This document shows, piece after piece, positions 1-64,000 of a DNA stretch of 64,000 bases. The translations under genes and the position numbers were made by a program. Positions within the stretch are counted from its first letter, which is position 1. Each line of letters opens with the position of its first letter. The stretch is from the NCBI RefSeq assembly GCF_018446385.1, contig NC_056000.1, forward strand, positions 47,462,722 through 47,526,721, read 5' to 3'. The notes under the pieces were generated by a model, which made no database searches, had not been told where the DNA came from, and saw only the letters and a list, made by a program, of their open reading frames with translations. Source of the stretch: Zingiber officinale (lineage: Eukaryota; Streptophyta; Magnoliopsida; Zingiberales; Zingiberaceae).

Positions 1-511
1 CAAGAATGAAGTTAGATATTTAACAACATATCCACAACAAGCTGTGATGCACTGTTAAAAATTTTTTTAACTTCATATCTTGCACGCTACAGATGCTCTA
101 TTATTAATTAATATTAATAGCATGCATTGAGCACTGTTAAAATTATATTTAATAATATATTATTTTTATATGCTATTATTCATAAAAATATAATAGTATC
201 TACAACACGCTTTATTTGGTGTGCTATAAAAATAATTATTAACAACGCGCTATAAATATGTGTTAGTGATGACACATTGCAGAAAATCAGATTTGTTGTA
301 ATGACTATTGGGAAGGTATTAAGAGAATTCTTCGTTATTATAAAGGAACTATTTTACATGATCTTCTTTTATATCGTCAATCCTCAAGAGAGATGATTGC
401 CTACAGTGATGCAGATTAGGTCGGATCTCCTGATTATATCGCCAGTCCTCTACTAATGGGTATGCCATATATTTGGGGTAAAATCTTATTTCCTGGCTTT
501 CAAAGAAGCAA
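1..511. other. AT-rich spacer, no gene seen
   Basis: Very AT-rich sequence with short repeated words around gctataaa and acaacgcgct. Short open frames here lack codon structure or recognisable motifs. I see no gene. It may be old transposon sequence flanking the solo LTR that follows. Confidence 0.6.
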
Positions 512-516
512 CATAC

Positions 517-1793
517 TATTGGTGCAGTTAGCACCAATGATAAAACCTGAGTTTTGATGAATGATAAATAGATTAAAGTTAGATGTGTTGCGATCTAACC
601 TTGTTACCGAGTGTGCAGACTCCAGTTAGGATGTTCGATTCCTGATTAGTTGAAGACCGGATGTCTGGTTCCAGCAAGTCGGGATGTTTGATTCTCGACA
701 GGTTGAAATCTAGATGTGAGATTCTGACAAGAGTTGGGATGTGCGATTCCAGACTGGAGAAGATCGGATGTGCGACTCTGACAAGTTGTGATGTACGATT
801 CCCGATTGGAGAAGACGGAATGTGCGATTTCGGTAGGTGAGGATGTTTGATTCCCAAAGTCCAGATGTGTAATTCTAGAAGGTAACTCTACACCTGATAA
901 GTAGAGGTAAGTCACTAGAGGATAGTGACTATGTAAGGATACATCCCCGTTCGAAGGGACAGTAGGCGTCAGTCCAATTTAGGTCTATTTTAGAACCTAA
1001 ATTGAGACCCTAATTGGATGTTGGTCTCAAGAAGATAGGGTCCAATTACTACTCCTTATTATTACTATGCTAACATTTGTCTTGCAGATTATTGGACTAA
1101 CATTTTTTGTAGGGCAAAATGAGCAAAAAGGTCTCGGGTGAACAGTACCCGATGCTCCTTCAGACATGAAGGCACCTTTGTATTGTTCACAGAAAGCGCC
1201 TTCGGTATTGTGGGGGGCACCTTCTGTAGGATAAAATTCAAACTTCGTTGCAGATAAAGAGCAAGAAGTTCAGGGCCAAACTTCACAGGTTGGGTATCTC
1301 GACTAAGCTTCAAGTATTAACTTCAATATGATCTCCTACGCACCCGATTTGACTTTTCGACTGCTTCGGCTTGCTGCTACTGCCCTGCTATGACTCTACT
1401 ACACTCGACTACCATTGAGAAGCTGTCTAAACACCAAGCTCAAAGTAGATCGTCTACGAAAGTGTTTAGTAACCTAATTTAATTTATTGTACTTACTTTC
1501 AGCAAACGGGAAGTGTAGCGTGTTATACTTCTCCGACTCTCTTTATATTCGATTACTCTTCCGCGGTTCCGGAAGAAATTTTAGTGAATTACCCATCGAT
1601 AGGTCCGCGGGACATAGGTCTTGGAGTAAGAGTCGTCGAAGACTCCGAACCAAGTAAATCCTTGTGTTTGTGGTTTTTTATTTCTATCTATTTCTTTTTT
1701 CGCTACATACTCTTGTTTTTTTTTAAAAAAAAAGATAAGTTTTTCAAAACTACGTGATTCATCCCCCCCTCTCACGTGCATCTTGATCCAACA
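517..1793 (+). mobile_element. Solo LTR of a copia-type retrotransposon fossil, target repeat catac
   Basis: The stretch opens with TATTGGTGCAG (a decayed TGTTGG start) and closes with GATCCAACA. It is flanked by the same five bases, catac, at 512-516 and 1794-1798, the mark of an LTR insertion. Its closing 100 bases (pyrimidine run, CTCACGTGC, GATCCAACA) match the LTRs of the large element at 3234-22131, so it is the same family. No primer-binding site or internal region follows, so this is a single LTR left by recombination. The family assignment is by LTR similarity only. Confidence 0.8.
600..860. repeat. Degenerate minisatellite inside the solo LTR
   Basis: About eight diverged units built on the phrase gatgt-c/t-gattc, each followed by a short variable stretch, repeat every 30-35 bases. 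Similar variable arrays sit in the same part of the other LTRs in this window (for example 6960-7200 and 9350-9690). Open frames on the minus strand here are by-products of the repeat. Confidence 0.6.
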
Positions 1794-1798
1794 CATAC

Positions 1799-2120
1799 AA
1801 TCTCTCTTTCTCAAACACTAAAACTGAATATAAAGCTATAGATAACGTGACATCTGAAATTATTTAGCTATAATATTTTCTTTCAGAATTATATCTTTCC
1901 CTAACCGCTACATCTAAAATTTGGTATGATAATATAGGAATGACTTATCTTATGGTAAATCCGGTCTTTCAAGCTCATACTAAATATGTGAAGATAGATT
2001 TTCATTTTGTCCTTTAACATGTGACAACTCGACAACTTTCAGTTTCTTACGTCTCTACAGAAAATTAAATTGATGATATATTCATCAAGTTAGTAATCAA
2101 ATTCAATGTTCAAGCACTCT
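1799..2120. other. Spacer without recognisable gene
   Basis: AT-rich sequence between the solo LTR and the next LTR remnant. No open frame of note, no RNA gene and no terminal repeats were found. Confidence 0.5.
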
Positions 2121-3233
2121 TGTTGAATTTTTTAGGGGGGGGATAATTATAGGGCCGAAAATCATGATAGAGAGGAGGTAAACATCGCTCGTTTGAAAAC
2201 TTCTTTATACTTCTTCTATCTTCATAAAACCAAATCAAAATATATTAGTAGTAGAATAAAAGTAAAGACAAAAACATAATCAGTTTTACTTGATTTATAG
2301 CCCAGCCTACTACTACACCATAGCCTGCGATCTTTGACCGCTTAAATGGACGATCCACTATATAGATGAAGCAAACTCATACAATAAATGAAGGTGGATA
2401 GTAACAAATTATTATCACCTTAAATAAATACAAGTAATAAAACAGATATACCGACAATCAAAGAAGCAGAAGATTATGTAGATTGTTGGAGAGCCTCTCA
2501 GCATCGTAGTAATAACACTTGCACGATTTAAACACCATGAAGAGTATGAGATGTGGAAGAATTGATTGTGCGGCCTCTAACTTCAAGACTCTTTTTATAA
2601 CCTTTTTATTCGGTTGACTGATCCTTTTTGGTCAACTGACCTCTAGAATTTGCCCAACTTCATGTCTAGGTTCATGATCTACCTAGATCATATCTTCCAC
2701 GAAATCTTCCTTTTATCGGTCGATCAAATCCCAATTTGGTAGACTGAACAATACCAATCACTTCCTTTTGTTGCTTGATCCAATCTGATCTGATCTTCGC
2801 TTATCGAATGTGTTTAGTTGACCGAATACATGTTTGGTCCACTTAACTCTATTATTTCCCTCCTCATGTGACCGAATACATGTGATTCGATCTTATCTGA
2901 TATCTGGTTATCAAAGTACATTTGGTTAACTGATCATTCTTTCGGTCGACTGAATCATTATTTCTTTCTTTAATTTGACTCACTTTGAATTTGATCTAAT
3001 CACTGGTGATTAGTCGACTAGACCACTTGGTTCGGTCAATCAAACCTTTTGATTACCATAAAATTTATTTTTCTACAAAATAAAGTTAGCACGGTGTAAT
3101 AATAATGATCCTGTAAAATAGAGTTATGAACAGATAAGTATGCATGCATTAATATGATAGTAAAGGCAGTTTTGATCTCAACTTAGATACTTTCGTTGGT
3201 TTCTTGAGTTAGATCATTGCCTAAGGTTGTCTT
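2121..3233 (-). mobile_element. Left part of an old reverse-oriented LTR, split by the 18.9-kb element
   Basis: TGTTGAATTTTTTAGGGGGG at 2121 resembles the reverse complement of the pyrimidine-rich end of the local LTR family. The stretch carries many copies of a word like ggtcgactga, another LTR minisatellite. It stops exactly at the insertion point of the 3234-22131 element. Sequence right of that element (22137 to about 22770) continues in LTR style and ends near ctataggttga. The two halves therefore look like one old LTR split by the insertion. The outer ends are decayed and no target repeat was found. Confidence 0.5.
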
Positions 3234-4112
3234 TGTTGGTGCAGTTTACATTAACGGTCTAACTCAGGTTTTGATTAATGACAAATAAATTAAGTTAGAT
3301 GTATTTGTGTACTAAGTACTTACCAAGTGTACAGGAATTGACGGATCTAAAGGACTAGACACTAGGTTGAAATTCAGCTAGATCTGAGAGATCAGATAGC
3401 TGGTGCAAAGTTTAGATAGGTCAACGGATCGACCTGATATCTGGCAGAAAGTCTGGTTGGGTCCGCGAGACCTAACAACTAGTAGAAGTCCAATTGGGTA
3501 TGCAAACCTGACAACTGGTATGAAGACTTGGTGGGTCAAGAGGCTGGGCAATCGACTGCAAGTTGGTAAGTAAAGGTAAGTCACTGGAGGAGAGTGACTC
3601 GGTGAGGACACATTCCAATTAAGGGACAATAGGCGTTATTCTAGTTTAGGTTCATTTTGAATCCCTAAATTGAGACGTTGACTATATCCTAGTCTCTAGG
3701 AGTCAGAATCTAATTACTATTCAGTATAATTATGCTAACACTTGTCTTGTAGGTTATTATTTAGTTTATTAGACTAACACACTTTGCAAGGCAAAAAGAA
3801 CGCAAAAAGCCTCGGGTGAACAGTACCTAAGGCGCCTTCCAGGAGATGGAAGGTGCCTTGGCACTCTTCATAGAAGGCGCTTTCAGTGCATGGAAGGTGT
3901 CTTCCGCAAGATAAAGTTTAGACCTTGTCGCGGATGAGGGCCAGCTTGTTCGGGATCAGAATTGCCGCATTGGAGGCGCCTTCAAGGCTTCTAACTTGTG
4001 TTTTTTATTTCTTTATTTTTCGCTGTGTACTTTGCCTTTAAATTTGAAAAGAAAAGATAAGTTTTAAAAAATCACATGATTCACCCCCTCTCACGTGTGA
4101 CTTGATCCAACA
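3234..4112 (+). repeat. 5' LTR of the 18.9-kb element
   Basis: It begins TGTTGGTGCAG and ends GATCCAACA, and aligns by eye with 20900-22131. It carries GGCGCC palindromes near 3831 and 3978. It is followed by a weak match to the tRNA-Met primer site (TGATATCAAAG). Confidence 0.8.
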
Positions 4113-4377
4113 AGTGATATCAAAGTAGATTCTACTCTGAATTGATGCAACCATCAATCAAGTAAGGGGGAATTGATTTATTTTCTTTGAATTTTAGTTT
4201 TTCACATTCTATTTGAATTGGTAAAAGTTTTTCTCTTCAAATAATTTCTTCTCGTTCGGTTTTTTTTCTCAAAGTTGGTGCAACACCAATCGAGTTCCTC
4301 GATTTCTCTTTCTTAAAACTCTACTAATCCAAGACCAAGTCTTGGTACCTTCTTCAAGTTTTCTATTTTAGTTCTAA

Positions 4378-5900
4378 ATGGCCCAAAATGAAGGATATAG
4401 CACCGTTCATCCACCACTTTTCAATGGAGATAATTTTTCATATTGGAAGAAGCGGATAGAGGTGTACCTGAAGACTAACTTTGACCAATAGTTCAGCGTC
4501 ACCAAAGGATACAAGGCACCTGTCGACAACGTCGGAATTCCAATAGACCTAGAAAATTAGAATTCAAAAATGAAGGAAAAGGCCCAGATCGACTTCAAGA
4601 CCCTCAACAAAATCCAGTGTGAATTAACAAAGGAGGAGATGAACCTCATCGGCCCATACGAAAACGCAAAGGAGCTATGGCACAAAGTTGTAGAACTACA
4701 CGAGGGAACTAGTGATGCCAAGGTAACAAAAAGAGACCCACTTTTAAATAAATTATTTAATATAAAAATATAGGAAGGAGAATCCGCTAGTCAGCTACAC
4801 GTAAGAATAAAAGACATCCTCAACAGGTCTACACAATCGGTTATCAAATGGAGAACTGAGACTTGATAAGGTATGCCCTAAATGTCTTTCCTCAGAATGC
4901 ATTGTAGGCATCCATCGTGGATGCCTACAAAATATCGAGGAATCTATATAAACTTAAATTAGATGAACTTTTTTGTGAATTAGAACTACAAATAGACTAA
5001 TGCTAACCCCGAGAAAGGTATTGTTCTTGTTGTAGGAATTCCAAAAGAAAAATTTAGAACTATACCAGAACCTGAAGTTGAGTCTGACCCAAACTCAAAC
5101 AATGAAGAATACTTGGTGAACCTAGTAAGAAAAATGTTCACCAGGAGAAAGAAAATTTTCACCAAAAAGGATCTGTAGAAGATCAACACCACTTCTAACT
5201 CCAACAACAACAAGACGAACGTCACGTTCTTTGGATGCAATAAGAACGAGCATTACAAGAAAAATTGCCCAAATCTCAAGAAGAAGAAAACCCTCAAGGT
5301 GACTTGGGATGAATCATCCGTGGAGGAATCAGACGACAAGAAACCAAGGCATACCAACTACCTCGCACGGATGGCATATGGACCAGAGTTGGAGAGTGAA
5401 TCGAAGACGGGTCTGAACCCGAATCGAGCCATGAGTCCGTACTCGTTTTCGAAGGTTCCGACGAGGTACAGTTTACCTTAAGCAAAAAGTTTTTTAAATT
5501 ATTGCTTGCTTACATAAGAAATTGACTGTATCTAAAGAACAAATAAATGAACTAACCAAAGAAAATAAAATATTTAACAAACAACTAAATTCAAACTCAA
5601 TAATTAAGCCAATTCAACCTGAAATTTTGAGTCAAGTTGCACAACTTGAGGAGGATAATTCCAGATTGAAAAGCAAAATACTTGAACTAAAATAACTATT
5701 AGAAAAATTCACAATAAGATCTAAGTATTTGGATATGATACTTGGATCACAAAGAGCTGTGTACAATAAGCCAAACTCGGATACAAGTCTAGCTCAACTA
5801 ACAAAACATCTATATCTTTAGTCAACCAGTATAAAAATCAAACCAAAACCTGGGTTCCGAAAGCATGCCTAACCACGCAAGTTGGAATCAATCAATAGTA
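4378..5900 (+). pseudogene. Fossil gag region of the copia-type element (UBN2-like, zinc knuckle)
   Basis: Readable pieces of a copia gag protein: an N-terminal part with YWKKRIEVYLKT, a middle part with LWHKVVELHEGTSDAKV typical of the UBN2 / gag-polypeptide family, and a zinc-knuckle remnant beginning FFGCNKNEHYKKNCPN followed by an acidic serine-rich stretch. The same layout appears in the better preserved gag at 11540-12798. The region is broken in several places and is a fossil. Family membership is from motif recognition. Confidence 0.75.
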
Positions 5901-6186
5901 CGTACCTAAGAATAAAATACACTACCTAAAACCAAATAAACCAAGTAACTCAACCTCAATCTCAAAAGTTAAACCCACTAAACTAAATTCAATAAGATCA
6001 AACGAATCAATAACCAAACCTAAATTAAATAACAACAAATTAATCAAAACTCAAGCTATAACCAAGTCTACTATAACTATAAAATAAATTGGCACAAAAC
6101 CTAAACCCAAAGTCCAACAATTCAAGGGGAGGCTCCAAACTAGTTGGCGCCTCCAAAATCAATAACTTACTTGAGTGGGTAATTAG

Positions 6187-7275
6187 TGTTGGATCGTAAG
6201 CGTTCGATAGAGGGGGGGTGAATATCGATTAAAAACTTTCGTCGAGTAAACGCAGCGGAAAAGTAAAGACAAAGTAAGAAGGCAAGGCTAACACAGTTCG
6301 GTTTTACTTGGTTCGGAGCCTGTGTCGACTCCTACTCCAAGGCCCGCACTCGTCGAGTGCTTTCGTTGGGCAATCACTATCAATTCGAAAGATGTTACAA
6401 ATAAAGTACAGGAATTAATAGAATGAAAATATCGACAAACTGAAAAGAAGTAAACTGAAGACAGCGCTTTGTCGGAGCAGCCTCAAGGCGTCGCAGGAGC
6501 ACAGTAGAGCAGAGAGTTCTGAGTTGTGTTTGAAGCTCCACCCCTGTCCCTTCTTTTATATGAAGCTCGGGGTGCCCCGGATCCCTTCCAGGCGCCCTGG
6601 TGAGACGTGGCAGGTCCAACCAGCGAGCTCCACGTGGCGACGCGCGATCGGGATAAAACTTGCCTCCCGGGCGCCCGGATCCCCTCCGGGCGCCCGGACC
6701 ACCTTTCTCTAGAAATCAGCTTTCCTGCAAGACAAGGTTAGTCCGAGGCAAATAAATAGTATATATCCTGCAAAACAGAGTGTTAGCACAGTTCATAAGT
6801 TTAACATAAAAAGTATGACTTAGATTCCATCTTTCCGAGACCGGAATCTAGTCACGATCTCGACTTAGATATCCGAAATGGATCTAAGCCGGATCGACGC
6901 CTAATGTTCCCTTCCCGGGAACGCGTCCTCACAGTCACTCCCTTCCAGTGACTTACCTTCACTTACCTGACAGACGTCCGGTCAGCCCTTCGGCCCGTCT
7001 GGACTTCTTGCCAAGCGTTCGGTCTGCCCGTCGACCCGCTTGGACTTCTCGCCAGCTATCCGGTCAGCCCGTCGACCTAGCTGGACTTCTCCCCAAACGT
7101 CCGGTCAGCCCGTTGACTCGCTTGGACTTCGTGCCAAATATCCGGTCAGCCCGTCGACCTGTCTGGACTTCGTCTGCACACTCGGTCAGAGTGTTAGATC
7201 ACAACAAGCCTAACTTAACCCGATTTGTCATTCATCAAAACCTGAGTTAGACCGTTAGTGCTAACCACACCAACA
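6187..7275 (-). mobile_element. Reverse-oriented solo LTR inside the 18.9-kb element
   Basis: The stretch opens TGTTGGATCG and closes CACACCAACA, giving the TGTTGG...CCAACA ends of this LTR superfamily. Flanks are attag (6182-6186) and attaa (7276-7280), a target repeat with one mismatch. Read on the minus strand it matches the forward LTR ending at 17276: CGCTGCGTACTC-like words, a run of C, then GATCCAACA. It contains GC-rich ggcgcccgg words and a minisatellite of the type cggtcagcccgtcgac (6970-7170). Confidence 0.7.
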
Positions 7276-8173
7276 ATTAAGACTAGTTTAAATAAGGTCA
7301 AAAGTTTAACTTGATAAATGATACTGGTGAAGTTTAGATAATAGTAGGTTAGGAAAACTCTATCTATGCATATTTAGGAAGATATGACTTCGACCTGGTG
7401 CATTTGACTTAGTGGAATTAACTAAAGCTATCTCTTACAAATCCTAACTGGTTAGACCAGAGTTTTATATTAAGTTCAATGGATGGGATTATTTAGAAAA
7501 TTTTGAAGACGTGGTTACTCTAATGATATCCAGGTAACTCACCATAACTTAGAAGTTTATCCAAAAAATGTCTATTTGTTGAACCCAAAACTAAACTTGA
7601 ATCTAACATAAAGCTAAACCCAACCCTAAAATTCAACCTAATTTATCTCACAACATTATAAGATTCCCTAATTGAAAATATAAATCAGGTGAGATGATTA
7701 AGGATTTAAAATTAAAACTAAAATTTAAATTAAATTGAAATTAAAACTAAATTAAATTTGAAACTTAAATTAAGAATTAAAAAAAAACTGCGCCACTGAA
7801 GGTGCCTTCGTGACAATCAAAGGCGCCCTTGGAAGGGCGGGAAAAAATCCCGCCCTAATCAACTGAAGGCGCTTTCAGTTGATTGAAGGCGCCTTTCATA
7901 GCACATGGAAGGTGTCTTTCGTCAGGTAAAAGGCGTCTTTAATCGAATTTTTTCTAGCAAACAGAGGGCAACTCTGTTCGCGAATCAACTGACAGCAAGG
8001 CACCTTCCAGCGATTATTTTTCACGACTTCTCAAATTTTTCACCACCAACCCTCAATAATACCTCGTAGGTATACTCTAACTCAATCTATCTAGTTAATA
8101 TTTGAATACTTGTGTGTTCCCTTTGTTAAATTTGTGCTTACATGTTTACAATTTTAGGAAACAATGACATGTT
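7276..8173 (+). other. Interior of the 18.9-kb element, no intact coding
   Basis: AT-rich retrotransposon interior with a GC-richer patch (7790-8000) carrying several aaggcgcc words. No motif of integrase, reverse transcriptase or RNase H is legible. No host gene is seen. Confidence 0.45.
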
Positions 8174-9094
8174 TGTTGGCGCAGCGGGACCGGTCAGAGG
8201 GCACAGTGTCTGTAAGAGAAAAATAAAACCTTTCTCTATTTTTCAACTAAGATTAGTAGCATTATCACAATAATTATAATCTCAAAAATGAACAACTAAT
8301 AAAAAGAATAGGTAAACATATTTGACTTGGTTACAACCTAGGTGGTTGTTAATCCAAGGCGATTACCAAGCTCTACTAGAAAAATCTCCTTCTCTGTAGG
8401 CGGAGAAGCCTCTTGCACTCTTTGAAAAGCTTAGAAAGGACTAGAAAATGATTACAGTAGTTGTTCTCAAGTTGTTGTTCTATTTTCTAGCTCTATGGGT
8501 CTTTTTATAGCTCCTAGAAATCCTATCCTAAGCTTGAGGGTGCCTCCAAGGTGGATGGAGGGCACCTCCAGCAAGGCAGCAGCGGATAAGGCTTTATCCA
8601 CTACCAACGGTTCGTTTGACTGGCCGAAGGTGCCTTCACACTATTCATCGAAGGCACCTTCCAGTCATGGAAGGCGCCTTCCATAGAAGGTGCGAAGGCG
8701 CCTTCAACAGCCTTTGAAGGCACCTCCAGCAACACTTGCAGCTCCATTTTGCTCCTTTGCTTCTACAATCTCCTGGGTGATTTCGGCCACCGGAATAGGA
8801 TTCATCCGAACCCAATTTCCGGCCTTTTCCTCAAGCAGGCTTCCTCTCCAGCTTCTCGTCCTCGAACATCACGTACATTCTTCTCATCAACCGATGTACT
8901 CTTCCACAACCCTTTCATTCCTCGGATGCACCGAGCCCGTCAGCTCCTTTCTCGTGTCATCCTTTTTGCTAACTGCGTCTTCCGCTCAACTTTTTGTGCT
9001 CCTAAGCTCCTGCACACTTAGACACAGAGATCAAAACTAAACATGACCCAACCTAACTTAGTTGATCACATCAAAATAACTACGGGATTCAACA
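8174..9094 (-). mobile_element. Reverse-oriented solo LTR, same family as the gag-only element
   Basis: On the minus strand this starts TGTTGAATCCCGTAG...TTTTGATGTGATCAAC, close to the start of the LTRs at 10561 and 13659. It ends at TGTTGGCGCAGCGG read from the plus strand. A TATA-like word lies around 8501-8512 on the minus strand. It contains an 18-bp perfect palindrome centred on GGCGCC at 8667-8684. I could not find a convincing target repeat, so the exact ends are less certain than for its neighbours. Confidence 0.65.
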
Positions 9095-9349
9095 ATAACC
9101 CTAGCTCTTGCAATACCCCATCTGCTGATGCTAGATTCCCCACTGAACGACTTAGGTTATATTTTTTACAACATACATATGTTGTACTTGTTGGTGCAGT
9201 CAACCTCTAGGGTTTTGATGTTTAACAATATACCTAAGTCTGGTCAGTTTGACCAAGGGTTAATCCAAACAGGACTTGATGTTTAGAAAAGAATAGTCTA
9301 GTCAGGACTAGATGACTAGCAAGGAGAAGTCCTAACTGGAGGTTCGGCA

Positions 9350-9690
9350 AAGTGGAAGTCCTGGTGAGTGAATCCAGGCCCTAGTGAGCGTAGCTGGGTA
9401 GTGGATGGAAGTCCTAGTGAGTGAAGCTAGATAGTGGAAGTCTTGGTAAGTGAAGCCAGACCCTAGTGAGTGAAGCTAGGTAGTGGAAGTCCTAGTGACT
9501 GAAGTCGGGCCCTAGTGAATGAAGCTAGGTGATGGAAGTTCTGGTGAGTAAAGCCGAGCCCTAGTGAGTGAAGCTAGGTGGAGGAAGTCCTGGTGAGTGA
9601 AGTCGGACCCTAGCGAGTGAAGCTAGGAGGAGGAAGTCCTGGTACGTGAAGCTAGACAATGGAAGTCCTAGTGAGTGAAGCTAGGCAATC
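9350..9690. repeat. Minisatellite built on gtcctagtgagtgaag
   Basis: About ten alternating short units of the type ggaagtcctggtgagtgaag and ccctagtgagtgaagctag, in tandem and mildly diverged. The array lies in the first half of the LTR that begins at 9189, in the position where other LTRs here carry their own different arrays. Confidence 0.8.
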
Positions 9691-10560
9691 CTAGGGGAGA
9701 TAACCCTAGGTTATACTTGAATTCTATTTTACCTTACCATTTTATTGTTGGAATGTATACTAAAAGCCTAACTTTTTGTATAAACATTTATTTAGAAATA
9801 AGAATCACATTGGTCAAATGTCTACATTTATGCTAAGTGTAGTTGTCCATTTAATTTATATTGTAGATAACATGGTGTGAGGAGACACACAGAAGATCAT
9901 GTTATCAGATCCTTATAAATTATAAATAGTAGCTCACAACTAAGATGGAATGAACAAACCATTGGAGTGGTTGTAGTGTAATTTGGTATTAGTTTATCTA
10001 GACTATAAAATTATACTAGTACACTATGAGTATATTGAGCAGGACCATTTGAGATAGTTTCTTTTTATATTGACTATATAAAAGAACAAAACCTCTGTTA
10101 TTATGGAAGTACGTACTCTTAATCATAATATAATAATAAGCACGTATATTTAATATTTATTTCTTTAATTTATCAAAGGGTGTGATTTAGCTCATTAAAT
10201 CAATAGGCCCGATAAGTTAGGAAATGATATTATTTATATGGTGTGTTGTTGATTATAGAATGAAACTGTGTCCTAGTAATTTAGGTTGATGATACCCCCT
10301 TGAGGAGCTCATAAGGATTGTCATGTAAACTCTGCAGATGGACCTAGTCCGACATGACAATGAAGTTGAGTGGTACTACTCTTGGAGCTAGATATTAATT
10401 AAGTGAGTTGTCAGTAACTCATTTAATTAGTGAACATTCTATATCTTAAACACAGGAAGATTAATGCACTTATAATAAGAAGGAGCCCATAATGTAATTT
10501 GGGATTGGTGCGATAGTTTAATAATAACTCTTTAGTGGCATGAGTTATTATTGATGAACT

Positions 10561-11486
10561 TGTTGGACCTCTTGGTAGTTTTGATGTGATCAACCAAGTT
10601 GGTTAGGTCCTGCTGTGTTTGATCCCTGTGTCTGAGTGTGCAGGAGCTTAGGAGCACAGGAAGTCGAGCAGAAGACGCAGCTAGGGAGAAGGATGGCACG
10701 GAAAGGGAGCCGACGGGCTCGGTGCGTCCGAATGACGAGAGAGCTACGGAAGAGTACTCTGGTGGGCGTGAAGAGCGTGCGCGACGTTCGAGGGACGTTA
10801 AGCCGGACGGAAGGCTGCTCGAGGAGAAGGCCGGGAATTGGGTTCGGGTGAGCCCTATTCCGGTTGGCCGCAATTACCCAAAAGAACAGAGCTTCGGAGG
10901 CCAAAGCGAAGAAGAAAAGGAGTCAAAAGAGGCTAGAAATTACTGTAGCAGGAAGTTACTGTAGCAGAAGTTACTGTAGCTTGAAGGCGCCTTAAACAAG
11001 CTTGAAGGCGCCCTTAAAGGCGCCTTCAAGCCTGTTGAAGGCGCCTTCAACAGGTCTGTTTTGACCATTTGCACTGCGGATAAAGTTTTATCCGCTGACC
11101 AAGCTGGAGGCGCCTTAAACCTTGTTGGAGGCGCCTTGGACCCTCGGGATAGACTTTCCAGGAGCTATAAAAAGGCCCCTGGAGCTAGGAATTCAACAAC
11201 AACTCAAATATTCAATCTGTAGTGTTTCCTAGCAATAGTTCTGAGCTTTTGAAAGTGTAAAAGGTTTCTCCGCCTTCAGCAAAGGAGATTTTTTTTACTG
11301 CGCTTTTTCTACTGCCCTGGATTAACAACCTCCTTGGTTGTAACCAGGTTAATTCTCCTGTGTCTTTATTTTACTGTTTTATTTAACTATTGCACTAATT
11401 GAGTTGAAAGTATGAGGAGGGTATATTTATTTTTTTAGGAGCAATTCACCCCCCCCCCCCTCTTGCCGGCCTCCGCTGCACTAACA
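10561..11486 (+). repeat. 5' LTR of the gag-only element
   Basis: 926 bp, TGTTGG to CTAACA. It contains a triplicated ttactgtagcag word (10939-10980), a cluster of GGCGCC palindromes (10983-11135) including a 24-bp perfect palindrome at 11031-11054, and a TATA box (TATAAAAAG) at 11166. A run of C precedes its end. It matches 13659-14566 closely throughout. Confidence 0.9.
11166..11174 (+). promoter_or_regulatory. TATA box of the 5' LTR
   Basis: TATAAAAAG sits in the middle of the LTR, downstream of the GGCGCC cluster and about 320 bp before the LTR end. This is the usual place for the U3/R promoter of a copia LTR. Confidence 0.6.
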
Positions 11487-11488
11487 AG

Positions 11489-11500
11489 TGGTATCAGAGC
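11489..11500 (+). other. Primer-binding site for initiator tRNA-Met
   Basis: TGGTATCAGAGC, two bases after the 5' LTR, is the classic 12-base primer site complementary to the 3' end of plant initiator tRNA-Met and is used by most copia elements. Confidence 0.88.
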
Positions 11501-11539
11501 CTGATCGCCTCAGAAGGACTAACTGCCAACTGAAGCACT

Positions 11540-12798
11540 ATGATCAAGACAATGGCCGGCGCGAACATCTATCCCTCGAAGTTCGACGGAGATTTCGCTA
11601 CATGGAAGCAAAAAATGGAGGTATTCTTCAAAACCGAGTTCGATATCTTACTAACAATGAAATATGGTTTTTCAGCTCCTAAAGACAAAGAAGAGTTCCA
11701 ATGGACGAAGAAGGAGCAGGCAGATTTTGTGGCGAACGGAAAAGCTGAGTTTCACTTGCTCAGCGTTCTTCCGCTCCAAGAGGTAAGTCGGATCGGAAGC
11801 TATGACTCCGCAAAAGACTTCTGGGAGAAATTCCTAAAGCTCCACGAAGGCACCTCGGAAGTAAAGCTAGCGAGGCGCGACATTCTTCGAACACAACTAA
11901 CGAATCTCCGAATGAACACCGGCGAGAAGGTAGCGCAACTCCAAGCATGGATCAAGGAGCTGAAAACGCAACTGACGAATCTAGGCGAAACGGTAACGAA
12001 CCGAGACTCCATCCGATACGCGCTCAACGCCTTCCCGAGGACTCCGGAATGGGCGTCCTTAGTAGATGCTTACTACATCTCTAAGGACCTTGAGGTAAGT
12101 ACCTTAGAAAGTTTGTTTTCTACCTTTGAACTTCACGAGTCTTGGATTGCAGAGCCTAAAAAAGTAGTGAAGTCAAACCTCGACGTCGCCCTACAAGCAA
12201 GGAGGGACGATCCCGATTCCGAAGCTTCGATCGACGAATCCGAAGCGGCATTACTGGTAAAACGGTTTAATAAATTTGTAAATTCTAACAAATTTAGATT
12301 GCAGTCGAAAAGCTCCAGCGAAAGAAAAGGGTGGTTCGTTGCTACAATTGCAACGAAGAAGGACATATCAAAGATGACTGTCCAAAACTGAAGAGCAAAA
12401 GTAAGGAAAGGAGCAAGAAGCCCACTCGACCCAAACACAATCTAAAGGTCACGTGGGATGATTCGTCGTCCTCCGACTCCGAAGTCGAAGAATTCTCGGG
12501 ACTAGCACTGATGGCCAACCATCAGCTAGAAGAAACGTCCAGCTCAGAAATGAGCATAGATGAAGGGGGAGGAACATCAGAAGGAGAAAGCAATGATGAA
12601 GGGGGAGCATCGCAAGATGAGGTAAGTAAGGTACGTGCCCTAAACTCTAAACAATCTTTTGAGTTTATTAAAGCTTTGTCTAAAGAATTAGATCAATTAG
12701 AAAAAGAAAATGAAAATTTAAAATATGAAAATAAAAATCTAAAATTAGAAATTGAGAAATTAAGAAATAATACATGTTTAAATAGATTTCCAAATTAA
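11540..12798 (+). pseudogene. Gag region of the gag-only copia element (UBN2 domain, CCHC knuckle)
   Basis: The front part carries the UBN2 / gag-polypeptide signature: FDGDFATWKQKMEVF near the start, then FWEKFLKLHEGTSEVKLARR and LRMNTGEKVAQLQAWIKELK. The rear part carries a CCHC zinc knuckle (CYNCNEEGHIKDDC), an acidic serine-rich stretch and a charged coiled coil before the end. Frames overlap by about 60 bases around 12331-12391. This is a fossil gag with about one break. Known gag proteins package element RNA in the cytoplasm, but nothing here shows activity. Confidence 0.82.
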
Positions 12799-13645
12799 AA
12801 AATTAAAGTTTATGGAAAATTGAACTGGTACATTAGAAACTATCAGGGTCAACTTAGAAGAATACCCAAAAATTATGTACCCCCTAAGTATCTGAATAAT
12901 CCTGTAGGTAGGAACCTCTATTGGGTTCCAAAATCTGTGCTTACTTAATTTTTCAAAAATTAAAAGCTTACAGTAAGAAAATTAAACATTGAAATTCTTT
13001 ATGAAAGTTTTGTCTAAGGAAGTGGTTGTTGCTCCAATAACCAAGAAGGCCTAGTGCCTCGCCACGACCTGGAAGCTAAAATATTGAAAGAAAATGTTTA
13101 ATTAACTTTATGAAAAAGCATTAAACAATAATTAAATAATGCTTTGAAAGTTTATCAAATGTTTGTTAAAATAAACAAAAATTCCTTAGAATTTTTTTTT
13201 TTAAAAAAAATCTAACTTAATTTTTTTGTGGGTTAGAAATTTTCTTCTGGAAAATTCTAAAAAATTATTCACTTGACTTAGAAATTTTTTTTGGAACATT
13301 TGAACATTTACTTAGGATTTTTTTACTTAGATTTTTTTTTGGAAAATTGATTTTAACTTAGCAATTTTTTTATTTTCAAAAATTCATTTTTAACTTGGAA
13401 AATTTTCAAAAACTTCAATCTTACTTGAAAATTCTTAAGACTCCATTTTTGCTGTGATCAAAGGGGGAGAGAAAAGTACAAGTTTAGGGGGAGTTAGAAA
13501 TTTTTTTTTTAATTTAAAATTCTTTGTCTTACAATTTTACTAATTGTAAAAATTATACTTAACTTGTTAGTTTAGTAATTTTTTCTTTAAAATTACTGTT
13601 TATGTCTATTTTTAACCCTAACTTGAACTTGGGTTGATGCACATC

Positions 13646-13658
13646 AAAAGGGGGAGAT
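13646..13658 (+). other. Polypurine tract of the gag-only element
   Basis: AAAAGGGGGAGAT directly abuts the start of the 3' LTR. This is the normal plus-strand priming site of LTR retrotransposons. The larger element has the same purine word before 20900. Confidence 0.85.
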
Positions 13659-14566
13659 TGTTGGACCCCGTGGTAGTTTTGATGTGATCAACCAAGTTGG
13701 TTAGGTCCTGCTGTGTTTGATCCCTGTGTCTGAGTGTGCAGGAGCTTAGGAGCACAGGAAGTCGAGCGGAAGACGCAGCTAGCGAGAAGGACGGCACGGG
13801 AAGGGAGCCGACGGGCTCGGTGCGTCCGAAGGACGAGAGAGCTGCGGAAGAGTACTCCGGTGGGCGTGAAGAGCGTGCGCGACGTTCGAGGGACGTTAAG
13901 CCGGACGGAAGGTTGCTCGAGGAGAATGCCAGGAATTGGGTTCGGGTGAGCCCTATTCCGGTTGGCCGCAATCACCCAAAAGAACGGAGCTTCGAAAGCC
14001 AAAGCGAAGAAGAAAAGGAGTCAAAAGAGGCTGAAAATTACTGTAGCAGGAAGTTACTATAGCAGAAGTTACTGTAGCTTGAAGGCGCCTTCAAGCCTGT
14101 TGAAGGCGCCTTCAACAGGTCTGTTTTGACCGTTTGCGCTGCGGATAAAGTTTTATCCGCTGACCGAGCTGGAGGCACCTTAAACCTTGTTGGAGGCGCC
14201 TTGGACCCTCGGGATAGACTTTCCAGGAGCTATAAAAAGGCCCCTGGAGCTATAAAAAGGCCCCTGGAGCTAGGAATTCAACAACAACTCAAGCATTCAA
14301 TCTGTAGTGTTTCCTAGCAATAGTTCTGAGCTTTTGAAAGTGTAAAAGGCTTCTCCACCTTCAGCAAAGGAGATTTTTTTTACTGCGCTTTTTCTATTGC
14401 CCTGGATTAACAACCTCCTTGGTTGTAACCAGGTTAATTCTTTTGTGTCTTTCTTTTACTGTTTTATTTAACTATTGCACTAATTGAGTTGAAAGTACGA
14501 GGAGGGTATATTTATTTTTTCAGGAGCAATTCACCCCCCCTCTTACCGGCCTCCGCTGCACCAACA
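13659..14566 (+). repeat. 3' LTR of the gag-only element, with doubled TATA segment
   Basis: 908 bp, nearly identical to 10561-11486. It carries the same 24-bp palindrome (14096-14119). The 20-base segment holding the TATA box occurs twice in tandem, so TATAAAAAGG is at 14231 and again at 14251. It ends CACCAACA followed by the target repeat gaact. Confidence 0.9.
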
Positions 14567-14814
14567 GAACTTGAGTTGGGTGTTCGGGGCGAACACAAGA
14601 AGCTCAAGCTCATCGGGAGACCAAAAGTAATTTTTCCTCTCAGTCCCTGTTGTAGCCTCTATAAAACCTTATATCCACAAAGTTCATTTCTTACCCAAGT
14701 AATGGGTCAGCTACATCCTTGCTTGGTGCAAGGGGTCGGCCAAGCATGAGCTTGGAAGCCAAGAGGTGGTCGGTCATAGCTTGGTGCCCAAGCTAAGGGT
14801 CGGCCACATGGAGA

Positions 14815-15380
14815 ATAAAAGGAAAATGAAGTTTTGTTTTGAAACAAAATTTTGTTAAAATCTTTCCTTATTTGATCTACAATGGATAAAAGAGAGATTT
14901 TATTTTGTTAAAATCTTTCCTTATTTGTAGTTATCTACAATGGATAAAAGAAATATTTCAATTTCCTTTTATAGTCATCCTCATGGTTTTAAAAGAGAGT
15001 TTTAAAATTTTAAAATCTTTCCTTTTATAGCTATCTATAAAAGATTAAAGAGAGATTTTAATTTTGTTAAAATCTTTTCTTATTTGTAGTTATCTATAAT
15101 GTTTAAAAGAGATATTTTAATTTTTGATAAAACTTTCTTTTTTTGTAACCATGATTTAAAAGGAAAAGTTTTAATTAATCTTTCCTTTTTGTAGTTGTCT
15201 ACATGTTTTAAAAGAGAGAGATTAATTTTAAAATTTTCCTTTAATGTCATGTACAATAGGAAATTTTAAAAGAGAGATTTTAATTTTGTTTAAAATCTTT
15301 CCTTGCTTAGAGCACAAGCTTGTGGCCGGCCACACCATGATAGAAAAGGAAGTTTAATTTTTTTGTTATAAAACTTTCTT
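14815..15380. repeat. AT-rich tandem array in the long solo LTR
   Basis: Roughly seven diverged units of 55-90 bases share the phrases aaagagagattttaattttg, aaaatctttcctt and tgtagttatctac. They lie downstream of a purine-rich, cggccaca-containing stretch. The array belongs to the 9746-16359 LTR. Short open frames nearby are not coding. Confidence 0.65.
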
Positions 15381-17276
15381 TTTTTACCTTGACCAAGGAT
15401 TATAAAAGAGAAGGAGAGGGTGCCTCATGGGGTAACACAACCCTATTCTATTCCTCTCTTCTATTCTTCCTTGGTGTGGTCGGTTTCTCCACTCCCTTCT
15501 CTCTTCCTAAGGCCGGCGGCACAACCTTGCTTCCTCTTTCCCTTTCTTCCTTCTAGGGTTGCACTCCATATCATCTTTGTGGCCGGAGGTTGGAGAAGAA
15601 GATAAGAAAGAGCATAGAGGTGGCCGGTTGCTTGGAGAGGAAAAAGAAGAGAAGGAGTTTCCTATTTTGGCATCCCTTGGTGGCTCGAGAGTCTTGGAGG
15701 AGAAGAAGTGGTTCGAGTGGATTCTATATTGGTAGATCATTGCCCACACAACGTCTAAGAGGAGAAGAGGAATACAACAGAAGATCAAAAGGTCTTTAGC
15801 TACTAAGAAAGGTATAACTAGTTATTTGTTTCCGCATCATAACTAGTTCATGTTCTTTGTTTAGATTTTGAAAAACCAAACACAAGAGGCTATCTGTTTT
15901 AGTTTATTGTTTTGTTATCAATTTTATTTTTCAATTTCATGTTTCAATATTGTATTTCTATTGAGGTCTCTGTGGTTAAACCTAGTTTACTGTGAGAAGT
16001 TTAAATATCCAATTTCTTTGAAAGGCTTTGTCTAAGAAGTGGTGGATGATCTCATACCCAAGAAGGTCTAGTGTCTCGCCACGTTTGACCTAGAAGTCGA
16101 TCCTTGAAATAGATATTTGATCAAGTTCTGTAATATGATTTAACTTAGGAAGATCACATTGGTTAAATTTGAAGTAAGAATGTTATGTTTCGTTCCCAAT
16201 TCAAGTTTAACTTCTGAAGGACAATTTGGATTAATAATGTTAAGCATCATTTGCAATCCAAATTTAACTTCAGTAGAGCACATGGGTAGCTAGGATAGTT
16301 CTATGCTTATACAATTTTTGTAAAGGGACCTAGGACGGTAATCTGAGTAGCAACCAACATTTATCTATTGTGCTAACTCAGTGTTGCAGGGAAGTCCAGC
16401 TAGTTCAACGGGCTGACCAGATAGCTAACACAAAATCCAGACAAGTCGACGGGCTGGCCAGATGTTTGGCAAATAAGTTAAGGTAAGTCATTGGAGGGGA
16501 GTGACTTGATGAGGACGCGCTCCCCGTTCGAGGGAACAGTAAGCGTCAATCCAACTTAGAACCATTTCGAGAATCTAAGTTGAGATCGTGACTAGATTCT
16601 GGTCTCGGTGAGACAGAATCTAATTACTACCCTTTTACTATAATTATGCTAACACTTTATTTTGCAAGGTAGTATAAATTGTATGTTGTCTTGGACTAAT
16701 ATTTTCTTATAAGAAAATGATTTTCTGGAAAATGGTGGTCTGGGCATCCGAAGTTGGTCCGGGCGCCCAGAACTGGTCCGAGCGCTCGGAAGGCAAAACT
16801 TATACTCATCACAGCGTGGAGTGTGCTGATTGGCTGGGCCAACATCACGGTCCAGGCGCTCGGAAGGGATCTTGGCACCCGAAGCACTCCTATAAAAGGA
16901 GTCTTCCTCTAGAGCTACAAATAACAACTTCTTTCCATGACTGCTCTGTTGCGCTCTGCTCCTGCAACGCTGCAAAGTTTTTCCGACAACCTGTGGCTCA
17001 AGTTCTTTTCAATTGTTGTCGGTATTTCTTTTAAGAGTTCTTGTATTTATATTTGTAATCCTTTTTGCGAACTGCTAGTGAATTGTCCAACGAAAGCACT
17101 CGACGAGTGCAGGCCTTAGAGTAGGAGTCGATGAAAGCTCCGAACCAAGTAAAATTGGTTCGTGTTAGCATTGTGTCTTTCTTATTTTCGCTGCGTACTC
17201 AACTTGACTTTATTACGAATTTTTCGATCGCTATTAACCCCCCCCCCCCTCCTCTAGTGAATTCTACGATCCAACA

Positions 17277-18100
17277 GTCCTAAAGTCTAGGTTTTTGAGT
17301 AGGTATTTCTTTATCAGATACTATGCACCTATCATAGAGATTATTGATTACTACCCCTTAGATAGGCTAGTTTACTGTAGTCATGCCGTAAATCTAGACT
17401 TATGTGCATAGTTTTACAACAATCTTAGCTTATTAAAATTAATGACCAGACTTATTCTACTAGAGTTGGTGGGAAGGACTTTCACTTCTCCCCCACTCTA
17501 TTATATCATAGCTTTGAACTCAGGAGGTCAGCCTGTCCATTTTTATGCTACCTTAGTAGGGATTTGTCATTTGGTGAACTCTACTCCCATATTACATTAG
17601 ATACTATCTATATGTATTTTTTGGGAGGAGAGACTACCTACTGTGACTAATTTTAGGTCACTCTCCCTTAAGGTCCAGAACTATATCTTGTATCGAGTCC
17701 TGACCACATGCATTTTGTTAATCACATCTCGCGATGTTGTGATAATGCAACCCTCTCACTCTTTCTTCCTATATGCACTTTGTTAGCGTCTTGACATCGG
17801 CATCACATGACACATATTTCATAATGTCATTCATGCATCTAGTCTTGTCACTAGGCGTCAGGTTTATATACCTTATTGTCACATTTTGACATACATATTC
17901 TCGATCATAGGGGTAGATATGACACAGGGTACATCCACTCCACTTAGTGCATATGACGAGATTGATCAGCGATAGCTCGTACTAGTGCATAAAGAGGTTA
18001 CTGCTCAGGGGGGACTAGCATGGAGAGTGGGACCATAGCCATACATACCAGGTGAAGCCGAGGATGATTTTTCACCTATCATTTTGGTTGAGGAGAGGAG
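17277..18100 (+). other. Interior of the 18.9-kb element, no intact coding
   Basis: Moderately AT-rich sequence that continues across the 18101-19148 insertion. I cannot assign it to gag, pol or a host gene. It may be spacer or a decayed accessory region of the outer element, or of another element recombined into it. Confidence 0.4.
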
Positions 18101-19148
18101 TGTTGGTGCAATTGACCTAGGTTTGATCAGTACGATCATGGTTTTGATGTGTGTGCCAAAGAGTTTAAGTTAGACTTTTATATGTATTTGATATGTATTT
18201 GAGTCATGCAGGACTTGGTGAAACATATGAGGAACTTGGTGCAGCTAAGTTTGGGAAGCTCATCCAAGGGCTCGGATCCTTGAGTCGGTGAAGGATGGTG
18301 TGAAGACATCCGAGGGACCGTCAGACGAGGAGCAACGAAGTGAAGTTAAAGGAAGCGGACTTCAAAGCAACGTGAAGGATGGCACGGAGAGGAGCTGCGG
18401 GATCGGGTGCATCTGAGAGACGAAGGCTGAGGAAGAGGGCTTCAAGGGCGACTTCGGAAATGATGAGTGTGAGTGTGTAACCAGGACCAGTCGACTGATG
18501 GAAGTTCCAGTTGATTGGTCCAGCTAACTATGCACTCGACTGGGAGTGAACAGAAATATTATGTTCGCTTAGCCAACAGTGACCAGTCAATTGGTATTTT
18601 CACTAGTTAACTGGTAAGTGATCGTTGTCGATCATTTGCAGAAACTCTGATGTTATCAAGTAGCCGTTGGCTGTGTTCAATGGTTGCACTAGTCGACTAA
18701 TGGAAGTGCCAGTCGACTGGTGATCAACTCTTTCCTCTCTATATATTGGAAGCTTAGGGCATTGAAGGAGGTTACTGATCTTTTTGATACACTCCTAGTC
18801 TTGGCCTCTAGGCTTCCAAAGCCTAACACTCTTCTTCCAATTCCTATTCTCAATCTTGTAAAGAAAAAGAGTGCCTTGTGAGAGGTTGTACTCCACCGAG
18901 AAGGAGTAAGGTTTATCTGAAGATTGCTAGGGACTAATCCACCGAAGGATTAAGGGTTTGTCCATCTCAAGGACAAGCCATGGAGTAGGAGCAAATAATC
19001 TTCGAACCACGTAAAAGGAATCGTGTTAGCGTTTGCCATTCTTTCTCTACATTGCTTCGAACCACACACTAACCTTGCAGAGAAGAAATCAAGTTGGGGG
19101 TGACCTAGCCTATTCAACCCCCTTCTAGTGGCCATCCGATCCCCAACA
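18101..19148 (+). mobile_element. Solo LTR with exact target repeat aggag
   Basis: It opens TGTTGGTGCAATTGACC and closes GATCCCCAACA. Exact target repeats aggag lie at 18096-18100 and 19149-19153. The 1,048-bp LTR contains repeated cagtcgactgg words (18490-18720) and a TATA-like ctctatatatt near 18736. It has no internal region or partner LTR. Confidence 0.85.
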
Positions 19149-20899
19149 AGGAGTTGCCGACATTCACGGCCAAGGTGCTCTTTGGACAGCCTCTGACTCT
19201 AACCCAGCCCTCGGCCTCGACCCATCCTTCGACCTCACTATCCATTGAGGATCGACTAGCACGACTTGAGGAGTCTTCGACATAGCTCTTGCAGTCAGTC
19301 TCGGACGGATTCAACACTCTTTGGGGAGAGTAACCACCAGATTCTCCTTGCTCTGGGAGGAGATGACCACTGGACTTCAACAGATTCTCCGAGCCTTGCG
19401 AGTACCTGAGCAATTCCCACCCCCTCTAGCTAATGAGGACTAGATTTGATCATCCTAGTACACTATCATACTTTGTATACTTGGTTGACTAGATCTATCT
19501 AGTTGTCCACTTTTTGTCATCTTATTTGGATAATTTATGATTATGTCTCATAGACTAGGCCTGCTATTCTCAAAATATTTTTTCAAATAATTTATAAATT
19601 ATAAGAAAATTTTCTTACTTTCTAAAAATTCTCATTTGCTTAGATTTTCAAAAATTGATTTTAGCCTTAGTCTAGATCAAATTCATAGAAAGTATGATCC
19701 TATAGACTTAGAACTTGAGCATCTCACAAATACACTAGGACTCCCTTGATTGTGTATTCAAAAACTTAGAATGGTGTGAGATTATAGGCAAATTGCCTAG
19801 ACTTATGATGCATATATCAGTGCATCGATACAAGTCTAGACAAAAAAAAAATACTAAAACTATAATAATCAAGTTAGGTAATCCATCTTAGTCAAACACT
19901 AACTGGATACATGTACTTAACTTGACTACCAAGTGAATACTGCTATCTCATGATAATTAGCTAGTAACTAAAGCTAGACATTTAAGGATAATTTCTAGAT
20001 ATTTATTTTCCTTAATATATATCAGTTTCAGGGGGAGAACACTCTCAAAAATATTTTCTTTAACTTACAAACAAGTTTGAAAAACTTGCAATCTTTGAAT
20101 ATTTTTCTAAAATAATGTCTTCAAGTATAAACTCAAAAAGTACTATTTTGTTTTAAAAATTTGAAAAATGTCTTTGAAATTTTTAAAACTTTTTCTAATT
20201 TACAAATTCTTATTTAAAATTACTTTGAAAATATTTCTAAAGTTAAAATTCTTTTTTTTTCAAAAATATTTTACAATTATAGAACAGAATTTGGGCTTAA
20301 AACTAAGGTTGGTTATTTTAAAAAGATAAAAAATACTTTTGAGAAAAATTATTTATCTTGAAAAACTACGTAATTATGATAATGTTGAAAAATCATATCA
20401 TTTTTAAAAAACCTGAACTTTTTTCAAAATTATTTTTCTACCTGCTTTCCAAAAAAAACCTTATATTTTTTCAAATCTATTATGCAAAGTTGATTTTTTT
20501 GGAAAGGTGGTTGAAAAGTGTTTCACTTAACCCTTTTTTTAAAGCTATTACTAAACAAAAAGCTTAAGTAATTTTATGTTTTCAAAATTTAATTCCTCCC
20601 TCCAAATTGGTGTTTAAAATGTTTTTACTAACATTTTATTACTTTCAGTGTTTCTTTTACTTAACTTATTTTGAATTATATATCTATATATTTTTTTTAT
20701 TAATGTCAAAGAGAGAGGGTTAGGATTTAAATTAGAAATCCAAGAAAATCATGAATACTTAAACCTAAAAGTGATTAAGAGAAATAAGTTTTACTACATA
20801 TCTTTTTCTTCTTTTACTTCTCTTAAATCATTTTCTATATTTGCTGCATATTTTTTCTAACTTTAACTCAGATTATTTTTTTATCAAAAAGGGGGAGAT
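19149..20899 (+). other. 3' interior of the 18.9-kb element
   Basis: A short GC-richer stretch (19149-19440) is followed by about 1.4 kb of T-rich sequence full of ttttcaaaaa words, ending in the polypurine tract AAAAAGGGGGAGAT before the 3' LTR. The same T-rich layout precedes the 3' LTR of the gag-only element (12800-13640), so it is normal for this group. No gene was seen. Confidence 0.5.
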
Positions 20900-22131
20900 T
20901 GTTAGTGCAATTTACACTAACGGTCTAACTTAGATTTTGATAAATGACAAATGAGTTTAGTTAGGTGCATTTGTGCACTAAGTACTTTAGCAAGTGTATA
21001 GAAATTGACGAGTCTGAAGGACCTGACACCAAGCTGAAATTCAAGTAGGTCCAAGAGATCGGATAGCTGGTGCAAAGTCTGACAGTCGGTAGAAGTCTAA
21101 TTGAGTTTACGGACCTGACAACTAGCATGAGCACCTGGTGGGTCAAGAGGTTAGTCAACAGATTGCAAGTTGGTAAGTAAAGATAAGTCATTGGAAGAAA
21201 GTAACTCGATGAGGATGTGTTCTGGTTAAGGAACAGTAGGTGTCGATCAAATTTAAGTCAATTTCAAATCCCTAAACTGAGACCTTGACTAGATCCTAGT
21301 CTCTAGGAGACAAGACTTAATTACTACTCAGTATGATTGTGTTAACACTTGTCTTATAGGTTACTATTTGGTTTATTGGACTAACACACTTTGCAAGGCA
21401 AGAAGAGCACAAAAAGCCTTAGGTGAACAGTACCCGAGGCGTCTTCCAGGGGAAGGAAGATGCTTTGGCCCATAGAAGGCACCTTCTGCATGGAAGGTGC
21501 CTTTCGCAGGATAAAGTTTAGACCTCATCGCGGATAAAGGCCAGCTTGTTTAGGATCAGAATTGCAGCATTGGAGGCGCCTTCAACGCTTCTGAAGGCGG
21601 CTTCTATAGCCCTTATAAGGGCTTCTCGACCTAAGCTTCAAGAATAACTTCAATGTGAGCTTCTACTCGTCCATTTGAGGTTCCAACTACACCGGCTTTT
21701 TGCTGTGACTCTGCTACGATGCTGTTACCCCTGACTACTACTGAGGAGTCAACTGACATCGAGCCTAAGCTAACAATCTTCATAGGAGTTGGGTAACAAA
21801 CTTGTAATTTGTGTACTTATTTGCAAAAAGGACAAGTGCAATGTATTGCACTTGTTCTATCTTTCTTTATACTCGATTTCCTTTTTCGGGGGTACCGGAA
21901 GAGGTTGTTTAGTGAATTATCCATCAATAGGTCCACGAGATCTGGATCTTGGAGTAGGAGTCGTTGAAGGCTCCGAACCAAGTAAACTGACTGTGTCTAA
22001 TTTGATTTTTTAACTTGTGTTTTTTATTTCTGTGTTTTTCATTGGGTACTTTGCTTTTAAATTTGAAAAGAAAATAAAAGTTTTAAAGAACCAAGTGATT
22101 CACCCCCTCTCACGTGCAACTCGATCCAACA
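20900..22131 (+). repeat. 3' LTR of the 18.9-kb element
   Basis: 1,232 bp, TGTTAGTGCA to GATCCAACA, followed by the target repeat gtctt. It aligns by eye with 3234-4112 along most of that LTR and carries a GGCGCC palindrome near 21574. The final 100 bases also match the end of the solo LTR at 517-1793. Confidence 0.82.
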
Positions 22132-22136
22132 GTCTT

Positions 22137-22770
22137 AACTCGGACACGACCTCACCATTCCACTCCAGGAGTTTACTTCAACTTAATCACTAAAAATCTG
22201 GTCCTACAGAGCTGTTTGGACTTTTTTTGATCCTGCTTAATGTCTGATCAACTTGATCGACTAAGATTTTCTTGTGACATTGAGTTAGCACAATAGATAT
22301 AAAAAAGTAGAGTAGTGTTAACAACATTCAAGATTCGCTGGTCCGATCGATCACGCACGGTCTACCAGAAATCATTTGGTCACACTTGCTCAGAGTTTAC
22401 TCCTCCAAGACTTCTCATCTGCCTAACCTCCAGTTAGGACTAGTTACTCGATAAACTTCTCACCATTGCCAAACTTTCAGTTATCTTGACCACTTGGATT
22501 TGCTAGTCACTCGGGAAATTACTCACCATTGCCAAGCCTTCAGTTACCTTGACCACTTGGACTTGCTTGTCACTCAATGGACTACTCACCATTGTCAAGT
22601 CTTCAATCACTTTGATTTGTTAGTCACTCGGTAGGCTACTCACCACCACCTAACCTCCAGTTAGAATTCCAATTAGGACTTCTTCTTGGTTATGCCAACT
22701 TTGACCAAACTCCATTAAATATATTGATAAACAAATATCAAAATTCTATAGGTTGATTAGACTAATAATA
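22137..22770 (-). mobile_element. Right part of the old split LTR, with minisatellite
   Basis: This continues the LTR remnant interrupted at 3233. Units such as ccaagccttcagttacct-tgaccacttgg and gtcactcggtaggctactcacc repeat about four times (22430-22660). It fades out near ctataggttga, the reverse complement of an LTR start like that at 9189. It is decayed. Confidence 0.5.
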
Positions 22771-23445
22771 ATGATAATAGAAAATTAATTATAGAAAATA
22801 ATTTTAAATTAATTTTAATCACTCGATCGAGATATATTATTTTGACATCATAATTTAAGATCGATATTAATCGATAGTTGGAGATAATATTTTTAAATTC
22901 AATATATTAAGCCCTTCACTTCATCAAATAAAATCATTCAAAAATTACTATTATATGTCACTTTATCTTTCCTCTTCGTCTGATTAAGATCCCTTGCTCG
23001 CTCGGTTGGTTACTCTCGAAGTTCCAATTGGTGTGCTCGACCGCATAGGAATGTTTCGACAAATATGCAATGACATTTTTAGAACTTCAAATAAAAGAGG
23101 GGCCTAATTTGAATTTCTCTTACCATTTTTAAGAACATATGAAACTTAATATCCTCACATAAGGCCACAAACCCCACACGTTTGCCTCTTCCTCACCAGT
23201 CACAAAAATAGAAACAAAAAAACAAAAACAAAGACAGATCAAAATGAACCGGCCGGTCTACCATTACTTGATCAAACCGGCTCAATTACTGCTTCACGCT
23301 GCTAATTCACTTGGATTATATCATTTTTACGGTCCAATTTGCCCGGTCCAACCGCTAAACCGATCCAAGTCCCTGTCGGAAATAACGATAACTACTCTGC
23401 TCCCGGCCACACATGGCACGCCATCGAATCCCTTCCTCTGCACGC
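22771..23445. other. Spacer and upstream region of the plastocyanin gene
   Basis: AT-rich to 23230, then mixed composition. No gene is seen. The last 250 bases should hold the promoter of the plastocyanin gene; apart from the TATA box I could not pick out a convincing light-response element by eye. Confidence 0.5.
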
Positions 23446-23451
23446 TATAAA
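23446..23451 (+). promoter_or_regulatory. Probable TATA box of the plastocyanin gene
   Basis: TATAAA in a C-rich setting, 41 bases before the ATG at 23487. If it sets the start of transcription about 30 bases downstream, the 5' leader would be only about 10 bases. An upstream TATA-like word near 23318 is an alternative. Confidence 0.5.
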
Positions 23452-23486
23452 CCTCACCGATTACCTCAATTCTCCGGAGAATCTCC

Positions 23487-23987
23487 ATGGCCGCTACCTT
23501 CGCCGCCTCTCCGGCACTCGCCGAAGCCCCTGCTTCCTTCGGAGGCCTCAGGGGCCGCAGCAGCAGCAGCGTGAGGAGGGGCAGTGACAGAGTAGTAGTA
23601 GTTCGAGCGTCGCTCAAGGAGGCGGTGGGCTTGGCAGTGGCTGCGACGGCGGCCAGCGCGGTGGTGGCGAGCGGCAGCGCGCAGGCCTTTGACGTGCTGC
23701 TGGGGAGCGACAGTGGGGAACTGGCGTTCGTGCCGAGCAGCTTCTCGGTGGCGGCGGGGGAGAAGATCGTGTTCAAGAACAACGCCGGGTTCCCGCACAA
23801 CGTGGTGTTCGACGAGGACGAGGTCCCGGCAGGCGTCGACGCTGGGGCCATCTCCATGGCGGAGGAGGACCTGCTGAACGCTCAGGGGGAGACTTACTCC
23901 GTCACGCTTAGCGCCAAGGGCACCTACGGCTTCTACTGCGCCCCGCACCAGGGCGCCGGCATGGTCGGAAAAGTAACCGTCAACTGA
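23487..23987 (+). CDS. PETE: Plastocyanin, chloroplast precursor
   Basis: A 166-residue intronless gene for the small copper protein that carries electrons from the cytochrome b6f complex to photosystem I in the thylakoid lumen. Residues 1-67 form a two-part transit peptide: a serine- and arginine-rich chloroplast part, then an alanine- and valine-rich lumen signal ending GSAQA. The mature part starts at FDVLLGS and is 99 residues, the family's standard length. The copper ligands are visible: His104 in GFPHNV, then Cys151, His154 and Met159 in [11 protein letters not shown] (mature 37, 84, 87, 92). The ATG is the first in frame and gives a normal transit peptide. The gene is very GC-rich against its AT-rich flanks, common in monocot genes. 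No disruption is seen. Long frames on the opposite strand are shadows. Confidence 0.97.
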
Positions 23988-25090
23988 GCACATTAACGGC
24001 GACGTTCACGCAGAGTGTTCATTGTGTACGCGCGCTAATTATATTGCTGTAAGCATAATTCTGGAACCTTCGTCAAAATAATTAGTCTTAAGAAAAATTA
24101 AAAATATTTTTAATTAATTTTTTAAACAGCAATAACATGGATGACTGACACGTGTAACAAAATAGATTAACGTGGAAATCGTTCTGCCACACGTGTAAAA
24201 CATATAACGGCACTGAGAAAATCAAAATGGTTCACGTCAAACTTATCGCTCTCCCAAAACAGCGAACTTTGTCACGTAAAAGTAAAGAAAAATGATATGA
24301 AGTGTTTTCTTTAACAGAAAATTAATAAAAACTAGAAAATGATATTTGTGTAAAATAGGATGTGCTTTTTATTGTATTTTATTTTTATTTTTAATTAGCG
24401 TCATATATTGAACTTAGGCCGATTAATTTCTAAGGTGATGAATTTAATCATATAAATTTTTTTTATAGGGCTATCAGAATAAATAAAAAAAAACTTTGCA
24501 ATGGACGGTCTATAAACCTAATATTTAAGATCATCCATCAAGAAAAAATAAAAAATAAAAAAAATCAACCGTTAATTTTTTAAAATTAAGAAAACACTCC
24601 AGATGCACTTCCGGCGTCCTTTTTATTTTTAATGAAAATAGAGATAAAGATCCCTTTTTATTTTATACAAATAATTCAATGTAGCTCCTAATAAATAATG
24701 GGCATTTATAGTTGACTAGATGGAACATGAAAAAAGGGTATATATGGAAAAAACAAATGGGCGAACTTAATTTAATTTTCTATAATTTCATTTGTAATTA
24801 AATATAAATTAATAATATATTTTTTAAATATAATATAATTACCTTTTTGCCCCCACTAATTTCCAAATATGGGTCGATATTCTCTCTCCAACGGCGTGCT
24901 TTGCTGGCGTTTGCGAACTGTGACTTTTTATAAATGTGGTCCTTTCCGTGTGCTGAAGCATTAGAGCAGAGATAGAGAAAGCAAGCGAGGGGTCGGCCTC
25001 CATCAGCCGATGCAAGCCAACCTCAATCCTCTTCTTCTCTTTGATCCGTGGAAGAAGCAAAGCATCCGTCAGATCTGGGGCGTTGGGGAG
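23988..25090. other. Spacer between plastocyanin and PP2C genes
   Basis: Holds the plastocyanin 3' region, then about 800 bases of AT-rich sequence without gene or clear repeat ends. From about 24960 the sequence becomes purine-rich and probably enters the 5' leader of the PP2C gene, with a likely leader donor at CCCGTAAG|GTGTG near 25110 and an acceptor CACAG near 25597. These leader splice sites are inferred from consensus only. Confidence 0.45.
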
Positions 25091-25681
25091 CAGTTCTCAC
25101 CCCGTAAGGTGTGTTTTCTTTGCCTGTTCCTCTTTCGAGTATAGATTTTGCGGTTTTTTTTTTTTTTTTTTTTTTGGCGGGGCGTTGTATTTTGCCGTGA
25201 CTTCGTCAGGAATCATCGGTTGAGTGGGAGGGTTTTTGGAAGAGTGAACAGATCGTGGAAAGTTGAGTGGGATTCTGCTTTTCTGATTCGGGGAGAGGGA
25301 TGGCCCTTAGAAGTGATCACGTAATCGTAAAGTTTAATGGTTAAGTTTGTATTTGCGTGTTCTGTCAGATGAATCGACTTCGTAGTGAGTATCTAATTTG
25401 GATACGCAAATGGAAGAGGAGTAAAAGAGATTTGAAATATTCAAATAGTTTGATATTGTGTTTCTTTCTTTGAATTCTGGAAGGGGAGTTAAATCTTTGA
25501 TGACCTTCCTGCATTCAGTATCTTTACCTGCTTTAGTTACTGCTTTATAATCCAAATGATATGCTTTATGGGGTTTCTATTGATCCAGTCTCACAGGTGA
25601 AGTTGCGCATTCAGTTTCTGATATCAGATTATTTGGGTGTAGATGCTAAAAACACAAATGCGGGCTTAGACGAGATGAGGG

Positions 25682-28600
25682 ATGTTAACAAAATTGATGA
25701 ACCTTTTTAAGGCCTGCTGGCAACCATCTTCAGACAGATACACCCACACAGATTCTGATTTGGCTGGTCGACAGGATGGGCTTCTATGGTACAAGGACAG
25801 TGGGGAGCATGTTTATGGTGAGTTCTCCATGGCCGTTATACAAGCAAATAACTTGCTGGAGGATCAGAGCCAACTCGAGTCCGGACCTCTCAGCTCACTG
25901 GAATGTGGCCCATATGGAACTTTTGTTGGTGTTTATGATGGGCATGGTGGTCCAGAAACTTCTCGATATGTCAATGATCATCTCTTTCAGAACATGAAAA
26001 GTAAGCTCTCAACATTTAGGGCCTTCCTATAATATAAAGGTTTAGGTACTTCAGTAATTCTTATGAATCATGATGGGAAATATGCTTTGATTTGAATAAC
26101 ATAAGTTACACTAGCACTACTATCAGAAAATCCTCATTCAAAAAAATATTGAAATTTATATTATGAATAGCGTGCATCTTTTTTATAAATATTCATAATA
26201 GAGATTCCTTGTTTATCAGTCAACCTTTGGGGAATACACTTCAGGGCATCATAAGTGTTTTTTGGTATGACTTGATCTACTTAATTGTTTGACTGTTGCT
26301 GATTTGAGATTCTGTTTAATATTAATATTATATTTTTGATGATTGATGGGTAAGACGAACTGTTGAATCCTTTATGTTTCTTGGAAGTTATCCCATGTAC
26401 TGATTGAACTCTAAATTGTTTCTTTGTGGTCTTTGTACTTCTTGTTTATTGGTACTCTGTGTTGCTAATTTATAGGCACACTATGCACTGAAATGGATAC
26501 TTCTTCCATATCAATAATATGCTGTATATTTACGGTGTTTTTAGACCATTATCATAGAATTTTGTGCTTTGACAGGATTTGCAACAGAGCAGCAGTCAAT
26601 GTCAACTGATGTAATAAGAAAGGCATACCAGTCAACAGAGGAGGGTTTTATCTCCTTCGTAACCAAACAATGGCCTGTGAAGCCTCAGATTGCAGCTGTA
26701 GGCTCATGTTGTCTGGTTGGGGTGATATGTGGCAGTACACTTTATATAGCTAATGTTGGTGACTCCCGCGCTGTTTTAGGAAGAGGTGTGAAAGCAACTG
26801 GAGAAGTTTTGGCTGTGCAATTGTCAGTGGAACACAATGTAGCAATTGAATCTGTGAGACAAGAATTGCATTCGATGCATCCTGATGATAAACAAATTGT
26901 TGTTTTAAAGCATAATGTATGGCGTGTAAAGGGCATAATCCAGGTATATACATGCTTATGACATAGTGATGGATTAGTTTAGTTCTATACCTTCTACCTC
27001 TTGCTTTCTTGAATTTATTATTCTGTCAAAGAAGAAGCATGCTTGATTTGGAGGTAACCAAGGTCCAACGGTTTGCTAAAATAACCCATGTATCGGTTGG
27101 TTTGATGTCATATATGCTACAAAGCACCATCATATGCAAACCTTTTGTTTTATTTAATCTATCATGCAATACTCATCCTTCATTTATGAACAATAGACTT
27201 GCCCTTCTTTCCTATCATAAGGTTGGTTGTCAGATTGTTGTTCACATCGAAAATCATTTGGTGAATTTCGTGTCCAATTAAAAATTATGAAACAAGTTAA
27301 CATATCTTTCTAACCGTAAAGAATATTTTTTACATAATAAAATATATCAAAACCTAATGTGAAGCATGAAACATGTTGCTGCTGATATGTAATTACAAAA
27401 TATTATTTCATTTCATTTAGAAACTTGATATTTCTAACCATTTATTGTATTTGTCGACACAACTTTTCTTCAAATAGGTAGGATCGATAACAAGGAATTT
27501 TTTTTATGAACTATTTATGACAACTCATCCCTCGCTGTCCACTTGGAGTCTCAATGACATTGACAAAGTTGTAGAGAGGAGGAAAATGACGATACTACCT
27601 GGAGAGGAAGAAGACGTATCATCATTTACTATCAATTCAATCTCAATGTGACAAGATTTGTTGTCCTCAAGTCAAGTGTTAACTCCACAGAGCAAGATTT
27701 CATCTTCTAGGATAAATTTCACCCTCCTTGACCTCTCCACTTCTGCTGTGTAACATAACATACTTCATCCTTCTTTTTATAATGGAATGAATTGATAGAT
27801 TGGTTTAATTTTTGGTAAGTTGGGTTTGTTAAACAGGTCATATTTAATCTCAATGTGAATTGTGAATCATATGTTTCTAGCCACTAGAATTTTGTCATAT
27901 GCACAATACCTGCTTTCCAATTGTTACTATGACAAGAACTTAAGTTTGCAGGTATTAAAGGCTCACTGTTTTTTAAATGTTTAGAATAGTGATGTAACAG
28001 TTGAGGGCCTTTAGGCTAATCTTTTTCTACATCTCTTGGGATATTACTCTGTTAATGGCATTTAGTGTCTCTCATTAGGAGGTGACCGAATTCTGATATT
28101 AGTGTGACACTACCATTCTTCCTTTGACATCATATGTTTCATAGAACACTTGGTGATGTGCACTGTACCAATTACGCCCTTTCTGTTGCATTCTATCTCA
28201 ATCGTGTATGTTTATAGTTTATGTATGAATTGTGTATTTAAAGAATATTTTCCTTTTAAAGAAAATTACTTCATTCTATTTCAGATCTCCAGGTCAATTG
28301 GTGATGTATATCTAAAAAAGGCTGAATTTAACTGTGAACCATTGCATGTAAAATTCAGGCTTCGAGAGCCATTCAAGAAGCCTATACTGAGTGCAGAACC
28401 ATCAATTATTGTGCAACCACTACAACCTCAAGATCAGTTCCTTATATTTGCATCTGATGGGCTCTGGGAGCATCTTAGTAATCAAGAAGCTGTTAATATT
28501 GTCCAAAACAACCCTCGAAATGTGAGTTTAACTCGTTTTCCTCATTACTGACGTTGCAGATTTCATTAGCATTACAGTTTTCCTGCACCATTGAACTTAT

Positions 28601-31600
28601 ATTGGAATCCTATTACTTTCCAGTTGTGTATACAATACTCCAAATTTCATAACAAACTGCATAGATAAGCATCTGCCAGGGTTTTTTTTTTCATGCATTG
28701 CACCTGGTACTTTGTGTTGTTTTTCTATAGTAACTTTATGAAGGAATTAGGTGAAGTTGGATGTACTCATTCGTCTGCTCTAACCATTAAACATTGTATA
28801 GTCTTACAGAACCTGCTGCTACTGTTGAACTAGCTGGAAGCAGTGTTTGATAGTGAGTTGCATTTGCACAAATATACACTTTGTGTAGGATCGAACTCGA
28901 CGTTAGAAGGAGTGGCTGATGAATAACGTTACGAATTTTACGAGCTAATATTTTCAGAAATAACTAATAACAGAGTAAAAATATTAACCTAACACAAATT
29001 TAATCACAAGCAGCAAAGCAATGTAAACATGCAAAACTTGTTCAATAGTTAATCAATTAAAACAGAGATAGACATGCACAACAATAATAAAATATGATTC
29101 TGATTTTTTAATTTCTCCTTACAGCCTCTGGAAAGGTGGAGAAACTTTACAAACAAAAAAGATCTAAAAATTAAGCACAAATAAAATAGATATGACAATA
29201 TAAGAATTGATGCGTGAGGTTGCAGTGTGTCGTAACACAGAAAGCAGAGCACAGTATAGCACGAGCACAATTGCACAAGAATGGAAAAAGATTGAGTGAT
29301 TTTAAAGCTTTGCCTGGAGGCCCTTTATATTACCCTCTTCTGTTGCTGACGTGGCATCCTCTGGTCGACTTGAGGCTCCCCGATCGATTGGAGGGTGCTG
29401 ATGTGGCTGCAATGTCTATCTAGTAGATAACGTTGTCCGCATTCTCCGATCGACCTGCGACCCTAGAGAAGGGTCAACCTTGATCTTGACCTGACTTGTC
29501 CGGATCGCTAGATAACATCTTCTACTCGAAGCATTTCCGGTCACCCATATGCTTCGGTCGCCCGTTTGCCCGAGAGTTATTACTAGCTAGTCGCTCGGAC
29601 TTCCTCCAGTCGCTTGGATTCCTTCCAATCGCCTAGACTCCCTGACTTCACTCGTCGAGATCATCACCAGCCAGTCACACTTCGCTTCCCTGGTTACGCA
29701 TAATGAGTATGATATAGGATTTTAAGTTACACTTTCTTTGTGTCTAGATGTCTAGCTTCCTGCAAACTCATCTAAACTGAGTTGCCAAGCTACAACTTCC
29801 AGTTGAATTTACTTGGACTTGTTTGCTAAGCCTTCAACTCTCCTCTAACTTCACTTGGATTTTTCTGTCAAGCCGTCAACCCAACTGATTTCACTTGGTC
29901 TCCACTTGGATTTGATCCACCTAATTCCCAACTAGGACTTTCTTGCTTGGTTTGAACCAAGACTTAGCTCCTACTTGATTCTTAATCAGGACTTTAGTTG
30001 CCTATTTCCACTAGGACTTAAGTCATTGCCTGATTCCCAACCAGAACTTTAGTTGTCTAGCTTTACTAAGACTTAATTATTGCTTGGTTTCCGATTAGGA
30101 CTTCATCACTGTCAAGTAACATACTCCTGCACACTTACACCAATTTGTTAGATCTTAACAAACCTAATTTTAACCTTAGTCATATATCAAAACTTTGGGT
30201 TCAATGTTGTGCTTCCAGTACTAACAATCTCCCTTTTTTTCATAGTATGAAAACTAAGTTAAAGTTAGTTAAATATAATCAAAAAATATTTTTTTAAGTT
30301 TATATTCAATGTATGACAATAATAAATGATAAGTGCAATCATATGTGAATTAATTTAAACTTATAACTCCCCTTAATTATAACTTGCCCTTAATCATATA
30401 AAGATTTTGGAAGTCCTAAATTGGGAAGTTTTGAACTTTTGCAAATAATAATTTAAAACAATTTGAATTTGAACTTTTCTTTAACCAACCCTCCCCCAAT
30501 TAAACAAGACATAAGTTAAACCATAATTCCAAATAATTAATTGTAAATTAATAAGCAAGATTAAGGCAGGCATGTAATTAATTATAAATTGGAAGTCTAA
30601 GCTATGTCATATCACATATACAAAATAAGACAAGACCAAAAAGATAATAGAAGTCAAAATCCAAGTCATAACAAGTTATAACTCCATAAACTAGTCAAGT
30701 CAACTATGAGTCAAGACACCCAAAACCAGACAATTATATATCCAAAAAAAGTCAACTCCAGGTCCACTAAAGAGATAAGCTAAGATTGATCTAGTTAGGA
30801 GGGGATGCTGGCCCATGTGCTGAGCAACCAAATTGTAGGATTGAACTCGACCCTATAGAGAGGGGGTGAATAGTGTTACAAATTTTATGAGCTAATATTT
30901 TTAGAAATAACTACTAACAAAGTAGCACAGTAGAAATAATTGAAATATTAATCTATCACAGATTTAATCAGAAGCAACAAAGTAATGTCAACAAGCAAAA
31001 CTTGTTTTAATCAATTAAAGCAGAGATAGACACACGCAACAATAATAAAATATGATTATTATTTCTTAATTTCCTTTTGGAAAGGCGGAGAAACCTTCGA
31101 AAAAAAAATCTAAAAATTAAGCACAAATAAAACAAATATGACAACACAATAAATAAAAATGAAAAGATTACGCTAGATGTTGCTGATCAGAATTGAAGCA
31201 CGAGGTTGCAGCATGTCGCGACACAGAAAGCACGTGAGCATTAGAGCACGAGCATAGTAGCACAAGAATGGAAAGAGATTGAGTGATTTTAAAGCTCTAC
31301 CTCGAGACCCTTTATATAATCCTCTTCTATTGTTGATGTGGCATCCTCAAGTAGACATGAGGCTCCCTGGTCGACTTGAGGCTCCCTGGTCACTTGGAAG
31401 GTGCTGATGTAGCTGCAACGTCTATCTAATAGATAATGTCGTCTGTGTTCTCCGGTCGACATGAGGTCCTCCGGTCGCTTGGAGAAGGGTTAGTCCTGAT
31501 CTTGATCCAACTCGGCCGGATCGTTGGATAACATCTTCTACCGGTTTGGAAGTCGCCTGTACGCTTCAGTCGCCCCGACCTCGCTACAGTTGCTTGGACT

Positions 31601-34600
31601 TCCCAACTGCATTCATCGAGAGTTATCACCAACCAATAGAGCTGTTAGACATAAAGACTTGTGGTGGAGCAGGTCGACCTGTCATCTTGGTGGGTTGGGA
31701 AATCCCAATCCAACTTAAGGCGGATTGTGGGTCAGGCGAGCCAACCCACGAGCCTACCCAAAAAAAATTATATATAGAAGAAAATTAAAATCTAATTAAT
31801 CTAAATCCAACCAAATATGCTAGAATGAGAAATTTACGTACCTTTTTTTTAAGTGACTTTTGAATCTCTACCACTCGATTTGGAAATCTAATTATATTGA
31901 TTATTCGATTTTATAGGTGAGTTGGTTCTAGAAGGTGAAAATTGGACAAGCATTTGTTGTTTTATTTTAACTTTCTATTCTAAATGTTCATGACTCTATA
32001 ATTCATATTTGTTAAATAAGTTGCCAACTTGAACTTTTTTCCATGATATCCCCTAATTCATGTATTATTTAATCTGTTTATGCCTTGTAAATCACAATTT
32101 CAAGGTAACTCGCTTATAATTTTTTTGTTTCCTCAACTCGTGGGTCAACTCAAGCCCACCGCAGGCTTACCCGTGCATGTCAGCCCGCCTTAACCCATCT
32201 TTAAATAGGTTGATAAAATTTTAACCCAATCCACTTAAATTATTTGGCGAGGTAGGCCAAGCCGATGAACCCAATCCAAATTTACAACTCTACCAACCAA
32301 TTGTCGGGACTCCTCTCTGGTCGCTTGGAATCGTCGAATGTCGCTTCCCTACAATGGTTACATGTAATGAGTATGATAGAGGATTTTTAAGTTACTCGCA
32401 CTTACTTTGAGTCTAGATGTTCAGCTCTCAGCTGACCCATCTAGAATGAGTTGTCACGCTACAGCTTTCAGCTAATTCTACTTGGACTTGTTTGCAAGTC
32501 TTCAGCTCCACTTCACTTGGATTTTTTTGCCAACCCTTCAGCTCTCAGTTGACTCCACTTGCACTTGATCCATTTAGTTTCCAATTAGGACTTTCTTGCT
32601 TGGTTTCCAACCAAGACTTAGCTCCTATCTTATTCCCAATCAAGACTTCATCTATCTAAGTTCTACTAGGACTTAACAACTATTTGGTTTCTAAGGATCT
32701 TTCAATTATTAGATTAGACGATCTTTTTCATGAAAAAGCGAATAGCGCGTTTCACTTTTTCATGTTTTTCGACAACTTGAGAGAGTATGCTGCGGAAATA
32801 AAGAAAACAAGCACAAAGCTTGCTTTTTCATGTTTTTCGACAACTTGAGAGAGTATGCTGCGGAAATAAAGAAATCAAGCACAATGCTAACAAGCTTTGT
32901 TTTACATTGTTCACAGCCTGTACTATTAGTCCAAGGCCAGCGATTGTTATTCACTTTCGTTGAGCAATCCACTATCAATTCGTTAAGTACAATAATCAAA
33001 ATATGCAATTACACTTAACAAAATAAACAGTACCAACAACACAAGAAGATTCAGAATATAGCATTGTTGTTAGTGCGGCGTTTCGACATAGGGAAGGTTT
33101 CAGAGTAGCACACAAGTATGGAAGTTATAGAAAATGATGTGTCTTAGGTGCTAATTGAACCCTTCTTATCCCTTCTAGGCGCCTCAATAAGGCTAACGTG
33201 GCATGACCTCCTCGAAGCTTATCCTAATTCCGGTGCCCGGATCCCTTGCGCCTGGACGTTGATATGCTCCGACCAATCAGAAGTTGCCGCCTCATCCTGC
33301 CATCGGGCTGAGTTTAGGGCGTCTAGATTCCTTCCAGCTGATTCTAGAATTTAACTCCTATATCACAGAGTTAACACAGAATAATAATAATAAAGTGCAA
33401 AGTAGTCAGTCCAATTTGGATTGTCTAGTCTTGACTTTTAAGTTTCCAATGAAACCCTAGGTCAGACCAATACTGATTGTTCCCTCTCGAGGGGAGAGAT
33501 TATCTATTTGCCAAACATCCTGTCCTCTGGACCTGTTTGAACTTTTGCTCAGCATCCGATCTTGACCTTCGGGACTTCTAGCTAGACGTTTGATCTTCAA
33601 TCCGTCTAGACTTCTACCTCGTGTCTTGACTCCTGAGCTTCCTGCCTAGTGTTCTCGACCCGTAGGACTTCTGCCCGACATCCTCGATCTACCAGGACTT
33701 CTTTGCTTAGCTACAACTAGGGCTTTCTCTTTGATAGTGTCAATGACTTTTGCCTTGTCTAGTATCCACTCAACTTGACTCTGTCTAGCCGCAACTAGAG
33801 CTTTCCCCTTTCCTAGTGTCCAGGACTTTTGCCTTGTCTAGTATCCAGTCAACTTGACCTAGTAGGACTCCTGCCTAGTGTTCTCGACCCTTAGGACTTA
33901 TGCCCGACATCCTCGATCTACCAGGACTTCTTTGCTTAGCTACAACTAGGGCTTCCTCTTTGATAGTGTCAATGACTTTTGCCTTGTCTAGCATCCAGTC
34001 AACTTGACTCTGTCTAGCCGCAACTAGAGCTTTCCCCTTTCCTAGTGTCCACGACTTTTGCCTTGTCTAGTATCTAGTCAACTTGACCTAGTAGGACTTT
34101 CTGGTTGAACTACTTGCACACGTAGTCAACCTTGTTAGATCATAATACACTTTAATTTTGAACCATTTGCCAATATTAAAATCAAATTCAACCTGTCATT
34201 TTGCCATGTTGAGCCGCCGATGAGTTAACATGCTCGTCACCCCGAGGACAACAAAAGTAATGCAAAGATAAAGTTTAATAGATAGATTGAGCAAAACTTC
34301 GTGAAACTTCTATTTTTTTTATTCGATGCTATTTAATTCTTGAAAATGCTGGGATTCAACTATCAACTTAGGCAACTGTTGTCTGAAGATGGTTTCCGTT
34401 TCATGTAAGATACAATATTCAGTTTGATAAATATCATCGCATTTGCTTTTATAAGCTATGCATGCCATTGAACAACTTCTATTTCATCTATTTAGAGTTT
34501 GCTGTTTGTTTGATTTGTTAGATTAACCTGTAATTTCCCCTAGTGTTGATTAAATGCTCAAGTGCGGCTCTTTCAATTATTGAACTTTCTTCTTGCAGCC

Positions 34601-34908
34601 ATGGTGACTAAAACCCTTTTTCATAAATCCTACAGGGGAGTGCTCGGAGACTCATCAAAGCTGCGTTACAAGAAGCTGCAAAGAAACGTGAGATGAGGTA
34701 CTCGGATCTCAAGAAGATCGACCGCGGAGTTCGTCGACATTTCCATGATGACATAACTGTAATAGTCGTATTCCTTGACTCGGATCTTGTTAGCAGAGCC
34801 AGCTCACTCAAGGGACCCTCCCTTTCTGTACGAGGAGGTGGCATCAATACCCGAGCACATTCTCTTGTTCCCTCTACAATACCGACAGAAGATCTTGCTA
34901 GCTTGTAG
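25682..34908 (+). CDS. Protein phosphatase 2C, clade D type
   Basis: Coding exons 25682-26000, 26576-26943, 28285-28521 and 34636-34908 join in phase with GT/AG borders to give 398 residues, typical for plant clade-D PP2Cs (APD/PP2C.D group). These Mg/Mn-dependent Ser/Thr phosphatases are known to dephosphorylate plasma-membrane proton pumps and to be inhibited by SAUR proteins. Visible family marks: [20 protein letters not shown] near residue 31, the metal motif [12 protein letters not shown] at 84-95, [11 protein letters not shown] and [12 protein letters not shown] in exon 2, [19 protein letters not shown] across exons 2-3, [15 protein letters not shown] in exon 3, and [14 protein letters not shown] in exon 4. 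All metal-binding aspartates are present. The start at 25682 gives the MLxxLMNLxxAC opening usual for the clade. Intron 3 is 6.1 kb and full of transposons, but both splice sites look sound. The exact ortholog cannot be named from motifs. Confidence 0.93.
28884..32693 (-). mobile_element. Reverse-oriented LTR element with tiny interior, in PP2C intron 3
   Basis: Two direct copies begin TGTAGGATCGAACTCGAC (28884) and TGTAGGATTGAACTCGAC (30834) and run in parallel through gagctaatattt, ggcatcctc and gcttggtttc words. The first ends TACTAACA at 30226. The sequence after it, ATCTCCCTTTTTTT, is a polypurine tract read on the minus strand, so the element points leftward. Only about 600 bases lie between the LTRs and no coding region is legible. 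The second LTR holds a hAT miniature element and its far end is lost near 32693. It is a broken, non-coding element of moderate to old age; the family is not assigned. Confidence 0.65.
31637..32292. mobile_element. hAT-type miniature transposon, 8-bp target repeat ccaaccaa
   Basis: The 656-bp insert starts TAGAGCTGTTAGAC and ends TTTACAACTCTA, a short inverted repeat (TAGAGYTGT). Exact 8-bp target repeats ccaaccaa lie at 31629-31636 and 32293-32300, the length made by hAT transposases. The interior carries complementary words near its two ends (gggttggg against aacccaatcc; gcgagccaaccca), so it can fold back. There is no transposase; it would have been moved in trans. It interrupts the second LTR of the surrounding element and so is younger than it. 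Confidence 0.8.
32761..32895. repeat. 68-bp direct tandem duplication
   Basis: The stretch beginning catgtttttcgacaacttg at 32761 is repeated at 32829 with only a few changes. Two copies are present and a third, partial start is not visible. Confidence 0.8.
33641..34098. repeat. 229-bp tandem duplication in LTR remnant
   Basis: The block starting cctgcctagtgttctcgacc at 33641 recurs at 33870 with a few substitutions and extends to about 34098. Each copy itself holds shorter repeated words (gacttttgccttgtctagt; caactagrgctttc), so this is a higher-order minisatellite. Confidence 0.75.
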
Positions 34909-37122
34909 GTAGATCCTTCTTGTTCTATTCACTGAAATGTACCAAATCAAAGCAGGCCAGCCTTCTTTACCTGCCTATTAAACAAGCAAAGGGTGAACTT
35001 CCTCAGCGACTTCACACGGTAACCGAATATAGACCTTGGAGGGTGTAATACTTGGCCAAGGAGGAGCTCTAAAAGACAACAATTTTTTGCTAATTTCAAA
35101 ACTTTGTTCAGGTTATACTTTGAATTTATCATGTATCATTGTTTTGACCCACTCTTTTCACTTGTTCTAGTATCTTTAATTCAATCAGCTACCGGATGCC
35201 CCCACAATAGATACAAGGGTATGTTCAAATCAACTTTTAAACCTCTTGCTACGTCTTTACCTCTGATATCAGTTTCGTTGGATGCAAATTCTGTGTGCTT
35301 AGCCATAAAAATGTCGACTTTAATAATCTAAATTTTGAGGAAAAGCACGTCTATACCATGCAGTTGATATGATAATATACCGTTTTATCGTTTTGGTAAA
35401 GTGATTTTGATAATATGTTATGTAGGATACGATTGCATACTAATTTCTTGAGATCTGTATTATGTAGGATTTTGATAACACGTTAAAATTGAACTACCTT
35501 CTCGGGATCATCTTTAGTCTTTTTTTTAGTAAGTTTTCATTATTGCGAAAAACTTTTGGGTGAACGATATCATCCGATATATGGATGATATATCTATCAT
35601 ATATAAGCTCTTCCACCAAGCACATTCACAAAATCTTTAGTTTCACCATACAAATAAAAATAAAAATCTAACATTAGTTGAGAAGAGGGTCATTTAAAAT
35701 GAGGCTCAATGGGTAAAATTTTAGGGTTTAGGGTTTTGCTATGAGCGTTGACTAAGAATCAATATTAGTTGACACTACAAAATAATTTATATTGTATAAT
35801 AAAAGTGCCTTAGAACTTGAAAATTAAAACTCTGATCCGCCCCTATCCAAATAACCAACAAAATCTATATAAAAAATTAAAATAACAAGCTAAATCCGCC
35901 TGACCATTTTTTTAAAAGCTTTCCAGTTTAGGGCCAGAGATGTATCTTTAATTTTATTTTTTGGGCAGAGAAAAACATTCTATTATTTTCCTGACCTAAA
36001 GCCACACTTTTCCCTTTTCCTAATGAGCAGTATGATCCTAGTTAGTTACATTGATGCACAAGTTTCCACGAAAATTCGATCAAACACCTTTAACAATAAA
36101 TGGGGGAGAAGAATAAATATTTGCAATGCAACATAATCCAAGGATGTGAACCGATTAGGAAGACACGTTATTCAGTCGTCAAGGAGCTCACCAGGAGAAC
36201 TCATGTAGTACAAATGTTATTACGGCACAAACCCACACACACAAAAACAAGAAATGAATCGGAAAAACAATCTAATAGGGGAAAGGTGAGATATCTTATA
36301 TTGATCTAAGTTCGTACAGTTGCAATAACTCTTATGATTCAGGCTACGTAATACAAGTTTGAACAAAAAGTTCGTGTTGCAAACTCAACAAAAAAATAAT
36401 GGCTGTGGAATGTTCTTAAATTGTACATACACAAAGAATCAGATAGTTACGCTTAAACAATTGCTCAATCATGTAGTAAAAAGAAGAATATAACAAAAAA
36501 GAAAAAGAAAAAAAAAAGAAGTGAACTTGCCTTCAACTTTAAAGCTCTCTATGGTTAACTCAGTCGCTTACTGAAGCTGAGAAGACTAATCCATCTTTAC
36601 TTCCCTCAGTTCTTGTGGCTATGCGTGTGCAGCTCGCTTTGCCTCCTCTAGCAGTGTCGTTGATTAAACCCAGAAAGATTATTCCAATAGCAGAAGGCAA
36701 AATATAGCCAATGGATAACCTAGCAGTGAAATATAGCAAACCTGATACACAAGTATCAGCTCGGGAAGGATCAAAATGAAGACATGCAGTTTGGAGATCG
36801 TGACACAAGGGTATTGCTTGGGGCTAAGTGTTGATGTAAATCAGCTTTGAAGAAAGAGAGAAGAGGCAATTGAATTGTGTGGTCTGGAAGATTTGATCCA
36901 TGCAAGAGAAGCTTTCCTAATCTTAACTTATCTAATCTCAAATTGATGCCGCGTGAATTCTCAGCAAAAGAAGGAAAAAGTACTGCATGTTAAGAGAGAG
37001 AGAGAGAGAGAGAGCGAGACAATGACATGGGAATACTGGGAAACAATTGTCATTGCTGATCAGAAACATTTTACTGCAAGTTTTTCTACCAGAAGCCACG
37101 TACTTGAGGAATTTAGACCGTC
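34909..37122. other. Spacer between convergent PP2C and RINGv genes
   Basis: The two genes converge here, so the first and last few hundred bases should be their 3' untranslated regions. The middle is AT-rich. A short GA microsatellite lies at 36993-37013 and a purine run near 36500. I see no further gene that I can support. Confidence 0.5.
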
Positions 37123-40100
37123 TCAATATAGCCCCAGCATTTGCAACTCAGTAACATGACTAGGATCAAGTTCAGGCACATTCTTATTTTCATCTCGACT
37201 TTCCACCACGTACTCCTGCGATTATATTAGTTGGATGATCTCAATTAAATTTTCATCGATCAGAAATACCAAAAATCTAAAAATGAAATAGAAGACCAAT
37301 GTGTATATATTCTGAAATCCAGCAGATACCTAAGTCTGATTGGAAATATGCATCCACATCATACAAATAGAAATATTATGGTCCAGCTGGAAGAAGGAAA
37401 GGGTGATATCGAGAAACAGGCAGGTTGTTAATATCTCATTAAGGCACATTTAATTTTAACAAATTTAAAATATGCTAAATTTGCATTACATGTCCTAGAA
37501 GGCAGTTGTCTCATAAGTCATAATATACTCTTTTTTTGTTGCAAGAGAGGGAGATAAGAAACACACAGAAACTGCTGTCTGTTTCTTTGTAAATGGATTA
37601 GACTTGGTGAATGTTAAAAACTCCAGACAAGCCATTTTAAGAACGATTTCAAGAATGAAGCCATGTGTTCGCAGTAGATTATGGTAAATCCCAAAATACT
37701 TTTGTATTGCTCGAGAGGAACATGAGATGTGACTATATAAGAAGAAGATAAGCAAGAGCAGTCTCCTGGGAGATCCAGGAAGTAGGCAACATCTCAAACC
37801 TTTGTCAGCTCCTGTTTTGCAAGAACATGGTAATGCCTCTCATTAATTCTCTGTCCACAAATTATAGCAATGAAGAAGCCATATAGCAAGCCCACCAGAA
37901 TTACAGCCAATACTGCTTCATGGAGCAAAGCATCAGCAAAAAGAATAACTCAAAAAAAAAAAAAAAAAGAAGAAGAAAGAACGAAGCAGAGGGCTTCAAA
38001 CAATACAGAAGTAGCAGATAGCAGAAAAGGACATGACTACAAACACTTTTCTTGACAAACAAATCGCTACACTTACTGAACACCTGATTAGCAAGAGTAT
38101 CTACACTTTTGTACTTGTAACTTTGATTCTTTTTAGCAATGACAATAAATTGTCTAGACAGCTGCAAGGATGCTTAAACGAAATGAGACAATAATTTGAA
38201 TCCCAGGTAAAATTAAACCATTTTTTTATCCAAAATCAAATATAAGAAGTTCCTCTATTTGTAGAAGCTCAAATTTCAAATATGATTCAAATATGGACGG
38301 TGTACAAGTCTAGCAGAAAATTGCTCTTAAGGAAATACTTCTAATCATATTCCAATATCAGTATGTCCTGACAATTGCAAATCAAGGAAAGTAATGGAGG
38401 AATGTCTTATTCCAAATGACCTATCTATAGAAATTTGAATGTTGAGTTCAATAGATTCCGCTCCTGCAAAGGTTAACTAGGAATGAAGTCTTTGAGTTGA
38501 GGCAATGTGGTGCCAAAGCAATACTGTGAATACCTTTCTATTGGTTAATAAGCCTGTTGAGTCAATATCCTAGATGTTTTTTGTTCTTTTTCTGAAATCA
38601 AATTCCCAACCAATATGCAAGCAACTATCAGGATGATAAAAGGCTATCAGAATTACTCCTATACAACAAGGGTTCCACAACACATGCAATGATCTGAGCA
38701 AGGACAATATAGAGAAATCAAAATAACTGATTTGTATATCTGAGCATTAAATTTTAATACAAGCAACTTCAATGTTTGAGAATATTACAAGATATTAGTT
38801 GTTTCATGAGGAGTGGGATTAGATTTGTATGACATGTGAACTACTACTATGGAGCTTGTTACAAGAGCATGCATCCTTATTACAGCAAAAAAATGTGAAG
38901 TGGAACTATAATCCGCAAACGCATGTGTTTGATAAAATATTTGAAATCACATTTAGGCCGCAGGTATGTATTATGAGTTCATCGGGCCTTTGAAGATCAT
39001 AATATACCAATAACGAAGATTTTGGTTCAATCCTGGGTGATGTCATTTTATTAGTAATAGTAAAGTCATTTATCTTATTATAAGATTAATCTTCAACATC
39101 ATGCCACGATGGCAAAGTGTACTTTGTAAATTCACAACCCTTCTATTCTCACGTGATTGATGATGGCAAGGTCTATTATTCATAGAAAACCCATAATTCC
39201 ATGCTGCCTCACCTACTGTGTCAATTAAACTTGCCCTATGCAAGGAACATTAGCTTAAACCAAGTTGGATGACCATGTCATTCTAAATCACCTAAATAGC
39301 TGGTAAACGTTTTCTGATCAAATCATTTATCATCTGAATCATAGTTATGATTTAGAGCCAATTCTTGGATGCCAAGGATCATGCCCTGCTGGTCAGTTCA
39401 CATCCAGATAATCACTCTATATGCTATGCAGCCTGAAGTACAACCACAACTGATCCAGATTGACTAAGCTAACGTTTTTGCATCCATCACAAAATAAGGA
39501 AGATTTCAATGACTAATTAACTAGAAAATTGCAGATTATCTTTACAACCACCATGCAACAAAACAAATTTAACAAGGTCTCAACAAAAAGACTTACTCGC
39601 CATTGTGTAAAAACCATAAGGATGTTCTTCGTACCCAAACATTTCTCGCAATTCTTCACCATAAAATCTGTACACCAACATACCCAAGACAGCGACAACC
39701 TATCAAATGCATTTAGAGAAAAAATTTAGGTAACAAAATAGAAAGGTTATCTAACATCATCAAGTTATTCAAATTAGAGTATAGCTCTGACAAATGATAT
39801 GAGATAGTATAAACATTTTCAGAGTTCGGACATCCAATAAATTCTATAGTTAGAAGAATTGGATTAATTAGAATAACACTTTTGCAAGGGGAGAGGAAGA
39901 TTAGAGAAAAGTTTAGTTCAATGTTACAAAACATGATCTAATTGAATTGAATACTACTAATAATACAGTCTTGCATAGAGCGAAATGATAAGATCATGTA
40001 GTCAAACATAAATAGTTGAGACAATCAGAGCAAGATGATGATGTTGATCAAGTTATTCAAATTACGGCAAACTACAAATCAAGGCAAAGTTCATAGGATA

Positions 40101-41138
40101 AATTGCAAACAGGGCACAAATTCTTATAGGACTAGAAATAAGTTTTCATAATTAAAATTTTTGTCATATATAGATGGCTAACATATGAAACAAAACATAG
40201 TTTGAATAAATGCATAGAAAATAATACCAAAGGTAATAATTACCATAGGAAAATTGCAAAGAAATGCTTACTAATAGATAGCTAACCAAATCAATACATA
40301 TTACAAAAAAATAATATAACACAGTAATATCTACCAGTTGCACAATAAAAAATATAAGAACATGGTCCCTGGCTACAAGGAGTTGAAATTTCAATCTAAG
40401 CCACCACCGATCTGGAGGCACATTTGCTCGCAGTAAGAAAGCAGCTCTGCACTCTGTGCAGTGTGCAAACGCAAAGCCCTCCTGTTAGAAAAATGATATA
40501 GAAGAATAAGAAAACAATCACTGGGCTCAAAACAAAGGACTCCAGGCAGTTTTCTCAAAAATAATTCTGTTACAAGGGAATACTTATGACTTATCCATGC
40601 TGAAACTAGATGCAAATAAAAGTGGTGAACAGCTGATATCAACTTGCTTAACTGTACCTTTGTTGATCTCCAATTGTCAAGACAAGATCGATGAACATAC
40701 TTCTGTGTTCCCCTGCAATAGCAAGGCGCAATCAAGTCATCTCCTGCAAGCAAAACTAAAATGTCAATAGAATAAGTCTGGAATGACTATCAATAGTTCT
40801 CATAATTTTCCTATTAAGTTTGCATTAGTTTATAGTTCTTCTCTATATCAACTAATTTGCACATAATCTTAATGTACCAATTATAATTAGTAAAGACCTC
40901 CTGTATCAAGGCAAATTCTGCATTGTGGACAATCTTGATTGACCAAATTACATCGCTCATCATCAATATCATCCAGGTCACACTCAGTAGCCACAACCCT
41001 AATTTCACTTGAAGATGGTGACTCAGAGCCAAATGTAGCAACTGACTTTGGAAGAATTGGCTCAGTATCAGATACTTCTTGACTATCATTAGATATTGTC
41101 AACTGCATCTTGATGGCGATCCACTCATAACCAGACAT
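37123..41138 (-). CDS. MARCH-type RINGv membrane E3 ubiquitin ligase
   Basis: Minus-strand exons 41138-40898, 40743-40658, 40481-40335, 39699-39597, 37912-37800 and 37215-37123 join in phase to 260 residues, resembling Arabidopsis AT1G11020. An acidic N-terminal part is followed by a C4HC3 RINGv finger: CPQCRICLDTGG, APCYCRGTQKYVHRSCLDNW, then HCTECRAAF across three exons. Next come NVPPDRWWLRLKFQLLVARD, a first membrane segment (HVLIFFIVQLVVAVLGMLVY), the loop EELREMFGYEEHPYGFY, a second membrane segment (AVILVGLLYGFFIAIICG) and a tail ending ELDPSHVTELQMLGLY. Such proteins pass ubiquitin to membrane cargo, probably at endomembranes. All eight zinc ligands are present. The start is the first in-frame ATG in its exon; a second in-frame ATG at 41108 would give 250 residues. 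The gene is head to head with eIF4A. Confidence 0.9.
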
Positions 41139-43060
41139 CAACAAGTAGATCAATTTGGTGGATCATATCAAAAGCTCGAAAAGACCTGCAAGTAATTCTT
41201 TCCTCTTTTAGAGAAGAGTATAAACAAAGAAATTGGCAAGGCCTGATGTGATAGCAACAGGAAAAGACTTAGTCTCTGGTTACAGATTATACAGGGAGGC
41301 CCCAACCTTAAAACGCAAAATTATTAGGAGTAATAGCCTCCACTAGCATCTAACATAAACAGTTTTCAGATGGCCTCTATTGCTATATAATGTCCAAAAA
41401 TGTTATTCACTTAGGTCTAGATATTTGACATAATATCCAAGGGGCAAACAGAGTACATGAATGCAAACAATAAATAGGAAGCACAAGTAAAATGATAAAT
41501 ACAGAAAAATTCAGAAAATGAGGAGTTGTTTTCTTGAACCTTTATCCAACCAGTCAATTTCATCTCAAGTCACAGTTTTTTGCAAGTTCATTCCTAAGCA
41601 AATGTTTTATCTGATCTGCAAATCACATCCTGGTTTTTACACACAACTGATTTAACATTGGGAAGTGTATATAAATAATGTCATAAGAAGTGTAGATTAA
41701 CCGTGCGACATCAATAAAGTACTTAGAGAGAGAATTTGAGTCCCCATGGGGGTGCCCAGTTCGCTGGTGGATGGTAGATTTGTTACAATGGAGCAGTAAT
41801 CAATTCCCGACGGGCGCATGGCCTCGGGGAAAAACTCCTCCCACCCCCTAGCCACTTGGGGGTCGGCTATAAGCTGACCCCGTAATTTACCTCCCCTCAC
41901 ATAACCTGGGACGGGTTGTGAGGGGCGTTTCAGGTTTTGCTACAATTAGAGAGACAATTTGAAAACAATTTATAGTTTAAATATAGGATCACTGGATTCA
42001 AGAACTTGCACTTGTATTTTCAGTGAATATTGTGAATCCACAACTAAGGCTTGAGTCTCTTTTACAAAAAATTTGGAATATGATTGGCCCCATCTTGAAT
42101 GCCTAGTAAATAAGGATTCTTGTATAAAATCAGCCAAGATACAACTTCTATCTTCTATCCGTCATACACAGATGAGGCAGTGCAACAAAGAAAATGAAGT
42201 TGGGATGCAAACTGGAAAGTATACAAAATCCTTCCATAAACTAAACCCACTTCTATGGCAAACATGATAAATAATACGAATCACAACTAGCAGGGGAACA
42301 AAATGGGTTCAATCCCATTAAATAAAATAAGAATCACAACGTTAACATATCCAGCTCATGCAAGAACTCAAAACTTGCAGCTTTTACTATACTAGTTCCA
42401 ATTTTTTGAGAGAAAGAGTAAGAGTAGTCATCCGGCGCTGCTGCTAATTCATGTCGAATAGTGAAAGACCGTCACCAAGAAACCACATTGGCTGTTTTTC
42501 CTATCACCAGAAAAATATTTCAGCTGAGCGTCCAATTATCAACGCAAATGATTTACGGATCCAGATATCAAGGTAGTTAGGTAGTTATTTGTAGCATCAC
42601 CCGCAGCTATGGAATCCAGAGAGTAAACTAAGTGAGAAGACAACAACTTGTAAATCACAAAAACAAACTTCAAAAGATGACTTATACTTGACCAATAGCC
42701 TCCAGATCCAGAAGAAGCCAAACCCAATAACAAAGATAAAATGTCTCGAGTGTCCAATTCCGCCAATCACAAAAACGCACGAATTGAATTAGACAACTTA
42801 TTGGCAATCATTTGGAGTAAATACAAACAGAATACAGATAGATCAAGAAACCGACAAGAACAAGGGAATTACCGTTCGGAGGAATCACCTAAAGCGCTGT
42901 TGGATCTAGCATGGAGACAGATGTACGCCGAGGGCAGGCGCGCGACAGATGGAAGAAGAAGCGAAGAGGGAGATCCAGTCGTCGAAGGAGTCTAGGGCTT
43001 CTTGCTCTTCCTGGAGATCAAGCGAAGACGAGGAAGAAGTGAGATTCTAGAGACCAAACC
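41139..43060 (-). other. Leader exons and leader intron of the RINGv gene
   Basis: On the minus strand a GC- and pyrimidine-rich stretch from about 43060 ends at a good donor, CTTTAG|GTGATT (exon end 42889), and is a likely first leader exon. A matching acceptor CTTGCAG|GTCTTT at 41185 opens the exon with the start codon. The intron between is about 1.7 kb and contains the SINE-like insert at 41697-41945. The transcription start is not defined. Confidence 0.5.
41697..41945 (-). mobile_element. Possible SINE-like insert in the RINGv leader intron
   Basis: A sharply bounded GC-rich stretch in AT-rich intron. On the minus strand it has a weak tRNA-like A-box (CAGCGAACTGGG) with a B-box-like GGGACTCAAATTC about 20 bases on. 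The rest holds cgggtcagc and ggggtgggagg words. I found no clear poly-A tail or target repeats, so the SINE call is tentative. It could instead be a fragment of another element. Confidence 0.3.
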
Positions 43061-43600
43061 AAGAGAAACACAACAAAACGTGTACAGGAATTGACTACAC
43101 GCCCTCAAGAAACGCACCCAGTGCCATCACCTCCATCTTCGCTGTCGACGACCCTTTGGGACCCACTGCGCAGAAAAGAACTGATCCGACCGGAGTAGGA
43201 ATGTTGGTAACGAATTTTGGGACGTCAAATTTTGAACACTAGAGGATGGGATGGGGGTCCGTCCTTACCCGGTGATTGACTGATGCAAAACGATGGGTCC
43301 CACAACTCCAGGCCAGGTTGCGCAACGCGTAAGTGAGTAGACATTGTGTGTGGTCGAGTTGCCTTCGTGCGACGGTAACGAGAAGATGCAGTGGACGATT
43401 AGGAACGATGACTTGTTTGTGGCGCATAAGGGAGTACCCCAAGTCGTTTCCTGAGTTGTGATCGCGCATTTAGGTTCGACCCACAATCTAGGAGGCCCAA
43501 TATAATCCCATATCCCCACATAAATTTGAGATGAATCAGATCAGGCATAACTTCTCTTGGCCCGGCCCATTTATAGTAAGTTGTGTTAACTTTCCTCTTC
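43061..43600. promoter_or_regulatory. Shared head-to-head promoter region of RINGv and eIF4A genes
   Basis: About 540 bases lie between the likely leader exon of the RINGv gene (minus) and that of the eIF4A gene (plus). Composition is mixed and no repeat was seen. Divergent arrangement with so short a spacer suggests a two-way promoter. This is inference from layout; I did not find a clear TATA box for either gene. Confidence 0.45.
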
Positions 43601-44018
43601 GACTTCGAGATCAACTCGTCTTGGGAGTCGCCGTTGCTACCGCCCGATCTCGTGCTCCTCAGCTGGCCGGAGCAACTCCTCGAATCGTGTTTTTTTTTAT
43701 CCCTCCTTCCTCGATCTGGTGATTAGGTAGGTTGGATTTTGCTTCATCCTTTATTTTCTGTGATTTTATTGTTTGATTCTGGATACGAAGATATGCCGCT
43801 TAGATGGCTTTACCGCTCGTTCGATCCTTAGATAGGTGCTTGGTTAGGTCCATATCAATTTATGAATTTGTGTAATGGTGTGATGATATAAGGATTTATT
43901 CAAGGTAATCCTTCAGCTTGACATTATTTTTCTTTATTATCTCTATAATAAGTTATTTAATTAAAATAAGTAAATTATTGCATTTTATCTGGAATTAATT
44001 TTAGGATCTAGTATTAGT

Positions 44019-44548
44019 TAGGATTTTTATTTACTCTAGAGCTAATTATTCTCCAATTTATTACTAGATATTTGAATTTGTCTTTCTTAATTGTTGATAA
44101 GGCACCTCTTTGATGTGTGTAAATAAAAATATATTATATAGCCTTTTAGCAATCAATCAATGAATAATAAAATCAATTTAACTCAATTAAAAGTCTTTGG
44201 CTAGCAGAGGCTGATCCCTCGAAGTGATTATCCTATTTTATCAAGTATCCTTCGATATAGGATGCAAATTCCTATCAACTTAGTAGGATTTTTATTTACT
44301 CTAGAGCTAGTTATTCTCCAATTTATTACTAGATATTTGAATTTGTCTTTTTTAATTGTTGATAAGGCACCTCTTTGATGTGTGTAAATAAAAATATATT
44401 ATATAGCCTTTTAGCAATCAATCAATGAATAATAAAATCAATTTAACTCAATTAAAAGTCTTTGGCTAGCAGAGGCTGATCCCTCGAAGTGATTATCCTA
44501 TTTTATCAAGTATCCTTCGATATAGGATGCAAATTCCTATCAACTTAG
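44019..44548. repeat. 265-bp tandem duplication in the eIF4A leader intron
   Basis: The block beginning taggatttttatttactct at 44019 recurs at 44284 almost without change. Each copy runs to tatcaacttagta. The near identity points to a recent duplication, or to an assembly artefact. Confidence 0.88.
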
Positions 44549-44639
44549 TATCTGAGCTAAGTTCTTCACCACCACCAGTTGCTCTTATATCACAACCACA
44601 CACACTCTACACTTATTCAATTCTAATATGATGGTAGGA

Positions 44640-45540
44640 ATACTTCATATAATAACAAATTGAAGATCCTACCTGGCACAAGAAGAATTTCCTTATTGGA
44701 GAAGTAGAACTTCTACTATAGGGCACGCTAAATGACTCTAAGGTGGATATAACATCTTTATGCCTTGAAAGGGAGCCTCTTCAATGGTACCAATTGCTCG
44801 AGTCATGCTATAGCTCTGCATTTTAAGAATAGTTTGTAGATAGTCTTCTCACATGGTTCACCCCCTAAAGTATGAGAATGCAGATGAGGAGGTATCTAAC
44901 ACTCGACACATCTTTACAATAGCAGAGTACTAGAGCCTTTTTTCAACTCTTTGACCAAACTTGTGGCTACTTAGAGCGATAATCATTGAACACTTTTATG
45001 GAAGTAATTTGACATTTAAAAAGAAAAAACATTAAGATGTACAATCTTCTCACCATAAAAGCTGCATTGTCCTTTCCAAAAAGTTATATGAAGAGAAAAC
45101 CATCAGGAAGAATGGAGAAATAACAAAGTTATGATAAATCCATTGTCAAAAATGATTCGTGATAGTACAAGTTTGAAACACAATTGAAAAAAAATACTAG
45201 TGGAAGAGAAAAAACAGAACGAATAACAAAAGATAACTATAAAGGCAATCCACTTGAGTACGTAAACCTTGATAATGGTCCGAAAAATTCATCTATCACA
45301 ATTATTCATAACACCCATATTTAAAGTCACTGCATTAAATCCTTATTGTGAGCTTCTATCATCTGCAATAATCTCTACTTCTGTCATTTAAGAAAACCAA
45401 GGGGCAATGCCTTCTCAAAATTTTCTTACAAGATAGGTCACGGATCACTATCATGTAGATACTTTGGAAGGAATTATTACAAAAAGGAAACCTTGTCTAA
45501 ATTTTCTTATGAGATGAGACGCGGGTACATGAAAATAATT
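44640..45540 (+). pseudogene. Fossil retrotransposon gag fragment
   Basis: A readable piece, CLEREPLQWYQLLESCYSSAF at about 44761-44823, fits the retrotransposon gag motif built around a W-x-x-L core, as in Ty3/Gypsy-like gag proteins. Sequence on either side looks like decayed coding (for example SRYFGRNYYKKETL near 45460). It is broken in many places and has no LTRs of its own here. It is an old remnant of unknown family. Confidence 0.5.
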
Positions 45541-45771
45541 GCTTTTTGTTAGAAGCTCAAACTTCCTTTCCCTCGGCTTCCCGGGCTCAGGTGAGAAAAA
45601 AAAGTTTTAAAAAATAGATAAAATTAAGGCTTTTCCTTCCTTTCCTCTTTAGAAATTGATAATATTATTTATTTGCTGCCCTAATAAAAGTTTTTTAGAC
45701 CATTTTCTTATGTTTTTAAATGTAGGACATCTTATTTAATGTTCTGGATTGACTTCAACTATAGGGATGTA

Positions 45772-46337
45772 AATGAACCAAACGGTTCACGAGTTATTCG
45801 GAGCTCGGTTCGATAAAAAGCTCATTCGAGTTCGTTCGTTTATCTTATCGAGTGGAGCTCGATTTCGAGCTCGACAGTTTTATCGAGCCGAGCTTGAGCT
45901 TAAGGATATTCGGCTCGTGAGCTAGCAACCATGATCGTTTGTAGGCTCACGAGCCAAAAAAAAATGAGCCTTAAAACGAGCTTTAAAACACACCTTAAAT
46001 CGAGTCAAAAAATGAGCTCTAAAACGAGCCAAAAAACGAGTTCTAAAACGAACCTTAAAACGAGCTTTAAAAAGAGCCAAAAAAGCTAGCTCTAAAATGA
46101 CCCGAAAACGAGCCCGAGCTCGCTTAACGAATTAGGCTCATTAACTATGATAATCGAGCTAATAACGAGACGAGCTCGAACTGTTCGCGAGCTTAATAAT
46201 TCCAAAATGAGTCGAGCTCGAGCCTTGTAATAAAAGTTTGATTCGAGCTCGAGCCGAGCTCGAGCCCGAATATAACTTAAACGGGCCGAGCTCGAGCCTA
46301 ATACTGTTTGGCTCGGTTCGGCTTGTTTACATCCCTA
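45772..46337. mobile_element. hAT-type miniature transposon, 8-bp target repeat ttcaacta
   Basis: The 566-bp insert starts TAGGGATGTAAATGAACC and ends GGCTTGTTTACATCCCTA, inverted repeats of about 18 bases with few mismatches. Exact 8-bp target repeats ttcaacta lie at 45764-45771 and 46338-46345. The interior is dominated by gagctcg, cgagccaaa and aaaacgagc words that are complementary between halves, so the RNA would fold strongly. No transposase is present. It lies in the leader intron of eIF4A, 370 bases before the coding start. Confidence 0.88.
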
Positions 46338-46707
46338 TTCAACTATTTTCCTCCATGCTTTATTTTTCCATATCATCCATTTTTTGTATTTTTGCTGGAG
46401 TGTGCATCGAAGGCATAAGGAAATTCTCGTGTTCATAATTGGAAAAGCTAAAAGGTAGAACTTTCTCATCACTTCTGTTTAGGATATGCATGGATAATTA
46501 AAATAGAGTCTCAATTAATATATCTGATACTCATGTTCTATCAGTTTTCCAGTAGCCTTTGGTGTCTTGTGTTTCTGTAGTTTTTGTAACTTTCCTCTAC
46601 TGCATCCGCATCAATGGTTTCCATTTTTTTTTTTCAAAAATTTTATAAGATAGTGATTAGGTGTTCTTTTCTGGAGATACTAGCATTTTATCTTTTTCTC
46701 TGCAGAT

Positions 46708-48537
46708 ATGGCTGGAATGGTACCAGAAGGATCACAGTTTGATGGCCACCAATATGATGCCAAAATGAGTGAGCTGTAACACTTCTTACTTTTGAATCAC
46801 TAGTATGATCGCTTAAAAAATTCTTTTTTTTTTTTCAATTTTGCCTTTCTAGGAAATGCCAATTTGTATTTTATATTTATCTGCTTGCTTCTGGTAACAG
46901 AACTTTTTTTGCACAATTTTCTTACTGGTACAGGTTAAATGCTGATTGGCAGGATTTCTTCACATCGTATGATGAGGTCTGTGAAAGCTTTGATGATATG
47001 GGTCTCCAAGAGAATCTTCTTAAAGGCATTTATGCCTATGGTAATGGCACAAACAACAGTTTTTAGTTATGCACTTCTGTTACAAAATGGGATGGAGATT
47101 TAACATTTTACTTTGTAGGTTTGGAGAAGCCCTCGGCAATTCAGCAAAGAGGAATAGTTCCTTTCTGCAAGGGACTGGATGTTATCCAGCAAGCACAATC
47201 AGGGACAGGGAAAACTGCCACATTTTGTTCTGGTATTTTGCAGCAGCTTGATTATGGCCTGGTTCAATGCCAAGCCTCCTTGCTCCAACTAGAGAGCTAG
47301 CTCAGCAAATTAAGAAGGTCATGCGAGCACTTGGTGATTATATTGGCGTAAAAGTTCATGCTTGTGTCGGAGGAACAAGTGTTCGTGACAATCAGCGTAT
47401 TCTTTCAAACAGGGTGCATGTTGTGGTTGGTACTCCTGGTCGTGTTTTTGATATGTTGAGGAGGAAGTCTCTTCGCCCTGATTATATTAAAATGTTTGTC
47501 TTGGATGAGGCCGACAAAATGCTTTCACGTGGCTTCGAGGACCAGGTCTCCTATTCTTCTTCATGTTTATTTGTCTATTTTGCATTTATCATGGAACACT
47601 CAGTTCATTTGCAATTATGATTCATTTTAAACAGATTCCTTATTTTGCATGGGATTTTTGGTTCTTTGTTGATGATATTTTTACCTTGCAAATATAAACC
47701 TATCCTTTGTTGTAAAAGGTTAATATCTAACAAAAACGTTGGATTAACTTCTATTTACCTCTAGAATGACCTAGCAAACAATGTATGGCTACCTACTCTT
47801 TTCTGACATTTCTTTGAGTTTTAGTAGTGTGATAACTCTTCATTCTACAAATGAAAGTTTTTTTTTTTGCCTGAATTGAAAATATGCATTGTCTGCTTCA
47901 GATCTATGACATCTTCCAGCTACTTCCTTCAAAGATTCAGATGGGAGTTTTTTCTGCCACAATGCCGCCTGAAGCCCTGGAGATTGCCCGGAAGTTCATG
48001 AACAAACCTGTTAGGATTCTCATCAAGCGTGACGAACTCACCCTCGAGGGTATCAAACAGTTCCATGTGGATGTCAATAAGGAAGATTGGAAACTAGAAA
48101 CCCTCTGTGACCTCGATGAGACGCTGGCCATCACGCATAGTGTCATCTTCGTCAATACCCAACGCAAGGTTGACTGGCTTACCGACAAAATGAGGGCCAG
48201 GGATCACACCGTCTCAGCAACCCACGGTGACATGGACCAAAACACCAGGGACATTATTATGCGCGAATTCCGCTCAGGTTCCTCTCGAGTCCTCATCACA
48301 ACTGACCTCCTTGCCCGCGGCATCGACGTCCAGCAAGTCTCCCTAGTCATAAACTATGATCTACCAACGCAACCAGAGAACTACCTCCACAGGATCGGAC
48401 GAAGTGGGCGGTTCGGAAGAAAGGGTGTCGCGATAAACTTTGTTACGACTGATGACCAGAGGATGATGTTTGACATCCAGAAGTTCTATAACGTGGTGAT
48501 AGAGGAACTGCCTTCAAACGTTGCCGATTTCATCTGA
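46708..48537 (+). pseudogene. eIF4A DEAD-box helicase gene with a frameshift (probable pseudogene)
   Basis: Exons 46708-46775, 46934-47040, 47119-47545 and 47902-48537 reproduce the four-exon plant eIF4A gene, whose protein is normally 413 residues and unwinds mRNA leaders as part of the cap-binding complex. Q-motif (KPSAIQQRG), [33 protein letters not shown] and HRIGRSGR are all legible. After [10 protein letters not shown], however, the sequence caagcctccttgctcc is four bases shorter than needed for QALVLAP, at about 47276. The frame shifts and meets TAG at 47298-47300, leaving 118 residues. Splice sites and the remaining frame are otherwise clean. Substitutions at sites nearly fixed in plant eIF4A (DEADKM for DEADEM, NTQRK for NTRRK) also suggest relaxed constraint. 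An assembly error at this point is the main alternative; then the gene would be intact but divergent. Confidence 0.85.
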
Positions 48538-50446
48538 GCTCGAGCTACTCAGCGAAGACCTCCATCATAAGAAAGCCTGTTTTCCATTTAAAGTCCTTAT
48601 TAAGGTTATTTATTTTCAGTGGTAATATCTGGAACCTTTCTTTTTTGTTTTCTTTAATAGTTACTCGAAACAAGTGATTGGTTATGCCATCCATCCTTCA
48701 AAGTTGGAAGATTTTGACTCCTCGTGTAAGAACTGTTGAAGACTCCGGCGAAGCAAGCCTAACGAATAACTTCTACTGGGTGAGTTTGCTTATCATCGCT
48801 TCACACTGCTATTGTTTATGGAGCCGATTTTGTGTATTTCTGTTCCCTTTAACCCCTGTAATTAATGTCAATGCGATTAGTTTGACTTGCTTTGATTAGC
48901 CTTTGCCCCCTGTAATTTATGGTTTGGATTACCTTGTTTCGATTATTTGTATAGTAAAGCAAATTGAAAATTTAAATGTAAAATATCTAAAGGTGATTGA
49001 GATTTTTTTGAGCGAGTCGATGTTAGATTCGAGTTAAAAATTTAGAAGAGGGTAATTTAATTTAGCATATCATCTTTTTGGATTGGAATCAATGTGGGTT
49101 CCAAGAAAAGATTGGGGGCCAATTAGATATATTATATGTGATCTTATGCATTACAACAGGTTTCTACAAGTTGAATCCAGTCTTATCCTGCATTGCAATA
49201 TATTACTTCTGCAGCTTAAACCACCTAGAGGTACCATGTATGTATAAATTTATTAAATTGAGTCATTTATAGGATTATTTTTTTAAGAAAAGAATTTTAT
49301 TTTATCATTCAAGTGTACCTTATTTCTATAACGCGGAATGTTAAAATCATTATTTTAAAATTATCAAAATATTTCTAGCATTTTTTAATTATTATTTAGC
49401 ACTGCATTGTTAATGCTATTATCATTTAAATGATATATACTCGCCATATTCATCACTTCAGTAAAATAATAATGTGTCGATGCATATAAATTTTAGGTTA
49501 AAATTCTTTCAAAGATTAAAAAAAAGAAATAGACTATACTGAAACCTCTAACAATTATAATAAAAAAAACAAGTTTAACAAACAACAATTTACAGGGAAT
49601 TATTATCTGATCAATACTTTCAGCAGACTATACCGTGGGTCTGTTCATTAGCTCCAATTTGTAGTGCACTATTTTATGAAATGTAGATAGCGATTATAAC
49701 CAATTCAATAGAAAAGAGGAAAGAGTGTAATTTTCCTTGAGGATTTCTTGGAATAAATTGTCGCATCTTCCTTCAATTTTTTGAGAGATATTCAATCATA
49801 ATAATAGAGGTATGAGAGATATTCAATCATAATAATAGAGGTTAAAGCGGATCTTTATACTGGTCATGCCTTTTATATGGAAACCATGGCCAAGGAGCCA
49901 TTCCCTTGACTTGTACTGATGATAATTTGACTCCATGAGAAATTAGCCTATTTCCGTATGAAAACATACCACGTTAATATAACAAACATAAAGGATATGC
50001 GGTGTCCATGCCAGGCTTTTATTGACACCTCTAACAATTCACATTGTCATATGATTCATCTATTGTTGTGAAAGACTAAAATTCTGTGTTCATATAGCTC
50101 AATAAAGGACGGAAAATAAGAGCAATGTTTCCAGTCTTAAATTGTGAGAATAATAGTGCAAAACTGTATCGATGTAGCAATTGAATTCTGACTTCAGCAA
50201 ACCTACTGCACACTCACAATTACATAAACAGCTTACTGCTATAACACCTTCCACTACTTGGCTTAAACTGGGCTCTCTTAATGGTCCTTAGGGTATTCTC
50301 TTCGCCTAAAATTCTCTGCTCTAGTGTGGCGCCTGAATCTTGATCTATAGATGAAATGCCTCACCGAGGATCACATAGAGTTACTCATTACTCACCAGCA
50401 AATTGAAAATTTTAATTTTAAATTTTTTTTGCAAAGGCGAGCTTGA
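48538..50446. other. Spacer between convergent eIF4A and RRM-protein genes
   Basis: Likely 3' untranslated regions at both ends, AT-rich in the middle. A perfect 31-bp tandem duplication (gagagatattcaatcataat unit) begins at 49783. No other gene was found. Confidence 0.5.
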
Positions 50447-53400
50447 TCACTCCCGTTTCCATTGGAAGTGCGAATGTGTATTATGTCTTTGAAAGGTACC
50501 CTTCTGTGACAAAGGATAGCATGATTGTGGAGCCTTCATAGCAGGCTGGGTTGGTACTGACCCTGAAGCCATTTCTGTTTTCCGCGATACCTGATCAGAG
50601 TACATGGACAGCCATTAACAAAGAGATCCACAGTTGTTCCCTTGATTGTTGCCAGTGTTATAAGATTTAATTCAGTGGAATAACCCATGTACTACTTAAA
50701 AATATAGGACGAAAATAACAAAAATATAATATTTTTTTAGCATATTACCGATATATTTTGCCAAAAATGATAGTGATGCAATTTATTCATAGATTTTAAT
50801 TGGTGGAAGAGAATGAAAGAGTGAAATGGAAATGGTAATGGAAATGGAAATGAAAATGAAAATGAGAACAGAAAACAAATAAAATAATAAGTGAATGATC
50901 CTCCATGCTGTGTTGCATTTACGATACTTGGATTGTTCACCTACTTGCCTCCATACTCATCTCATGGACTGCCACTTTAACACTGAGCAAACACTTAATG
51001 TCCCTATTAATCGTGTGTTAAAAAAAAATCAAGAAATAGTCATGTCTGGCACTTGGATCCACACTAATATTCAGTATTCATTCCCAAGTAGCATAAGTTG
51101 CAATGATGGATAGAATGACAAGTGGAATGATTTATTCTATTACAACTTAGTCAATCTGTGCCACCTGGGCTAATAATCCTAGGTCAATTGCTTGCTGAGC
51201 TGACTTGGCTCATCTGGAACAAATTTCCCAATTTGCTCGGCCTACTAGCTTGGTAGAGGTTGCCCATTTGGCTCACCTAATCCACCCAGTCTGCTCAAAC
51301 CATTGTATTGCTAGGACAATACAGCCCACATGACTGATCCATGGTCCAACACACCCATATTGCACAACCTAGCTTGCTTGAACTGCCTTGCCTGACTACC
51401 TATGTTACATCTCGCTTGTTTAGCCTATCTAATTTGTCCATCTTGCCTAGCTTATTTGATCTGCCTATCACACGCGGGTCCACATAATTCCCAAATCTCT
51501 AGGTCCATTTGATTTACTCAACTTAGTCATCTTGCTTGTCTAGTTCGGCCTGGACAACCTGTCCATTTTATATAGCTTAATTTCAGACTTCAAAATTTAC
51601 AAGAAATATTGTAATTGGTAGAGATAGAAAGCTTCATTTCATCATTTAAGCTATTGAATAGATGGAAGAAACATTCCATCTTAAATTGGTCTACCCAATC
51701 CAAGAACGGAGTCATAGACAAAATGGTCCATTGCCATCCCATTATGTACCAACTTATAATACACTTCTCCACGTGGGCAATCATGCCACAAGTGTAATAA
51801 AGAAGCCCATAGTTCAAGGTTTATAGCATGGCATTTATAGTTTTTATGTGCCAGAAAGAATCACAAAGGTCAACAATAGTTTTCAATTTTCAGAAGAAAA
51901 CTTAGGAAATGCCATGAAATATCTGATTTAATTGTATGCATTAGTGTAAATGTAGTTTCAACATACCGTCAGTATCCGAGAGAAGAATGAGGTTCCAGTT
52001 AATGATATTGCCTTGTCAATTGACTCTTTGTTGGCAAAGACAATATGTGCTTCTCTGGATTAGAAAAACAAGGGTCATTGTTCACTTCAGCATATTCAAA
52101 TTGATTGATAGAAGATGTAGATCTTTTTAGAACAGGAATCAAAAGATGCAAAGGTTTTACCCTTTTGGATGGTTAGTTAACGCATCAGTTAGTAAGGTAA
52201 CTTTAACAATAGCACCACACTTTGTAAAATGAGAGAATAGTGCTTCCCTTGATGCTGCAAAATGTACCTGCATCAGAAGCATCAGATACCTGAAGACATG
52301 CATTTTTCCCATGAACCTTGTGCTTTTATTCAAGAGCTTCATACCAACATACAAATTGCAACTCAGCCTTATCATCATACAACCATGGCTACTGCCAATA
52401 TGGCTTATCAAAAAGCTAAATGACAAATTAAAAAAGAAAAAAAAAATCTATCTACAAGCAATCAAAAGATAAAATGAGAAAAATCAACATGTTACGGACA
52501 TATATATTTCACATTTAAGCAAGTTGAATGAAGTATAATTGAAGGTGTAAAGAAGAAGATAAAGAAAACTAGCTTGATCGTACTTGTTATAAAAAGACTA
52601 GTTTAAACTGACTTGAATATTCCTAGTGCTGAACCTTACATAAAAAGATCGATCACAAAATAAGGTCAGTGTAACCAATCTAAAATAATTTGAATACGCA
52701 ATTGATTTTCATTGTAGTATTGAGCTTAATGACCACTAACAATTTGTGTAAATTATTTTGAACATACTAGTTCTTGTTGTTGTTGTTGTTGTTCTAGCCT
52801 GATCATCTTCATGGTCAATGATGTACACTAAAGTCAATGGTCTTGGAAAGTGATTACACTGGAATTTTACAAACAGATTTACCATCCACAAAACCCTTAA
52901 GTTCTTTTATTAAAAAGAACAGAAAGGAAGCATGATTAATAAATTGGGGAATTAAATCCTCTACATCCATCAATTTCTCAAATTTGATGCTACACTAGCT
53001 GAGAACAGAAACCCAAGTCCATCTGAATCAGACATGCTGAAGAATCCAATGTGATTTGTGCAACAGAATTTCACGTTAATGATTGACAAGATATTTGGCT
53101 ATTTACCGAATTGAAACTAAGCAATTAGAGAAGAAATATAAAAAGGCTACTTTCTAAATGTTTTGCTGACTTACATTAGAGACAACAACAGTTCTTGGCT
53201 CGAAATCTTCCTTTGTGTTATGGTGCTGACCTGCAAAACAAGGAACTCATTCTCAATGTTAGATTCTAAGAGTGACGGATGCCTCTAAGACTAAGAATGA
53301 CAGATGCCAAGAGCTTAATAGACATCATATTATCATGCTAAGCCTGCCAAGGAGATACCATCAGCTGAATTAGCCAAAGATTCCTTTTGCTATATAGTTC

Positions 53401-56400
53401 AAAGAATGATGATAACTAAAGAGAAAGTAGTGCCCCATGGTAATCTAATAAGTTATTTTGAGTAAAAGCAATCCACCAAAACAAATCATGTACAAAATTT
53501 AAAACGTTAGAATAAACATGTAAAAGTAAGGACATTTAGCAAGAGAAAATATGACTGCTGCAATAACAAATCAGAATTAAAATCATTCGGCACCAAATAT
53601 TGCCACATGCATAAATGTTGTCATTTTAGAGCGAGATTTTAAATTTGAAAAGGCAAAAACAATTTCAAAAAAAAGTCAAGAACATACAGTATGCCCTCAC
53701 ATAACATTGAAGTGCGATTACAACCAAGAAATAATGAACAGGAAAGTCAGTAAATTATGTAAAATATCAATAAGAATATTTAAAATGTTCACTTGGACTA
53801 TGCTTGTTGAGTTTTATCACAGATCTATCCATGCGTTCATACAACCACAGACAAGTATGACAACAGCAGTACGGATGTAATGAGGTGCAACATGCATTCA
53901 CAGAGCAAAACATACTCTGATGATGATGTATCAATACCTAAACAAAATCACTACTGATACTAAGACTTCCATTTGACTAGCACCAAAGCTTGCCAGTAAA
54001 TCCACATAACATACAGAGAAACATTGATGAGAATAATGACTAGCCTACTGCAATATAAAGTGTGAGCTAATAATTGCAAGTACCTACGGCTTACCGTATC
54101 CAAAAAACAAACAACACATGTTATTTCAAGGTTTTAATGAAAGACATTTCATAGTGCATTAATGACCTGCTGGTAACTTGGATTTCGAGTTATTCAAATC
54201 TGCTTGTTTTGCCCGGAGCTTTTGCATATCCTTTTCCACTTGCTGCAGTTTTAATTTTACATCAGTTATTTCCTGCATCAGAAAATTTTTTAAAAAAATC
54301 AGTAATTTAAAATCTATCGTAAATTTCACATTACATGGTTGATTACTTACATTGTGGATGGGCCTGGATTCACTGTTTCTATTTGTAAACTTCAGGGGTT
54401 CAGGTTTATCTGATGTTAAACTATATGGAACTGAATTCTGTGCCATAGTTGTTTCTGAGGTATTCTTCTTTGATGCAGATTGAATTACTTTATCAGACTG
54501 TTTGTTCTTCTCATTTAAAGATGATGCTGAAGTACATGTTGGCTCCTTCACGGTATTATTTTTCACACAACGATCACTAAGAATGGGAAAATATTGACAT
54601 TTAATGGAAACAGAGCCTTTTACCTCTTGTAATGCCTCTTTAGTTTGCAGAAGGCTTTCCTCACTGCCTGCAAATGAGGCATACATATTACCAGAAGTAA
54701 TATCACCTTGTCTTATCTTTCTTGATTTATCCACCGGTTCAAATGCGTAATGTTTATTGTACTCCTGCACATCTTGTCTTTGAGAACTGTTAGCGGCAAG
54801 CCTCCTTTTATGACCTTTATCAAACACAGCACTATTTTCAGTCTTATTGCCACTATAAGTTGCATATGGCTCGACTACAACTAGCTTTGAGTCTTGACTT
54901 TCCTCAGTATGAAGGTTTAGTTTTTCTGTTGTAGTGATATAGTGTCTTTCACCTCTTAATAAGGACTCATTTTCTTTGCATTGCTTGCCTAGCCTATCCC
55001 AAACATTACCACGAGGCCTTGTGATCTGTGCCTCTATGGCAGCCACATCATTTGCAGAAGGCTCACTTGGAACAGTATTTCTATAGGAAAGAAACTCATG
55101 TTTAATATCTTCTGCATGAACAAAAGATAGAAGAACATTGTATAAGATACATATACATGGACAAATAGTTTGCACACACATTTTTTTTACTAAAAATTGT
55201 TTATCAAAGCAGAGAAGTGAGAGTTGTCTTAGCTTCTTCAAGAAAAAAAATGAAGGAAAAAGTATTTTAAAAGGAAAAAAGGAAAAGGAAAAGGAAAAAA
55301 GACTTGTCTCTACCAATTGGTTGTGAATTCCTCATGACTGTTTCTGTCTTTGGCATATGCAAAGGTTGAGAAGGCGATGCACTTGAGCTATTTTTGGTTA
55401 TCTGCTCCACCATACGAATGATGAAGTTAGATAGGGGAGGCCCTTTTAGAAAGTAATGTGAGAACTAAGGAGGCATAGCCAATCAACCTTCCAGTGCTGA
55501 TTCTGTCTTTCTAGGCAATGCTCACCCCCAGAAAAAAATTTAGTAGAGGATATCAGGCTAGCATCCACAAACATTGTGAATCCATTTTGAGTTTGATTAA
55601 TATCGTCCAGACAGCTGAAGTTATTAATTGCATGTGTTTGTTCTTGTGGCCTATCAGCATGCACTTTGATAGAAGCAATTTCACTAGGACGCCAACCTTT
55701 AGGTCTCTCTACATCATCAATGTTGTTTGCATGGCTCAAGCTTTCTTTATCATTTGATGGATCAGAAAAACCACCCTTAGACTGAAATAAAGAATACCAA
55801 CAATACCTAATTAATTATTGTCAAGTTGTATGATGAATTAAAGTTGAAAAAAAAAAGAGAAAGGGAAAGAGTAGCCTAACACTCCAGACAGTGCCATTAT
55901 GGACCTATCACCTAACTAGCACCTCTGGGTGGACTGGGCACCTAGACAAAACAGCCCATGGAAAAAGCCTTATGCCAAGTTGTTTCATTGCTTTAAGCTT
56001 TATGCAAACTAAAAAATCAGCACTAATAAATGTTGCCATCACCAAACTCTTCCAACTTCTAGCTTTCTATAAGTCTTCATCTTAGGACTCAAATGCTTCT
56101 AGAATTTTCTGTAAATATGCAACAAAAGTTTCTTCACTAAACCTTCCTCCCCTGCTTATGTAAAGGCCCATCAGACCCCTTGGGCACAAGCAAGCAAAGG
56201 AAGTAAGCAAGAGCTAGAGTGGGTCGTCTTCCACCCATAGTAATCTACAGAATTTATAATACATTTGCTGCTAGAAATCAGTTTTTCCATTTTAATCAAT
56301 TAGTAATTCATCTACTTGACCATCAAATGCTAACAAGCTTAAGTCTCTAATAGATGGAATATAGAGAAGAGAGATTCCACATTTCAAACAATAAAACTTG

Positions 56401-59400
56401 TTTGTCCAGCATGACATTTTGATGTTACATGTGAGATTTAGATTTTCCTAAAACAAGTTTAATTTACATGGTACACTGAACCATTATTGCTATGTGGCAT
56501 TGCCTATCCACATATAATATACCCCAGTTAAGCATAGCTCGCCCCATGTGTTTACCACCGAAACAAGTAGCTCGAATGTCCATGTTTCTTCACCAATAGC
56601 TATAACCCAAATTGCAATAGTTATTCCATGACAAGTTATGGAGATTACCTTTGCTGTTTCATCTAAACAGTGAACAGGTGTATTTGAAACATTAGTTTGA
56701 AGTGATAGATAATTCCAAAGCCTGCACAAAATCATAGATGAATAAGCAATACCTGCATAAAACATCGATAGATTTGTTTATCAAAAAAATAAAATACCAT
56801 GTTACAAAGTTTTCACTTTCATTGCCAAGAAATGCCTCCAGTTCATCTCGGGCTTGATTTTGATGTTTCCCATTGCAAACAAGAACAATAATGTATTCCT
56901 GGATAGGCAAATAAAACCTTATTCCAACCCACCACACTACAACACTTAGGAAATCAATTACAACAATTACAATAAACAATATGGATGGTTATTAAATGTG
57001 ATCTAAGAGATCTAATCATCTGGATATTATTAATAAAAGAGCCTTGCAGAGTGAAGCAATCCATGTAGCGAAACCTAAATACTCAGGACAAACATGGCTT
57101 GATAATGATGAATCAAATAATCATTATAGTTTCACCAAATTGACAAATAAATGTTACAACTTTAAATCCATGTAGCCAAACCTAAATACTACTGGCAAAC
57201 ATGGCTTGATAATGATGAATCAAATAATCATTATAGTTTCACTTTCACATACTTGACAAAATAAAAGTTACAATTTTAAATTTAGATTGCGATTGAAATT
57301 ACAGCTGTGAGTGACATTCAATTAGTTCCCACAATCCAGCATACTGATATACTAACGACTACCCTAGAGAAGAGCAACTACAATTCGAATGAGACTGAGG
57401 GGGCGTTTGGTTTAGAAGTTTGGGAATGAGGGAATGGATTCATTTCCAAACCTTATGTTTGGTTGATAGGAATGGAATCAAGATTTTGGAATGAAATCCA
57501 AAAATTTGAATATGGATGAAACCCACCCCCTCCCTTGGGTTTTGATGGAATGGGAATAAGAATTAATTTTGGACGAAAATACCCTTAGTATATTTGTTCA
57601 ATTTTTCTTTCATTTCACTCTCTCTCCTTGTTCTCTCTCATCATACTTTCTTTTTCCTCATTCTATCATCACATTTTCTCTTTCAACATACTTTCTCTCT
57701 CCTCATTCTCTCTCATCACACATTCTCACCATTTGCTTTCTATATTCTCTCTCATCACACACTCTCTCATTATTTTCTCTCCTCGTTCTCTCCTCATTTT
57801 TTCATCATACTTTCTCTCTCATCATATTTTATCTCTCCTCAATCTCTATTACCATACTCTCTCTCCATATTTCCTCTCATCACACTTTCTCTCTCTTCAT
57901 TCTCTCTCATCATAGATTCTCTACCATTTTCTTTCTGTATTCTCTCTCATCATACACTCTTTAATTATTTTCTCTCTCATCATTCTCTCCTTATTTTTTC
58001 ATCATACTTTCTCTCTCTTCAATCTCTCTTACCATACTCTCTCTCCATATTTTCTCTCACCACACTTCCTCTCTCTTCATTCTCTTCCATCACATTCTCT
58101 CTCCTCATTTTCTCTCATCACACTTTCTCTCTTCATTTTCCCATCACACTTTCTCTCTCATCATATTTTCTCATCATACTTTCTCTCCTCAATCTCTCAT
58201 TTTCTCTCATCTCACTCTCTCTCTTCATTTTTTCCTATCACTCTTTCTCTCTCAACATACTTCCTCTCTCTTCATACTTTTTCTCTTCTCAATCTCTCCT
58301 CTCATGCTCTCTCTCCTCATTTTCTCTCATCACACTTTCCCTCTTTTCATTTTTTTCCTATCACACTTTCTCTCTCATCATACTTTCTCTCTCATCACAC
58401 TTTCTCTCTCATCATATGTTTCTCTCACATTCAACTTTCTCTTCCATCTAATTTTTTCTCTTATTTTCCTCTAAGGGTAAAAAAGGAAATATAGGTTCAT
58501 TCTGATTGAAAATATTCAACTAACCAAACATTATTTTTAAGAATGATACCCAAGCTCATACCCATTCCCCCATTTCATAATATTATGATACTCATTCTCA
58601 TTCCGATTCCTAGGAGAAAACCAAACGCCACCTGAATGACCAATCATATTAAGAGTTATAAGCATCGGAATTGCATTTCTGAACATCTAGATTCATTGTT
58701 TGGCCAGAGTAGGAGATGAATCTTAACATGATTGCCAAATTCAGTATGAGTAGCAGAATCGGACAATCAAAAATTTAGGTACTGATCAAATCAGATCAGT
58801 AGGATTGGTGAAATCAGAACTCATCAGAAAAAATATTTTGTTTACAAAACAGGAGAAAACAAAATAAAATTTGATGTCTGAGATAATAAAAGATACTTCA
58901 GAGTGATATATATTATGTTTCACTAAATACCAGATTTAACAAATAATATGAATATAAATTATATAATTCTAAAACATTAGATTACTAAAATATTGTATAA
59001 TGTATTGACAAGTATGAAACTGCTATTATTAGCATTGGTTAAAAAAGCTTCCTCCTAAGCCACTTATGTGAATGCATAAGTTTACACAGTGTGGGGACAG
59101 CACGACATCTGCTAATAGCTACATATGGATCATTCAGGAAAAAAAGATTGCTAGCTTGTTAAAGTCCAAGTCATACTCAAGTTAAACAAAATGCATTAGG
59201 TTAAGCCAGGTTTACCAAATAGAGAAAAAAAACAAGAATATTTATAGCTTAGGAAAGTTTTTAGTATATGGATGATTAAGTTAATTAGTATGAATTGTTA
59301 CATATTACGTGTTTTGTATCATGTATTTTTTAGATTCATGTATGAAATTATGAATTAGTTTGAATGATTAATTTAACCATTAAATTATAGACTTCAATTT

Positions 59401-62400
59401 TATTTATGTTCAATGCTTAGATTGAACAATTTAATGCACTAAAAGTAGATGCAAACTCATTTTATATTTGATGTCATACAATATTGTCAGTATAATGAAT
59501 GTTAGGTTTTTCTTAAAGAAATGAACCACATATAAACCCTCATATATGCCTAAACACTGCACATTTGTTATCTAGTCATTCAACCGTGTGTCGTCTACAT
59601 AGGCTTTTTAAATCATAATTATCAGACAAATAATATCCAATTATTACTTGATTAAATTGCATTGTAAAATAACTGGAGAATAAATACATTTACATTGTCA
59701 GTAGTTAATAAAGATGTTACATTGCCAATACATAATAAAGCAATATATATTAATATATAATTAACAAATACTAAAAGAGATTATGCTAATTAATAAAATC
59801 ATATTTTATTAATATAAATTACTGAATAATATTGGATTACCAATATGGTGTTTAATAGAACTTGATTAGTGTTTAATTCATTTTATAGAGTCTAGTTGGG
59901 CATTAATTACATTCAAAACAATTTTAGAGGATATAGGATTTTGTGATCCTCTTGGTTGAGAGATATTATTGTCCTTTCTCTCAATCAACAATAACTTCTC
60001 TCTATCAACAACAAACTAGAGAGATGTGTAGGGTTCTAGGTAAAGCAAGTGGTGGATCACAAGCCACAATGTAGTTGAACAAGCAATAAGATTAATTCAA
60101 GAAGGGAGTCAAGCAAACAATGAAGACTCTCTCTCCCATACTTGTTTACTAAGAATCAAGTTGGAACTGATGTTCGTTCTCAAGATTGATCATGCATGTT
60201 CCAAATTCTGTTAATTAACCTATATTTTGATTGACCGTGTAATTTTCCTTATTCATTCCTTGCTAATTCTTTTAATAATTCCTTTTAAACTTGTAATCTT
60301 TATGAATTGTTCATATTATCTTTATATCTGTGTCAGTATAAAGCAAGACAGTTGAATTGAGTTTGTACAAATTACTATTTGCTTCATTTTACTAAAATAA
60401 ATTGGATAATGGACAGTAAATGCTTAGAAAATTATCAGTCGAACTGTTGACTCTGATTACCAATAGGCAATAGCATCGATATTGATGTGGTGATTAGGGG
60501 GGAAGGCCCCACCCTGTTGCCACGATAGAGGTCAAAGTCAAGAGGGTCAATGAGTGGACGGTGTTGGCCGGTCGGGCGAGGCATATTCCGACCACGGGTT
60601 AAGCACCGACCCACTGTCTCCGACACGGAGTAATCAAACCAACGCTCAAGGGACGCGCAGAAGCCGAGCCGAGCGGCTCCTCCGCTTGGCCTAGCAGCAG
60701 ACTCGACATCAGCTGAGAACGCAGACGGTGAACTATCCACCGAACGGCTATCGCGCTCGGCCCATCAATCGAGCATATGGACAGTGGGCTTCCGGCCGAG
60801 CGGCCATCCTGCTCGGCCTGGCAACGAGCGACACTTGAGCAGCGGACTTTTAGCCGACCGGTTATCCCGCTCGATGGGACAGCAGATAGCGTAAGGATAG
60901 CAGAATTCCGGTCGAGTGGCCATTCCGCTCGGCCAAGCAACAGACGCAGCGGGGTATCCTTCGACATCCTTTTGGGAGCTAGTACCGCTGACAGGCGGCA
61001 TGGTCAGACAGAGGATCGTACGGTCGAAGCTTCTACTGTCACTTCAGAGATATGCTCGGCCCGTTAAGGTACTGTGTCAGGGACACTTTACTGACATGTC
61101 TTTTCAGGGAAAGCTTTGAAATGCGTGCTCTCCTTGGGAAGCATGCACAAGCGCTTCTGGGGCTCTATATAAAGGGGGGTCCAAGCATCGGCGGAGGTAT
61201 GCTTTTCTCGCAATTTCTACTATTACGCTACAGTTCTTGCTTGTTTTTGCTTACTTGAGCGTTAGAGGGTCATCGTCGGGGACCCCTTCCCTGGCTCGGC
61301 ACTGACGCTGCTTGTGTTGTAGGCGGGAGCGACGTCCACCGGAGGTTAGTAAGAGCGTCACGTCCCCAGCATCCGTCTCTTCGACTTTCGGACAAAGTCA
61401 GATATAATTGGAGAAGGGAAGAGGGAAGCAATCAGTGAACCACTATGCTACGTGAAGAGAAGAATGGAAAAGAAATTTAATAATATATGCTGATATTTCC
61501 CAGTTACCATTGTTTCTAACCTCATTATCATCTTCATGTCTCAATAAGCTTGTTTCAAACCACCCACACACACAAACCTTTCTTTCATCTGCAACTATTT
61601 ATTTGTTGTGCTACTATTTACCCACCTTTGACTAGAATTTCCATTATTCAATGCACAATAATGAAATACGACACAGATTCTATCTATCCACCGCATCATA
61701 ACTCAAAAACAAAAGTCAGATTGATGATGATGAAGCTCCAAGAAGAAATTTTGAAATACTGAAGAAAAGGAGTACTTATGCATCAAAGGCAGTAACTCTA
61801 TGATTATTTGATCTATAAGGAAGTATGAGGCCCGATATTATATGAAGAGAATAGTCCAGAACAAATCCCGTCGCAACCCAACCATGATATCTTCTAGAGC
61901 TTGCTTGAAAATTATGATGTAAATAGGAGCTTATGCGGTATACTCTACTTGAAAGAAATCCAAGAATTCAACCAGTTTGATTGAGCATTTCCTAACTGCT
62001 CAGCATTAACCCAAACGTATCAAGTATCCTATTTGTTGCTCCGTAATCATGAAATAGTCAAAATCAAAGTTTGTTTCCCACAGGACAGGCGTTAAGATGA
62101 TCCTTGGCCTCTCTTCGCGCTTGCCCATATTTAGTCATTAAAATAAAGCAACAATCGCTATTTTTAACTGGTAAGCATAATTCAGAACGAATTCCCCAAG
62201 ATCCCAATTGCGATCTCTCCCAGAACTCGACCGACCAAGGGAAAACTCCCCAACTCAAAACAAAACCCTACCCGGGAAATTTCCATAATAAAGCAAGGCC
62301 ATTGCCAGACGTACAGTATATACAATATCTAAGAGAAATTATAGAATCTTGTACCGTGAGGACGTCGTCGGAGTAAGCGCCAAGGAAGTCTAGGAGCTTG

Positions 62401-62537
62401 CGGGAGACGACGTCTCTGAGCGCGGCCGCCTCCGGCGACCTCCGATCCATCCTGAACGACCTCGGCTCATTCAATAATACATCAGCTTCCACCTTGCCCG
62501 CCGGAGACGCTTGATCGATTTGGCCTCGCTCCGCCAT
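50447..62537 (-). CDS. RRM RNA-binding protein with Nab2/PWI-like N-terminus (AT3G12640 type)
   Basis: Eleven minus-strand exons join in phase: 62537-62355, 56898-56798, 56721-56649, 55781-55488, 55401-55314, 55111-54351, 54272-54167, 53230-53175, 52267-52161, 52054-51967, 50590-50447. The protein is 666 residues, close to Arabidopsis AT3G12640. Residues about 30-120 form a PWI-like helical fold as in Nab2/ZC3H14 (KLLDFLGAYSDDVL, EYIIVLVCNGKHQNQARDEL, FVTWLWNYL). A long disordered, serine- and lysine-rich middle follows, with a coiled coil (KLKLQQVEKDMQKLRAKQAD) near 505-530. One RRM spans about 547-622: RTVVVSNVHFAAS (RNP2), AIVKVTLLTDALTNHPKG, then AHIVFANKESIDKAISLTG. The tail ends FQWKRE. 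It is probably nuclear and acts in mRNA 3'-end handling. RNP1 has His where Tyr or Phe is usual. Intron 1 is 5.5 kb and transposon-rich. The last exon's stop is inferred. Confidence 0.85.
50591..51966 (-). other. Last intron of the RRM gene, with old degenerate repeats
   Basis: A 1.4-kb intron. The part at 51150-51560 holds many diverged words such as ttggctcacctg and ctagcttg, which look like a worn minisatellite from an old transposon. No ends or target repeats were found. Confidence 0.45.
52771..52794. repeat. TTG trinucleotide microsatellite
   Basis: About eight TTG units in an intron of the RRM gene. It could vary in length between individuals. Confidence 0.85.
57061..57285. repeat. 107-bp tandem duplication
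   Basis: The block starting ccatgtagcgaaacctaaat at 57061 recurs at 57168 with small changes, including the shared run acatggcttgataatgatga. Confidence 0.8.
57399..58632. mobile_element. TIR miniature element with internal pyrimidine tract
   Basis: The insert opens GGGGGCGTTTGGTTTAGAAG and closes AAAACCAAACGCCACC, an inverted repeat of about 14 bases with one mismatch. The second layer also matches in reverse (gggaatgag against ctcattc). The three bases tga flank both ends (57396-57398, 58633-58635). The short target repeat and G-rich ends suggest a PIF/Harbinger-like element, but the superfamily is uncertain. There is no transposase. Between 57595 and 58475 the interior is nearly pure C and T. 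Confidence 0.65.
57595..58475. repeat. 0.88-kb polypyrimidine tract of tctctcatcacacttt units
   Basis: Dozens of diverged short units (ctctctcctcattctctctcatcacac) form an almost uninterrupted C/T strand with scattered A and hardly any G. Because the host gene is read from the minus strand, its pre-mRNA would carry a long GA-rich purine run here. Long open frames in all three forward frames rich in Ser, Leu, Phe and His are artefacts of the repeat. Confidence 0.9.
60483..61400 (+). mobile_element. Solo LTR with exact target repeat gatat
   Basis: 918 bp from TGATGTGGTGATT to GGACAAAGTCA, with the exact target repeat gatat at 60478-60482 and 61401-61405. It is GC-rich in an AT-rich intron, has a minisatellite of ggccgagcggccatcctgct type units (60640-60960), a TATA box (TATATAAAG) near 61166, and no internal region. 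The style suggests a Ty3/Gypsy family, but no coding supports that. It lies antisense to the RRM gene. Confidence 0.82.
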
Positions 62538-62924
62538 TTCCCTTCCCGTCCCTCCCCCGAGCCTTCTTGCTTTAACTTCGATTTCTCGGGTAATGGTGGA
62601 CAGGTATATATCACAATAGTTCTCTTGAAACGGAAATTTTCAAAATGGCCCAAAACTTAGCATCTTTTTACAAAATACTTCTCATAGTTTTATTATTAGC
62701 AAAATACTTCACATGGTTTTTTCGCAGCTGCGTGACGAACATTTAGCGAATTATTCTTTTGCCTTCCCATGGTTTTATTATGAACAAAAGGGGTGCTTTT
62801 AAAAATACTAGCATTTTTAAAATACCTCCCTAAGTTTTCATTATTGTCAAAATGAATTCAAAGATTATATTTTGTTATTTTTCTTTATGCACTAAGAAAA
62901 GTATAACTTGACCAACTATAACAA
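62538..62924. other. Spacer between RRM gene start and tRNA cluster
   Basis: The first 60 bases are the likely leader of the RRM gene on the minus strand. The rest (62640-62880) holds diverged words like aaaatacttc-acatggttttattat repeated several times, probably an old miniature element. No gene was seen. Confidence 0.4.
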
Positions 62925-62997
62925 TCCGTTGTAGTCTAGTTGGTTAGGATACTCGGCTCTCACCCGAGAGACCCGGGTTCGAGTCCCGGCAACGGAA
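62925..62997 (+). tRNA. tRNA-Glu (anticodon CTC), copy 1
   Basis: 73 bases that fold as a full cloverleaf: acceptor stem TCCGTTG with CAACGGA, anticodon stem CTCGG with CCGAG around the loop CTCTCAC (anticodon CTC), and T-loop GGTTCGAGTCC. Internal A and B boxes are normal. No intron. A run of T follows after the shared flank (63000-63003), suiting RNA polymerase III termination. It decodes GAG. Confidence 0.95.
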
Positions 62998-63076
62998 GTT
63001 TTTATGATTTTGCTTCATTAAAAAAAACTTGCTTATTAAATCACACATCATCTCGTAACTTTCCCATTATTAACAA

Positions 63077-63149
63077 TCCGTTGTAGTCTAGTTGGTTAGG
63101 ATAGTCGGCTCTCACCCGAGAGACCCGGGTTCGAGTCCCGGCAAAGGAA
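63077..63149 (+). tRNA. tRNA-Glu (CTC), copy 2, probably decayed
   Basis: Same length and anticodon as copy 1 but with two changes that break stem pairs: the first base of the anticodon stem is G instead of C (facing G), and the 3' acceptor strand reads CAAAGGA instead of CAACGGA (A facing G). The A and B boxes remain, so it may be transcribed, but processing and charging are doubtful. A TTTTT stretch follows. Confidence 0.75.
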
Positions 63150-63228
63150 TTTTTTATGATTTTGCTTCATTAAAAAAAACTTGCTTACGATATCACACAT
63201 CATCTTGTAACTTTACCCTATATAGCAA

Positions 63229-63301
63229 TCCGTTGTAGTCTAGTTGGTTAGGATACTCGGCTCTCACCCGAGAGACCCGGGTTCGAGTCCCGGCAACGGA
63301 A
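63229..63301 (+). tRNA. tRNA-Glu (anticodon CTC), copy 3
   Basis: Identical by eye to copy 1 over all 73 bases, with every stem paired, followed by TTTTT. It sits exactly 152 bases after copy 2, which sits 152 bases after copy 1. Confidence 0.95.
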
Positions 63302-63573
63302 TTTTTCATGTTTTGCTTCATTGAAAAAAACTTGCTTATCAAATCACGCATCATCTCGTAACTTTACCCATTTGTTAACCAGAATCAGTAACATTATCGG
63401 ATCGGGTTTTTGTTAGTCCGATAACCGTACCCGGAATCGCTTTTCATTCCCGCGTGCTCCAAAAGAGAATAGATCAATAAAGTAGTGTGCTGAAACGTGA
63501 GCCTCTTCCTCCTCGCCGTTTACCTCTTCTCGGACAAGGCAAAACGAGCGGCTAGCGAGTAGCGAGCGCATCG

Positions 63574-63701
63574 ATGGATCTCTTCGAGGCGCAGAGCAAG
63601 GTGATCTCGAGCGATCGGTCCGAGGTCGGATCCATGAAGAATTTGGAGGATGGTGCTCCAGATTTCGCCCTCAATGGCTCCGCTGCCGAGACTTGCGTCA
63701 G
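63574..63701 (+). CDS. First coding exon of an unrecognised gene (partial)
   Basis: An ATG in a GC-rich setting opens 42 codons (MDLFEAQSKVISSDRSEVGS, then MKNLEDGAPDFALNGSAAET and CVR) ending at a good donor, CAG|GTATTG. The sequence before it is a GC-richer leader with typical pyrimidine patches, and the sequence after it is T-rich intron to the end of the window, so the rest of the gene lies outside. The peptide is acidic and hydrophilic with no domain I recognise. The start is the first ATG after the leader. Confidence 0.6.
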
Positions 63702-64000
63702 GTATTGAATGCTTGGATTTAGAAGATGATTGAGTTTTGTGTGTTTTTTTTTTACTCGAATTTAGAGAAAATAACTATTTTTGTGGTCAAGTTCATAATT
63801 TTGGAGAACTTGGGGAAATTAGGTTATGACTGCCGCTTTGTGGAATTTGTTCGGAAAATTAGGTTATTCCTGCTTCTTTGTGGAATTTGTATGATCCAGA
63901 TTTCCTTTGGGATAAAGTACGATCGAATTAATGAGGATTTGACTTGTTAATTTGCTGGATCCCACAATTTTATGCGGTGTAGTCAGTAAATTAGTCTTGT

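Follow-up and report, generated by a model that had tools for sequence, protein, structure and literature searches.

A nest of LTR retrotransposon insertions beside a plastocyanin-family gene in ginger

The nest and its borders

The window analysed here is a stretch of 64,000 nucleotides of the ginger (Zingiber officinale) genome, C15:47462722-47526721, and nest positions are counted within it. A plastocyanin-family gene lies at 23451-23987 on the plus strand (PF00127, E = 5.5e-37); the edge of a nest of LTR elements is about 0.7 kb away. Farther to the right, open frames match PP2C (26545-26961), RINGv (40391-40786), and Helicase_C (47875-48537); they are presumably exonic and belong to three ordinary genes. 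The stretches at 33640-34098, 44014-44550, 57603-58472, and 62904-63372 hold tandem duplications of local extent and one longer array whose repeats have diverged. Just left of the nest, a solo LTR that an earlier note made from the sequence does not list occupies 517-1793; it is flanked by exact catac repeats and is present in both haplotypes. Nested LTR elements are textbook material. In large plant genomes they are described as the rule, with the oldest element at the base (PMC2773423, PMC6911290), and 56.6% of the ginger genome is reported to consist of LTR elements (PMC8342452).

The nest occupies 2121-22767. The earlier note had proposed a chain of insertions up to five levels deep, and this is borne out by the borders, the target repeats, the family copies, and an empty site on the other haplotype, C16; five nested elements correspond to four insertion events. 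The layers are called L0 (outermost) to L4 (innermost), and x1 to x3 are extra inserts in L1. As read from the borders in the sequence, the old solo LTR L0 holds L1 (3234-22131), which holds L2 (9189-17276), which holds L3 (9746-16359), which holds L4 (10561-14566). The features are as follows.

2121-3233, minus strand: L0, outermost old solo LTR, left piece (orientation from the resemblance of its ends, read by eye)
3229-3233: L1 target repeat gtctt, left (sequence)
3234-4112, plus strand: L1 5′ LTR (pair with 20899-22131)
4113-20898, plus strand: L1 internal region, broken by x1, x2, L2, and x3 (family copies)
4561-4770, plus strand: L1 gag fragment, weak PF14223 match (E = 0.00026, below the Pfam cut-off)
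6187-7275, minus strand: x1, solo LTR in L1 (repeats attag/attaa)
8174-9094, minus strand: x2, LTR-like copy in L1, akin to the L4 LTR (no recognisable target repeat)
9189-9745, plus strand: L2 solo LTR, left piece (gtact at 9184-9188)
9746-10560, plus strand: L3 solo LTR, left piece (tttat at 9741-9745)
10561-11486, plus strand: L4 5′ LTR (gaact at 10556-10560)
11534-12795, plus strand: L4 gag, in two frames in this copy (PF14223 and PF00098)
13659-14566, plus strand: L4 3′ LTR (gaact at 14567-14571)
14567-16359, plus strand: L3 solo LTR, right piece (tttat at 16360-16364)
16365-17276, plus strand: L2 solo LTR, right piece (gtcct at 17277-17281)
18101-19148, plus strand: x3, solo LTR in L1 (repeats aggag/aggag; common to both haplotypes)
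20899-22131, plus strand: L1 3′ LTR (pair with 3234-4112)
22132-22136: L1 target repeat gtctt, right (sequence)
22132-22767, minus strand: L0, right piece, second gtctt included (family copies at the right end)

A target duplication flanks each of the four inserts L1 to L4. The three exact repeats that had been noted before, gtctt for L1, tttat for L3, and gaact for L4, were read exactly, and the pair gtact/gtcct at L2 is also as described, with four of five bases alike and one mismatch. The ends of L0 carry no recognisable target repeat (actct versus ataat). Its right end, at about 22767, is backed by family copies, and its left end at 2121 by a TG-like terminus as its sole support, without family copies. 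In a self-comparison, LTR pairs are seen at 3234-4112/20899-22131 (L1) and 10561-11486/13659-14566 (L4), which means that two of the five layers have a pair. The three LTR inserts x1, x2, and x3 had not been listed earlier. Despite the missing target repeat of x2, copies of the L1 family are contiguous across its site at 8174-9094.

Solo LTRs are products of LTR-LTR recombination. L2, L3, x1, x3, and the element at 517-1793 resemble them as single LTR-like copies directly flanked by exact or near-exact repeats, whereas L0 and x2 differ in having no recognisable target repeat.

Uninterrupted copies and the nature of L1 and L4

For each insert, the two flanks were joined with one target site and searched against the whole genome (3,090,333,446 bases in 211 contigs), and the best 40 candidates per search were scored; the counts below refer to these candidates and are not family-wide totals. 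The join of L1 in L0 is read through in 36 of 40 scored places, the other four being halves of the filled site on both haplotypes. For L2 in L1, read-through was found in 39 of 40, and the remaining one is the window's own right half. L3 in L2 gave 40 of 40, one of which is the allele on C16; 63 further rows of this search are partial matches of a tandem-repeat half. L4 in L3 also gave 40 of 40. Thus, among the best 40 scored for each, the outer element is contiguous in other copies at all four sites. Reading the junction bases in two to five family copies per junction revealed one target site, exactly tttat at the L3 site and gaact at the L4 site, with substitutions at the L1 and L2 sites. 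The comparison with uninterrupted family members, as it had been suggested, shows flanks that are contiguous without the inserts and have a single target site. The earlier claim that removing each insert restores a continuous outer LTR holds as to continuity; in the case of L2, however, the interrupted sequence is the internal region of L1 rather than an LTR.

What kind of element is L1? It had been described as an 18.9-kb copia element. The span is indeed 18.9 kb, but its own sequence comes to about 7.7 kb after removal of x1, x2, L2, and x3, and the copia-type gag match is weak (PF14223, E = 0.00026, 20.9 bits versus a cut-off of 27). When 13 of the 38 L1 pieces with at least 45 amino acids were scanned against Pfam, there was no match to reverse transcriptase or integrase, and nothing beyond this weak gag match and coiled-coil noise. 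In these pieces the Ty1/copia arrangement of pol, with integrase before reverse transcriptase, was not found. In three L1-family copies (L030, L031, and L032), the internal parts are contiguous and in the same order, and the gag zinc-finger piece is separated from a second ORF by about 1.6 kb. Given the length of pol, this gap is too short to hold it. The second ORF gave a weak PF20167 match in two of six family pieces scanned (best E = 2.2e-7, below the cut-off), and the second ORF of one family copy, compared with solved structures, gave a single chance-level match (E = 0.2). L1 is filed here as a putative pol-less element with a copia-type gag.

Two other views of L1 were considered and rejected. 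One took it for two unrelated elements, the DNA beside L2 being unlike the gag part; L030 to L032 hold these parts contiguously. The other denied that its LTRs, with 75% identity and gaps, are a pair; the four-way comparison of haplotypes described below identifies them as a pair older than the haplotype split. The 5′ LTR is about 0.4 kb shorter than the 3′ LTR (gap at 3989-3992). Since the gap is common to both haplotypes, this loss predates their split.

The gag of L4 is clearer (PF14223, E = 4e-13; zinc knuckle PF00098, E = 1.5e-7), and in this copy it is split over two frames. AGTGGTATCAGAGC stands directly after the 5′ LTR and AAAAGGGGGAGAT directly before the 3′ LTR, as read in the sequence. 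The two gag pieces are the sole stop-to-stop frames of at least 120 amino acids in the internal region, the shorter frames having been scanned in part, which agrees with the gag-only label already given to L4. Of 40 scored places, the window among them, 39 continue without interruption past the end of gag and through 87 bp or more of the 3′ LTR; in the remaining one the match stops 6 bp into the LTR. Thus, the gag-only structure is a property of the L4 family. TR-GAG elements are described as non-autonomous retrotransposons, and for one of them transposition was observed in Arabidopsis (PMC8704663). L4 matches that description in having two LTRs, gag as the only coding region with no pol found, and many copies of like structure. 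It differs in that the gag of this copy is split over two frames.

The other haplotype and the order of events

The published ginger assembly is reported at 3.1 Gb, with 11 chromosome pairs, 219 scaffolds, and an N50 of 141.27 Mb (PMC8342452). The genome contains one further full-length match to a 551-bp stretch on the right side of the nest, at C16:42788312-42788849 (94% identical); three additional matches are short and weak. The 70 kb around the C16 match were compared with the window, so that one other haplotype enters the comparison.

Positions -1159 to 3620 of the window, which include the solo LTR at 517-1793, L0, and the start of L1, are present on C16. There, the segment 9197-9745 is followed directly by 16360-21431; the two overlap by five bases, a single tttat, and L3 and L4 are missing between them. 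C16 reads accttacaattttatctattgtgctaac at the site where the window holds L3 with L4 inside. L0, L1, L2, x3, and the right end of x2 are common to both haplotypes, and L3 and L4 are found only in that of the window. C16 is also without window positions 5811-8939 (3.1 kb: x1, part of x2, and part of L1). The break has a 2-base overlap and resembles a deletion by end joining. Because of this loss, x1 cannot be placed relative to the split.

C16 also received separate insertions in this nest. Two of them, about 16.8 kb long at the position matching 3615 (target repeat ccaat) and about 5.5 kb long at that matching 4549 (ctaga), have LTR ends like those of the L3 family. A third of about 8.4 kb, at the position matching 9197 (cagtc), belongs to the x1 family, and a fourth of about 1.6 kb, near that matching 21431, has ill-defined borders.

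Divergence was expressed as Kimura distance (K2P). The L1 LTR pair has K = 0.19 in a four-way alignment and 0.20-0.23 pairwise (the value of 0.23 has a 95% interval of 0.197-0.275); on the other haplotype it has K = 0.175. Between the haplotypes, K within the nest is 0.091 (0.084-0.098) over 9049 aligned sites of L1 and L2, including x3 and part of x2. The L4 LTR pair has K = 0.041 (0.029-0.056). The prediction that the pair at 3234/20899 should be more diverged than that at 10561/13659 was fulfilled (0.19-0.23 versus 0.041), the inner pair being the younger. Among the four L1 LTRs, 46 informative sites join 5′ with 5′ and 3′ with 3′ across the haplotypes, versus 9 and 3 for the other groupings; thus L1 is older than the haplotype split. 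The series from the L1 pair (0.19-0.23) through the haplotypes (0.091) to the L4 pair (0.041) likewise places L1 before and L4 after the split. L3, itself without an LTR pair, is bracketed between K 0.041 and 0.091. LTR pairs found only on C16 also lie below the split, one at 0.022 and another at 0.040 and 0.020 for two pieces. At the rate of 1.3e-8 per site per year used in PMC8342452, the L1 pair would be about 7-9, the split about 3.5, and the L4 pair about 1.6 million years old, as arithmetic only.

The distances are comparable only within element DNA, because haplotype divergence differs strongly between segments: 0.08-0.14 in the nest, 0.037 at 22783-24660, and 0.0125-0.0144 at 24680-41774. 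Near 24670 it drops rightward from 0.037 to about 0.013, and transversions also fall about threefold. Since transversions fall too, methylation-driven transitions alone do not explain the drop. Constraint may contribute to it.

One LTR pair contradicts its own nesting order. The C16 insertion matching 3615 contains a further, nested element whose atttg target repeat is exact. The two LTRs of this element differ by K = 0.090, or 0.054 away from gaps, with 35 gap runs, 74 transitions, and 68 transversions. The host's pair has K = 0.040 and 0.020 in two pieces, the first being 0.013 away from gaps. The nested pair is thus more diverged than that of its host. The patchy differences in it look like assembly error; either this C16 stretch contains assembly errors, or LTR divergence is unsafe as a clock here.

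Competing readings and the meaning of the nest

Four lines of evidence support nested insertion in the order given and uphold the order of events proposed earlier: the target repeats, the contiguous flanks in family copies, the divergence of the LTRs, and the empty site on C16, which is exact. The locus almost certainly reflects successive retrotransposon insertions in one haplotype of a heterozygous diploid, beside the plastocyanin gene. On this reading, an old element was reduced to the solo LTR L0, which then took up L1, with its copia-type gag and no pol found. LTR elements that now appear as the solo LTRs L2, x1, x2, and x3 next entered L1; L2, x2, and x3 did so before the split. After it, an L3-family element entered L2 in the window's haplotype and was reduced to a solo LTR, into which the gag-only L4 was then inserted. 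The other haplotype gained separate insertions at other places in the nest. Of this account, the junctions, the single-copy target site on C16, the sharing of layers, and the relative divergences are observed directly. By what is generally known of such elements, integration would be of the copy-and-paste type with 5-bp staggered cuts, the internal regions would have been lost via LTR-LTR recombination to leave solo LTRs, and L1 and L4 may have been mobilised by the pol of other elements.

Might the C15 and C16 regions be duplicates or homeologues rather than alleles, so that the "split" is a duplication? K = 0.091 inside the nest is high for alleles. Published heterozygosity, however, is also reported as high (3.78%, PMC8342499), window positions 24.7-41.8 kb align at K 0.0125-0.0144, and the right flank has no third close copy. 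In addition, the 22 large scaffolds form 11 pairs, as in the haplotype-resolved diploid assembly described in PMC8342452. A duplication is thus very improbable, and the nesting order would stand even if the regions were duplicates.

Another reading takes L3 and L4 to be ancestral, with a later loss from C16. Presence and absence alone leave gain and loss unpolarised, and C16 did lose 3.1 kb nearby (5811-8939). A deletion would, however, need to take the element together with exactly one target repeat; C16 has one exact tttat and no scar, as in the three L2-family copies read, and at 0.041 the L4 pair postdates the split (0.091). I consider such a loss barely credible. A stack made by misjoined repeat reads has equally little to recommend it: the families are high in copy number (8691 and 5830 first-look candidates), the published assembly is described as built with ONT reads (PMC8342452), and the LTR pair of the atttg element on C16 looks error-laden, but the junctions coincide exactly with 5-bp target repeats, neither the window nor the flanks examined contain an N, the outer three layers (L0 to L2) recur on the other haplotype, and a misjoin would not yield a single-copy target site in the allele.

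Successive insertion thus remains the preferred reading. Is the nest also a local sink, in that the L3 family prefers such old retrotransposon DNA or its chromatin? After the split, three L3-family insertions fell within about 14 kb of older element DNA common to both haplotypes, one in the window (9746) and two on C16 (matching 3615 and 4549). A naive Poisson estimate for them gives P from 3e-6 to 1.4e-3, depending on the copy number assumed and on whether the insertion that prompted the comparison is counted; the comparison was made after the fact and takes no account of the tendency of such elements to cluster in general. I regard a sink as unlikely. The retrotransposon "burst" of which the nest had been called a record is not shown by one locus.

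The nest resembles those described for other plants in having the oldest element at the base (PMC2773423, the 1996 maize paper cited there, and the TE-nester survey PMC6911290), as well as in its 5-bp repeats and in nested copies whose LTR divergence makes them younger on average (PMC2773423, PMC6911290). It differs in that the empty site can be read directly on a phased second haplotype; this brackets a solo LTR that has no pair. It involves no new mechanism and is a clean, ordinary case of a known phenomenon.

The locus also gives a warning about clocks, since one nested LTR pair contradicts its own nesting order. The haplotypes are six to seven times as diverged in the nest as in the neighbouring genes; thus, the genome-wide value of 3.78% reported in PMC8342499 is the wrong yardstick here, and by it the L4 pair would seem as old as the split. 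The value of the locus is methodological: a filled and an empty site in one assembly bracket a solo LTR without a clock of its own.
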